Shown here piece by piece: positions 1-64,000 of a DNA stretch of 64,000 nucleotides. The position numbers and the translations under genes are program-made. Each line of letters starts with the position of its first letter. Position 1 is the stretch's first letter. Origin of the DNA: Tomocerus qinae (lineage: Eukaryota > Arthropoda > Collembola > Entomobryomorpha > Tomoceridae); NCBI GenBank assembly GCA_020055645.1, contig CM034546.1, positions 70,866,001 through 70,930,000 of the forward strand. Direction: 5' to 3'. Under the pieces are notes generated by a model. The model was not told the DNA's origin and ran no database searches. It worked only from the letters and a program-made list of their open reading frames with translations.

Positions 1-33
1 TATCTAGAATAGGATAATATACATTTCCCTTAC

Positions 34-2957
34 TTTTAATTTCTGTAAATGTTTTCGTGGACCCACACCAGACAACATAAGTAATTTTGGAGAATTTACA
101 ACTCCAGCAGACAATATAACTTCCCTGTGAACAATGGCAGTCTTTTCAGTTCCATGATGATCATACAAGACACCAAACGCCCGCTTATTTTTATCTATCA
201 AAATCTTGGAAGAGAGCAAAAGTTAATATTGTCACACCGAAATAGCATTTTTCAACAATAGGTGCCTAATCACTGAATTACTCACCTTCTTTACATATGC
301 AAATTTTCGAATAGTCAAGTTTGTTCGATTCCTTGCTGGATTTATATACGAAGAGTAAACATCATTACGTAGCCCATTTTTAACGGAATAAAATATTGTG
401 TCGAATCCTACATATTAAAAGTCAAATCTAATTTAAGCAATTTACCTATACAAGCCAGATAAGTATACCATGGATTGATATATTAATGTTGTTATTCTTA
501 TCAGCATCGTCAACAGTAAAATATAATATTTAATATTACTACCACGCATGTATGCGGTATACATACGCACGTATAAAACTTTCTATTCTTTTACAAATAT
601 AATATGGTTGAAGTAAAAAGAAAAAAAGCGTAATTCCTTCCGCAGTTTTATTTTCTATGTTTACGATTTTGTTATCAATATAGTAGAAAACAAGTTCAAT
701 TAGTAACGTATACCTTGCTTGTAAAAGCCATTCAAGTCTGCTCTGCTGTAGCCTAATTCTTGTGCTGCTTCCACATACATATTTGCCATTCCTTTATAAT
801 CCGGTTCTTGCACCACGATAGGACCTCCTCTGCCATGTGCAGAAGCTATAAAAATAAATAATTTAATTTGTATTTGCACTTTTAAAATGCAGAGGAAACC
901 AAAATTATAAGTTTTTAAGCATCTATGCATAAAACTTAGTAGATGTATGCATATTTATCAATATTTAATTTACATTCTGCCCATCTTCCGTAATAATCTT
1001 CACTTTTTTTGAAATACTGAAGAACATTTTTATAGTTCCAAGTTTTGTCCTTAGTTATATTAGCCCAATTTTCGTAATCCCTCGGATTTCCTCGTGATTG
1101 AATTCTGAAACAAAAAATACATACAATTCATTTTGATATTGCAAAATTTGATGCTTAATATAATTATGATCCTAAAAATTAGAAGTTTTTAGGAACTAAT
1201 CAGAATCATTTTAATTTGCTAGTGACAATGCATAAGCTACCCTTGTGCTTTAATTTACTTATTCTGATCTGCTATTATTAAATGCAAGTTAAAAATTGGT
1301 GTTATATTATCCAATATCCATCTATAGATAATATTATAGCACCAGAAATAAGCCCGTCCTACGGACGGGAAATTATCAACACTACCCACTCATAATAACA
1401 CCAAATCCAATCATTTTTATCAAAAGTGAAATCTTTTCTAAAGTTGCAGTTTAAAGTCCTTTTACCACCCGCGCAACATTTGGTTTAATTTCGAAATATT
1501 GTAATTATTCTTGCGCCTGCGTAGTTACACGAAGTTCATCTTTTACATTTAAACATTATCACGGAAATTTTTAATTGCACAACTCCACTTTACGATTATC
1601 CTATGGGTATGATATAGCACACGCTTTATATGGATCCTGATTTACTTTCTAGCAATGAACCTTGTCAGTTGTATGGTATGTATAAGTAAGCATTTTATGT
1701 CATTGAAGCAAAACCTTTAGTGAATAGAGTCACACAGCCATGAGTACCTATATGTTATACTGTAAATAAATCTAAGCGTCATGCCACATTTTTATTTTGG
1801 CTAATTACCTATACCGCTGGTAAGTGCCAAATACAGTGTCTGCAAATTCATTACAATAAATATGAATGGGGCTGGTAATCGTTGGTGTCAGTAACGTCAT
1901 TAAATATACTATTAATATTTATTATTACCTGTCGTACCTGGCATGTACTAAGAACGTTTAATTACCATTTCAACACCGCATATTCTTTATATTGTGTATA
2001 CACTTCATATAAGTGCCTTTGATAAGTTCCTCCATTATAATGTTTTGAAAGAATGAATCACTCGGCGGAAATTAAAATATAAGCATTTTTAATTAAATCT
2101 AGAACGTAATAATGAACATCAGATATCTTACAGAAAGTGAAGGTTTGACGTTCCTCCTAGTCCTTTTCCCGCTGACCAGTGAGACTTCTACAGTGAAAGT
2201 AAATTAATTATAGAATTTCAAATTACATTATCAACATTCTTTTAAAAAGAGATTGAAATAAAGTCATCATTAAATAAACAGAATTTAGTATACTATGTGT
2301 ACTTAATGATGATTATTATAATTATTGTACTCTTGTAAAAGCCAAGCCGCAGACAGTATTAGATCGTTTATATTTGAAATACCTCATTCTTTGATGCAAA
2401 GCAAGAGTTTTTCTGTGGTACAGTTTTAAACATCCAGTCGATTTGTCTGTAATTTAAAAGCAACATGGTCAAAGCGGGTATTGTCTGAATATCACTCATT
2501 TCCCCTCCAGCTTCCAAAAGGAGAACGGAATAGCGTTCTGATAATCTTGTTGCCACAACTCCGCCTCCAGTTCCTCCACCAACTTTCAACATTTCATTCG
2601 ATAAAATGCATTTTTTTAAATTAGTAATATGGTAAAGGTAAACTTTTTAGCTTTTATAAAGTTTACTTTCTTTTCCATAAGAATGTAGGCCATTTCTAAA
2701 TGGTTTAACTCAAAGGTTGTTATTTTCAGAAATGTTAAAATGATACACTTACCCACAATGAAATCAAATTGGTCCGCATCTGAAGGGGGATTGAGAAGGT
2801 TATTAAAATTATCTGCAACTATTTCAGCTCTTTGAATACTACTAAAATAAACACTGAGAGATGTCAAAATAGTCCCAATTGATACAAAACTGGTTAATCC
2901 GCTAATCGGGTCAAGGGGTATTGGACCCTTTGGCTGAATTCCTTGCAATAATAACAT
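34..2957 (-). CDS. GMC oxidoreductase (glucose dehydrogenase-like), 3' end outside window
   Basis: FAD-dependent glucose-methanol-choline oxidoreductase, related to insect glucose dehydrogenase (FAD, quinone). Seven exons can be joined by GT-AG sites with matching phases: 2957-2753, 2582-2383, 2187-2132, 1104-974, 845-714, 407-286 and 204-34. Joining the first two gives the FAD-binding motif DFIVVGGGTGG, followed by VLLLEAGG. The third carries [13 protein letters not shown] in place of the usual PRGKVLGGSS, so the sequence departs from the family consensus there. The fourth gives [10 protein letters not shown]. The last visible exon carries the GMC signature 2, [16 protein letters not shown], then LSGVGP. 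An N-terminal hydrophobic stretch near residues 15-35 suggests secretion or membrane anchoring. The start at 2957 is the ATG just before MLLLQG; an in-frame ATG at 2996 is an alternative. The C-terminal catalytic His region lies beyond position 1. The fold assignment is firm; the substrate is unknown. Confidence 0.88.
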
Positions 2958-4964
2958 ATTGTCTCTTGAAATTTGAAACACGCATGAAATGGACAAATAT
3001 CACAATTGTTCACGTTTAAGGTTAAAAGTCTTTCTTATCTTGTTCAGATATATCATGGCAATTTACATTATGAATGAAAGCAGGTATTTAATTGAAGAAA
3101 TTATTTTTATCACAAAACTGACAAATCTGCCGAAATGGCATAGTTGGCTAAAATATCACTGCAGTTTGCTAAATTAATATTTGCAATCTATGGGATGTGC
3201 ATAGCAAACTAAAGTTCTACATTTTATGCACCTCGCCAAACTTATTTCTAGCCCCAGTAATAAAATTCTCATTTAACTATCATAATTAGATTGCCAGGTG
3301 TTCTCTAGGGATGTGTCAGGGTTCAATTTTTGTAAATTTTGTAACTCTTACGACAAAAGGTGAAAACAAATTTACCGACCTCCACATGGGGGCGGACCGG
3401 AGAATAACTAGTTGATAATAGCAAAATATTTAGTCCTTGTATTAGTAAGAATTTATAACTTACTACAGTGGTTTATTTTTTAAAGTTATAAGTAGGTAAG
3501 AAAGCATCTTTAAATTTGCTAAATGCTAATATTAAGTTAAGTAAGGCTATTGTATCTAAGATGGGCAGAAGGAAAAACATGGATGACACATCTCTGGTTG
3601 GGATTAAAAAGTTGTAATATTTTTTAAAATATGAACCCCTTATTTCCCTTTCACTCTTTTTTGAGTTTGAGGTTTACATTCCCGTAAAATAGAGTTATCA
3701 ATGTTTTTCGCTTTCGCTATATGCCTGTCTACACAGTTTTATTATTAAACTGTATCTATTTTTATGACGTTTCGCTGCTCCTTTTCTAGCAACAGTACCA
3801 TCTAGGCAGCCTTTAATAATTTGTCATAACTTGTTAGCTATATAATAAGTCGTAAATTCAGGCACCCTGGGCTGTTAAGTAGCTATAAGTGTAAAGTGCA
3901 AGTTCAAGGCCAAGTAAGTCAATGAATAATAACCATTGGGAACAGATAGCATTATGACGAAGATTAATTTGATGTTACTAATTAAAAGCTTTTCGTGCCG
4001 TCCTGCACACGGCCATTAAATTAGCATAGCATAACTACCTGAACATGATCACAGTCAATCCATAACTATTACTAGCCGCAGGCACACTGTAATTTATTTC
4101 ATCAGTGAGCTTATTTTGTAAAAAAATATCTATTGTAGAATGTAGAATACTTATTCAATGAAGTTCTATTCTACGAACAATAAATTACATTTTGATCGTA
4201 ATCAACTGGAAAATAAGGATTATTTATTACTTTTGTCGCAATGCAATGTATGAGCATTTGTTTGTGGTAAGCACAAAACGTAAATGTGAGAAATACAACT
4301 TTATTCAATGTAGCTAAATATATTAAAACACAATTGGTGTACCTTATTTAGTTCTAGTAAATTTCATTAGAGCTTAAAAGGTATCAGTTTGTAAATGATA
4401 TAAAATTTGTAAAAATAAACATAACAAATTATAAAATGATGCACAATTTGCAATAATACCAACTGTTAAGTTATGCAATAACTTAAAATAGAGAAAAACA
4501 TTTCTTGTTAAGTAAGTCGCTATAATTACTCACTTTTCTAAATAGTTTACGTATACTGTTTTATACGTACGCAAATGGATTACTCACAATCATGTTTAAG
4601 TAAACAATTAATCATGTTATGCTATATAAACCGGAAATTGGTCAAATTAATATACGTAGAGTAGATAGATTACGCTAATGCAAATCGGTTTGTATAAATA
4701 AGAAACAAAAAGATTGAATAAATCAAGCTGTAACACAAGTTTCACTCTTAAGGCTTGTCGTACGCTACCACTAAGCAACTAGCGGAATTCGTTTGAAGTA
4801 GTAAAAATGTACAGGAGTTAGAACGAAACTAGAGATTGAGTAGAAATGTCTGACTTGCTTCACCGGCATATTCAAACAGATGAACCAATTCCATTCTCAT
4901 ACAACTGACAGTTTTCGAGTTTTCTTACGCTTTCAACTACAGTTATCTTTGCGTACGATTAGCA
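2958..4964. other. Intergenic, no supported gene
   Basis: AT-rich sequence between the 5' end of the GMC gene and the start of the exonuclease gene. The short open frames here, such as 2989-3177, are not backed by recognisable protein sequence or splice context. Both flanking genes have their 5' ends here and are transcribed divergently, so their promoters probably lie in this stretch. I could not pinpoint either one. Confidence 0.5.
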
Positions 4965-6416
4965 ATGGAAAAAGAAATTTGCAATCCACATGGAACCCGA
5001 AAAAACCCAGAAACCCCGTCTTTGTCGGTTGCAACGGTAGCAGTATTTTAATACATTCTTACATGATAATATTATAAATCATGCATTATTTAGATTGTAT
5101 TATATTAGTTCAATGATCAATAATAAATTAAATACATCATGTTTGTCGATTTCAGATGTCGGTGGTCAAGGCAGCTAGCTCTCTGAACTCTACTGATTAC
5201 TTAAATCTTGTAATGGAACTAATTAATAAAAGCCCTTTCGATGACGACCAGCTGCTAAAAGTGAAAAATCATGCTCAGAATACTTTGAAGAGAAAGAAAA
5301 AAGCAGACGAAAAGTTAAAGTCGTCCACTGTGGGTGTTGGGGTGAGTGAAGTACCATGTACAGTATTTTCGAGTGCCCCAAACCTCACTTCTTTAAAACC
5401 GTCTCCGGCATTTTCTTCGGTATTTTTTAAGCTTTTTATAAAATTCATATATTTAATCATAAAATATCATAATTTCATAAATTTCAATAATTGCGTTTAT
5501 TTATAGACAAATTTTATTTATCGTGGGGACTTAATCGTATCTGGTGAGAACATGTACTTAGATATTGAAAATGTGACAGAAGCTAGCACCCACAATTCTC
5601 TGCCAGCGTCAGTTGCCGTCGTCGACAAACACGGACGATTAATTTTCTGGGCAATAGTCAAACACGGTAATATTTGTCGGTACAACACTGCATTGACTGG
5701 AATTGACAAAGAAAAACTGGGGTCTGGAATAAGTTATGATATAGTAAGTTATTTATTGATTATTGCGAATTATGGCTAGTCAAAATTTAAGAATTTTACA
5801 TGGAATCCTCACTTTATTTTACAGCGTTGTAATAATTAAAAGTAGAGTTAAATTTCAATCTTTATTACAGGTACGACAAATGCTACAAACCTGTATTGAA
5901 GGAAAATTAGTTATAGGATTTGCCATTTCCAATGATTTAAAAACTTTGAAAATTGCTCATCAAAAAACCGAGGATCTTCAAGACTTTTTTCGGGACAAGA
6001 AAAATACTGCAATATCTGCAGAAGACTTAGGTGTACATTTTCTAGGGAAAAATATTCAAGAAAACCCCGCCGGACTTCCTCATCATTGCTGCATCAGAGA
6101 TGCAAGATTAGCAGCTTTATGTCACAAAAAAAAGCGAAGTTTTTTAACCAAGTATCCAAACAAGGCTCGCTTCGAATGCGATGATTTAGACAAACACCGC
6201 GACATAAAGCCATCTAGAAAAGTTAATCCTAAAACCATAAAGTGGGAAGGGTGTTCTAAAGGTTGTGCATTGAAAGAAACATTTGCCAGTGGTAAGAAAA
6301 AACAAAAGCTATGCCGAAATATGCTGGGAGGATTCAAAAAAATCAATTTTGACAACTTTGAGTTTGGAGGTACGTTTTCTGGTGAAATTGATGATGACGA
6401 TGATAATTGGGAATAA
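4965..6416 (+). CDS. REX4/ISG20-like DEDDh 3'-5' exonuclease
   Basis: Predicted RNA exonuclease of the REX4/ISG20 branch of the DEDDh family; members trim RNA, often pre-rRNA in the nucleolus. Four exons, all phase 0: 4965-5036, 5156-5341, 5507-5743 and 5871-6416, giving about 346 residues. Exo I is YLDIENV (Asp and Glu kept, against the usual LDCEMV). Exo II is GFAISNDLKTLKIAH, matching GHALHNDLK. Exo III is HHCCIRDARLAAL, supplying the His and last Asp. All four acidic residues and the His are therefore present, although Cys-Glu-Met of motif I is altered. A Lys-rich stretch lies in the N-terminal third, and the C-terminus is basic then strongly acidic (DDDDDNWE). The ATG at 4965 was chosen because it joins in frame through a GT at 5037; an ATG exactly at the second exon start (5156) is an alternative. 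Overlapping AATAAA-type signals occur about 60 bases past the stop. Confidence 0.82.
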
Positions 6417-6748
6417 TGTGAACTTAACAATTCTTAGATTTTTGATAATCTATTACATTTATTTTTTAATTAGCTAATAATAAAATTAACCAAGCTGTCA
6501 GTTACCCGTTACGGTTTGTTCTATCGTCTTTAATATTTTTACAACTTCTTTAACATTTAATTAAGGACAAATGTAAGTTAAATTTTGAAATAATAAAATT
6601 AAAATGGTTCAAGAAAAATAATAACTACGTAAAACTGTTACTTATCATTCATTTAAAAATTGAATCACTGGGATGGATTTTAATAAAGTAGAAAAGGCAA
6701 ACCAAAATATTGGTAATGGGTGAGTACAAAGCATGATAGTATAAAGCA

Positions 6749-9536
6749 TTATATATTCGACAGCCCATCCAAAGATGTGCATTGCTTTTTTAAAACTTTT
6801 CGAGGAGGAATGTTTTCTTTGTTCCGCTTTGAAAGTTTTTTATTAATTGCATCTTTGCGATACTGTGGCTGTCTGATTGGCATATTGCGATTAGAACGCG
6901 AGTTAATTATCTCTGGAGCTACATCTTCTTCATAAAACTTTAAAAATTTAGTGTACATTTTTTTCCATTCATCATCTGTAACAGAATTTCTTTCAATTCG
7001 TTCTATAAATGGTGGGAAAGGTACATGCAAATTATTTTCAATTTTATACGAGTACACCACAAAATCACAATATTGCCTATTTGTTACATAGATTTGCATT
7101 ATAACTTGTTTGTAATAAGCATGTTTCCTTTTCAGCTTCAACTTTTTGGTGATTGTGTCGAACTCTAGATATGAAGATTTCATTACATTAGGCATTTCAA
7201 TTGGATTGTGTCCTATCATACTACTGGGACATTTAATTTCCACTAAACCATCAGATCCAATCAGCCCATCTGGTGACGCTGCCAATACACCGTTTTCAAG
7301 TGAAATAAATAGCCCGCATTCTGTGATTTTATTTCCTGTTTCCACTTCATATTCCCTTTTAGCCTCCCCTTCTGTAGAAATGCCGTGTCGAATCGAATCC
7401 AATGTTTGTAGTTTTGGATCAGGCTTCAAAATAGCATTGATGATAGCTGTATTGTTAGTGTCATCTCGAAGCTGATTTAGACGACCTGCCAAAGAAGCGG
7501 TTATTCTGTGCCGCCTATAAAAATGCCATTGATGGTTTGATGACTGTCCGATTGTTTGTCGTTCTATGTCATCTCGTGTTCTTGCATCTATCTGTAGACT
7601 TTTGATTTTGACTTTAACTCTGTCTTTTAATTCATCCTCACTGATTAAATCTTCGTCAGCAGCATTTTTTCCATAGTCCGCATCGTTTTTTTGGCTATTG
7701 CCAGAGGCAGTAAAATATAATTTAGTTCGTTTGATGGCAGCTTTTTTCAATCTGGACGACAATTGCTGAGAACGTTTCCATACAGCACAGGGGCTTTTTT
7801 TCTCAATCGACTTGAATACTTTAGTGAAAAAACTAGCTTTGTTACTGTATGCCAATCCAGCTGTTGTAACTCTTTCGTTGTATCCACCTCTTTTGTACAC
7901 GTTTAACCTTTTTCCTAGTAAATACTTTGAACAAGTGCTCATAAATCTTTCAGCTCGATTGCTTGTTATATTTGCAATTATTCTAGATGATATGTCGGCA
8001 ATACGATTGGTTATCTCAGATAGATCATCCCACATCAGTGTTTTTCTTAGGGAAATTACTTCATTTTTTTCCTGTTTTCTTTCTTCTGAACAGTAATTTT
8101 CATGACATTTTGAATGTTGTCCAAATATATGAAAAGGAATATTTCTAATATTATCTGCCAAATTCTGAATTTTATGAGGACTTTCTTGACTGTGGTGATA
8201 CTGAACTGCACAACGTAGGGCCACTCCAAATCTGTTAACATTTTTTCGGATAAGCAGGTGCTCCTTTCCACTATAGCGTTTGGTGTTACTTGCAATTTCC
8301 TTTATAGCTTTATTGAACCGTTTCACCGTGTGATTGATGCATTCAATTTTTTCAATTCGCACCATTCCATAATCAACCTTCGAAACGTAATGACACAAAT
8401 CATGACCAATTCCAAATAAAATCTTTTACATTATAATAGAATTTCTCGGACGTACAATACAAAGTCATCCACTCAATTCTAGAAACGCGCTTATTATGCT
8501 ATAGGAACTTAGCCGTGGCGAGTGAAGCAAATAGTTATTTGTATTCGAGGGCTACTTTTAAAATATTTATAGAGTAATTTGAAAAGGACCTTTGAAAGTA
8601 GATTTATGTACACAGAAGAATCTCCATCGGCTACAAATTGCTTATAGACTAGACCGTGCATTTCAATGCTGGAATTAAATCCTTTAACTAATATGTCGGC
8701 TTCCATGCTGCTTGAGCTTTGAGAGTCTTTCCAGTTTTTATAACAAATATGATTTCTTGGTTCTCTATTTTCGTCTAGTTTGCAAATGGAGCAGTATCGG
8801 TTTCGCATGTCCAAGTATAAAATTTTCTTTGAAAGATGACCAACTATTACAGCACATCCAGAATTAGAATTATATGAGTGTCCATATGATCGTTTCCCCC
8901 AACCACCATCGATGTAAACCATTGTGTATGGATATAGAACTCCATTTACGACAACAAATTGCCCTTTTTCTCTTGCTAATTTCTGTTCCAACCTCCCATT
9001 TTCGGCTATCTCTTCTTTTAACGCTTGACTCCATTTCTCCGTTGTTACAGCTTTATAGTTTTGATATGTCCTATGACTAGGGAAATGACACTCGAGAACG
9101 TGAAACAAATTTTTACTACCTTCATAACTTGATGCTCCGGCGAGGTTCCCCATGATAGGGCTTCGTTAACAGTCAGATTACAATTTAAATCGGTGTCAAC
9201 TTCTTCTTTCCAGCGACAATATTCACATTGAATGGTGAAAATGGAACGCATTCCCAAAAGTTTTTCATCAGCAATATATCCCACTCCTTTTGGACAGACT
9301 TTGCCATGGTTCATTGCTAATTGCATACAGTATTCCAGCGATGTAATTGACATTAACCGTCTCCCCTTCATTCGTACATCTATTGGTTCTGGTGTTGTAA
9401 TGGGTGGATTTGTTTGCTGTTGTGGAATGTCAACTGGGGTGGATTGTTTTTCTGTACCATTTTGATTTTTTGTTCTCTGCAGTAGTTTATGGGGATTCTT
9501 TCTTTTACCGCTATGGATGCCTCTGTATTTTGGCAT
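6749..9536 (-). pseudogene. Transposon-derived Mutator-like transposase domain + YqaJ nuclease gene, frameshifted
   Basis: The N-terminal part (9536 to about 8590) resembles the Mutator-like transposase domain found fused to YqaJ nucleases in many invertebrate repeat proteins. It has FTIQCEYCRW, then VYIDGGWGKRSYGHSYNS, CSICKLDENREPRNH, SSSMEADILVKGF and FVADGDSSVY. The C-terminal part (8377-6749, 543 codons open) carries a YqaJ/lambda-exonuclease-type nuclease: HRITASLAGRLNQL, GISTEGEAKREYE, LAASPDGLIG, LVEIKCPSS and YYKQVIMQIYVTN. The expected Glu, Asp, Glu-x-Lys and Gln residues are all present. An intron 8589-8378 joins the parts in frame. Near 9150 the reading frame shifts by one (VNEAL... 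continuing as MGNLAGASSYEGS), with no plausible intron, so the copy looks broken or the base call is wrong. The start at MPKYRG (9536) follows an AG, implying an upstream 5'UTR exon. Element ends were not found. Confidence 0.75.
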
Positions 9537-9647
9537 TCTAAAATACAAACATAAAATTATTGTAATGCAAGACCTTACCGGGAAACTATAATATATATGG
9601 ATTTATAGTAGATGTAATTAATAGCTGTAAAACTGTTAATAATACCT

Positions 9648-9935
9648 TTCTTTAATTCGTGACAACTAAAATCACTCGGATGTATTTTACGTTTTACTCC
9701 TCTCGATTTTTCAAACTAAATGTTGTACTGCATTGGTCTCTTGTTGGATAACTAAAACAAATGCAATATACGTATTAATTGGAATGATTACAGAGCTGGT
9801 TAAGAAGAATCAATTCGTCTATTCAATAATATTTTTTAATGTTTGATTTAAAATATTCAGTTATATAATACCTTTTGGGAGTTAGTGCGAAAATCACTCG
9901 GATGTATTTTACTGACTACTCCACTCGATTTTTGA
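9648..9935. repeat. Two direct copies of a ~50-bp segment upstream of the YqaJ gene
   Basis: A segment containing AAAATCACTCGGATGTATTT followed by a pyrimidine-rich ACTCCNCTCGATTTTT tract occurs near 9669 and again near 9894, in the same orientation. The copies lie just upstream of the YqaJ-type gene. A diverged match (ATCACTGGGATGGATTTTA) occurs near 6662, beyond its 3' end. They could be subterminal repeats of that element or duplicated promoter sequence. Confidence 0.6.
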
Positions 9936-9936
9936 A

Positions 9937-11642
9937 CAATTGTAATTTCTGAACATACTTGCCCATTTTTAATAAAGTACACATATTGTTTTTCAAGGCT
10001 CACGAATATCACACAGCTGACTCAGTAAATTAAATGTTGAATACCCAAGTTCTTTAATGTTTACCAAATAATATTTTTGCTTTTGTAGATATTCCTGGTA
10101 TTTACAAACACCGACCTTACACCGATTTATCAAATGAAAAGAAATATTGGTGTCAATCCGTCAATTGCAATCAATAGCATAGCACAATTAGTAATGTCAA
10201 TTTACAAGTAAAGAGCCAGATGTTCGGTTTCTGTACACAATTTTGCATTGAATGTATGCATTGAATGAATGTAGAATGAATAGCAATAGTATTGTTATGG
10301 CTGCAAGGGGCACATGACTTTTCCGCTCTGTCGTTCTTCCGTGTAGAGTATTATACTTGAAATTCAAATTTTTCGTTTGTGTTTCAGTTCGTATAATTCA
10401 AAAACGGGTCAACTGAAAATTTTCACATTTTGAACATAAGTTTGTTTCATATTTATCTCGGACCTATGACGCTCACTTTTCTAACATTTCTATTATTTGC
10501 TATGTTATTCATTTATAAACATTTGCCGCCGAAATATATTACATTTTTTTATTTTAACCTAGTCGGGTGACCTTTAGAGGTCAAAATTGTAAAGTTTTCT
10601 CGAACTTAGGTCCGAGCAGGATAATTTATCTTTATTTTAAGGCATCATACGTCCAGATTGACCCAATATTAGTCGAGTTATTCAGACTGAAAGAGAGTGG
10701 GAAAACACATACAAAAGCACCTGTGTACGACGCACCTTAACCTCTGTGTGTGCACTTCATTTAACTGCTGCCAACAGGCACAGTTATCTTATTACTTTTC
10801 GCATTTCTTAACACCAACAATGTTAAAATAATAAATGTATTAAAAAGGTAGTTTTATTTATAATGAAAAATAGGTTCTCTATTTTATATGTGGTCAATTT
10901 CTTTATTGTACAACTTGTATGTGGTCAGTGATAATTTGTACACAAGATTAATTTGATTAATTAATCTCAGTTTTCAGGTACATTATTATTACGTTATAAT
11001 TAGCAAGTAAAGTTCGTGGGGGACGGATTTTTACCATAAAATACTCTTAGTTACCATAAGCTATGATCTATCATCTTACCAAAATTTCATTTCGGAATAC
11101 TTCGGAAAACTTATGTGTACATTTAGAGTAGTGTCACATAGCTACATATTTATTCACAACCTCCACCAAAAGACATTGCCTTTGGAAAACGTTTCAAAAT
11201 AACGAAACATAAAAAATTGAAAATATGAAAAAATATTGCATTTGAATTTTTTTAATTGGTGTTGGTCAATTCTAATTTTACTCATGATTTTTAAATCATG
11301 AAAAATCTTCTAAAACTAGTTGTGTAGATATATTGGCACTTGGCACATCCAATTAGATTCAAATCTCTATACAAGAAGGAAAACCTGAGGGAAGACTTCA
11401 AGTATCAACTTGCTCTTCATTTTTGAAAATTGATTAAGATTTTAGTTTGTTGCAGAGTTATTTGGATGAGTGTCTAATGTAAGGTTAATTACAAACTGAA
11501 TCCTGCATTAGTAAATTGTAGAGGTATTTCAAATTTTAAATCTTTGGATTCACAAACCACACCAGGGTTGACCATATACTTGAGTACTTCGGAGTAATGA
11601 TTTTATACACGAGGCGTAATAATATCATTCGTTGCTTCATGC
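9937..11642. other. Intergenic, no supported gene
   Basis: No coding signal was recognised. A short palindrome around 10570-10590 (GACCTTTAGAGGTC) and AT-rich runs are all I see. The stretch lies between the 5' side of the YqaJ-type gene and the 3' end of the two-domain gene. Confidence 0.5.
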
Positions 11643-12718
11643 TCACTCATAGGCAGGAGTAACTCTTCGAAATACCCAACTCTCCAAATCCGAACCGTTC
11701 TGGTACACTCCATGACTGATATCAATAGAGCCGTATAGCTTGTATCCTCTCGCTTTAACATTTGCAATGATTTGGCAAAGGAGCAATCTTCCGTAAACGG
11801 TTTCAGATCCATCTGGCCACCACGGGGTTCCTCTTAGCTTAACTTCTTTGGAGTCATGATAATCCCTTTCTTCTTGGATTCCCCACCGCCACTGACTGTT
11901 AACAGCCTCGATCACACAGGGCATTAATTCGGGAGCGCCAATCAACCGGATTCGATCTATATTTTAAAGTTCGTGGTCAACAACAATTACAAATTGTGAG
12001 ACACAATTGCATGGATGTTCTTCAGTTTTTAAAAGGTGTAAAATAAAATGTTTTCAAAAATACTGACAATATACAATCTAGCATTGAAATATAAAAATAC
12101 TCAAAAGTAAAATTATATAATGCCCTAAAAATCAAAAATTGGTTATAGATATAAAAAATAACTGTGACATTGTCTTTTTATTTTACTGAAACTGATTTTA
12201 TATATTATATTACAGTTTGAATGTTTGTTTTGGGAGACTGAAAATTTGAAAAATAAAAGTCATTGAAAAACTGAGCAAAATTTTACATTTTTTTAGCATA
12301 AGAGCTTACCTCTTCTGTTGAATGACATGGCGAAAATGTGTGTGTCAGGATCAGGAGCTTTATATTCGAAGAACATTGTATCCTTATCGTAGGGTTTCTT
12401 GCTTACATCTGCACCTTGTAAGAGATTCCAACCTTTGATAGCCATAACTTGCAAAATTGCAGCTAAAAGTCTTCGGGAGTTAACTGCTTGTGATTTGAGC
12501 CCTTGCCATGGGTGTCCCAAAAGTTTGAACTCATGAGCTCCATGATAATCTCTCTCGCCTTGGATTGTACCCCAACTCTTATTAATCGCTTTTCGAATTG
12601 AATGAGTCAATTCAGTCGGCAGAGCTATCAGCCGAATCCGGTCAGTCATATTGAACGATATGCAGCCAACTTGAATGTCATTATAACTGGCAGGGAGAAG
12701 CTGCGCATACGATGCCAT
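11643..12718 (-). CDS. Unnamed protein with two tandem copies of one domain
   Basis: Two exons, 12718-12310 and 11956-11643, join in phase 1 to give about 240 residues. Each exon encodes one copy of the same domain. Copy 1 runs DRIRLIALPTEL, then IQGERDYHGAHEFKLLGHPW, then SRRLLAAILQVMAIKGWNL and ADVSKKPYDKDTMFFE. Copy 2 runs DRIRLIGAPELM, IQEERDYHDSKEVKLRGTPW, GRLLLCQIIANVKARGYKL and IDISHGVYQNGSDLESWVF. The splice junction itself creates the DRIRL motif of copy 2, which supports the model. The family looks familiar from uncharacterised animal proteins, but I cannot name a function. A 5'UTR exon boundary at 12745 (CACAG acceptor) precedes the ATG. The stop at 11643 directly follows TPAYE; a GTGAGC just before it could be a donor to a further exon, so the C-terminus is uncertain. 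Confidence 0.72.
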
Positions 12719-12745
12719 TGTTAATCCCTACCCTCAATTTATCAC

Positions 12746-14142
12746 CTGTGGAAAGATTCATCAAATAATATTAACAATTCATCTGTGAATAATAATATGG
12801 CAAATAAAGATTCTCAATCAGTTTGAATTATGTTACAATTTAACTGATGAAAAGAGATTCTGTCCCCACTTTAAGAACATTTAGAGATGTTTATTATATT
12901 AAAATAAAATATATACATTAGTTTTATTGTCTACTAAATTCTACTGGTATGTTATTTAAAAAGATTCACGTACCTAATTAGATTTCCTTTATTGCCACTT
13001 ATTAATCCGTCTTATTTTTTAATGACATAAAAGTCACAATTGTGCTCTTCGCCACTGAAAAATAAAATTAAAAATAAATTAAACCCTAATTTAATGAGTT
13101 ACACTTATGCAATGCAATACACAGATAGCACCGAGATATGGTGCAAGCTGTGACAACCTAGATACCACCTAGATTAATCTAAAAAACTTTTGAAAAACGT
13201 ATTTTACAGGTGGTTGTTTGGTCCTTACAGTTTAAATATAACAGCTACTTTTGCACGATATACATTATGGAGAACCAGAACTGAATGTCTGAGTCTGGGA
13301 GGATTGAGATTTTCTAGACATATTTTTAAAAAATAATTTGTTTCGTCCCCTGACCATATACGTGCCGGATGCATGATAAAATACTATACTGACCATCACT
13401 TATATTATAATTATTTACAATATTTGTAAAACATGAGCAGTTCAGAGTTACATCCTTATTTTCAATTTCTGAAAAATATCGAAACACCTAACACAACATC
13501 AATGTTAAATACATAATTTACTTATAAATAAGCTACAGTGAAAAAAGGTTGCGTTGTTAATTAATTATAAAAATAATTCAGTCATTTTTATCATTTTCAT
13601 ATCAAGTATAAATCATTTTTGAAGCGAAACAAAGTGAGCTTGTAACTTACAGCTTATACATGCTATCCAAAAATTAAAATGAAGAAGGGTTTTGTGTTTT
13701 AGTTTAATACTTTTCTACAGTCAACAGTAAATTTGGTGTAGTTCAAGGCTGTAATAAGTAATTTAAAATTAGTTATTAATAAATTAAATAATAAATACAT
13801 AATAATATTACTATTAAACACAAATTAAATAAATAATAAAATTAAATACCTAAATTCGTTCTTTACAACTCATTGTAATTATAAATACATAAGAAATTAA
13901 ATCTTTTAAGTATTGGCAATAATGCTAGGCAATAATAGATCATGTTTTGGGTCAGGTTTAAAAACTCGAGCTTGGACTCCGGCTCATGAGGAGATAGGAG
14001 AGAGAGGAGTTTCCCAAAAAATAATAAATCTTTAATATTAGGGGCATAGTGATACTTCACAGACTTCACAGTTCACACACACTTCTCTTCTCCCAGCAGA
14101 AAAACGATGAGTATAAGTAGCAGAAGAGATTGAGGTACATTT
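12746..14142. other. Intergenic, no supported gene
   Basis: Very AT-rich, with no open frame that resembles a protein. Runs of AATAAA-like repeats occur near 13770-13850. It may hold the promoter and first exon of the two-domain gene, whose 5'UTR acceptor is at 12745. Confidence 0.5.
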
Positions 14143-14260
14143 GCCAACGGCCATACCACGTTGAACACACCAGTTCTCGTCCGATCACTGAAGTTAAGCA
14201 ACGTCGGGCCCGGTTAGTACTTGGATGGGTGACCGCCTGGGAACCCCGGGTGCTGTTGGC
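14143..14260 (+). rRNA. 5S ribosomal RNA
   Basis: A complete 118-base 5S rRNA. The 5' end GCCAACGGCCATACCACG pairs with the 3' end GGGTGCTGTTGGC, and the conserved internal control region (GTTAAGCAACGTCGGGCC, then TTAGTACTTGGATGGGTGA) is intact. RNA polymerase III transcribes 5S genes from this internal promoter with TFIIIA. Only one copy is present, with no neighbouring tandem units, so this is a dispersed copy. Open frames on either strand here are spurious. Confidence 0.96.
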
Positions 14261-14264
14261 ATTC

Positions 14265-14270
14265 TTTTTT
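14265..14270 (+). terminator. Pol III T-run terminator of the 5S gene
   Basis: A run of six T residues begins four bases after the 5S 3' end, the expected RNA polymerase III stop. Together with the intact internal promoter it suggests that the copy can be transcribed. Confidence 0.85.
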
Positions 14271-14318
14271 GCGTTAATTTTAAGAAAATATCTTTTCATT
14301 ACAGAAATGTAGCACTGA

Positions 14319-14348
14319 ATTTTATGGTGAATTTTATCACCATAAAAT
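14319..14348. repeat. Perfect 12-bp inverted repeat downstream of 5S
   Basis: ATTTTATGGTGA and its exact reverse complement are separated by six bases, about 50 bases after the 5S T-run. It could form a hairpin; no function is assigned. Confidence 0.7.
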
Positions 14349-15008
14349 TTTATTTGGTGTCAATAGCTTCTCTAAACCTAGATTTTAAACCCATTTAAGC
14401 TTATTTAAAAAAAACAGGGGTAATTGAATAATCCGTGATATCATTCTGAATGCTAGGATAATTTACTATTATAGTCTGTCTTTTATCTGAGAAACTTTTT
14501 AGCCTCAACATTTTAATAATTTTAGTTTCATGGTTTTCAGGCTTATTATAACCTCTGTTCCCTTTGACCTGTATTGTCAACCATGAGTTCCATATAACAT
14601 TTTTTAAGCAAAAATTTCGTAGCTATAAAAACAGACCTAGTAATGCAGTCTGAGAACTAAGTTAAGTAATTTTTGGTTGATTTTTGAAGAAACACGAATA
14701 TCATTATATAAATTATTAGAAGCCAAGTCAGTCAAGTCAATACTAACTAATTAGATAGTTTTCCTACAATTTTCAATTTTTAATGCCCATAATTCCATAA
14801 CCTAATTTTTAGTGCACCAAATGAAAGTTTGCACAAATGGATAACTCTGCGCTGAACTATTAACCTTCAGAATAGCATCTGCAAGTTCAAACTAATCTTT
14901 AAGAACTCTGCAGTTAATCAAATTTTAATTTGGTTTATTGTTTAGCATCAAATAATTAGCATTTTTTGATTTTTGATGAACATCATAATTAGTATTAGAA
15001 AACGGAAT

Positions 15009-15089
15009 CCTTTTTTGTCAACACGTAACTTGCTTTTTGTCAACACGTAACACCCTTTTTGTCAACACGTAACACCCTTTTTGTCAACA
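15009..15089. repeat. Tandem repeat of a ~22-bp TTTTTGTCAACACGTAAC unit
   Basis: Four successive units share CTTTTTGTCAACACGTAAC, the last one truncated after GTCAACA. The same core recurs about 1.2 kb away. Confidence 0.85.
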
Positions 15090-16261
15090 AAATGTCTATA
15101 TATTCTGTAACTAGTGAATCCAGCTAAAAGGAGTGAACCTAGCACTCAAGAGAAATTCAGCAGGCCACCCATCACAGTAATAAAAACAATTCCGAAAATA
15201 TCATCGGTATTTCCCTTAAGTTATTATGTTAACTTTGTAAATACAATATTTTTTAATATACTTTAATTTTCGTCAGCGGGTGGAAAAATGCCAACTTTCT
15301 GATCAAAAGGAATTTCCTAAGCAAAAATAATAACTGTAGGTAGATCTTAGCACCAAATACAGGCAACAATGAAAGACTCCATTTTTACTAAACGCTCCAA
15401 AAAGTTCCCATTTAAAATCAGTAAGATTCCCTGGATTTTAAAAAAATGTACAAATCCAAATCCAATGAGTACACTATATACGAATAAATAGTGGTCCTCA
15501 GTTATTTAATTCTGCTTCTGCCAAAAGGTGTACAAACTGGCACGGAGGAATAAAAGGGACAGTAAAAAATAATATCAGCTCTATTAAAATATGGGACATA
15601 AATTTGTCGGTATATAGAGCAGAACCAATTTGGATTAGTGGTTTTGAAATGCTAATTAATTAATACGCTTAATATTTTGAAATATCCCCTTTCGCTAATC
15701 ATCTCCATTCAATCACCTTATGTAAATCAGTCACCAGTGTTCAAATCAAAAAAATGACAACGCATATCAGTTCCATTGTCAATTTCAGTCAGATCAAAAT
15801 ATCAAAAAGAAGCTGAGAATTTTTCTTTTTAATGAAGAAACAGCAGATGCACTTAGCTTGTGTCTTTAGGTCATAAATCAAATACCAGAATGAACTAAAA
15901 TGGTGGTGATTGTAAATCGTAGCGGTCAAAAAGGAAAATTACAATTTCACCACTCACAACAGAACAGAGCAATTTTTACGCATTCGAAGTGAACATGTGC
16001 ATTTTTGTTTCTAGGGAATGTGTACGTATTACGTGTGCAATTGATGGGAAAAGGAGGTACTCAAAAGTGTTGCAGTCAGAACTTGCGTTACACATGGGGG
16101 AGTGGGTTTTGCGTTACGCAATATATGCAGGTTTCCTAGGCTGTCCTACCAGACATACATAATATATAGTTACATAGATAGATAGATAGATTGGTAAGTT
16201 TTTTTCCTTCTGTGTTTATTATATAGAGATATAAAAGTAGGATATAAATTTCAGGAAGAAC

Positions 16262-16322
16262 CCTTTATTGTCAACACCTTTTTGTCAACAGGCTTTTTCT
16301 GAAAACCCTTTTTGTCAACAGA
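16262..16322. repeat. Second cluster of the TTTTTGTCAACA repeat
   Basis: Three copies of TTTNTTGTCAACA (CCTTTATTGTCAACA, CCTTTTTGTCAACA, CCCTTTTTGTCAACA) with irregular spacing and the same orientation as the cluster at 15.0 kb. Confidence 0.8.
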
Positions 16323-17164
16323 TTGTCATATACCATCAGTTATTCGTATGTATGAGTCTGATAATACGAAAGAAAATACGTAAGTCAATGACTCTGTAAT
16401 TTAGTCGTCTTATTCTCTGAAGACTGAAAGATGAGATCAATTTTCAAGATATTATTATTAGATTATTCAAGACATCAAATAACCGTTTTCCAAACAAAAA
16501 ATTTCCTCATGCTGCACAGTATTCAAAAATGTTACAAAAGATTACTCGAAACAAATCTACAATGTCTTTCTCTGAGTGGATCTAAAATACAAATAAAATA
16601 CAGTGGAATAAAAAGAATACAGACTATTGCGTAACAGATCGCTTAACACAACATTTATCATTCAAATCAAGATAAAGTTCTGAGTCAGAACGTTTGAATT
16701 GAATTATGAATCAGCAGCGGTTCTGTGAATGAAGCACACAAAATTATCAGATACCTTTCTATACAGTATATACTATGCACATTTTATCTGATATTTGTTT
16801 TACATACGTATGTAACAGTAACATTTAAAGTTCTAATTATATTTTATTATAATACTTTGTGATAATGCGCTTAAACATCTGATTTATGTTTCCGTCTACC
16901 TAACTTGTTTAAGCTCGTCATTAGAGTCAATAAACTGGGTGTAATATCAAGGTTGCTTTTTTAACGTTTACCTGCATAAAACGGTTTGTCGTCTTCATTT
17001 ATCAGTTTTACACTAACGACATGCACCCAACGATTTAGATTCAGCCAGCTAGAAAGCCTTTAGCGTAGGTCAGAATTCAGAACAGAGATATTCATCATTG
17101 CACCTCAGAAGAGTGTAGTGACTTATACAAAACCTAAAAAACAAATTTTAAAGACGCATTTGCA

Positions 17165-19887
17165 ATGGAACAGATTAGATCCGTTTTAAATTCCACTGTT
17201 CAGTTTCTAAACAAGTTTAAAAACGGAAAATTTCATCATGTTTGCAGTTTTCTATTTCTGTTGTCGCTTCCCTTAGTATTTAAGTCCTACCCGCCAACCT
17301 CAGCAGAGTTGTCAAAGGAAGTTAGATTTTCCATTTTCAAAAAGAAATCTGGAGATGAAAGTCTTTCCATTTATGGAAAGTTACAATTTCCTAACGATCC
17401 TCTTACTGACTATCCGGTAAATACAATGTAGCTACATAATTGAATTACTGAATGTAACAGTTATAAATAATTTGTCCTATGTTCTTCATTTAGTACTAAA
17501 CTAGAGATAGAAAATAATTTTCTCAAGTCTAGAGAAGTATATTATTAAAATCCCATTTATTTAGACCTTTCAACTAATTATATTTTATGTTTTGATAATG
17601 ATAATATTAATAATGACTACTATAGGGTTACATTGTCAGTCACGATGATCCATCTGCAAATTGCAATGAAGGGAAACCTCGGCCGAATCTCAAATCCACC
17701 GTATTGCTGGAGAATTTACATAATAAATGTCAACTTTCCAAAAGATCAAGACTTGCTGCTCGTGCAGGATACGACGTTATAGTATTCTACAATCACAGCC
17801 ATATTAACAGCAAACAATCGTATGTAGATGCAGACATTACTACAATTAAAATATCGAATGAAGACGCACTTCGTCTTTTAGATTATACATTTCCCAAATC
17901 AGTCAGATATAATGTACTCATCCAACACTATGAGTCTAAATCTATTTTGCAACCATTTAATGAAGATCCATTTCACTTCATGGTTGTATTCAGAGCTTCA
18001 TTTTGGTTGCTCTACATTCAAGGTGTTATTTATTGGCTCATCACATTTACCATTTGGGTAAGTTAACACACTAAAAACGCTTATTTCTCTTTGCTTTTGT
18101 CTTGTAGCTTCAAAAGTCCTACACGGCCCAATGTATCATAATTATGCTAAAATACCGTTTTTAATAATAATTGCCATTTTATTTTAGAGATTGTGTCTAG
18201 TTCCTGATGAATATAGTATCTGGGGCATTATTCGATGTTTTATTTATCCACCGGGGATGTACGACTTTTTATTGGTTGATGCAGAAATTAATCTTTCTCC
18301 TTTTCGGAGACTGATGAATTGTATTTTAAAACGGAAAGAAGGGAAATACCTCCATGTAGACACTACCAAAATCGTACACAAGCCTTGGAGGACAAAATTA
18401 AGTAAAGATGACTTTGAATATGTTTCTACTCTGGGTTGTGGTACATATGGGAAAATTACAGAAGTAAATACATGCAAACGTATTATTTCATATTTCAAAA
18501 TCTGTAAAATAGTATATAATAAAATAAATAATTCCATTTTCAGGAAATATTTCTACAAGGGAAGAAAAATGTAGCAATAAAAACTGTTTTAGCACAGGGA
18601 TATGTAGTTTCTCTTTTGGAGGCTGAGATACTTGCCCTGGGAAATTGTTGTGATGGAATAGTCGAAATGTTATACGGATTTATATCTCCATTACATATTC
18701 ATTTCGTCATGAATATTATGGCAGGTTAACGAACAATCTCTTCCGCTAATTTATTTCTTAAGTATTTCATTATTATTTGTGATCTATTATTTTGTGTGTT
18801 AATTGTTCAAAACTCAATTATGGCATCTATCTTTAGGAAACCTTTCCAATATAATGACTAATTTATTGCCCTGTCATGCCAGAATATACACTGTCGAATT
18901 AGGCCTCACCATAGAAACGCTTCATTCTTTAGGAATTGGTCACAGAGACTTAAAACCTGCAAATGTAATGTTGGATAAAAACTACCATATAAAACTGGGT
19001 GACTTTGGGTGTGCCCGAAAATTTGCAGATGTAAGTCTAAAGCATTTTTAAAATATTTTAGAAAATTATATGACTGTAATGCCATACAATTAAAATTGTA
19101 GGTGGAATTAAAAGCATTGTATTATTATTACTTACCTATTTAAATTTTAAGGAGAAAGAAGTAGTGGAAGAAGATAGTGGAACTAAGCTCTACTGGGCTC
19201 CAGAAAACTATAACAAGAAGTGGACTTTGGGTTCTGACTGGTGGGCTTTCGGGTGTATAGTTTTTGAGATGTTTTATTCATATCACCAACATTTTCTCAA
19301 CTCGCACGAAACAGTTTGTTTGTACCAGACTGGCAATATTAACGACTACAATATAAAACGTCGAATTGAAGTTATTAGGGATTTACAAGCGAGAGAATTG
19401 CTGTCAAAATGTCTTACTACCGATATGATTCGAATGCCATTTGAGGACTTCAAACTTTCTGAAAGAGATAGCTATATGGGAGTTCCCATTCCTATAAATC
19501 AATCAGGTAAAGATTGCTTTAATTTTCCTTTTGCTGCTGATTTTAAAGTTCTACAAATAATATTTTAGATGCAATATAAAATGTCCCTAAATATTAAAAC
19601 TTACTTTATACTTTTCAGAGGATATTCTTGACCATTTTCCAATGGGTACGACAATGTATGGTCCGGGGTCAACACCAGAACCTTATCTTGACCAATTGAT
19701 AAATGATTATGATCGCCGTGAGGAAGACCATCATTATCTATTTCAAAATACGGAAAATGAGTTTGCTGACTTTTATTTTGACAACGCTGATGTTAATTGC
19801 TACAGAAATAACTCCGTGATTGGAAAATATTTTGTCAAAAATTCAGAACGGGAAAATTTGGAAAGCAATAACAATATTAAACACTAA
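17165..19887 (+). CDS. PA domain-transmembrane-Ser/Thr protein kinase
   Basis: Seven exons join with matching phases: 17165-17416, 17626-18057, 18188-18463, 18544-18724, 18837-19030, 19152-19506 and 19619-19887, giving about 652 residues. The N-terminus has a signal-like segment ([11 protein letters not shown]). Residues ~85-190 look like a protease-associated domain of the RNF13/goliath type: [13 protein letters not shown], then [20 protein letters not shown] and [12 protein letters not shown] hydrophobic span near residues 203-228 is the membrane segment. The kinase domain follows: [11 protein letters not shown] (~310), VAIK with the ATP-anchoring Lys (~333), a Glu in helix C (LLEAEILAL), HRDLKPAN (catalytic Asp ~418), DFG (~436), APEN and DWWAFG. 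These make it catalytically competent on paper and AGC-like in the DWWAFG segment. The C-tail is acidic. Ligand and substrate are unknown; in RNF13-like proteins a RING domain sits where this kinase is. Confidence 0.8.
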
Positions 19888-22327
19888 TGCCTTGAATTAT
19901 GATGTAAACTGTAGGGCGAAGAATGTTTGGACCCCTACATTTTAAATATTAGATATTTATAATTATCTTACGTATTCGAAAGTTATGCTCGGAGCTCGGA
20001 AGTAGAACTCGGATGTAATTCTACGTGAGAATCGGTGACGAGCCTTGAACTAACTTTAACCAGCCTTAAATTTTACAAAAAATCTGCAAATATCTTGTCT
20101 CGATTTGAAAATGTCAGAGGTGGGGGAGCACAGCCCGGCTCCCAATACTTCACTGGTTAACTAGATAGCGTTAGTCATGCAGTCATCGAAAAATTAAATT
20201 TGTAGACAAACAAGCTCCGCCTATACCTTCCAACTTCAACACTTTATCTCGTAAATTTATTCTATTTTATGGAAAATGTTTTAAATGGGATACTAAAATA
20301 TGAACATAAGCCAGTTTGTTTAATCTCCAATTTGAAATACATTTACAAATAAGTTCGTTAGATTATAGGAATGATATTACATTATGACTCTCTGTAAGAT
20401 TGTAAAATATTTGAGTTGATTGGGCGCTGGTGTGTCGTACCGAGTCTTGCAATTACATTTCACTGTATCATAATAAAAATAGCGTTTACGCCTAAAAGCT
20501 ACAGAAAAAACAAAATTATTTTATTGTTTTAAATTGTTTTATTTTATTTTAGCCATTATTTAACAGGTAACACTTGCATCCATGCCTAATTATGTTGCAA
20601 ATAATTTGTATGGCCTATCTAGCTTACATTATTGCAGTTAAATATTTATATATACATGACATAATATCATAGTCATTAAAAGAATGTACGCATCGTGATT
20701 AGGGTCATTTATAAGTACAATGGCAATCCGCCCGACTTAATGGATAACGTTTACAACGTTTATCATCAAAGCAAGATAAAGTATTAAAGTATTAGCTCAC
20801 CGTTCACCTTACTATTGATGCGTCAACAGCAGTTATGTTATCAAACACAAAAATGTCAGAGATTCAATGCGTTTTGTTTTACAGGCATATTATTATTCAC
20901 AGTCACAATACAGAATTTTTTTCTGCAATATTTTCTGATAAAGTTCTTAATCTTCATGTGAATTTCCGTTACCTTTCATGTGGTCATTACAGTCAATAAA
21001 CTAAAGTCAAGTTTATTTTCTAAATTAAATGCAAAAGTAAGCGAAAGTTTGTAATGGATTTGTAACCAGGGTAAAATAATCAACAGTAATGACATTGTAT
21101 TTAGATCATTATCTTAAGCATAGGATAAAATTTAATCTGTTAATCTGACTGTTAATTCCGAGTGCTCTTTCATTCAACTGCAAAGTTGACTACGTATCCG
21201 TTCCATCAACCTTTACATTATACATCACATATCTATGATTTTGGGAAATTGTAAATCAGGTTTACACAAATGACATCCAACGATGTAGATTCAGTGCGTA
21301 GCTAAAAAGCCTTTAAAGTTCTAGGTCATTCACATATTATTAGATATTTGTCATTGCACCTTTATGGATGAGCAGTTTCATAGAGCTTTGAGCTTATGAC
21401 AAAATAACGGTGTCATAATTGTATGGTCGGCATAACGTTACATGTAAACCAAGCATTGATTCGAACTTAAGGGGGCTGTTCCCCTGATAACCAAAAAAAA
21501 TATTTCGAAATACGAATTAAAAAATATGTTCCTAATGGTAGCCGAAACCCAACCCCTCCAAACCGACAAGATAATTTAGTGCATTAGTGATAAACAAATG
21601 CACACAGTGACAGCTAGCAATTTATATTATCTGCATATATCTTTTATTTTTATTATCTACATCATCAATATAATTCAATTCGATTATTCAAGAAATAATT
21701 CGTGATAATATGATAAAACACATTACTACTAGACTGTACATGTTCACCTTTTCATACATACATATCCCCCATGGCCGAAGCTGTAATAGGCGTCTCTTCC
21801 ACAAACTTACTCTCCCCCAAAATCATTCGTTGCAAATTTCGAAAGGCAGTTATTTCTTCTGAGACCTTTTCATGGTAATTTTGAACCTTTGCCGCCAGAG
21901 CCATTACAGTATAGTTTGTTGACTGCAGCGTACCGAATAATTACACAAATAAGCTGACAAAGATTTTAGCTGAATGCATGCACCCAGCTAGACTTCAATC
22001 AAAAAGGCTGCAGAAAAAGGCTGACTTGGCCAATGACAACACTAGTGTACATTTGCACTCATGTAGTGTTATTTCGAGTATTGTCGTATTGCACTGCTAC
22101 ATCTCTTGAGACAGTAATCCGTAACCATGGGATCGAATTACTGTACTGTGATATAAGTAATTTTGTTACACAATGGAAATTCGCAGGGCAAATTGACTAC
22201 ACCAGCGTTGGCATAGAAAAAAGCTCAATGCTCTGTCTTATGTTAGTCCATCGCTTCAATCTGTCGGATATTCATGACCTGCAAATCCGGTCAAGTATAG
22301 GGCAGTTTACATTTCATGCAACTCTCT
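19888..22327. other. Intergenic, no supported gene
   Basis: AT-rich, with no recognisable coding sequence. A 106-residue open frame at 22033-22353 ends inside the inverted repeat beginning at 22328; its sequence is only weakly reminiscent of an insect gustatory receptor C-terminus, so I do not call it a gene. Confidence 0.45.
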
Positions 22328-22642
22328 TTGCTATTTTTGTTTCAACTTCCTGAGTTTTACTCCGATTTTCTAATGAAGTACATTTTCGGAAAGGTAAAAA
22401 CATTGGCTAGGATTTGGATTGGGAAAATTTTCGATTATTGTCTCAGTTTATATACAGTTCACACTTTATGTTGACTTCTGGATAGAAATTCAGTTAAAAT
22501 TTTGAACCATTGCTACTCCTAAATGATCAAAAAAATCAAAAGTTTTCCCAATCCAAATCCTAGTCAATGTTTTTACCTTTCCAAAAATGTACTTCATTAG
22601 AAAATCGGAGTAAAACTGAGGAAGTTGAAACAAAAATGGCAA
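22328..22642. mobile_element. Fold-back (MITE-like) element with ~109-bp arms
   Basis: The left arm 22328-22436 and right arm 22534-22642 are near-perfect reverse complements separated by about 97 bases. Matching pieces include TTTTTGTTTCAACTTCCT, TTTACTCCGATTTTCTAATG and GGTAAAAACATTGNCTAGGA. No coding capacity. Long arms with a short unique middle are typical of fold-back elements or recent MITEs. Confidence 0.8.
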
Positions 22643-23016
22643 AAAATTTTAACATGTAATTTGATAGTCACCTGAGTTTCCCAAATCGTATACACAATCA
22701 CCTTAATAGTAATGATCTTTAATAATGCCTTAATGATTTAGATTAATTTAGCTGAATTGGCTCAACTCATTTCATCGTAAAATTTTCAATGGGACACATT
22801 AAAACTAATTACCATTTCGGCACTAGGACGTTATAATAAATTACTTTGTATCTCAAAAATTTTCGGTTTAATAAACCTTCCGACAATAATTTCAGTTTGG
22901 TGAAATTTTAAAAGGAATGTGAATTCCTCCTGTTGGGTTCGCTCCCAGTTACATTAGTTGCCATTAATCGTCTGCACTATTACACAGTAATAATATCAAT
23001 TAATTATTATGCATAG

Positions 23017-24217
23017 CTACAACTTAAATGATAACAAAAGACTAATGGTGTTGTCGAATAAGATATTGAAAAAGAGGAAAGTAGTGCTTCTAGCTATGAA
23101 GAAAAAGTGGCCGATTTTTGGACAGATGGGGTAACATGAATAAAGCCATTTTCTGAAATTCTTGTTTTCGAAACGTTTCCAATTGGTGATGAATTCCATG
23201 GAGAGGATATGGAGTTTGGCTCCTTGTGGAATCATTGCCATATCCAGACCAATCAATCCAAAAAGTGCAGAAATCCTTCCAGCAGTGCCACGGTGAAAAA
23301 TCCTGGAGCTATCAAGAATAAGTGTTAATTCATGACATCAGTGAGAATTTGGACCTGCTTGTAGCTGCTACGAACGGCATCCATAACTTTTCTTCCTTCT
23401 GCAAGTCTCAGTTTCGGAGAGAGCTTCATGTCTCTTAGGACTCTCATTAAGTGATCCGGGCAGTAGACAGCCAGATGTCCAATCCAGAATTTGACCATCT
23501 GTATGTAGGTGATTATGGTGAGACAGTAGAAGAATATCATGTTGAGATAGACATACGCAAATACAAGGTGCAATATCCAGAAGGTTGAAATAACCAGGAA
23601 ATGTGTTGCTGCCCATGCTGGGAGTAATTCAGACAAGACATGGCGACCAGGTCCAAATATAAATAATGAAGATCCAATGAGCGATGTAATGAAATTAGCA
23701 GGAATAATCCACAACATTCCAAATCCTATTGTATCGAATAAAGGAGGACGAAATTCCTTCATCCATACAAAATTCTCTATTAAATAATTAAAGTCAGTGG
23801 TAATAAAATCGCACATTTAGAAAATAATTATAATTACCTTTGAATTGCTGGTCCATATTGCACCAAGCTGTGACCAGCATGCCAATTTCATTTTCTCGCA
23901 ATAATATTGTAACGTTGAAAATTGTGGCCAATGATATTCCAAAGAATACGATTAGGTATATAGCACGATTAGAGTGATGCTCATTGACTCTGGGTGGAAC
24001 ACATTGGGTGGAACAATTCGAAAACCAATCTTAGTCCCATGTAGCTGCATACTACAAAGAGGACAATAGATCTAATCTTCCAAAAATAAATTGCAAATTT
24101 ATCTTCAGAGAATCGCAATTCCCTTTTCTTTGGATTCCATTCGTATGGCAGAAATTTTATATTCTGATGAAATTCAAAGTAGATTTTGTAAGCCAAGTAC
24201 ACCAGTGTGGTTATCAT
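23017..24217 (-). pseudogene. Gustatory-receptor-like seven-TM gene, disrupted
   Basis: Several hydrophobic, receptor-like segments lie in order on the minus strand. They start with MITTLVYLAYKIYFEFHQ (24217) and a helix VLFVVCSYMGLRLVF. RAIYLIVFFGISLATIF follows in a shifted frame. A clean intron (23837-23777) leads to a long exon with IGFGMLWIIPANFITSLIG and FLVISTFWILHLVFAYVYL, ending with SYKQVQILTDV and a stop at 23325. A further frame shift leads to MAMIPQGAKLHILSMEF and a typical receptor C-terminus with TTFLFFNILFDNTISLLL. The pattern fits an arthropod gustatory-type receptor. A 14-bp tandem duplication (23991-24018) sits where the first frame breaks, and no intron explains the second break at 23290-23330. 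I read it as a pseudogene; assembly error is possible. Confidence 0.55.
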
Positions 24218-25169
24218 CCTGGAACTAAGTTTTGTTCCACAGAATACTTGAGTGTTTTAAAGTAACGATTTGGGTCAATATACATCAACTTCCAATTGAG
24301 CTGCAGTTCAGTCCTACCTATTTAATGTTCATATTATGTACAGGTATTTCTTATTAATATTTCGTTTGATTTAGTACTTTATGAAATTAAATTTTTCTGT
24401 CTTCAATTACTTCGAAAACATAGTAGGACAAGGCACGTTGTACAAATCGGTTATAAAACTATGAATTTATAATGATAAGTTTCTCCTATATCATGTTTTT
24501 GTAACAGACGAATGGTATATAATGGTAATACCAATGTGAAATCAATACAAAACAATCTTGAACTCTGCTGGTTCTGTAGAATAGTTTGTTACATATGGAC
24601 GCAGAATTATTTTATGCTGTAGTAACGTTGGATAGACATTCTTTAACTTATCCCGTCGTTTGAGAAGTTACTTCATTTCAATATTTAGACATTTTGGTCA
24701 CAGAATTGATTCTGTTCACAGCAAACAGAATCAATTCTACAGAACAGAAGTCAACATTTCTCTGTTAGACTGTCTGATTTTGGTTTGGGTAAAATTAAGC
24801 TAAAGATATACGAATTAGGATATAAATGAATAAACAAAAAGGTTTGTTCAACTGAAAGAAATGGTGTAAAGAATTGTATTAACAGAATTAATGATGTATA
24901 ACATTAGTATAAACATAATATAAGCACAAATGTATACTGCTGTTTAAGTACATACTACCAATTCAATTATATCATAGTATACTTTTCCTATCATAAATTA
25001 CCAAAATTATTAACATTTGCATAATTCATATTTTCACAAAAGGTCAGTGATAATATTCTAATTTTATTAGTGACAAATAATAATTAAATTTAAAAAATCA
25101 AAAAGGGTGATAATCTTGTCCAAAGCTAATTAACGTCATCTCTGAAATGAATATCTGTCCCGCTTTACA
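24218..25169. other. Intergenic with a short inverted repeat
   Basis: No gene recognised. A perfect 15-bp inverted repeat (AGAATTGATTCTGTT and its complement, 24702-24738, 7-base loop) is the only structure seen. Confidence 0.5.
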
Positions 25170-28100
25170 TCACATATATCCTGTGAGGATAAATTGTGAT
25201 TTGGTTTTCTCTTCAATCATGTCATCAAAGGCATCGGATCGGAAGAAATTGCGTAATCCAAAATCCTCTAGGCAACTTTCCATGAGATATATTGGAGACA
25301 CGTCAAATATTTTCCAATAAGTCAAAATTAAGCAGAGTGTTGCTGTCTTTTTGGTGTGCAAAGACGAACATGTATAATGTTGTTTAACTTCGTCACTACA
25401 GCAAAATGAATCATTGTGCTATTTGAACATGAATAATTAAAAGAAAAATACAAAAAGAAGCCTTACACTATATTATTTGGAAAAGGTTGATCATCCACGG
25501 CAAAAATTATGGCGCTATTCGCCTTATCGATGATACAAGCTCCCTGGAACAGAAACCAAGACTAATTTTAATAATTGGAAGAATTGTTTTTATGACGAAG
25601 CCAGTACGACTATTTCGTAGTATATTATACTGTCCAGTCTTTCAGTATGAATACTTTTTATTTAAGCAGTATAATAATATTAGAAATAGTATGTTTAAAA
25701 GTAGTAACTCACATTAACAGGAATGGTAGCAGCGCATGTTTGGTAATATTTTGTAAAGTCAGACATACAGGTCTCGAGGGCCTGTTTTAACTTGGCTTCT
25801 ACGTCTTTCAACTTATCTTGCTTTAACTACAGTATAATATACACATAGTAATTAAAAACACCGTTCTAATAAGAACTTAACGAACAAGGGTAACTCGAAA
25901 AATACTAGATTTTAAAACAGACAAGCAAACCTGTATACAAAGTCGCAATTTCTCAAGTTTTTCTTGATATTCTGAAGAAAACGCTCCCCACTTCTCTGCG
26001 CTTTGCTCCTGATCAGTAAAGCATCTTATTTTATAAAAGGGTCATTATGCAACTTTGCGTTTTTGGGTATTCTGATAGCCCAGAAAAACGGGACAAAAAT
26101 AGTATAGGAAGCTTTAGGTCAAAACGACACTTTGATTTTTTAAAAACGAAACAAAAAAAGGCGTCAATACTTCCTTTGTTATAATTTCTTTTAGGGAAAC
26201 CCCCGATTTGGGGTATTTGGCCGGGGATTTTATAGGGTACAATATAGGCGGAAAATAATTTTTAGTGTCTGGACCAGCTTCTGAGATAACTGAAAACCAT
26301 TTACCCCAGATTAGATTTTTAGTTTTGATTTTTTAATTATTCAATATTAAAAAATTCGGGGCTATCAGAATACCCCAAAAACGCAAAGGTGCATATAGCA
26401 TGGCCCTTTGAAACGTATTTCAAAGTAAAGTATAAAAAAGCTATCATTTAATAATCCTTAACAACCAACCTCCGCCAGTCCCTGTAACTCTTTAACTGAC
26501 ACGTCTAAATAGGTCTTCTGTTTCACCTCAGTATCCATCTTCTCCAGAAACAATCTTTCAAATTCTTCGTACCTTGCGTAACAAAATATTTTAATTAATT
26601 AATGTTTTCAATAATGTACCCCAACCATACCTTCATGTGCTAAATTTAGTACATGGAGGTATCCCTTGTGGTACATTTTTGAAAACATTAATTTAACTTT
26701 CAACCCAATACATACGAAATAATATATAAAATAATAAAGATGTAACTCAATGTAAGTATGCATTTGTAACCACAAACCAAAAACGTCGAGAATTCTCAAT
26801 TTGCACGTCCAAAGTGTCAGGGGTCACAAAAAATGGCACACCTCCGTACCAATGGCCAAAATTTAGTTGAGGAAATATGGTATCCTTCATGTATGTGGCT
26901 GCCACTGTTTTTGAAGTGGACGAGTTACTAGTATTGTCTGTGTCTCGAACACCCTTAACTTTCCAAACGCACGGAATTACGTTTTCACCTTCCTTGAGAA
27001 GTTTCCGAGTAATCTGCATCTTTGACCCGTAAATATCCCGCAAATTCGAATTTGGAGGAGTTGACACTGTCAATTTTATTGTAGCAACTTGTTTTCCAAG
27101 TCTAATACAATCTACAAACATCAACATATAAAAAGTATTTCACATATTTTTAAGGTTTTAAAAACTGTGCACATACTGGGGTTAAGATATTTACAGCTTA
27201 GGTTTCTAAAGCACGTATTAAGTCATATTTTCACAACAAAGGTTCACCCAATGTAAAGTAAATTCTAGAGCATAAACATTTTTTGGCCTATAGTACCCAA
27301 AAGCCAAAAGTTAGTCTTGCAAGTAGACGAAAAATGACTATTCGCGAACTATTATAAGCGAATATTCGCTTTCCCAACTATTTGCAAAACGTCGTCTCCC
27401 AACTTTTGGTTATTGAAGGCCTAAAAATACAAAACATTAGCGAAAATGGAAAATAGATATTCGGTCCACTCCTAGTATTTACACTTTAGATTTAGATAAA
27501 AATACCTCTTGACATTCAGCCCCACCGTGAACTAACCCAAGCACGTATCCAGTAGGGGGCGGAAGGAGCGCAGCGCCTTCCTAAATCTGAGAAAAGAGGA
27601 TTTTCCCCAAAAAAGTCAAATATTGCAAAAAAATTTCGCGTTTAGCCAGAATATATCCCTTTTTTAACATTATTTTTGGTTGCGCCCCCCCTGACCAAAT
27701 TCTGTGCTGACGTGCCTGAACTAGCCATAATTGTTACAGTAATTCACAATTTTTTACCATCAAATTCGTGATAATAATGAAGAAGAATATCGTCTTGGCC
27801 CAGTGCCAGGAGTATTCCCATGATGATTGTTGACTTTCCTGTCGAAAATCTTCCAGTCACGAAGTTAGTTGGACCAAACGTAAATGTTTCATTTTCAAAC
27901 CTCATAAAATTGGAAAATTTGACGCTCCGAATTCGTGTGGCCATGAACTGCAACAATAAAATGTACAAAAGCAAAATTGAATTACAGTCAACAGTCAATA
28001 ATAGGTTTCCCACAATTGGTGACCGGTCACCAAATCAACATGAATATATATTGAAATGACTCCAATGTCTGTCTGCTAATAATATTGTGCGATACGTTGA

Positions 28101-28213
28101 TTTGAATAATAACTAAAATTAATAAACATCAGACAACTTAAATAACTTACCAATTTGTTAAGATGAGGTTTTCGCATCGGCCCTTTATTACACACTATCG
28201 GTATTTCCATCAT
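25170..28213 (-). CDS. Miniature SMC6-like ATPase lacking hinge and long coiled coil
   Basis: Eight exons join with matching phases: 28213-28151, 27947-27758, 27111-26778, 26572-26470, 26008-25931, 25826-25713, 25543-25467 and 25395-25170, about 394 residues in all. SMC6 proteins are usually over 1,000 residues. The N-terminal head has IRSVKFSNFMRFENETFTFG and a Walker A motif GRFSTGKST. It continues with DIYGSKMQITRKL and LDVQIENSRRFW, matching the SMC6 segments around YGNSI and NIQVDNP. Exons 4-6 give only about 100 residues of charged, coiled-coil-like sequence (EKWGAFSSEYQEKLEKLRL, KLKDVEAKLKQAL). The C-terminal head has TLCLILTYWKIFDVSPIYLM and KSQFILTGYM, matching SMC6 FILSLW...PFRCLDEFD...FILLTP. 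The ABC signature SGGER is replaced by LHTKK, and the Walker B Asp by Met. It may have lost ATP hydrolysis. A MITE lies in intron 4. SMC6 relationship fairly sure; role unknown. Confidence 0.68.
26037..26408. mobile_element. MITE in intron 4 of the SMC6-like gene
   Basis: The ends are diverged inverted repeats about 45-55 bp long: AAGGGTCATTATGCAACTTT then GCGTTTTTGGGTATTCTGAT on the left, and the complement of AAGGGCCATGCTATATGCAC then CTTTGCGTTTTTGGGGTATT on the right. About 370 bp, non-coding. On the gene's strand its inner end falls about 28 bases before the acceptor of exon 5, so it lies against the branch-site region. Confidence 0.8.
27540..27718. mobile_element. Dispersed repeat copy A (poly-G/poly-C edge MITE)
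   Basis: Starts with GCACGTATCCAGTAGGGGGC and ends with GCGCCCCCCCTGACC...ACGTGCCT, so the ends are imperfect inverted repeats with G-rich and C-rich edges. The centre includes AAATCTGAGAAAAGAGGATTT. A second copy in the same orientation is at 58190-58352. It lies in intron 2 of the SMC6-like gene. Confidence 0.8.
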
Positions 28214-29249
28214 GTCTGATGTTGAACAACTGCAAATCCAAAAATTACAAAACTAAATTATCAATAATTCAATTATCCGAAAGAAAACGAGAACTCGACT
28301 ACTTGACTAGTGACTCTAGCTCTAGCTCTGGCTGTCTGTCTGGCTTGGCATAATGTGGCATGGCATTATAACAAATGTAAAGAAGAGTTTGCTTGGAGTT
28401 TAAATAGGACCTTTACCCTGGACTTAGCGCGTTTGGAAGGAATACTCTATGGTCATCAATCATCACGACATTATGCGAGATATGAGACAGGACCAAGACC
28501 AAAATAGAGAGTTGTACGTTGCACACATGCAATTTTGGTCCCCGTGTCGACCGTGTGCCCAATAAAGATTTTGAAAAATTCTGAAAGAGTTGAAGGCCCA
28601 CATTTTGTTCGACTCCCACTCTCACACAATTTTTGCGCACTAATTCGAGAGTGAAAGGTACCTCAATACGTACCTTTCACTCTCAAGAATGGAAATTATA
28701 GTGCGAGTGTTTTTTAAATATTAAAAATATTGGCCTAAGAAATGTGCCTCCGGGATGCTCGTGGCGAGTAACATTTTTTATCAGATATGCTTAATATTAA
28801 CTTCATCAACATTCGTCTCTTAGGAAACCAATTAGTCTCAACAATGCACTTATGGTTTTGTGTACGAATAAAATGCTCTTTATTCGTACACAAAACCAAA
28901 AGTACACAACTAATTAAGGCATTAAGGTGTTCCTTAAGTAAACACCAATTACCAATAATGTAAAATGTATTTGACTTTTCGGGTTGGCATTTGTTTCTTA
29001 TTACTACAAACAAATCAACACTGGGCGTATCAAACCATTAACAGTAAAAGCCAATTAGTAAAGTCGCAAATATTTGGCATGAAAATTAGAGCATCATATG
29101 CTAACATAATGATCATAGTTTTCAGCAGCTATGAATGTGGCTTTAATTATTTGTCAAATATGTTTTTACGTCGGTGACGATAATATATTCGGTTCTGAGT
29201 GAAAGTATCGACTGAAAGTAATTTGTATTACAACAGGTGTAAAATTAAT
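28214..29249. other. Intergenic with two strong hairpin sequences
   Basis: Lies between the divergent SMC6-like and channel genes. It contains a perfect 14-bp inverted repeat (28647-28684, arm GAGAGTGAAAGGTA, 10-base loop) and a perfect 20-bp inverted repeat (28853-28898, arm TGGTTTTGTGTACGAATAAA, 6-base loop). The overlapping open frames (28310-28507 and 28413-28640) show no known protein sequence. Confidence 0.55.
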
Positions 29250-30521
29250 ATGGCCAAAATGATTTTAATTATTATTGTATTTTTCTTAAATTTTACTTGG
29301 CCATATTTAGTTTACTGCAAGTCAAATTCGCATTATATAAATGAGCAACAAAAGGAGAATTTATTAAACCAACTACTAAATGAAAGTTTGTACAACAAAA
29401 ATATTCGTCCATCTGGAGAATCCCCTGAAGAAGCTACAATTGTGGAGGTTGCTTTGAGGATCTTGAATTTTGACAACATAGATGACAAAGATCTGAGTTA
29501 CGGAGTGGAATTAAGTGTAACACAAGCTTGGCATGACAGTCGACTAAATTATATCAACGATGCTGCAGTAGGATCTCCTTCACTCACAGGTGAATATTTA
29601 CAATTGAAAGAAATATCTAGAATCTGGACACCAGGAATTTATTTTGCCAACGAGAAATCCGACTGTAGGAACAAGGATGACAAAATCAACAACATTCTAC
29701 AAATACTTCCAAACGGAATGGTTTTCATGAATACCAAATCGTCGACGTCATTCAAGTGTCCAATGGATTTTCGGAAATTTCCTTTTGATGCACAAAAATG
29801 TAGCATTAAGCTCTGTTCCAACTGTTTATCCCAAGAAAAACTTCAACTACATTGGAGTCCTGGAAATATGCTAATAAATACGTCCATGTTCACAATTATT
29901 GGTGGCAATGGCCAATTTTCATTGACGAATTACTCCACGAGCTCTGAGGACGTCTCGTCGGACACAGGGATTTACAGATGTTTGATTGCTACATTTTCCT
30001 TCCGAAGGCAAATCCGCTACTACGTCATGAATTTCTTCTTTCCTTGCGTCATGATGACCTGGATATCTTGTCTTGCATTTTGGATCTCTGAGGATCTTGC
30101 AGATGCTCGTATCTCATTGGGTATCACAACCATATTGACCATGTCCACTCAGATCTACGGAATGACCCAGTCTGTTCCTCAAGTGTCTTACATAACTGCC
30201 TTACACAGTTTCACTGGAGTGTGTCTCACACACAGCTTTCTCGCACTTCTTGAATCCGTCTTTGTAATCTCCGTTCATAAGAAAACCAAACAAGAAACTT
30301 TAGCCATCGGAAATAATCACCCGGCTATTTCCCAAGAGCAAAAGGGAGATTATTTTTTAAATAATCCTAAAAACAGCCAGTCAATGGAGCCCAAATTTTT
30401 TCGCTTCAAACTATCACCGCTATTGTGTACAGCCAAGAAAATTGACTTTTATGCAAAAATTCTATTCCCCATTACTTTTCTACTGTATCTAACTTTCTAT
30501 TTCACTGCCTACGTTTTGTGA
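29250..30521 (+). CDS. Cys-loop ligand-gated ion channel subunit (chloride-type), intronless
   Basis: A single open exon of 423 codons plus stop encodes a pentameric Cys-loop receptor subunit. A signal peptide (MILIIIVFFLNFTWPYLVYC) precedes a ligand-binding domain. The defining Cys-loop CPMDFRKFPFDAQKC has exactly 13 residues between its cysteines, and a second pair CSNC follows. M1 is VMNFFFPCVMMTWISCLAFW. M2 is ARISLGITTILTMSTQIYG, close to the PARVSLGVTTLLTMTTQ of GABA, glycine and glutamate-gated chloride channels, with Asp in place of the Pro before Ala-Arg. M3 is SYITALHSFTGVCLTHSFLA and M4 is FYAKILFPITFLLYLTFY. The M3-M4 loop is short. The ATG at 29250 is the first in the frame. Such genes normally have several introns, so the intronless form suggests retroposition. 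AATAAA overlaps the stop codon. The agonist is not predictable. Confidence 0.9.
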   Translation: MAKMILIIIVFFLNFTWPYLVYCKSNSHYINEQQKENLLNQLLNESLYNKNIRPSGESPEEATIVEVALRILNFDNIDDKDLSYGVELSVTQAWHDSRLNYINDAAVGSPSLTGEYLQLKEISRIWTPGIYFANEKSDCRNKDDKINNILQILPNGMVFMNTKSSTSFKCPMDFRKFPFDAQKCSIKLCSNCLSQEKLQLHWSPGNMLINTSMFTIIGGNGQFSLTNYSTSSEDVSSDTGIYRCLIATFSFRRQIRYYVMNFFFPCVMMTWISCLAFWISEDLADARISLGITTILTMSTQIYGMTQSVPQVSYITALHSFTGVCLTHSFLALLESVFVISVHKKTKQETLAIGNNHPAISQEQKGDYFLNNPKNSQSMEPKFFRFKLSPLLCTAKKIDFYAKILFPITFLLYLTFYFTAYVL

Positions 30522-33509
30522 ATAAACAATTTTCAGAAAGTGACCACAAATTGTGTAAAAGTTTTCATTCTTTGCCCGAGCATTAATATAATGGTACGCA
30601 ATCTTAGTTAAACATATTGGAGGCAAAACTAAACATAATTCACCTTTGGCCAAATAAAAAGGACTAGTCTAATTCAGAAAATGAGTATGAAAAAAGGTTA
30701 AAGGTTAGAGGGCGCGTTCCATTTCGAAAGCCTGAAATTTTGTATTGTAACCATGGTAACTTTCGAAAACATTTTTAGTTTCCTTTTCTGGCCTTGACTA
30801 ACATCATAGGTTTTAGCACCTGACAGAAATTAATGAAGAAGACGGAGATGTTGCTTCATTACTTTAAAACCAAAAATAAAATAGATGCTTCTCAGTGCAA
30901 TATTGGTAAGTAGGTAAAAAATTCAAGCAGTGTCATGAATCTTTGAAAATTTATATTAACTGATCTGAACTGTAAAAAATGTGGCAATCAGAACAGTTGG
31001 AAATCAGATGGGTATAATTATTAGTAGTGCAAAAAATATAACTATAAAACAATCAAATAACTAGTATACCAAATAAGTAATTTCGAATAAAATTAATCTT
31101 TACTCTACATAAAGATAAAGTGGGGCATGCGCATGGGATTCTTTCACTATTCCTGAATAAATGTTTGTATCTATGTCCGTAATATTTTGTAATTAATGAG
31201 TAAGGGTAATATTTTGTAATTAATGAGCAAGGACTAGGCTATCAGTACTGAGTCCAATCAACGGTCTATGAAATTCGGGCCAATGCGCAGTCGGTAGAAA
31301 TTTACTGATTTCAACATTTTCTAGCACACTTTATGTGTGCTAGGATTCAACTAGTATATTATAAACAGGTAATTTTCACAATAGCTTTTTTTTCTTAACG
31401 TCATGTAATGAAATATTCAACCCACAGCAAATCATATTTATTTATTCGCTAACTATATTGAACATTTTGATGAACCATAGACTTAGTAATAGTACTAGTA
31501 CAATGTTTTAGATTCCAGACTAATATAAGTTTACATAGCAAAACAACAACCAGACTCTACAAAGACATTGGTAAATCATAATTGTTTATATTGCCATTTT
31601 CTGCCATCTTTACTCTACATAAACGTAAAGTGGGACATGCGCATGGAATTCTTTCACTATTCTTGAATAAATGTTTGTATATATGTCCGTAGTATTTTGT
31701 AATTAATGAGCAAGGACTAGACTATCAGTACTGAGTCCAATCAACGGTCTATGAAATTCGGGCCAATGCGCAGTCGCTAGAAATTAACTGATTTCAACAT
31801 TTTCTGGCACACTTTATGTGCTAGGATTCAACTAGTTAATATATAAACATCACAACGCCCACTGTAAACACTCGCAACTCTTACATGATCCCACGAAAGT
31901 TGCTGCATTTTCATCATAGCATAGGCCACCTAAGCATTTGCCCACATTGTTTTCGAAAACATATTTACTACCTTTGAAACCACGAACATAATATTTGACC
32001 CAAGGAAGTGTCCACTAGTGTTATAGAAATTAACGGTTGTAAAAAAATGTTATGGAGTGTAACAAAAGATTTTCGATGTTTGTGTTACTTGCACATTATG
32101 TCATCATATATATGATCATTCATATCAATCCTTTACGTGGTGATTGAGACGTATTCCTCCCAGACTGAAACCTTATGATTCGGGACCGCTAGCAGTACGA
32201 GGACATCCTTCCCAGTCCCAGTCTAGTCTGAGAGAGACAGTATAGCTTTCCCAGACTACCAAATAATATAATGTCCCGTCTGTACACATTTGCTGTAACA
32301 TATACTCGTTTAGAATTTAGCGTTTCAAATTCAAAATACAATTCAACTCCATTCAAACTTTCCAACTACCAAAAACGAGCAGTAAAGCCAAAGCCAAAAA
32401 GTTATGTAAATGTAGAAGTTAGAAATAAAATACCAAAGGATAAATGTCTTCCATTGAAGTTGCATAGTATTGAAGCTATAATAAAGCTATCAAAATAAGG
32501 AATGACTCAGATTGTCAATCAAAAGAGTATTATATAATATGAGCTTGGATCCAATCAATCAATTCGCATTTTTGAACTGAAATGTGTTCAATGCATGATT
32601 AGCACAGTGATACAACATGCAGGCCTGTAATTTCTTCGTGGCTAACATACGCGTTGACACCATCAGGCGTCCCGTGGATGCATCTGCGTCACTCGCCCTG
32701 GCTTCGGCCACCCAAAAAACGAAATGAATTAATACAAAAACAAACTAAAATAGGATTGCGTGATTGATAACACTGTGGAAATAAACCAGTCATTGATTTC
32801 CAGAAATCCTTTTATGTTGTTATATTCAGTACCGTCTTTAGAAGTCGATTTCGGAGGGAGCAATGACGTCTTACCACATTTGTAAGAAATTTCGACTTTC
32901 TTGGATTTCTTGGGGGGGGGGGACATTTGTCCGTCCACCCCTGAATGCAGTCTTGGTTATACTTCCCTCTAGACGTCCGAGATAATAATAAATGACAATG
33001 TGAAATTTTTTGGCAGCTCCGCAGTTTAAAAATAAGGTGAGCCTAGTTTCAATCTATCCAAAGACCAAAAATATCATTTTTAGGAAGCAGAATTTAGGTG
33101 TCGCTTGGGGAAATGTGCCATTGCCAAGTATTGTCAAATTTCGACTTTCTCATCCTGCCTTCTATAAGAATATGAATCTTTTATTGGAACTATATTAATA
33201 TAATTTAGTATAAATAAATTATTATTTATGAAGGCAAATTAATTATGTATGAAAGAATTGAAAATGATTGATCTCGTAGCATTCTTCTATACTGCACAAG
33301 GCAATAATGGCAAGAGGAAAATATTTATCGATGTAAACAATTGAAAGATTCGGTTAAAATAGTAAGAAAAAACCAAGCACCACTACTTTATATGTTTTAT
33401 GCAGTTATAAATAGGAATGGGATTCTGACAGTGATATACTATTTACATTTCAAATATTTATTGACATTTTTAATTAATACAATAGTATTTCATACTGGCA
33501 AGATAACTA
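30522..33509. other. Intergenic with a duplicated ~250-bp segment
   Basis: No supported gene. Holds the direct duplication at 31099-31370 and 31607-31852 and a run of about nine C or G near 32915. The 75-residue open frame at 32271-32498 and those near 32.8-33.2 kb have no recognisable sequence. Confidence 0.5.
31099..31852. repeat. Direct repeat of ~250 bp, two copies ~510 bp apart
   Basis: Copy 1 (31099-31370) and copy 2 (31607-31852) share long blocks, for example ATCTTTACTCTACATAAA, TCAGTACTGAGTCCAATCAA, CGGTCTATGAAATTCGGGCC and TTTCAACATTTTCT. Copy 1 also has an internal doubling of TATTTTGTAATTAATGAG. Non-coding; either two insertions of one short element or a local duplication. Confidence 0.85.
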
Positions 33510-35761
33510 TTAATTCATTCGCATACTAAATGTCCTTCGGGCAAGTTTTGCACCATCTAGGTTTGTAATGGCAGTAGCAACTTCTGATTTGGCAAGAGCA
33601 GCGTCACGATTGAAAATGGCTTCATTAAATGTTCTTACATATTCCGTGGTGTAGTAGGGAGTCGAGTTAAATCCCATAACACTAGTTCGATGTTTAACTT
33701 GAATAGGTTTGTTGTAATAGTATTTCGGGTCACTGGCGTTGAGTGCCGCCAGACGTTTGTTAGCTTCAGCAACCTGAAAAGTTTGATGAGCCACTTCTAT
33801 TTCCAGTTGGAGCAGATTTCTAAATCGAACTTGTAATTCAGGACTTCCAACCGAAGAGCGTTTTGCAAACGATTCCAGGGTTTCATCGCGGATGACGTTG
33901 TTTTCATTTAAGACCTCTTGGGCAGAAAATCCTTTACCATTTTGTGATGTAAACTGATTCATTTTGCTATTGTATTCTTCCATGACATTTTCTATTGCGA
34001 CAACTAATTGTCCTTCAGTTACAGCATCATAGAAACTCTTTACGCGGGGGATTGTGTTTCTATTAAATGTCTCACCTAATGCTCTACAATAGGGAATATA
34101 CTCGTTGCCAGTAATAGGATTCCCTCCTCCGATTCTTTTCAACTCCAGATTATTTCTGTCGAAAAGAGAGTTTATGAATTCATTGGTTTTGGTAAAAAAT
34201 TCTCTTTTAAGGTTTGCAATGTCATCGTTCCGAATTGCATCACCGGGATACGGCAGAGCAAAAAGGGCAGTGTCATTGAAATTGTTCAAAATTGGTTCTC
34301 GCGAGTTTCTAATTTCTCTAACAGAAGTTGGAGGGTAGAATAATTCACGAAATAGATTTCTGGGACAATTTCCCGGAGTTGTAGTCTCCGTATAATATCC
34401 GTGCTTTAATTGACCATTTTCAGGGTGGACGTCTCTGTTTAAGATTATTAATGATTGAAAAGGCTTATCTCCGTCCCTATTTTCATCTCCAGCTTGAAGT
34501 GCAGTCTGCATGAACACCAAGAATGGTTGGATGTCTGCTTCGGTGATACGATCCAGTACGTTGTAGATCAGCACGGAAGACAATAAAGTTGACATAGCGA
34601 AAATTAATGAATTTTGATGAGTAGATGTCTCGTCATCAAAAGCTCCCTGGCAGTCCATAAGAATCACTGCAATCTCTTCGTTATTTCCATCTCTGATCAT
34701 TAAAGGCTGGGGCCAGATGTGGATACCTTTTGTTTCTGCGTCCCTCCCATTTCTCCAACTGAAGGCCGTTCTCCCTTGTGATGCATGGACCATTTCACGT
34801 ATCCACGCTGCCGATCCGTTAGACTTCAAGTATGATAAAATGCAGCTCATCATAAACGATTTTCCATGTCTCATTTTTCCATTAATTGATAACAAGATAA
34901 ATTTCCGGTCGCCAACTTCTCTCAGTATTCTCACCAGTCTTTCAATGTTTACGTGAACTCCATCATCGCCCATTGATTGCATTACAGATACGGAACTTAT
35001 TGTTCCTTGCTGGGCTCTACTTTCAGTATTTAGCGATGACTGGTCTATAGATAAAAATGTTAAAATATAGAAGTTATAATTAAACGACTTCATTTATCAA
35101 ATAATTAAAAACGCCAAGAAAGCACTTTCGATGAAACTATAATTGCATCATTTAAATTTAAAATTAAATCATCAGCAAGGTATAAAATTCATAGGGAGTT
35201 TATACATAAAATATTACTTAGCCCTCTATGGCTTAGGATTACCTCTATTTGATTTTAATGGTATAATGTAAATAAAATTCAAAGCTAGTTAAAATAATGT
35301 TGACAGATATTACGATAAAAGCCTTTCACTAAATAAGGTAATGATGTTATAAGTGTTAAGCAGAAGCCGGAGGTACTGATTACTGACCTTTTAATTCCAT
35401 GAGAATGTGTGCTGCAGCATTTTGTTCAATCCCACGACAACTAAGGGCATGGATTGTTTTGTCGTAGCATTCTTGTACCTTGTTTGGAAGAATATTCATA
35501 TAAAACTCGGTTGATTTATCCAGCTTGGTTGTCTTATTCTTCTGTTAATTAACACGCATTTTAAAATTTGTCGACTGATAATTATTTTAAATATTAAAAG
35601 ACAAAGGTACTTGTATTTATTATACTCACAATAGAATCCACTTCATTCCCGGTTAAAACATTAGCCGAAAACAATTGAAGGAGTAACGGCGCATTGAAGT
35701 CGGTTAATCCAGCCAGCTTAGCGGAATTACGTTGGATGAAATCTTTTGTCACATCGTCCAT
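33510..35761 (-). CDS. CARD-atlastin-like large GTPase
   Basis: Three exons, 35761-35630, 35541-35388 and 35044-33510, join in phases 0 and 1 to give about 606 residues. Residues 1-95 form a CARD-like helical domain: DFIQRNSAKLAGLTDFNAPL, LLQLFSANVLTGNEVDSI, then FYMNILPNKVQECYDKTIHA and AAAHILMELKG. From residue ~140 a dynamin-superfamily GTPase of the atlastin/GBP group follows. Its P-loop is GKMRHGKS (~151-158), and AFSWRNGRDAETKGIHIWP matches atlastin FSWRGG...ETTGIQIW. G3 is LMDCQGAFDDETS (atlastin LMDTQG) and the RD motif is ILNRDV. The C-terminal part is helical, with no membrane hairpin seen, unlike atlastin, which fuses ER membranes. The acquired CARD suggests use in death-fold or immune signalling, as with animal GBPs; that is inference. 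Confidence 0.78.
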
Positions 35762-38700
35762 TTTGAAGAAATAAAAAAACGCAGACACTTGCAGTATGAT
35801 TAATAATTGTTTTATAATATTTTTTTTATTTGATTCAAAACTAACAGCAATAAAGCTTTACCTCCACAAAACAAAACCCATTACTAAGAAATGTAGCCAA
35901 AACGAGTAGGTAACAATTTTAGAAAGATAAAATTGTAATTCTGTAGCTGTCGGTGTCGGTACATTTATATATATATCACAACTACAATAATTTGAACAAG
36001 CTATTTAGATAAGTTTCTGATAACTTTGGATATCTATAACCGTCGTCAATATAAAATAGTTTGAAACTAGATATTATTGCCAATACTTAATTGCGCCATA
36101 TATTATATTATCATGAAGTACCTACGATCTGCAATCTTTATACATGTTTCGCTAATTCTCTTTTCCGGTCATTTTTTTTAACTTATTCTGTAATCGTGCA
36201 AATACTGATGAATGGTCAATTTCTAATTGATTGATCATACTTTTATTTATTAACCGAAAACATTAATCATATATAGTATAGTACATATCTTTATTCAAAT
36301 ATCAAGTATTTACTTCCTTTAACACAAGTCCTCATACCTCTTGACTTTGAAAAAAATCAAGTGAGTCAGACTCATCATTTACCGTAAAATCATTTCATTC
36401 ATCTCAATTGAAGTATTTTTTTAGCACTTCCAACAACTTCCAATGCAATGGACATTAATAACCATCAAGTGAGTTTTAATATTTACATTATTTTACATTT
36501 TATCGTTAGTAGGCAGAGTGGTGCATTATAATTGAATATTAAATAAATAATTATTCCAGGTACAAAGTATATTTTATCATTCAACAGAATAGATAATATG
36601 ATAATGTAGTCATCCATACATTTGTAGACATTGTAGTCATCAACAAACTAGTCGCTTTATCGACTTGGCGACTTCGATTAATTATTGAAATGTGTCGCAG
36701 TAGTCCGACCTTTCCAAAGCAGATTTCAGATAAATAATTTTTTGTCACCCGACAAAGTAGTTACGGCCTAGAAAATGCAATTATATAATCAGAGATCTAA
36801 TAATTACTCTGCTTCCATAAATTTTTATTATAAATAATAACTAAATCAATATTGCTCCACAAATAGTCGGAATGCATGTAATGATATTGTTGGACTTCTT
36901 CTCTATGTCTATGAAGACCTGGCGTTTATTACTGACATGACATTTACTTCCCAGTTGGGTCTACAAAAGGCGGATGTTTGAAAGTTGGATAAAAGTGTTA
37001 ATTAGGTAGCAAATGCGACAAAGTTTGTATTTTCTTCGCTTACGGTGCGTTTAGAATAACAAAAATTGAAAAGTCACACTTGATTGAATATTGAATATGG
37101 TTTTGACTGAATATTTTCTCTGGTTATGATAAATACAGCACAGTGAGATCATCCCATGTGCAGGACACGATTCAACAGCAAAACTCTATAGCTTAGTTAT
37201 ATACAACTAAATATCCAATGTCGCATATTATTTGATAAGAGGACATATACCTAGTTGAAAGCAATCTGAAGAGTTTCTAAAATATCTCTGTATGTGCTTT
37301 GAGAGCACCAATTACAAATTATGAAATAATTATTAGTGAGTAAACGTAACAGTTCAATGATCGCTGAAGCTTTACAAACAAGTTGCACATCTAACCAACA
37401 TTATGTCGCAAGTCAAAACTGTTTTAGTTGAGTTCACAGAAAACATTAAGCATTAATGCAATACAAAATAATAAAATTGGAGACCCTTCCTCCCACCCTC
37501 ACTCTTGGAATTACAATCCAAAAAGGTCATATCTTTGTCAAAATGTTTGGAACTCAGTTGGGACTCCTCACTCATATCTATCTCATATTCGGATCCTCAC
37601 CTCTTAACTTTAAAATAACATTATACAAGGATTGCAGTTTTTAATGTTATTGAAAATACTATGTATACATTAAAGTATTCGTATTGACATTTGTCTCACT
37701 GTAATGTTTTAGCTCAATATTAACCAATGCTGAATTTTAATGAGCACAAGGATGATAAGTTTAGATAAGATGTACTAAAGTTCCTACTTCAAAGTTAATA
37801 CTTTGAAACGATAGAAGTTTCACGATGTTGTAGTTTAACACACTAAATTTTAATCTGCCTGCAAATCGGCTGTGATTTTAGGGGTAAGGTAACGATACTG
37901 GCTTGCATAAAGGGCTGACTGTTGTTATAACATTTCTTTCTCGATTAAGATTCGAACTCAAATATATATAAATATGAATAAATCAACCCGGTAAATTATC
38001 ATGGGGAGACTAATGCCTTCATAAATAGGAATTAAAATGGTATCATCAATGGTATTTAGTATGCAATAAACTTCAGTGAGTCTATTGAACAGTTTAAATT
38101 ATTTACTTGACCAATAAGCCTTGTAAAATTACTGCTTTCAGTGAAAAACGTTACAGGTTAAATACGCGAAAAATAAAATGTAGGTAAAATTGAACTCCAA
38201 AAAGTTTATTTTTTTCGAATATATCCATTTAAACTAATAGTATTCCAACATTACAATATTGCAGTGTCAACATGAATAATGTATTGAAGACAGAGGCTAG
38301 TTACTTGCAAATTGGGAACAAAAATGCACTGTTCGGTCATCGCTATATATTCATGCATAAGCTACGCCAAATGACGTCATTTTATATTGTATCTTTCACA
38401 TTAATAACGAAAAGGAAAAAATGATGTGGCCCTGCTCTGTATATCCACCCTCAGGATTTGTTAAATCTTGCACGTTCTGGTGAATCACGCTTATAAATAT
38501 CAAAAGTCAACAGTATATAAGGAGTATTCTCATTATGCATCTGCAGGGCGTCTGGCTTGGTCTTGATCTTGAGTGTGCATGCAACTTGACCCAGGAATGG
38601 ACATGGAGAATTACATCATCCCTGCAACAGAAAACACAGGAGATGATCATAAAACAACTTCTTACATAGTCACGCTACACGAGTCTGTGAAACACAAAAA

Positions 38701-39014
38701 TTATATGGGGATGTGTGTTTATAGGCAAGCCCGTCCCAGAAAATTCGAAGCATAGCAATATGAATATATAAGTGCCTGTTACGATTAGCTCTGTATTAAG
38801 ATAGTAAAGTAACATTTTGTAGGTAGGAAGTCCAAGTGGTTGGCATTGAAATGTAAGTTGCACTCTCAACAGACTGTTTTAAGTCTACACTATACGCTTT
38901 ATTACGTTTTTTCTCTTCGCATTCTTCAAAACAACTCACACGGTTTTATTCTGCCTCTAGAATCAAAACGAATTTCGTTATTCAGTGTTTTAATTCATCA
39001 CATAATATTTAAAA
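35762..39014. other. Intergenic, no supported gene
   Basis: Long AT-rich stretch with no recognisable protein. A TATA-like AGTATATAAGGAG occurs near 38512, some 500 bases before the first four-TM gene; it could belong to a promoter for a non-coding first exon of that gene. Open frames at 37456-37644 and 38573-38755 show no family sequence. Confidence 0.45.
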
Positions 39015-40314
39015 ATGGTTCATCCCTGCTGTGGTGGCTCTCTTCAGAGAGGGGTCAAAATTATGGCCATAATTGATATCGTAAGTGAAACACGAAATTT
39101 CATCTTAAATATCTTGATATGCGTAAATTAGGTTTAATAGAACGCGTATAACAGACAGAACAACAAAATAATACATTCAACAAGAAATATAAAAATGGAA
39201 ATTAAGCTTAATAAAGATTATTATAACAATATGAATAATTTTATTAATATTCATAGGCAGGAATAATTTTAAATTGTTACATTACGCCATTGTTTACAAA
39301 TTATTTTTAATGAACTTTGATATAATTTCTATTTATTTTGGTATATTAAGGTTCTAGGGGTCATAACTTTAATTCTATCGATAGTTGCTTTGGTTGGTAT
39401 CATAGTCACCATCGCCGACAAGCAGAATCAATCAGGGAATTCAGGTGATAATTCTCTTAAATATAATTTATTTTACAGAAATATTTCTTCAGAGACTTAA
39501 CTATATGCATTATTTATGAAATTTTTTTAGGCATCGTTGCTATTGTTGCAATGACTATCAGAATTCTACTAACAATTCTGGATATTATTATGGCTGTTAT
39601 GTTGCTGAAAGGAGCAGAACGGGTACGTGGCTTACTAAACATTTACAAATATGACTTTTTATGTCATAAATAGGCTGATCATTTAAAAAAAATCTAGACC
39701 TATCTGAATAACATGGCATAATTTTTAAATGCTTTGTAATTTCTAACTTTGCGAAAAGGATATATCAGTTTTTTAAAGATAATCACCTTGCAAACTTAAG
39801 TTTTTCTTAAAGTTTTAAGTATAACTAAGTGTTCTAGTTATCTCTAAGTTAAGGTTGAGTGACGATGTCGACTAGTAGCAGAAAAAATTGCTATTAATTC
39901 ATAAATCAAAATTATTTACAAATAATTAAAAAGATTCGGGTTTGTGCGGATAGTTTTCGAAAATCCTGAAAGTCCTGATTTCATGGGAAAATAGTCAGCC
40001 TAATTGTGTGATATATAAATCATGGCAAATACCCCAGCTAAAAGATACTCCAGTATAGCTTATAACTCTATTTGTATTCCTCTTTTACACAGAACGACTA
40101 TTCCCGTTGCAATACTTGGAAGATCTACACATGCATCATTGTGGCCATTAAAATAATTCTACTGATTATCAACTCATCTTCTGGACAAGTTGTGGCTGCC
40201 AATATTCTAATGGCCATTTTGATAATTCTGTACCGCATTTATATGATATGGGTAGTTCATTCATTTATGGAAGAACTGAAAACAGGAACCAACCCAGGAA
40301 TCGGAGATGTTTAG
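39015..40314 (+). CDS. Four-transmembrane protein, paralogue 1
   Basis: Four exons, 39015-39080, 39351-39444, 39531-39622 and 40093-40314, with intron phases 0, 1, 0, give 157 residues. The N-terminus MVHPCCGGSLQRGVKIMAII has a Cys pair before the first helix, typical of small arthropod four-TM proteins distantly like LAPTM or tetraspanin-type proteins. Four hydrophobic spans are visible: VLGVITLILSIVALVGIIVT, IVAIVAMTIRILLTILDIIM, IYTCIIVAIKIILLIIN and ILMAILIILYRIYMIWVVHS. The C-terminus is a short cytosolic tail (EELKTGTNPGIGDV). It probably sits in an endomembrane or the plasma membrane; no enzymatic residues are seen. AATAAA occurs at 40432. Its paralogue 5 kb downstream has the same exon phases and the same CC...LQ.G.K N-terminus, so the pair arose by tandem duplication. 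Confidence 0.75.
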
Positions 40315-40939
40315 TTATTATGATTTCTCATATTTGTTACCATTCTGATCAGGGGAAAGATATTAATTATCACGTTAGTCACAAAATGACTTTTTTGTAC
40401 ATAATTGTAAAGTAATTAAAATCAATAACCCAATAAAAATATATTATTTTACTAACTATAATTAGATATGTATTCAGAATTCAGATTTTAACTCAACTGT
40501 ATATGGCATATACTTTCTATGTCGCTAATTAAAGAACTACATAGGTGACTCTGTTGTAGAAACTCATGTTGTTATTGATTCTATTGTACAATAGCTCTTT
40601 TCAAAATATTCTGCATTCTTATTCACATAAATGACATTATGGAGTTAGATATATGCACAATTGTGTCTTTCTATCTTCTGTATATCTTAGAAATGGTATT
40701 CTTCAGCGAAAACATAAATCATTGTTTATGATTTAATGCAAAATTTTGATTTGTTGAAAAATAAATAATAATTTAAATGTTAACGAGTTTCAAAATTGTG
40801 AAACTTAACTTAAATTCCTAAGTTAATTGTGTCTGTTCTATAGATGGGCGTTTTGCATGTTTTTTGAATCTGAAAACCATTTGTGGTCATGGGCTGGCTG
40901 GGACCCAAGATTACTATGAGAAAATGAGATAGATAAAGT

Positions 40940-41475
40940 ATGTGTGTGTTAGGGGGAGAGCACAGCATCTACTATAGTAGTAGAGCTATGCTACCGCTCA
41001 AGCCTGGGGTGGCTTACTTGCAGTGACTCCCGGACAACTTTACTGAGTGTACAGACTTACACGAAGAGACTTTGGTGAGGGGTACTGAACCATTATGTGG
41101 TACAGCCCTACACAGTCCCGTACTCTACCTATGTGTGCTTAGGTGGCAAGGTTAGGTGAGCTGACCACATTAGGTGTGACAGTCATCGCAACCTCCCGCA
41201 TCCCTTCGCATGTGCTCCTCAGTCCAGTATATCACTAGGTAAACTCGTAGTGTACACCTAACCAAGAGAGCAATCTGCACACTGCAGACAGGGTAAGGAA
41301 AGATAGTCATATTGTCACCAAGATAGGCAAATCAATGCTAATAACGAATATACGGCAAAGATAGCTTCTCCCAATTCCAGACTATCTAACACACAACCTG
41401 AGGCGCTCTTAGGATTCGAACCCAAGATTGCAGACAGCCAGCCAGGTTTTTACACCATTAGACCGTCCTGTACGC
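40940..41475 (-). mobile_element. tRNA-derived SINE-like element
   Basis: On the minus strand the first ~75 bases (41475 to about 41400) resemble a tRNA: box A as GGTCTAATGGTG and a perfect box B GGTTCGAATCC, closing with GAGCGCC against a GGCG start. The pairing is imperfect, so it is not a functional tRNA. A more GC-rich unrelated body of about 450 bases follows, as in a SINE. Exact ends and any A-tail or target duplication were not established. Confidence 0.6.
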
Positions 41476-41504
41476 CCAAGATAAAGTATGGTATAGGGGA
41501 AGCC

Positions 41505-43275
41505 CGACCGAAAATGTGTCACCAGAAACACACAGAGAATTTCGGCAGAAAGATTGCACAAGAAAATTCGGACATGGGCTCAGCAGCCAAAACTCAGCAG
41601 ACAAAGTGCAGCAGCAATTTTCCGGCTCGCAAAACAAAAAAGTTCGCTCTGCTAAATTTTTCACCAGAAAAGTGACAGCAGAAGCAAAAACATACCACTG
41701 ACAGGACTCGTACTCCTGTGTGTTGCTTATACTGCTTCTGTTCCTATCTTACTAACCTGTGTTTATACCATTATGCCACTACGCCATTTCTGAAAGAAGT
41801 GGACATTTTGGTTGCATAAATGCAGTATACCTGAAGATGCAGACCTTACTTAGCACAGTGTACACTTCCTTTGTTCAATTTGTGACAAAAGTCCCATAAA
41901 TGTTTCTGTGATTAGATGAATTGTTTTCTTTTTAAAAGACAAAGAAATGTCTAAAACCCCGGGTTTTAAAATGGTATGCGATTTCAGATACCCCAAGTTG
42001 CATAAAACTACCAGTGAATGTAGCCTTAAAAACGGTTTATATGGGATTTTCCATAAGGAATTAAAAAGAGCTTTTTATCTTTGTTCTCCAACGTTCGGGA
42101 GACTGATTTTTATTTCGCAAGTACATGTGGACCTTAAGATTCTTTCGCTGAAAACAGTTTTGACCGAAATTTATCGGTGGCTGAGATTCGTGACCTTAAA
42201 AGTGGTTTTCTCCGAATTTTGACCTCGTCAAACTCAGCGGAGGGACACTTTAATCATCATTTTATTTTTTGGAAAAAGTTTTAAGGCTAAATGCCGTAAG
42301 TCATTGGAATATTGTATTTGTCGGCATTAGGGAACCATGTTTAAAAATTAGATGAATTTTTTTAGCGGTAAACTTCGTTCAGTCTCACATTACCCTTTTG
42401 TCACAAACTGATTATGAAAGTGGACACTGTGCTTAGGACTTAGAAAACTAAACATGCGTATTATTTCTACGCATTATTACTAAATGTAACTGTATATTCT
42501 AACGACTTAACTGCTCTAAATACGTAATTATTTATTACGTATTATTCATAAATAAGTCAACCTTTTTCCATGTCAGATGAGGTCAACTTCTAATGATCCC
42601 ACGCAATCATTTGATAGCTGATTTTATCATTTGTCGTAAGGATGTCAGCATTAAAGGGATCGTGGCCACCCTGGGATTAGCGAAATATATTTAAAAGACT
42701 GTCAATAAAGATGTTTTATTGAAATTTTTCAATTGGTTTTGCATACGGTTGACCTCATTTGTCATTAAAATAGGGCCTGATTAAACCCTCAAAAGAAGAC
42801 AAGAATGAACTTTATTATGAAGTAACAAATACTACAAATGCTTAAATACTAAATAGTAAAGGTAAATACTATGGTATTTATTAATTATTAGCCAGCATTG
42901 CAGATTACTCTTTTTTCAGTGCCAGCGAGAGAAATTCCGCACAAAACACCTAAAGATAGTTAACAGAACTATTATTTTTATCACAAGTCCACTGTTCTGC
43001 TGAATCCTGTGAGTTTCTGTTAGTGATTTGTCAGCAGACATTTTCACCGGATGTCAGCGGAGGTCTGAGCGGGGAAATGTCAGCAGAAGAATTCATCAGA
43101 GTTTTGAGCGTGAAAATGTCAACTGACATTTTCACGGGAACACTCACAGCCGATTTCTGCGGTATTAAGTTGGTAGCTGTTCAGCAGACATAATCTTTGT
43201 CAATAGTTCAACAGAAGTCTGATGAAAGGAATTAACACCAACAGCATTCTGTTGAACATTTTCGGTCGGCAGGGC
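41505..43275. mobile_element. Element bounded by inverted CCGACCGAAAATGT ends
   Basis: CCGACCGAAAATGT begins near 41509, and its reverse complement ACATTTTCGGTCGG ends near 43268. The interior is full of variants of GTCAGCAGAA and CAGCGGAGG, especially near both ends, and includes a perfect 13-bp palindrome arm pair (43110-43137, CGTGAAAATGTCA). No transposase was recognised, so it would be non-autonomous. Confidence 0.5.
41700..41795 (-). repeat. tRNA-like SINE head fragment
   Basis: The minus strand reads GGCGTAGTGGCATAATGGT (box-A-like), then after about 50 bases GAGTACGAGTCCTGTC (box-B-like, with mismatches). It does not fold into a full cloverleaf, so it is a tRNA-derived repeat, not a tRNA gene. 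Confidence 0.4.
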
Positions 43276-43851
43276 ATTTGTTTCGGCTAATTTTTTGAGA
43301 CAGAGTGCATAACATTAGACACTTGTAATTTTTACCACTCATAAAAGAATATCATAGGAAGATTTGCAGATCATTCCTGAATGTGGCTTATTTTTAGTTT
43401 CCGAGCTACAGCTGTGTTAATCGAACGAATTTCCCCATTAAATTACATTGTAATCTAATCCCAAGTGGAAAAAAGGAATGAGTGCATCAACACAAAGCAT
43501 TAAGATTTTCACCTTAAACAGTACAAATATCAAATATTGCGTACTGTAATTTTCAACTGTGGCTTTTTCTTATTTGTGAAAAGCAAAAATCATGAAAAAA
43601 ATCCAAAATATACTATATAAACTGTAGAAATTGTTATACTATCTAAGCATGTCACTTAGATGTGTAGTTGCTATACTACTTTAGGATCCTTAGGTATGAG
43701 ATTGATGTTATGCACAGCATGGCAATTGCTCTAATAATAACCTCACTAGTTGTCATGGTTTATGAAAACAAGTTTGTTTATAATATTATCAACCATTAAT
43801 ACATTGGGAGTGGGACTGTCTTTAATGTTAACAGTCATGTGTAACCAAGGA

Positions 43852-44361
43852 GCTTTAACTTGTGTGGTATCCCTGGTTTCTCTTCTGCATTATCAGGAGA
43901 GTTCAGCTAGGCATTTTGCGCGAATATCTATAGGGGATGTTTTCGTTTCTTATTCGATTGTTGCCAAAGAAAACTATTAATATTGTCCCTTTTAGTGCCT
44001 AGATGGACCCTTCTGATAAAGCCGTTGACATTCCTTGGGTGCACAGTGTTCCTAGTTCCCAAGTTATCAATTATTTTTGCAAGTGACTCAATCTAAATAA
44101 TTTAGGGAACCCTAGTCATCCTCCCTAATTGGCAATACCAGACGAGCTTTAACTGGTATGGTTTCTCTTTGGTTTTATCACGAGGGTTCAGCTAGGCACT
44201 TAGCGTGAATATCAATAGCGGGTATTTATCCTCCCTTATTCGATTGTTGCAAAGACAACTGGTAGGATTTGTCTCTTATAGATATTCACCTAAAGTGCCT
44301 ATCTGTACCCTTCTGAAAAAACCGAAGACATACCAGGGGATACCACACCACTAGTTAAAGC
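43852..44361. mobile_element. Two related fold-back MITEs
   Basis: Copy 2 (44146-44361) starts GCTTTAACTGGTATGGTTTC and ends with the complement of GCTTTAACTAGTGGTGTGGT, giving a palindromic unit. Copy 1 (from 43852, GCTTTAACTTGTGTGGTATC) shares internal blocks such as GTTCAGCTAGGCA, TTATTCGATTGTTGC and ACCCTTCTGA, and its right end is more decayed. Non-coding. Confidence 0.7.
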
Positions 44362-45475
44362 ACCTTGGCAATACCCTTTTAATTTTTTTATCGCTGCAGT
44401 TTATTAGTAACTAGGGTACCCTTGCCCTGCACCCGACATGTAGTTTTAGGGAAATAAGAGGGCCTTGGGTTTTTGATCAGTTTTCTATGAGTTGTGGCCG
44501 GGTATAGATTGCTTATCCGATACCGTTCTTTCATTTTGTACCACTTGCCTCCTCACAAATAAAAACCATAATTATTTTGTTGTCTGTTCTTCCAAATGTC
44601 ATTATTAGCTAAATATATTTTTTAAATAAGATTTTGAAGCATATCAGCCTTCTGACTCAAAGTTTTGCAATTTCAATTTTTAGGGGGCTATTCAGTATTC
44701 AGCATGTTCAACTCCTAGTAATTGAAATATTTGTTGACAATCTAAGTTGTATCTAAAAAATACATTCTGTTCGAAACCTTAAAAATGTTAGCCTGTTTCA
44801 AATATTACCTGACAATTAAAATTTAGGAAAATAAATTGGAATTTTTAGAAATAATTTCAATATTCTAAAGAAACCTTTTATCGCTATTCGCTATCAACGG
44901 TAGAGAGAGATACAATTTTTCTATTTTTTGCCTGTTGATATTGTTAGGATATATTCCAGGATTTAATGAATCCAAAATTTGAAATTTTAGAAGTCACCGT
45001 CGACGAAGTGAGATTTTCATTCAATTTTAACATAGACAGGTCACTATAGTGCCACTTAAGGACATTGTTGTTATAAGGGGAAGTTTTTAATTAGATTAGT
45101 TTCTTCAATAGGATTTAGACGGTGTAGGAGAAACTGAATTTTAAAATTCGAGAAATTGTAATTTGTTTGCAGTGAGAAGCATGAGTCTGAGAAGTATGCA
45201 TAAATATTATTATGATCAGAGCGTGTATTACTATTGCTGTCAGTATGGTTTTTTTGTATGGGAATATGAAGCGGCCTATTTGAGTTGCCAATATCATTTA
45301 TGCCAAGTTTGTCTTTTTTACAGACGATAGTTTTATGTAACTGTTAGAATTAGAACTAATCCAACCACTAATAATATAATCCTTCTAAAGTTGAAAGTGG
45401 GAAATTAAACTAAAATTGACTAATGCCAAACAATCATTTCTCATTTATTCATACTTTTGACTTTTCTATTTTTAA

Positions 45476-46535
45476 ATGGCATGCTGCTGCGCCTCAACTT
45501 TACAACAGGGAACTAAAAATGTGGCTATAACTTTTGCGGTAAGTATATGCACTGGATTTTTTAATTATCTCTTTAAATGTTAAAACGTCAATAACCTATA
45601 TTATGTAACTTATTTATTTACTATTGCACATTAATTTTTTATTATATTTTGAGTTAGGTGTTAGAAATCATACGACTAGTTGTTGTTTTAAAGTTTCTTC
45701 CTGGAGTCACACACATTCTATCAATTCTTCAGTACCTTTCTTGGGATGAAAACCCTAAAGGTAAATTCATAATATATAAATTCATATAAAATTAGTATGA
45801 TTGTCCGCATAAAATATTGCATAAGTATTACATACTTATTTGGCATCTGTAAACTCTAAAAAATTGACAATAAAAAACTTATGCAAGTTTTGATAACGGG
45901 TGAGTTAATATTTTGATTCCAAAGTTCAGGTAGTTTCAACGAAATTTATACGATAAAAGTAATTTGATCGTTGCGAACGTATATACTTAATTATATATAT
46001 TCAATCACCATTATTAAAGACACCGATACAATTTTAATTTTAAGGGGACTTAAGATTGGACCTTGTAATGATAATTGTACTATTCGTTACTGAAGTACTA
46101 TTCTCCATCATAGTTCTTGGTTTGACTTTCGGATTATATATTGGAGCCCATCGGGTGGGTGATTATGATTTAGAAATCTCAATTATTTAAGTTATTTACA
46201 GTAACAGTTACAAGAGTAGAATTTATAATTTGTCACAATACATTTTATTGTTTTATATTTTACAGCGGCATTATCCCACTTGCAGAATTTGGCTCTATAT
46301 AGCAGCCTTTGTATCATTAATTCGTGTGGTGTTGTCCACGTTGACTGGATATTTTGAAGGGGAAATACTAAGTGGCAAGCTGTTTGCTACATTTTTGGGT
46401 ACCTGGCTTCGCGTTTGCATGTTCACTGTTGTTTATGACTTTATACAAGAATTGACTAAAGAAAAACAACAAAAGACAACAACAACGGATACGATGTCCA
46501 TGGAAGAGCATCAACAACAGGCCAATACACAATAA
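45476..46535 (+). CDS. Four-transmembrane protein, paralogue 2
   Basis: Four exons, 45476-45538, 45658-45760, 46045-46154 and 46266-46535, with phases 0, 1, 0 exactly as in the paralogue at 39 kb, give 181 residues. The N-terminus MACCCASTLQQGTKNVAITF keeps the Cys cluster and the LQ.G.K pattern. Hydrophobic spans include VLEIIRLVVVLKFL, LVMIIVLFVTEVLFSIIVLG, WLYIAAFVSLIRVVL and LFATFLGTWLRVCMFTVVYD. The C-terminal tail is longer than in paralogue 1 and rich in Gln and Thr (KEKQQKTTTTDTMSMEEHQQ). No catalytic motif is seen; membrane scaffold or trafficking roles are guesses. AATAAA at 46696 is a likely poly(A) signal. Pieces of this gene recur as a relic at 49.2 kb. Confidence 0.75.
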
Positions 46536-48008
46536 TCTGTTTAAATTTGCACCTGCACTGTTATCATTGTCTCATCCGATTCATTACTAATAATACATGT
46601 ATGCATAATAATGTAATTAATTATTACGGCACTTACAGACATAATATGACATTTTGATAAACAAAGTAAACATCTGAGATGCATGCGGGATTTGCAATAA
46701 ACATTTTGGAAACAATGGTTTTCACAAAAATAATTTACTATACTGTTCTATAATTAGTGAATCAGATTCTTGTTTACCATCTCTGATTAGCCACATGCAA
46801 CACGATATTACTAATAAGATATGAACTAAATTCTCTACAATTTATTGCGTTATTATTATTTGTGGTACTCAATTACAAAAGGACATTGTAAACATTCAGA
46901 TTTGCACAGTAAAATGTTTGTAAATTACCAATTTTTACTTTAAAGACATTTTATTACTAATAGTTATGGTTTTTTTATTATTGTGTTCTAAATACAAATT
47001 TCACAAACGAAACTAAGTAACCATGTGCACATATGCCCAAGTTCTGGTCAAATATAATCAATACTACAGTCATAATATTCTGAAACAACTAATTTATTAT
47101 AATTAACTAATTAATTACATTATGTATATTATTATTATTATTATTATCATACTCTAATGTTGTAATCATGAGGAAATTGAATTAAAATAAGATTTCCTCG
47201 AACGTGATTCTTTCCATTTAGTAGTTTTAGTATTTTTATTTGTTAAATGCCATAATTTATTTATTTGGGTGGTCTTCAATTACCCTATCTTTTGAAAGTA
47301 ATTTTTGGCAGAATTATTGGAAACAAAGATTATCGTTGCCTTTAAAAATAGAAAAAATTTTCCAATCAGCCTTACTCAATGCCACAAGTCAGAAAACGAC
47401 TGACAGTTAATGTTCAGTGGATTATTATTATAACTGTAGCACACCAACTACAGTACCTACGACAAAATATAACAATTACATCAAAATGTTGATATGAATA
47501 CAAGTGTTTGTCAGCAAATCACACTATAACTGATTGGCCATACTATGGTAATATATAAATAATATTATTACTCTTCAATAATCTATTATTTCCAATGTAA
47601 ATCAGTTTGTTAATGTTGTTCTATGCAGAAAATAATACTCTGTGTCTGCCTTCCGACCTCTCATTGATCGGTTACGTGGTAATGATAAAACTATTAATAA
47701 TTGTACCATATGGAAGTAGATTCGTAGAACGATATAGTAAATTATAACACATTGTCTAAGCAAAGCGCACCTTGGCACATATATGACATATATTTACCAT
47801 GTAATACTTTGCTAAAGCTGGAATTAGAATGTGCAATTAAGTGTCATTTGTGTTTAATTCATTAAGGCATCCAGAATTCGATGGAAATATTACTGACCTT
47901 TTTTGGGACAGAAAACTCCTGTTCGTTGGGTAGCTACTGGAAACATTTATAAAATTCTGAGCTCATTTGCTTGAACAGTTTGTCTAGCTAATTGAAAACA
48001 AAGTCAGC
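46536..48008. other. Intergenic with an ATT microsatellite
   Basis: Very AT-rich. An ATT trinucleotide run occurs near 47127-47148. No coding sequence seen. It holds the 3' end of the second four-TM gene and the promoter side of the crystallin-like gene. Confidence 0.5.
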
Positions 48009-48903
48009 ATGGTAAATAAAAAAGGCCTGGTTTTGTTCTTTACATTTATACAATTTTGTACTACATTTCGTCAAGAGTTCATATTATACAGTGAAAAGAG
48101 CTTTGGAGGTGATGCCTTAGTTATTCGGAGTAAGCGACCTGATTTGTTACCACTGTCCCCGGAAATTATTGGAAACGTTAAATCCTACTGCTATACTGGA
48201 CTGTAAGTAATTCCATTATATTATTAATCTGGTATTAATTGCTTGATCTCGTTTTCAAGACCCATGAAAAATGTATCCGATCAAAATATAATTTTTCTTG
48301 TACATTATTGTTAGTGGGAGAATCTGATCTACGCATATTGTTGATTTATCATGAGACAATTTGAAATGGTCTATGGTTTCAAATATAAATTTTGCCTCTG
48401 TCGTTTTTTCTAAATGTTTTTTTTTCCAAATATTTTTAACATTTAAGGTTTATTTAAACAGGTGGGTATTCTACGAAACCATTAACTATAAGGGCCAGAA
48501 GGTCATTAGTAATGGATTGAAATCAATGCGATGCATTGGGGATAACCAATACATGAATTCCTCTTTACCTGGATCAGCCCGTTATTTGGGACCCCTGGAA
48601 ACGAATTGTGTTTCAATTACTTTCTATGAAGAAGAAGAATATGCAGGGCAAGAACTTTTAATTGAAGGACCTGCTTATGGCCACATTCCATTCTCACCCC
48701 GCTCGTTTTTTGCTACTGGAAATTCCAACTGGACATTCTACAGTGGAGAAAACTTCAATGGGACGGCTACTTGTGTAATTCCATCTAACACAGACTACAA
48801 CTACTTCACCATGAAAGAATCTCTTTCTGGTGTTCGATCTGTAGTGAAAGGTTGCTACAATCCTTTTCAAAGATGTGTATCCATGAAAGACATGTCGGTG
48901 TAA
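48009..48903 (+). CDS. Secreted beta/gamma-crystallin-like protein
   Basis: Two exons, 48009-48202 and 48462-48903, join in phase 2 (CT|G) to give 211 residues. The N-terminus (GLVLFFTFIQFCTTF) is a signal peptide. The rest contains beta/gamma-crystallin Greek-key motifs with the aromatic-x-x-x-x-aromatic-x-Gly pattern: FILYSEKSFGGDALVI, WVFYETINYKGQKVI, ITFYEEEEYAGQELLI and WTFYSGENFNGTATC. A motif-closing SLSGVRSVVKGC follows. That is four motifs, i.e. two domains. Cysteines fit extracellular disulfides. Secreted invertebrate relatives act as structural, epithelial or Ca2+-binding proteins; I do not see clear Ca2+-binding N/D-N/D-x-x-S/T-S sites. The ATG at 48009 directly precedes the signal peptide. 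Confidence 0.82.
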
Positions 48904-49159
48904 CGGTTTGTAACATGTTCTTCGAGGGTTGGCATATAATTTCAATCATTGGTAAATATTGTAAATTGTATACCAAATTTAGTAGTTACTATCATAATGA
49001 CTGCCATTTGGAAACAGAAATTGAATTTTATTAAATTTGTGAAAGTAAGTCCGGTTAGAAAAGTAAATAATATAACAGCACTAGAAAGAAGTTGAAAGAA
49101 TATATTATACATTGTTGTGCCAGTGCAGTGGCAAGGTCGTCAATTTTTGGTATGTGATT

Positions 49160-49645
49160 ACATGAAACGGATTATTTGAGTTGCCAATATCTTGCACTGT
49201 TCCGGTTCATCTCTTTTACAACAAAATATTATAATTGTTATTTTAAAGTTTCTTCTTGAAATCAATCAGGTTGTATTAACTCCTCAGTACGTCAGTACAT
49301 TTCTTAAGATAACAACTTCCGAAAGTAATAATATATCATATAAGATTACCATGATTGTCCCCAGCGAACGTTATATATATTTACAATATATTTATTTTGC
49401 CCTTGTACTACTTTTTTTAACAAAATTAAAATTACATCTCAAAAATTTGCGCTAAAATCATATCGATTAAATCATATTTCAAAGCGATTAAATTTCAAGA
49501 GTAGGTTATATAAGGTTTTATTGGATTTAAGATCCACGAGATCCAGGATCTCCATTATAATCACCATAATATTAAAGATATCAACACAATTTTAACTTTA
49601 AGGGATCTTAACATCCTTGTAATGACAGTTGTACAATTCGTTTAA
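49160..49645 (+). pseudogene. Relic of four-TM paralogue 2
   Basis: Three blocks match the second four-TM gene in order. TATTTGAGTTGCCAATATC (49173) matches its upstream region at 45277. TTTTAAAGTTTCTTCTTGAA with CTCAGTAC matches exon 2 near 45690. CAATTTTAACTTTAAGGGAT with CTTGTAATGACAGTTGTAC matches the start of exon 3 near 46030. The Cys-rich first exon and the last exon are missing and the frames are broken, so this is a decayed partial duplicate. An 87-residue open frame across it is accidental. Confidence 0.7.
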
Positions 49646-50214
49646 GTTCACAAGGTTTTACTTCATAAATTTTTTAATACTTGGAATGAATTTGCTAGAT
49701 GAATGGCTGACGGAGAATACAAAACACCCATTTCAACCAGTTTGAACTCCTCCGTTAGGTTAAGAGAGGTTAACAGCTCGGTAACTTGAGAAGACACTTT
49801 GTATGTATTACTTATGATCACTATAATATCAGCTGCACAAGTACATTTAATTACCGCTTGACTTGAAATTTTTACTGCATGTACTTCTCATAGCTAGAAA
49901 CTCAAATGAGCATTTTCGGTTTCGTAGAAATCGTTTTATGATTTTTTGGAAGACTTTAACATGGAAAGGGTAGAGAAAAACTAAAACATTTCAAAACTTA
50001 TCTCCTCCAACAGTTTTCCACCGATCATTATGAACCTTTTTAAGGAACTGTTAATGACCCAACATTAGAGGCTATCTAAAGCTTGGTTTTTCAATTTTTG
50101 GATTTCAAAAATTTTGAAAATTCCGTCGTTTCCGTCTAAAAATGTCAAAAACTTTCGCGCTACGCGCAAATATATATAATTAAAGTATCTATTGCAAGTC
50201 TCAGCCCCTCAAAC

Positions 50215-53092
50215 TCAGTTGTAAGTATGAAAGTAGAAGTCCCTGATGAAGTGGATGTTGCAATAGGAGAATGTTTGCTTTAGACTTGTTGCAGCAAAAC
50301 CTTCAGGTGTCTGTACCGGTTCAGTGTTTTTCTTCATCATTTCTTTGGCAACCTTTTGGCATTGCATTATTTTATATCAATTATATACCTATGCAAGACT
50401 TATAAAACGAAGTATACGCATCATTTAGACAAAGCTTACCAAATTGAGCATCTTGCAAATATCCAATTCCTTTGAATACTTTCTAAATACTTCACACAGA
50501 ATTTGAATGAACCGCGTCCCTTTGTCTTTTTCGCGGAATGAATAATGCCCTAGAAAAAATTATGAATTTCAGATATACTGTTTTCAGAACCTTTGTTTAT
50601 ATGAGTGTGATGTATGTGTGACGTTATGATGTAGTAATTATATCATATATAGTTTTATTATTAACTGAGAAATAGAATTTGAAATAAATAATTAAGTCGG
50701 ATGTTAAATCCGACATAATTATTTATTATTTTTTAATTTTATCAAATCAAATCAAACGTTTTAAAATTAAACGAACTCTCAAGTGTAGAATAGCAGACAA
50801 GCATATCCGTCCAGGCTGAAACACTCGTTAGACGACCCTTTTAATCGGTAAATAAAGAAATTCAAAAAGAATCAATAATTGGGTAAGGAAAAGTATATTA
50901 TCTGTAATTCAAGACATGTAATAGATATTATGTAATTACCTGTTCTGGGGGTGCCTGCTTTGGGATTGAGTCAAAAGTAACAGTGGAGGCTCCCTTATCA
51001 GTTTCAATACCACTGAAAAAAATAAGTTTTTACATAACATCTTAACGCCTTAGGCAAACGGTTTATAGCATTATATTTTAATTAAGCATATATATTATTA
51101 ATAATTCCTTTAGAAAATATACATAAAGTCAAATATGATTATATCCACTAATTAATGGTGTATTTTTAAACTAAAGCTGAATATAACTATTTTAGATGCT
51201 AAAATTTTGTGGCCTGATTTACTTGTAGGGAAGGTTCGTTAAACGGTGCATAATATATTATTAAATAAATATAATATTTGTACGAACCGACAGTGGTGCA
51301 TGAAGAATATCTTTGGCTTCCCATTTAACTGAGGGCAGTTGACATTACTAAACTTTTCTAAAACTTGGTTAACACTGATCAGTTCCCTGTCACTTGTCAA
51401 GATTAAATCTCCATTTCCTTCATGAGCCATAATTGACACGATACAGCTGTCCAGTTGGGTTTCTTTGAATTTTTCTAAGAAATCGTCGATGACTTCAAAG
51501 AATTCCTATCGGGAGATATTAAAATTTTTTACTGCTGAATGAATATTGTGACACGTATTCTATGGACAATACAATACATGTGAGTACCTGTACTGTACTC
51601 ACATTCGTATGATTCTTCCTAATTCTTCCCTTACCACACAAAAATAATTAATAAAATTCAAATTTTCGGCTTAAATTGTGAAAATTCGGTTTTTATTAAA
51701 TGTTTATTACCCGCTGCTAATCAAAATTTTGGTTATTCACTTTACAAATATCCTAGACATTTTGCATATGTCCGATCTGTACAAAATTCCTGTAACATAA
51801 CATAACATATCCACTTATTGTGTTGCGGTCGGGTAAATGTTTTGTTGGTCAGCAGATGATTTGAAAAAGGGCGTTACAAGAAGAGTCAAACGATGATTCA
51901 AAATTCAATGATTAGTTCAACGAGATACAACACGCATGTAATAAAAATCAAAATTACTTCTACTGACAAATTTTCCATGGAATAGACCTCGTAGTCCAAA
52001 TCTATCAATAAGCGGGTGAGTTGTTCACTATCGTATTTAGCTTCATCTCTAAACGAGTATGTACCAATGTCAAATTGGATCATGTTAATAATCAACGCGT
52101 ATCCTCTTGGGGTAGATTCGATCTGATATTTCTGTAAATACAACAAACCAGTTGAACCCCCATTGATTATTCCTTCTATCAATTAATCAATCGAGTTTGT
52201 CTCTATATTCTGGACATGGAACTAAATAAGCAATTAAACGATCACGTTCGAAATTATAAGGAATTATATTACATGCAAGGTAGTTTCAATTTCTCCAGAA
52301 GAAAATCATTTACGTTCTTTCCTTACTGTCAGAATTCCAGATGCATACAAATCCTCATAGGGATTTGATTGAGAAAGGGAAGGACGTTTAAATTTTAATA
52401 TTTCCTTTTTCAGTGATGGCTGAGTTGGTGAAACGGAAGTAGAATGTTCACAGGAAGATATGTCAGATGCTTGTTTAAGCGACAAGTTTCTAGCGTCCGG
52501 GTTTTCAATGGAGGAGCTTGTGGTGCAACAAGACGAAGAACTGATATCGAGAAATTCAAGCCATTTCTTTTCCAAATCATCAGCCAAAGTATTTTGTTCT
52601 GTTTGTCTTAAAGCATGAATTATATGGGAAAGAGTAGACGGTCCGCTTTTGACCACTTTCATGTAGAAATTGGTACTTCTAGTGTACTTTACTTTCTCAG
52701 CTAACTAAATGGAAGAAAAAAACATTTTTAGATTTAAAACGAAGCATTTTTCTGGTTTTGACTTGATCCGGATTCACGTTTTGAAAAATAGATACGTATT
52801 AATTTTTGGAGATTGTTGTTAATTTAATTAAATGTACTTAAGTATGAAATTATAAGTAAATTTCACTCACAATTTTATCTCTGCCAGCAGCAGACAAACA
52901 TTTCGCTTCCAGTAAACAGTCTAGAAAGTTTTCATCTACCAAAGTATTCCCTGATAGATACATGAGTTGGTCTCTAATAAATTCACCAAATTTCTCATGT
53001 ATGTTGTTGATGTAAGACCAGTTTGTTTTTTCAAATAATGTTGAAGGACCACCCTTGCTCTCGTGTGAAGACAGCGGAATTTGTAAACGTTT
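50215..53092 (-). CDS. CARD-containing initiator-type caspase
   Basis: Exons read on the minus strand: 53092-52871, 52704-52327, 52131-51958, 51505-51288, 51012-50940, 50815-50777, 50549-50440 and 50352-50215. The CARD is HEKFGEFIRDQLMYLS...LVDENFLDCLLEAKCL, then FYMKVVKSGPSTLSHIIHAL, split by a phase-0 intron. A Ser-rich linker follows. The caspase fold starts YQIESTPRGYALIINMIQFD, with FRDEAKYDSEQLTRLL. The catalytic His is in SIMAHEGNGDLIL. The catalytic Cys is in HHCRG (usually QACRG), with the CRG triplet built across a splice junction. DTDK/TFDS-type Asp sites could be cleaved between subunits. The small subunit has DMLVCYSTLE, HYSFREKDKGTRFIQILCEV and a C-terminal IRDFYF. Exons 5 and 6 do not join in phase under simple GT-AG rules, so that junction may hold an indel or an unseen microexon. 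The start codon lies in an upstream exon not found. Dronc/caspase-9-like role inferred. Confidence 0.8.
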
Positions 53093-54118
53093 CTAATATT
53101 CCACAGTCAATTAAATTCAGAAAAAAGGTTATTTCTAACGGAATGAATGTTAATATCCACATAATTCTCAATTTCTTATTCAAGTACATTCAATCTAAAA
53201 CAACATTGTACACAACATGTACGTCCAATTATCTATATTGCAATATCAGAATTGTGCCAAGTTGATCTCCATCTAAATTAGTTTCACTAAAGTTGCAGAG
53301 TTCCAAATACTATTACAAAAAATTCCTTTTTTACAAATTTTCACTAATTCCGCAAGACAACAAAATGGGAATACAGCAATACATGGAACAATCGGCCGAA
53401 TTGCAGCTCAATGCCTAACACGAAATCCCGTAGTTGACATTACATTTACAACTCCTCAACGGGATATCCATTCAAGCATTTGCATTGTGAAATGTAAAAT
53501 TTCAAAAATGTAAAGGAAAGAAAATGACCTTAATCCAACGTACAAACTAAAATTGAGGGACGCTTTTTTCACTGCCAAACGAAAAGTGGATTGAGGTCTT
53601 TTGCATCCTTAAGGGACGAGAATGTATTTCAGATACATAGATTTTTATATTAATTTCAATTGACGTCGTCACGGTTTCTAATTTGGTGGGCCAGAGGGAG
53701 AGATTTTGCATTGATGGAGAGTCAAGAAATATTCTTCGCTATAAGTCTAAAATAATAAAAATAAATAATAAGTCTTCGCTTTAGTACGACCTAGGGTCAA
53801 CTTTTGTTTTTAAATTGAAATGTAAGTATTATTGGAAACTTACTCCTGCCACCTACCATTATCACTTGACTCAGGCTCAGGGTTTACAGAACTGCATTAC
53901 TGAACTACCACCAATGTACATACTGTCATTAATTGACAATGGAACATTTTGAGACCAAGTTAATTTTAATTGGAAATGTAGCGCCGATCGGTCATTTAGA
54001 AAATTGAATATTGTTGATTGTAATTTTTTTGGTACCTTAAGAGAGCTCTAACTTTTATATGGAACTTTTCTTCGAATTATCCCATTATTCCTGAGTCCCA
54101 AATCCTGCTATTCGACAT

Positions 54119-54196
54119 TCGAGTACCTTCGAATAAATTCGAGTACCTCCGAATAAATTCGAGTACCTTCGAATAAATTCGAGTAGTTTCGAAGTG
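54119..54196. repeat. 20-bp tandem repeat, about four units
   Basis: The unit TTCGAGTACCTTCGAATAAA repeats nearly perfectly three times, with a fourth diverged unit (TTCGAGTAGTTTCGAAGTG). Confidence 0.85.
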
Positions 54197-54218
54197 CAGT
54201 CATGATAAAATGGCTTGT

Positions 54219-54367
54219 AAAAACTTGCTCGCAGTGTTAGGATATTCTTTCTTGGTATCCCCACTGAATTTTTATTCTGGCTGCTGCCCTGGCTATATGG
54301 ATCATTTTTATGGATGAATAAAATCAGTAATTACAACTTGTTGATCAGAGTCATCAATGAATTTGTT
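54219..54367 (-). pseudogene. Partial duplicate of the CARD exon of the NB-ARC gene
   Basis: About 150 bases match 55639-55795 in the same orientation, including TGAATTTTTATTCTGGCTGC, TGGCTATATGGATCAT and ACAACTTGTTGATCA. The copied part covers the end of CARD exon 1, its splice donor (GTAAGT in the gene, GTAATT here) and the start of intron 1. The rest of the CARD exon is absent, so it is a truncated relic from a local duplication. Confidence 0.75.
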
Positions 54368-54708
54368 ACTTTATAGCAGCCATCATACTACAAAGATTAA
54401 GCCTGAAACAGCTTAATATACCCAAAGCCTTTGTTATATTTGATGCCATCTCTCATAATTTAATCATTACTATTGGCTAGTTGACAGCCAATGACAATGA
54501 CTAAATTATGACCACCTCTGGTGGATTGGAGTTTGGGAACAGGCGCCAATTCGTGGCTCAATAGTTTGACAGTATAGGCATTCAAATTTGCCTTCAGATA
54601 GGTAAATGGACTTCGTGTGTCTTATAGCAGAAAAAAGCCTTTTTCTGCTATGAATAGTCTATGAGCAGCCATGATAATTGGGTTTGTTACTTTGTAATGT
54701 TAAGCAGA

Positions 54709-55888
54709 CTATTTATTATTATTACGTACCTCATCGTTATTCGCTGCTAGTTGAAAATTTGGTATAAGTGATTTTAAAGTGCTTGAAAAATAGCTTTTAG
54801 CGTCTAAGGTTGAAAGCTGTTGCAATTTAATTTCCCTGAATTTGGAAAAGATGTTGTTTATTGGCCTTACTTTCGACGTTATGAGTAAATAGTGATCTTC
54901 CCATAATTGGTATTGCCGAACCAGCAGATTCAAAAATTGATCTTCATAGTTGGTAATATCGTCGATAATTAGTAAACACGGTCGATTAGATAAGGCTGAG
55001 AAGATTTCCCAAACAAATATTTGCAATTTTTCTTCATCGTGAATATAGTCTTCTAAATCTTGTCCAAAATTATTAACAAGTCGTTGAAAAGGGAAGTATA
55101 CCGAAGCGTTCTCTTCTTTTAGCCAAATACAATTTCCTTCATAATTTAAATAAAATGTTTTTGCAAATACTTTTGCCACTTCAGATTTACCGATTCCAGA
55201 ACTACCACTAATCAAAACACTCTTTTCACTCTTGTCGAGTAAAAACCATTTTTCCAAATTATTCAGTTGGTCTTTTCGACCTACGAAATATATCGACGGA
55301 GGTTTGATTTCAAACCATCGTTGAGGGGTCGCGCTTTTCTCTTTCGTAATATAGTTTTTTGTTAGAATACTTGTAAATATTCCATTGCCAGTCTCTTTAA
55401 AACAGCGCAAAAGTATAGCTTCGTCTGAGTTAATCTTTTCATTTGATAGCAATCTTATGTATAGTTCAGCAGCGATCTCATATGAGCGTCCTTTAGAAAT
55501 CTAAATAATTAAAAAAAACTATTTATTCCAACATCATAGCAAAAATAAGCAAATAAAACTAAAATAAGCTTGACAATTTATTTTTTATCCGAGTCAATAA
55601 AAACAGCGAATGTTTTGTCTTAAAACGCAAAAAAAGCCAAAAACTTGCTCGCAATGCCCGAAAATTAGGATATTATTTCTTGGTATATCCACTGAATTTT
55701 TATTCTGGCTGCTGCCTTGGCTATATGGATCATTGTTATGAATAAATAAAATCAGTACTTACAACTTGTTGATCAAAGTCATCAATGAATTTGTTCAATA
55801 CCAATACGTCTATTAAATCACTTAAATTTTTGGTATTTTCTGCAAGGTAATGTAAATTACGCTTAACATTTTGCAAAATTTGATCCAT
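54709..55888 (-). CDS. Minimal CARD-NB-ARC (CED-4/Apaf-like) protein 1
   Basis: Two exons, 55888-55763 and 55500-54709, joined in phase 0, give about 305 residues. Residues 1-95 are CARD-like: MDQILQNVKRNLHYLAENTK, LIDVLVLNKFIDDFDQQV, then YEIAAELYIRLLSNE and AILLRCFKETGNGIFTSIL. The NB-ARC ATPase follows: FVGRKDQLNNLEKWF, a P-loop ISGSSGIGKSEVA (~139-151), a kinase-2 motif CLLIIDDITNYEDQ, an RNBS-B-like HYLLITSKVRP and a LQQLSTLDAKSYF segment. It ends before the GxP/ARC2 region and has no WD40 or LRR repeats. A possible donor (GTACGT) precedes the stop at 54709, but AATAAA overlaps that stop and I found no further exon, so I end the gene there. Such proteins oligomerise and recruit CARD-caspases. 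One lies 1.6 kb downstream on the same strand. Confidence 0.75.
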
Positions 55889-56259
55889 TTTGAAAACATT
55901 TACAATTATTATTCCACACACTTCTAGATAATAGTTTTAATCAATTAAAGTTGAAACTTGCGCGGGACAAATTATCGTTGTCATTTATTATACAGCCACA
56001 CGCACCCGTTCCCAATTACACACTATATAACAGAGTAGAGTAATATCTATCTGTATTATGGTTCTATGTAAACTGGTCCTAGTAAACTGGTATCTTAGGT
56101 ATAAAGTAAACTGGTCTTGGTCAATTACCAACTGGTCCTCCCGCGTTAGTAAACTGGTCTTCGTCAATTACCAACTGGTCCTATGCGAAAAGTAAACTGG
56201 TCTTAGTCAATTACTAACTGGTCCTCCCGCATTAGTAAACTGGTCTTGCTAAATACCAA

Positions 56260-56687
56260 CTGGTCCTCAGTGTTGTGCAGTGGTTAAAACCACTAGTGGT
56301 CATAATGGTCATAATGGTCAAAATGGCCCGGTCAAAAAAAATTAAAAAGTGGTCAAAATGGTCAAAATGGACAAAATGCCTGTTTGGGGTTAATTGAGAC
56401 CCCAAGGTAGCTTTTACTGCAACAGTAAACAACAAATACAACTTTCTAAAGATTGCAGTTAAAAATGATTAGAGAGTGTCATTCTGTAGTCTGATGTTAG
56501 TAGAATAGTGTTTCATTGGTTTTAGGCCATATTTCATTATCTAAATATTTTAAATTTCATTTGCTAGCCTAAGTAACTGTATACTGATATTTTGACCATT
56601 TTAGCCATTTTGACCATTTTGACCATTTTGACCAGTGGCCCGGTCAAAATGCAAAAAAGTGGTCAACAGTACAACACTGCTGGTCCT
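56260..56687. mobile_element. hAT-type MITE with perfect 8-bp target-site duplication
   Basis: The element runs 56268-56679. It begins CAGTGTTGTGCAGTGG and ends with the complement of CAGTGTTGTACTGTTG. CTGGTCCT occurs immediately on both sides (56260-56267 and 56680-56687). The interior near both ends is a simple ATGGTCAAA repeat. CAGTG ends and an 8-bp duplication are hallmarks of hAT transposons. It is inserted inside the left arm of the surrounding element, so it is younger. Confidence 0.85.
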
Positions 56688-56861
56688 ATGCCGAAAGTAA
56701 ACTGGTTTTGGTCAAACACTATGATTGTTTGATGAGTTGAGGTATATGGTATGGTATATAGAACTAATTTATTCAATCTCAACCTTATAGTACTACTCAA
56801 TACCTAAGTTATGAGCTCTGACATCAAATTTAGTCTTCTGCAGAACTTTAAGTAGAACACT

Positions 56862-57002
56862 ATGGCTGTGACATTTGTAAAATCGCAAACAGGAAAAGAT
56901 AAGTTAGTGCAGCAAGGCTACGCTTATACATTTACAGCCACTACTAAAGATGGAAGGACCACACGGAGATGTGAAAATAGGAAAAATTGCAATACAGATT
57001 AA
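56862..57002 (+). pseudogene. FLYWCH zinc-finger remnant
   Basis: A 46-codon frame reads FVKSQTGKDKLVQQGYAYTF then a Cys-containing RRCENRKNCN before a stop. This matches the start of a FLYWCH finger (F.....GK..L...GY.Y...W.C....C), with the Trp changed and the distal His-x-His missing. Such fingers accompany Mutator-like transposases. Truncated and probably non-functional. Confidence 0.6.
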
Positions 57003-58189
57003 AAGTACCATCGAGACTAATACCATCCCCATTCAACGCTATTGTAGGGCATTGGCATACCTTACTTTACAGAAAAGAAGAATGAGTCAAAAGAAAAAAG
57101 TTATTGTATAGATTTGACTAACTTACTAATTTAATGGTTATAAATTTAATTTAATTGTAACTTACGTAATCGTAAATTGTTGATTGATACTTGATGAAAA
57201 AAATTCCTAATAAATATGCTGTGTGTCTCGATATGTGGTAGTTCATTTATTTCACGTTCACTTATTTCAGAAAGACCAGTTACTAATGCGGGAGGACCAG
57301 TTGGTAATTGACTAAGACCAGTTTACTTTTGGCATAGGACCAGTTGGTATTTAGCAAGACCAGTTTACGTTTGATCCTAAAGACCAGTTTACTTGGACGA
57401 GTTTACGTGACACCCTGTATTATACCGCCATAATAAGTTATAATGTGGTCAAAATGGTCTTGGCCCATTGTACTACCTTATTCACTTAAATTTTGTGAAT
57501 AGACCTCGAAAACAAAGAGATTTAAAGATAAGAAGACTATGCAAAGGATGTTTTAGCTCTACCGATCGCACTAAGGTATATGCTTACCTTTGAGTTACCT
57601 TTGGTTGATGAGAATAAACTAAACATTGTAAATTGACACAAATAATTAAAACACAAAACACTCAAATATCAAATAATCAAAATTTATTTTTAAATCAATA
57701 TTCTTAAAAATTATAAAGCTCGCACAAAAAGGGCGCAAGTTTGTTGAAACAATCTTCATTTATAAGAAAATATAAATTTTTGTGTGAATTTGCTTAAGCA
57801 ATTAGAATTCATACAAAATCGTCGTTTTTTGTGCGACTTTGTGGCAACAATTCGCTTTGATAATTTTTAATTATTTAAATGGTTTTGTTCACTGGACAAA
57901 ACCATTTCGTCCACTAAACATAACCATTTTGTCCGGATGAAATTAATTTTATCCGGATAAATTCAATTTTTCCAGTGGACAAAAACCATTTTATCCAATT
58001 TTTCCACACCTCCCTATACGGATACCGTAACCCTGGGTAAACATAACTGGAGCATAAGACGTTTACATAGTGTGCAAAATTACATTAAAATACAATCCAA
58101 GGAGTGGTAGAATTGCCAAGGTTTCTGGTACCTCGAACTCAAGTTATATTGCTTACAGACATTAAATAATCTCATATGACCCAGTTACA

Positions 58190-58352
58190 AGCACGTATTT
58201 AGTAGGGGGCGGGGAGGTGCCCAGCACCCTCCATAAATCTGAGAAAAAGAGAATTTTTTTCTCATAAATGGCCAAAAATTGCAAAATTTTTTCTTATTTT
58301 TATTATAATTTGTACTTTGGCCCCCTTGAACAAATTTCCAGATACGTGCCTG
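58190..58352. mobile_element. Dispersed repeat copy B (poly-G/poly-C edge MITE)
   Basis: Same orientation as the copy at 27540-27718. It has AGCACGTATTTAGTAGGGGG at the left, AAATCTGAGAAAAAGAGAAT inside, and GGCCCCCTTGAACAAATT...ACGTGCCTG at the right. Non-coding. Confidence 0.8.
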
Positions 58353-58841
58353 AGTTATATTTGCGCATCTCAGTATTTATTGAGTTGGACAAGTTGTATC
58401 TCTGTATTAATAATATTAGTTTGTAAATTATAATATTCATTTATTGTGCTAACTAAAGACGACAACTAAATAACAGGAAGTGATAAGTAATGGCAGAAGA
58501 ATGGCCCCAATAACCTTTATATATAAATAACTTATCAGCTTATCACATAATAAATAACCAGCAAACCCAAATATGAAGCCTTTAGCAAACGATTAAACTA
58601 TATGAATAATAATATTATACCAGATACATACATACATAGATGCGGATGCGACATCATCCGACATGAAGAACTAATTTTATGTATGGTAATAATTTTTACA
58701 TTTCTATTCCATCATTATCATTACTTTATTTATGCATGATGTTGAAGTAATTGAGTGCCGCTAAAATTTAAATTTTCCATACACTTAAAAATTAAACTTT
58801 ACGTTTTATTTTACAAGTGTAGTAGATATCTATCAAAAAAT

Positions 58842-60022
58842 ATGCAGAAGTTCTATGCTAGGAAAATAAAATCTAATTTACGTCGTTTGTGTCTTGATAC
58901 CATCGACACAATAGTCTTTATAGTTAATCTATTTTCAAACGACGTACTTAGTGAAGAGGAATTTGAAAGAATCGTAAGAGTTTAAAACATAACTATCTTA
59001 TTTTATTTTTATAGTCTCTTCTTTCTGAAACCATTTATATTAAAGACTAATTACTGGCCTTTCAGCGACATATTACTGATCCATATAAAGCCCACCTTGA
59101 AATATATACCTTAATTATGAAGAAAGAAGATAACGCATTTCAATTACTTTTGGACTGTTTAGCTAAAAGTGGCAACGAGGAATTAAAAAAGATTTTAATT
59201 GGACATGATTGGAAAGAAGATAGTGTTATTTCGGAAAAAGTGTGGTTCGAAGTCCTGCCACACAATCCTTATTTTGTTGGAAGAGAAAAGGATTTGAAAA
59301 ATATCGATGACTACTGGAAAGAAAATTTTGATCGGAAGACGCTTCCACTTTTAGTGATTACTGGCGAAGAAGGTGTTGGAAAAAGTGATCTTGCGCGAAA
59401 ATATGTTCATCAATTTCACCAAAAAGTCAGCGGCCATTGCCTCTGGATAGATGCTCAGTCAGGACAAGCTATTGTAAATTCACTGCAAAATTTAGCCACC
59501 GAACTGACAACTATGAACTTTGACAGAAACGTTTCCGAATATTATATCATCAATAAAATATGCAATCACTTTAAAGGGCATGAATGCATTTTTGTTTTTG
59601 ATGGATTGGGAGACTACAGCGAAAAACATTTCAGACTTTTTTTTCAAAACTGTCAAACAGTGGGTCCATCAACAGCCAAACCGTTCATTTTACTAACCTC
59701 AAGAAACGATTCTGTGCACACAGCTTTTGAGTTACATGCAAAACAGGTACCAATAGGTAAATTCGACCATGATCAAAATTGCCAGTTTTTCAACGAGGTA
59801 TTCCAACCCTTTCATGACAATGTAGACGAAGAATTAATGAATCAGCTTGCCAATGCTACTAAAGGTCACCCGGCAGCAATGGTGAGAGTAGCGGCGTATA
59901 TATTAGACACATATAACCGAATGATTAATCCAAAATCTCTGGTAGACGCGATAAACCTTACATTGCAACATATTCAAATTGGAAGGTTGATCTTGTTTGC
60001 TACAAATGAATATAACGAGTAG
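58842..60022 (+). CDS. Minimal CARD-NB-ARC (CED-4/Apaf-like) protein 2
   Basis: Two exons, 58842-58973 and 59066-60022, joined in phase 0, give 362 residues. The CARD is SNLRRLCLDTIDTIVFIVNL, SNDVLSEEEFERI, then KAHLEIYTLIMKKEDNAFQL and CLAKSGNEELKKILIG. NB-ARC motifs in order are FVGREKDLKNID, the P-loop ITGEEGVGKSDLA (~142-154), kinase-2 CIFVFDGLGD, RNBS-B FILLTSRND and a GxP-type KGHPAAMVRVAAYIL. It stops soon after, at a plain TAG, with no WD40 or LRR region, so it is longer than protein 1 by the GxP segment but still minimal, like CED-4 shortened. The ATG at 58842 is the closest in frame to the CARD. The gene is divergent from CARD-NB-ARC 1 across 3 kb of transposon sequence. Role in caspase recruitment is inferred from the family and the neighbouring CARD-caspase. 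Confidence 0.8.
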
Positions 60023-61194
60023 CGACGTTTGGGGCTGTAGTATTATTTGTTAAAATGGTGTCGGATGGTGGAACATGTCACATTACTTTTAGGCCATTTT
60101 TCACTTTCAAGGTATAATGTTAATGTATAATATCAAGGTGGTACATACATGTAAATGCTTTACTTTCAGAACAATTTTCATTATATTCATCACATTATAT
60201 ATAAACTGATACTGGTACTAATTTTTCTATTGTGTGTGAAATAAATATGTAATAAGTTATGGAACATGAAATTTCAACTCTGGTCGAATTAAAATGCTTT
60301 GAGACTTAAAAGTAAATAATAATATCAGTAGTGTATAAGGTATTATAATAATATGCTTTTATTGTACTTTTGGTTTGGTAATTAGTAATGATACAAAATT
60401 TGGCAGTATATCTTTTAAAATTAATGGTAATAGAACATTATTCTTATATATATCGTATATTGCTTAGAATACGTCCATAGTATTATAAACTTGTTCCTTT
60501 ATAAATAAAGTTATTTCAGTCATTATATATTACTTTTGAAATTTTAACAATATAAGTAATCCCTTTTGTCTGCACCTTGCTTTATATATTTCTGGGCGAC
60601 CTTTGCTCTTTCAATTTGTACTTCAAAAAGCTATCTGTAGTTTTGAAAAAGAATTACAAATTATTATGCTAACGTCAATTTCGCTACTATAGTTTACTTG
60701 TGTTTAACTTTTCAATAAGTATATGTATTAACAAAAACTAAATAGAGTAAAAATAAAATATATACGTAATATTTCGTGAATATTTCTACTTCAATGATAT
60801 TGCATGATAATTTTTATAATCGTAATAATGTACAACTCTTGAGGATATTTAAGAAATAAGATGGTGATGCAAAACATATGGATGTTTGGTTGCCTTTGAA
60901 AGATAATAATATAATATAGTATATTAAAAGCATTCACCACCTTTCATTGATAAAATGTACTGAGGACTAGAATAGAAATGGCGTTAATATTTTTAACTAA
61001 TTGTAAATCATTCAATTACTAAATTCTTTGAATTTTTAATCGTTATAACGATTAAAAAAAGTTTAGACAAGCTTCCAATATTATTATTATATATTATAAC
61101 TTATATCTTTTTATGCCAATTAAAATTCATGTAACATTCACCAGTCCCCTAAACTAGTGATGTACAATTAGTATATAGCTTCCCCTTGTCTATT
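60023..61194. other. Intergenic, no supported gene
   Basis: AT-rich, between the convergent 3' ends of CARD-NB-ARC 2 and the CARD protein at 61.2 kb. A perfect AATCGTTATAACGATT palindrome occurs near 61038-61053. Nothing else was recognised. Confidence 0.5.
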
Positions 61195-62344
61195 TTATAC
61201 AACCACATTTGTTTCATCCAAATCTGTATCACCGATACGGAGGTCATTTACATTAACACTCATATTTTTCCCCTTCAATGACAACTTTCTCAAACCCTGG
61301 ACGTTAACCAGATCATTTATTAGAACATTGATTTCACTTTTATCTTGCATGAACTTAACCAAGTCTAAGCCAATCTCCCGTACTTCCATTTTCCTTGGTG
61401 GCATTTCCTTACGATTGGCAGCGATTAACGATTCAATCAAAAGACGAACCTTGCGGAAATATATACATTCCATTGAATGCATAAGACAGTTCAGACTGAT
61501 TTCAACTGTACTTCCTTCATCGCAAGTAATTTTAAGCACTTTTACAGTCTCCCCAATGCTGCTACTTAAATCTGCGAGTTCTACCTCATCTCCATTCTTA
61601 ATATATTCGCAGTTGTACAATTCCAAAGACTGGCATTTAAAATGACGGCCTTCTTCAAGTTTTACTTTGGATGCCGTTATTTTAATTGTATATCCTTCAA
61701 TTTTTTTAGCCAAATGTTCATTACCAGTTTTCTTGAAAATTTCAACAACTTGCGACAACTTTGGTTCCAATTCCTTTTTCAACAGCTCCCGAAATAGTTC
61801 CGAAGCCACGCCATTCTCTTTCCAATCGTTCTCCTAAAAAGTTGTAACCCAAAATGAACAACACCAATAATACAATTATACAATGAACTAGGAATAATTA
61901 TAAATTCGAAATAAGGTTCATGAAACTTCAACGGCCATATTTGAAATACTGAATTTTAATAAATTCGCAATTACTTTTTAAACCACGTCAAACTGATTTC
62001 TGGACCACAAAAATAATCTTCTATCACTACTACCTAAGTATTATTATTATATTGTGGAACTGGAAATTAACAGACACAAAAAATATATGCCCGTTTAAAC
62101 GCTAAATTAGTGATGGAATTGTAAATTGTTATGGATGTTACAAATAAATTAGTAGTTTTGATTTTATTACTATAACTTTAGCATAGGAAAGTTCATTTGT
62201 CGATATACTATTAAAACTTACAATCTTTGTTACTTCTGATAGTTCGAAAATTTCTTCTTGAAGGAAATGATTCATAACTGGTTTGAAATTAGTAATTTTC
62301 TCCGAAAAGAATACTAAATTCTTTTTAATAATATCACTGGCCAT
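61195..62344 (-). CDS. CARD protein with unrecognised C-terminal region
   Basis: Two exons, 62344-62222 and 61833-61195, joined in phase 0, give about 253 residues. The first ~95 residues look like a CARD: MASDIIKKNLVFFSEKITNF, MNHFLQEEIFELSEVTKI, then ASELFRELLKKELEPKLSQV and VEIFKKTGNEHLAKKIEG. The last segment closely parallels LLDCLAKSGNEELKKIL of the neighbouring NB-ARC protein. The remaining ~155 residues have alternating hydrophobic strands and an LRR-like stretch (VQGLRKLSLKGKNMSVNVND), but no family I can name. Without an ATPase or protease domain it may be an adaptor or a decoy that binds CARD partners; this is inference. The ATG at 62344 opens the CARD exon directly. Confidence 0.68.
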
Positions 62345-62881
62345 TTTAATTAAATTTTATACGCAAGTTTAAACAAAACAGTTTAAACTTTGTGGAAAAC
62401 AGTATACACCTAAGTCATTATAGTATTTAGTATTGGTTACGCCTAGTGCCTGTAGGTGGCATACTTATGTGTGATTGACAATTGCAGTGGACTTAAATGA
62501 TTATCGATAAATTGGTGAACATTTTATTATTAATTACGAATAATTTTAATTCTTAATTCCTGTGGTTATTGGTGGTGAGGAAAAACAAATTATATTTTTA
62601 GGTGCAACCTAACATTGTGTCAATTTTCAATTGCAGACTATTTTTTATAACCATAAATCTTAATAAATTGAAGACCAATGATAATAATATTTATGGAATC
62701 GTAATTGTGGTAAAATTAGTTGGTAGTATAATAAAAGAAATCATCCATACAGTCATTTTATAATAATTTTTATTTCAAGTTTTTATTTGCTAAACTTCAA
62801 AAGGTGAAGTATAAATACCGTATATTTTGTAACGTAATAGATTATAATAATAAAGTACAACGCCCATTTAATCGGCGACTA
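62345..62881. other. Intergenic, no supported gene
   Basis: AT-rich, between the CARD protein start and the 3' end of the LRR-like gene. No features recognised. Confidence 0.5.
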
Positions 62882-63961
62882 TTAATAGTGTATTTTACAA
62901 TATCTTAATGAAACGGTTTGAATGTATTTTATGGAGTCTAAATCTACGTTAAGCTTAGTGCAATGGGCATTTTTGCAATCAACAATCAATGTTTTCATCC
63001 GATTCGTAATAAATGTACTGCCATAAATATCTGACCTTGACTCAGATTGATTTTGGATTCTTACATTTTTTAATTCCAAGTGTTCTAAATCAACTGGAAT
63101 GCCATTTACATAGCAGTTTTCTAGTGTAAGCTTTTTTAAGGCAAAACCAATTTTTGAACCAATTATTGGAAGTTTTTCTTTCATTTTAAAAACTAGTGAC
63201 ATGTCTGTTTCATTTACTTCAAACAGTAAATCTCGATTAAAATTGACATTGACATAGTTTATGCCCAAAATATCAAATAAACTAGTGTCTTTCTTGTAGA
63301 AAAGAGTGTAGTACTCTATCTCCTGTGGAGTTGCATTAGCAGACACCAAATTCATTTTAACATGACGTAATTTAGACAAATGTGCTTTTTTGTCATAGGT
63401 CCCAATTATTTCGATGTTATCAAAAACAAGTTTGCTTAAACTAACGCATTTGGTAAGTGTATGAAATATTTCTGGGCGACCAAGTTTATTTTTGTTGATA
63501 ACAATGCAGTTTAGCTTACTAAAGTAATCTTGCATTTTCATCTTCAAAATAAACGCATCGGTTGTGTATAGTGGAAGTTTTATGACAGAATGAATGTTCT
63601 CCGTATCTGCAACAAAAATTGTAACCATTAATATGGGTTTACACAAATGAGTTAGCATTTAGTTATCATTCGCTACGCCAAATTATTAATCAATAAAATA
63701 TTTTTGTAGCTATGACGTATAAAAGCCCAAATTCAGAATTAAAATTGCAAAAAGGCAATTGACAAATTTTCTGCCGGTAAAAATGCATCGTCATTAATAC
63801 CTGTACTTTCTTTTAACGAGACCCTTCCAAACCCTGTAATGAGAGCTCCTATCGTGTTTTCATCCTTTTCATTGGATTGGGTGGTTAATGCTTTTTTGTG
63901 TCTAATAGTTATTGAAGCTGAGAATTTCTTTGGAGATATCCAACTGTGTCCACGAAGAATC
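62882..63961 (-). CDS. LRR-like protein, 5' end outside window
   Basis: Two exons are visible: 63961-63801 and 63606-62882, which join in phase 1. The AG before 63961 shows that at least one more exon lies beyond the right edge. The downstream exon has irregular leucine-rich-like units with the L..L.L.N pattern: LSKLVFDNIEI, LSKLRHVKMNL, LKKLTLENCYV, LEHLELKNVRI, MKTLIVDCKN and IQTVSLRYCKI. No signal peptide or membrane segment is visible in this part. The first exon (HSWISPKKFSASITIRHKKA) is not recognised. Given the CARD genes next door, it could be the LRR end of an NLR-like or CARD-LRR protein, but no CARD or NB-ARC is visible in the window part, so that stays a guess. Confidence 0.55.
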
Positions 63962-64000
63962 CTATGTAGACAGGTTATGATAATGAACAAAAATATTAAC

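What the first reader, a model, noticed from the sequence alone, without database searches (positions are those of the whole stretch)
50215..62344. Cluster of CARD-caspase, two CARD-NB-ARC and CARD-only genes: a compact death-fold signalling locus
Within 12 kb lie an initiator-type caspase with a CARD, two CED-4/Apaf-like CARD-NB-ARC genes and a further CARD gene. Effector protease and its likely activators being next to each other is unusual in animals, where such genes are normally scattered. The caspase keeps its catalytic His and Cys, and both NB-ARC proteins keep the P-loop and kinase-2 motifs. This could be a self-contained cell-death or immune module, functionally comparable to operon-like NLR-protease pairs elsewhere.
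Basis: partly seen in the sequence, partly recalled or inferred. Interest (0 to 1): 0.88.

Follow-up and report, generated by a model that had tools for sequence, protein, structure and literature searches.

The report
CARD genes beside truncated NB-ARC receptors
A stretch of an invertebrate genome holds five nearby genes that share one split 'CARD' death-signalling domain, joined to a protease, an atlastin-type GTPase, two cut-down receptor-like ATPases and a tail of unknown kind; it is real, but it is a piece of a much larger receptor-like gene family rather than a self-contained module.

Summary
In detail: a CARD-caspase, two CARD-NB-ARC genes and a further CARD gene lie at the stated coordinates. 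The reading as a compact, operon-like module does not hold.

(1) A fifth gene, CARD fused to an atlastin/GBP-type GTPase, lies at 33.5-35.8 kb. A sixth, a longer CARD-NB-ARC gene, lies just beyond the window; its apparent last exon is 62.9-63.6 kb.
(2) The CARDs examined at C1:70.66-70.93 Mb share one phase-0 intron at one codon (8 of 8); the CARD at 88.5 Mb lacks it.
(3) Both window NB-ARC genes end before the stretch, expected to be a winged helix, that longer relatives have.
(4) The caspase keeps His and Cys, but alone of six compared has HE for HG and HHC for QxC; two exons show dN/dS about 0.14.
(5) Related sequences lie at 57 places, query included, and caspase relatives elsewhere.

Best reading: a birth-and-death patch of a CARD/NB-ARC repertoire. 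CARD-CARD signalling is inferred, not shown. The CARD-atlastin gene and the truncated receptors are the interesting parts.

The parts
33510..35044 (-). Atlastin/GBP-type GTPase exon of the CARD-GTPase gene (outside the given coordinates)
   Evidence: Pfam GBP 6.5e-33; PDB atlastin-1 4.8e-45; frame open to stop; acceptor read
35388..35541 (-). CARD second-half exon of the CARD-GTPase gene
   Evidence: found by a profile that did not contain it, E 0.068; splice sites read; isolated CARD 24.4 bits against cut-off 23.9
35630..35761 (-). CARD first-half exon of the CARD-GTPase gene, starts with ATG, ends phase 0 before GTGAGT
   Evidence: profile without it E 0.0087
50215..50352 (-). Caspase last exon with stop
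   Evidence: matching exon in relative L028
50440..50549 (-). Caspase p10 exon (HYSFREKDKGTRFIQ)
50777..50837 (-). Caspase p10 exon (WTDMLVCYSTLE); acceptor AAAAG, supported by relative L028
50940..51012 (-). Caspase linker exon (GIETDKGASTVTFDS)
51288..51505 (-). Caspase p20 exon with catalytic His (AHEG) and Cys (HHCR)
51958..52131 (-). Caspase p20 exon with PRGYALIIN
52327..52704 (-). Caspase CARD second half and linker
   Evidence: 71% identical relative at C1:76.77 Mb
52871..53026 (-). Caspase CARD first half (modelled part; 5' limit and start codon not found)
54730..55500 (-). NB1: CARD second half and NB-ARC (P-loop GSSGIGKS, kinase-2 CLLIIDDI), ends before a GLPL motif; if not spliced at 54730 it reads on to the stop at 54709
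55763..55888 (-). NB1: CARD first half from ATG
56068..57406 (.). Foldback element (inverted arms within 56068-56267 and 57280-57406) between the head-to-head NB-ARC genes
58842..58973 (+). NB2: CARD first half from ATG
59066..60022 (+). NB2: CARD second half and NB-ARC (GEEGVGKS, CIFVFDGL, KGHPAAM), stop 46 residues after KGHPAAM
61195..61833 (-). CARD second half and a tail of about 165 residues without a Pfam match to a repeat family
   Evidence: fold model too poor to use
62222..62344 (-). CARD first half of the CARD-tail gene, from ATG
62882..63607 (-). Probable last exon of a longer CARD-NB-ARC gene whose body lies beyond the window end (frames C1:70930325-70932709 and 70932745-70932918, minus)
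   Evidence: the joining splices are inferred from position and open frames, not proven

Best explanation
The locus is one patch of a large, changing CARD/NB-ARC gene family of an invertebrate, probably of immune or cell-death function. A CARD encoded by two exons (phase-0 intron near its middle) has been duplicated and joined to different effectors: a caspase, an atlastin/GBP-type GTPase, NB-ARC ATPases and an unknown tail. The most likely way of working, inferred and not shown: long CARD-NB-ARC proteins (such as the one just outside the window) and the CARD-GTPase act as inputs that oligomerise on nucleotide and present their CARDs; CARD-caspases of the genome are recruited through CARD-CARD contacts; the two window NB-ARC proteins, which end before a winged helix and have no sensor, act as CARD oligomers without a ligand switch or, more likely, as dampers that occupy CARD sites. 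The window caspase, with two changed active-site neighbours, is either a protease of changed specificity or a constrained decoy.
For: Shared phase-0 intron at one aligned codon in 8 of 8 CARDs examined at C1:70.66-70.93 Mb under four alignment settings, absent from the CARD at 88.5 Mb, and read again in a second CARD-GTPase gene at 13.9 Mb. Leave-one-out CARD tests. CARD-GTPase. Longer relatives continue past the point where the window NB-ARC genes end. 57 related places, query included; 25 of 60 matches start inside the CARD half-exon. Caspase exons under constraint. Lancelet BbeApaf-J (two CARDs, NB-ARC, C-terminal region without defined domain) and zebrafish Gbp4 (GTPase with CARD in an inflammasome) show that such parts can signal (PMC11747288 and PMC4932187, passages).
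Against: No expression, protein or interaction data. CARD net charges are all near zero (-2 to 0), so no simple charge pairing. The shared intron could be older than the cluster. NB1 and NB2 are only 21-24% identical, so 'damper' is a guess. No start codon found for the caspase. The protein search gave no relative of NB2 and one of the caspase, 27% identical.
Confidence: 0.6

Rival explanations
1. Self-contained death module: the caspase and its own activators NB1 and NB2 are kept together because they work together, like NLR-protease pairs elsewhere.
For: Four CARD genes in 12 kb including protease and ATPases; open frames; caspase exons under constraint.
Against: Mixed strands; foldback element between the NB-ARC genes; relatives of the caspase's CARD exon at C1:76.76, C1:76.77 Mb and C4:11.9 Mb have no listed NB-ARC match within 100 kb, though that list is incomplete; NB1 and NB2 end early.
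Confidence: 0.12
2. Neighbourhood of decaying family members: NB1, NB2 and the CARD-tail gene are truncated relics of longer receptors, and the caspase is losing activity.
For: NB1 and NB2 end early; active-site neighbours changed in the window caspase only, of six compared; exon with PRGYALIIN has dN/dS about 0.52; a 131-base piece including the end of NB1 exon 1 is duplicated 1.4 kb away; some relatives elsewhere carry stops; no start codon found for the caspase.
Against: Open frames of 257 and 318 codons kept at 21-24% mutual identity; caspase dN/dS about 0.14 over the His/Cys exon and one p10 exon against L028, 0.21 against L029; GT-AG at all modelled introns, although two caspase donors are GTTCGT and two acceptors AAAAG.
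Confidence: 0.25

Closest known systems
CED-4 / Apaf-1 / Dark apoptosome proteins
   Same: N-terminal CARD followed by NB-ARC with P-loop and kinase-2
   Different: Frames end before a winged helix, no WD40 found; NB-ARC profile has plant NLRs as best PDB matches
Lancelet BbeApaf-J (PMC11747288, passages read)
   Same: CARD-NB-ARC without a defined C-terminal domain
   Different: Two CARDs there, one here; it has an undefined C-terminal region, NB2 stops soon after NB-ARC; DNA binding not tested here
Placozoan Apaf-1 paralogues (PMC6321704, passages read)
   Same: Several in clusters of NB-ARC genes, some models without WD40 or CARD; two neighbouring genes with CARD and caspase-like domain
   Different: In the passages that I saw, no caspase beside NB-ARC genes and no CARD-GTPase
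Zebrafish Gbp3/Gbp4 (PMC4932187, abstract and passages read)
   Same: GBP-family GTPase with a CARD
   Different: CARD is C-terminal there, N-terminal here; the GTPase here is nearer to atlastin than to GBP1/2/5
Silkworm BmAtlastin-n (named in the review PMC9005921, passages read)
   Same: Atlastin family member with a reported antiviral role in an invertebrate
   Different: The two mentions of CARD in that review's text concern fish GBP4 and the NLRC4 name, not this protein

Membership tests
CED-4/Apaf-1 family (NB1, NB2) | N-terminal CARD | tested here: met
   leave-one-out profile E 3.9e-7 (NB1) and 3.7e-7 (NB2); Pfam CARD for NB2 only
CED-4/Apaf-1 family (NB1, NB2) | NB-ARC with P-loop and kinase-2 | tested here: met
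   Pfam NB-ARC 7.6e-6 and 3.4e-11
CED-4/Apaf-1 family (NB1, NB2) | winged-helix domain after NB-ARC | tested here: not met
   frames end too early: FxSxx_TPR model matched to position 141 (NB1) and 198 (NB2) against 333-341 in L002-L004, all matches below that model's own cut-off. Downstream same-strand frames of 25 aa or more gave no Pfam match. Caveats: Pfam names no winged helix in the longer relatives either, so that this stretch is a winged helix is recalled; a far exon is not excluded
Apaf-1 | C-terminal WD40 repeats | tested here: not met
   no match
Initiator caspase | CARD prodomain and p20/p10 caspase fold | tested here: met
   Peptidase_C14 1.3e-37, a caspase-2 construct best in PDB, CARD
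Initiator caspase | catalytic His and Cys | tested here: met
   MAHEG and HHCRG align to LSHGV and QACRG of JF1cpCasp2
Initiator caspase | QACXG motif and Gly after the catalytic His | tested here: not met
   HHCRG and HE; 5 of 5 other caspases picked from this genome have HG and Q at -2
Initiator caspase | proteolytic activity | not testable with these tools
   needs an enzyme assay
Atlastin/GBP GTPases (CARD-GTPase) | GBP/atlastin GTPase and middle domain | tested here: met
   (atlastin-1 aligned over query 123-517)
Atlastin | membrane-anchoring hairpin | tested here: inconclusive
   no hydrophobic tail seen by eye in the last exon; no predictor run
Operon-like NLR-protease module | co-oriented genes | tested here: not met
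   strands mixed
Operon-like NLR-protease module | gene order conserved in relatives | not tested
   no related genome was available
NLR (NB-ARC/NACHT with LRR) | leucine-rich repeats | tested here: inconclusive
   tails look LRR-like by eye; no Pfam LRR

The most novel reading that the evidence does not exclude
An invertebrate has a CARD signalling network in which atlastin-type GTPases, cut-down NB-ARC ATPases and caspases share one CARD cassette: an independent counterpart of the vertebrate GBP-inflammasome link, with the locus in the window holding input, switchless scaffold and effector side by side and the window caspase as an active-site-altered member.
Probability: 0.2. Interest if true: 0.85.

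Novelty: new variant of a known kind. Interest (0 to 1): 0.58.

Why it matters
Large NB-ARC receptor sets are known above all from plants; among animals expansions are described for placozoans (PMC6321704) and lancelets (PMC11747288) and, as I recall, corals. A genome with 57 places of one CARD/NB-ARC family in an incomplete search, CARD-caspases and CARD-atlastin genes, linked by one intron position, would let one test how receptors, GTPases and proteases become wired together by sharing one adaptor domain. The CARD-atlastin architecture, seen twice here, bears on whether GBP-type GTPases and caspases were linked outside vertebrates.

Tried and rejected
Relatives from elsewhere: the protein search gave none for NB2, one distant protein with caspase and dsRNA-binding domains for the caspase (P0001) and one GBP protein for the GTPase (P0002); viral contigs gave none for the NB-ARC pair or the caspase exon.

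Fold models: the CARD-tail model (pLDDT 36) was not used; the NB2 model (pLDDT 49) has a plant NLR resistosome as best Foldseek match (E 1.4e-5, TM 0.24), too weak to count.

CARD charge complementarity: no signal. Rejected: 'CARD-only' (tail present), 'Apaf-like' in the strict sense, and the caspase as a long-dead pseudogene (but constraint is not uniform, the PRGYALIIN exon gives about 0.52).

Not obtained: genome-wide searches with PF00931 and with NB2, because the server did not answer. One search scored 57 of 352 candidates, so its counts are lower bounds and its distribution (60 of 60 matches on C1) may be biased.

Literature: among the papers listed by ten searches (others listed per search, often of more) I saw no title on a caspase beside NB-ARC genes or on a CARD-atlastin. 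Only listings and the passages named were seen, and most subscription papers are not held, so this is no proof of absence.
Full report
What is there. The window is position 70,866,001-70,930,000 of contig C1 (140 Mb) of an unnamed 334-Mb genome in 115 contigs. I read the exons by eye with splice sites and checked their positions. On the minus strand, 53.1 to 50.2 kb, is a caspase in eight modelled exons; on the minus strand, 55.9-54.7 kb, a CARD-NB-ARC gene (NB1); on the plus strand, 58.8-60.0 kb, a second one (NB2); on the minus strand, 62.3-61.2 kb, a CARD gene with a tail. Pfam gives the caspase domain E 1.3e-37, NB-ARC 7.6e-6 (NB1) and 3.4e-11 (NB2); CARD passes Pfam's cut-off only for NB2, is below it for the caspase and the tail gene, and is not listed for NB1.

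Are the CARDs real? A profile of the four N-termini finds CARDs in the PDB, best E 1.3e-5; below E 0.05 the only other names are two designed proteins, and unrelated proteins begin at 0.077. With the fifth CARD added the best E is 2.6e-5. Each of five CARDs, left out in turn, ranks first of 2552 (E 3.7e-9 to 1.2e-6; best decoy 1.4e-3).

A fifth gene. The profile of the four, built without it, pointed weakly (E 0.0087 and 0.068) to two neighbouring frames at 35.8-35.4 kb. They are a CARD in two exons, spliced in frame to the 33.5-35.0 kb GTPase exon; the isolated CARD scores 24.4 bits against the Pfam cut-off of 23.9, and 20.3 within the whole protein. Among solved structures the GTPase is nearest to atlastin-1 (4.8e-45) and far from GBP1/2/5 (3.5e-6 or weaker).

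A sixth gene. In 264 kb around the window the CARD half-profiles find the five and one more: a CARD first-half frame at C1:70,932,745-70,932,918 (E 1.7e-9) and a 795-codon frame (70,930,325-70,932,709; second half E 1.4e-4) with NB-ARC (Pfam 5.3e-10; Pfam CARD not listed for this frame alone) and a longer continuation. Its probable last exon is the 62.9-63.6 kb frame in the window; that join is inferred.

One CARD cassette. In all five window CARDs and in L002, L003 and L004 a GT-AG phase-0 intron falls at the same aligned column (8 of 8; four MAFFT settings; splice sites). The CARD of L001 at C1:88.5 Mb, found with Pfam in the same genome, runs through that point without an intron. I read upstream of four other GTPase loci (about 3-4 kb each): one, at C1:13.9 Mb, has a CARD in front (first half E 6e-8; second half only E 0.77, recognised by eye), split phase 0 at the same place; in the other three no CARD was found. 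The intron shows common descent, not how recent it is.

Where the NB-ARC genes end. NB2 stops 46 residues after a GLPL-like motif (KGHPAAM), NB1 ends before it. The longer relatives L004, L003 and L002 match the bacterial FxSxx_TPR model over positions 22-337, 14-333 and 15-341, NB1 only 7-141 and NB2 2-198; all are far below that model's own cut-off. In NB-ARC proteins a winged helix is expected in the missing stretch (recalled; Pfam does not name it even in the longer relatives). Same-strand frames of at least 25 aa downstream of both genes give no Pfam match. NB2 has FDG where NB1 has IDD in kinase-2. NB1 and NB2 are 21-24% identical; NB2 is 26% identical to L004 over 137 residues; L004 and L003 are 48% identical over 542. 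In the PDB the five-member NB-ARC profile has plant Roq1 and other plant NLRs as best matches; no Apaf-1 or CED-4 among the 60 shown of 160.

The caspase. The exon with the second CARD half has relatives at C1:76.77 Mb (71% identical), C1:76.76 Mb (54%) and C4:11.9 Mb (48% over 42 residues). These three and the two best-scoring caspase matches of the genome (five picked of 46 exon matches) have His-Gly and Gln at -2 of Cys; the window copy alone has His-Glu and His. The junctions that I was unsure of, before GRL..WTDML and before VAKEMM, are matched in L028. Over the His/Cys exon and one p10 exon dN/dS is 0.092/0.667 against L028 and 0.165/0.795 against L029; in the PRGYALIIN exon it is 0.181/0.345 against L028. 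So the protein is constrained, unevenly, while its active-site surroundings have changed. That these positions belong to the oxyanion hole and the S1 pocket is recalled knowledge of caspases.

The wider family. With the L004 frame as query the genome gives 60 matches at 57 separate places, the query included (57 of 352 candidates scored), 60 of 60 on C1; 25 of 60 start at query residue 16 or before, that is within the CARD half-exon. One of the places (C1:70,678,613) matches only behind the NB-ARC part. Caspase exons give 46 matches, GBP-type GTPases 76. The window is thus a part of a large repertoire.

How it may work. Shown: domain content, splice pattern in the DNA, shared CARD, early ends, changed active-site neighbours, selection on caspase exons. 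Inferred: CARD-CARD recruitment; long NB-ARC proteins and GTPase as inputs; truncated NB-ARC proteins as switchless scaffolds or dampers; the window caspase as altered protease or decoy. Precedents seen in passages: lancelet BbeApaf-J (PMC11747288), zebrafish Gbp4 with a CARD, acting through Asc and caspase (PMC4932187), placozoan NB-ARC clusters and neighbouring CARD-caspases (PMC6321704), BmAtlastin-n (PMC9005921), hybrid death-domain receptors of amphioxus (PMC2575513).

Verdict.

Noticed in passing
window 6752-9602, minus: Mutator-like transposase and YqaJ-type exonuclease in one frame (6752-8425), with further frames up to 9602 by eye; a probable mobile element.
   Followed up: no
window 48355-48900, plus: Beta/gamma-crystallin-like frame between the CARD-GTPase gene and the caspase (Pfam Crystall 24.4 bits, just under the cut-off of 25).
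   Followed up: no
window 54237-54367 and 55665-55795: 131-base direct duplicate, 93% identical, carrying the end of NB1 exon 1.
   Followed up: partly
L003 1662-1856 and 1972-2217, minus: Two CARD first-half frames in tandem before one CARD-NB-ARC exon, both with GTAAGT donors: possible alternative first exons.
   Followed up: partly
G000 contig C1: 60 of 60 listed NB-ARC family matches lie on C1, which is 42% of the assembly; the list is incomplete, so this may be a bias.
   Followed up: no
window 29199-30518, plus: Cys-loop receptor frame with ligand-binding domain and the first part of the membrane domain in one exon.
   Followed up: no
window 11646-11963 and 12296-12727, minus: Two frames that look alike by eye (RIRLI..ERDYH..), without a Pfam match: a small tandem family.
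   Followed up: no
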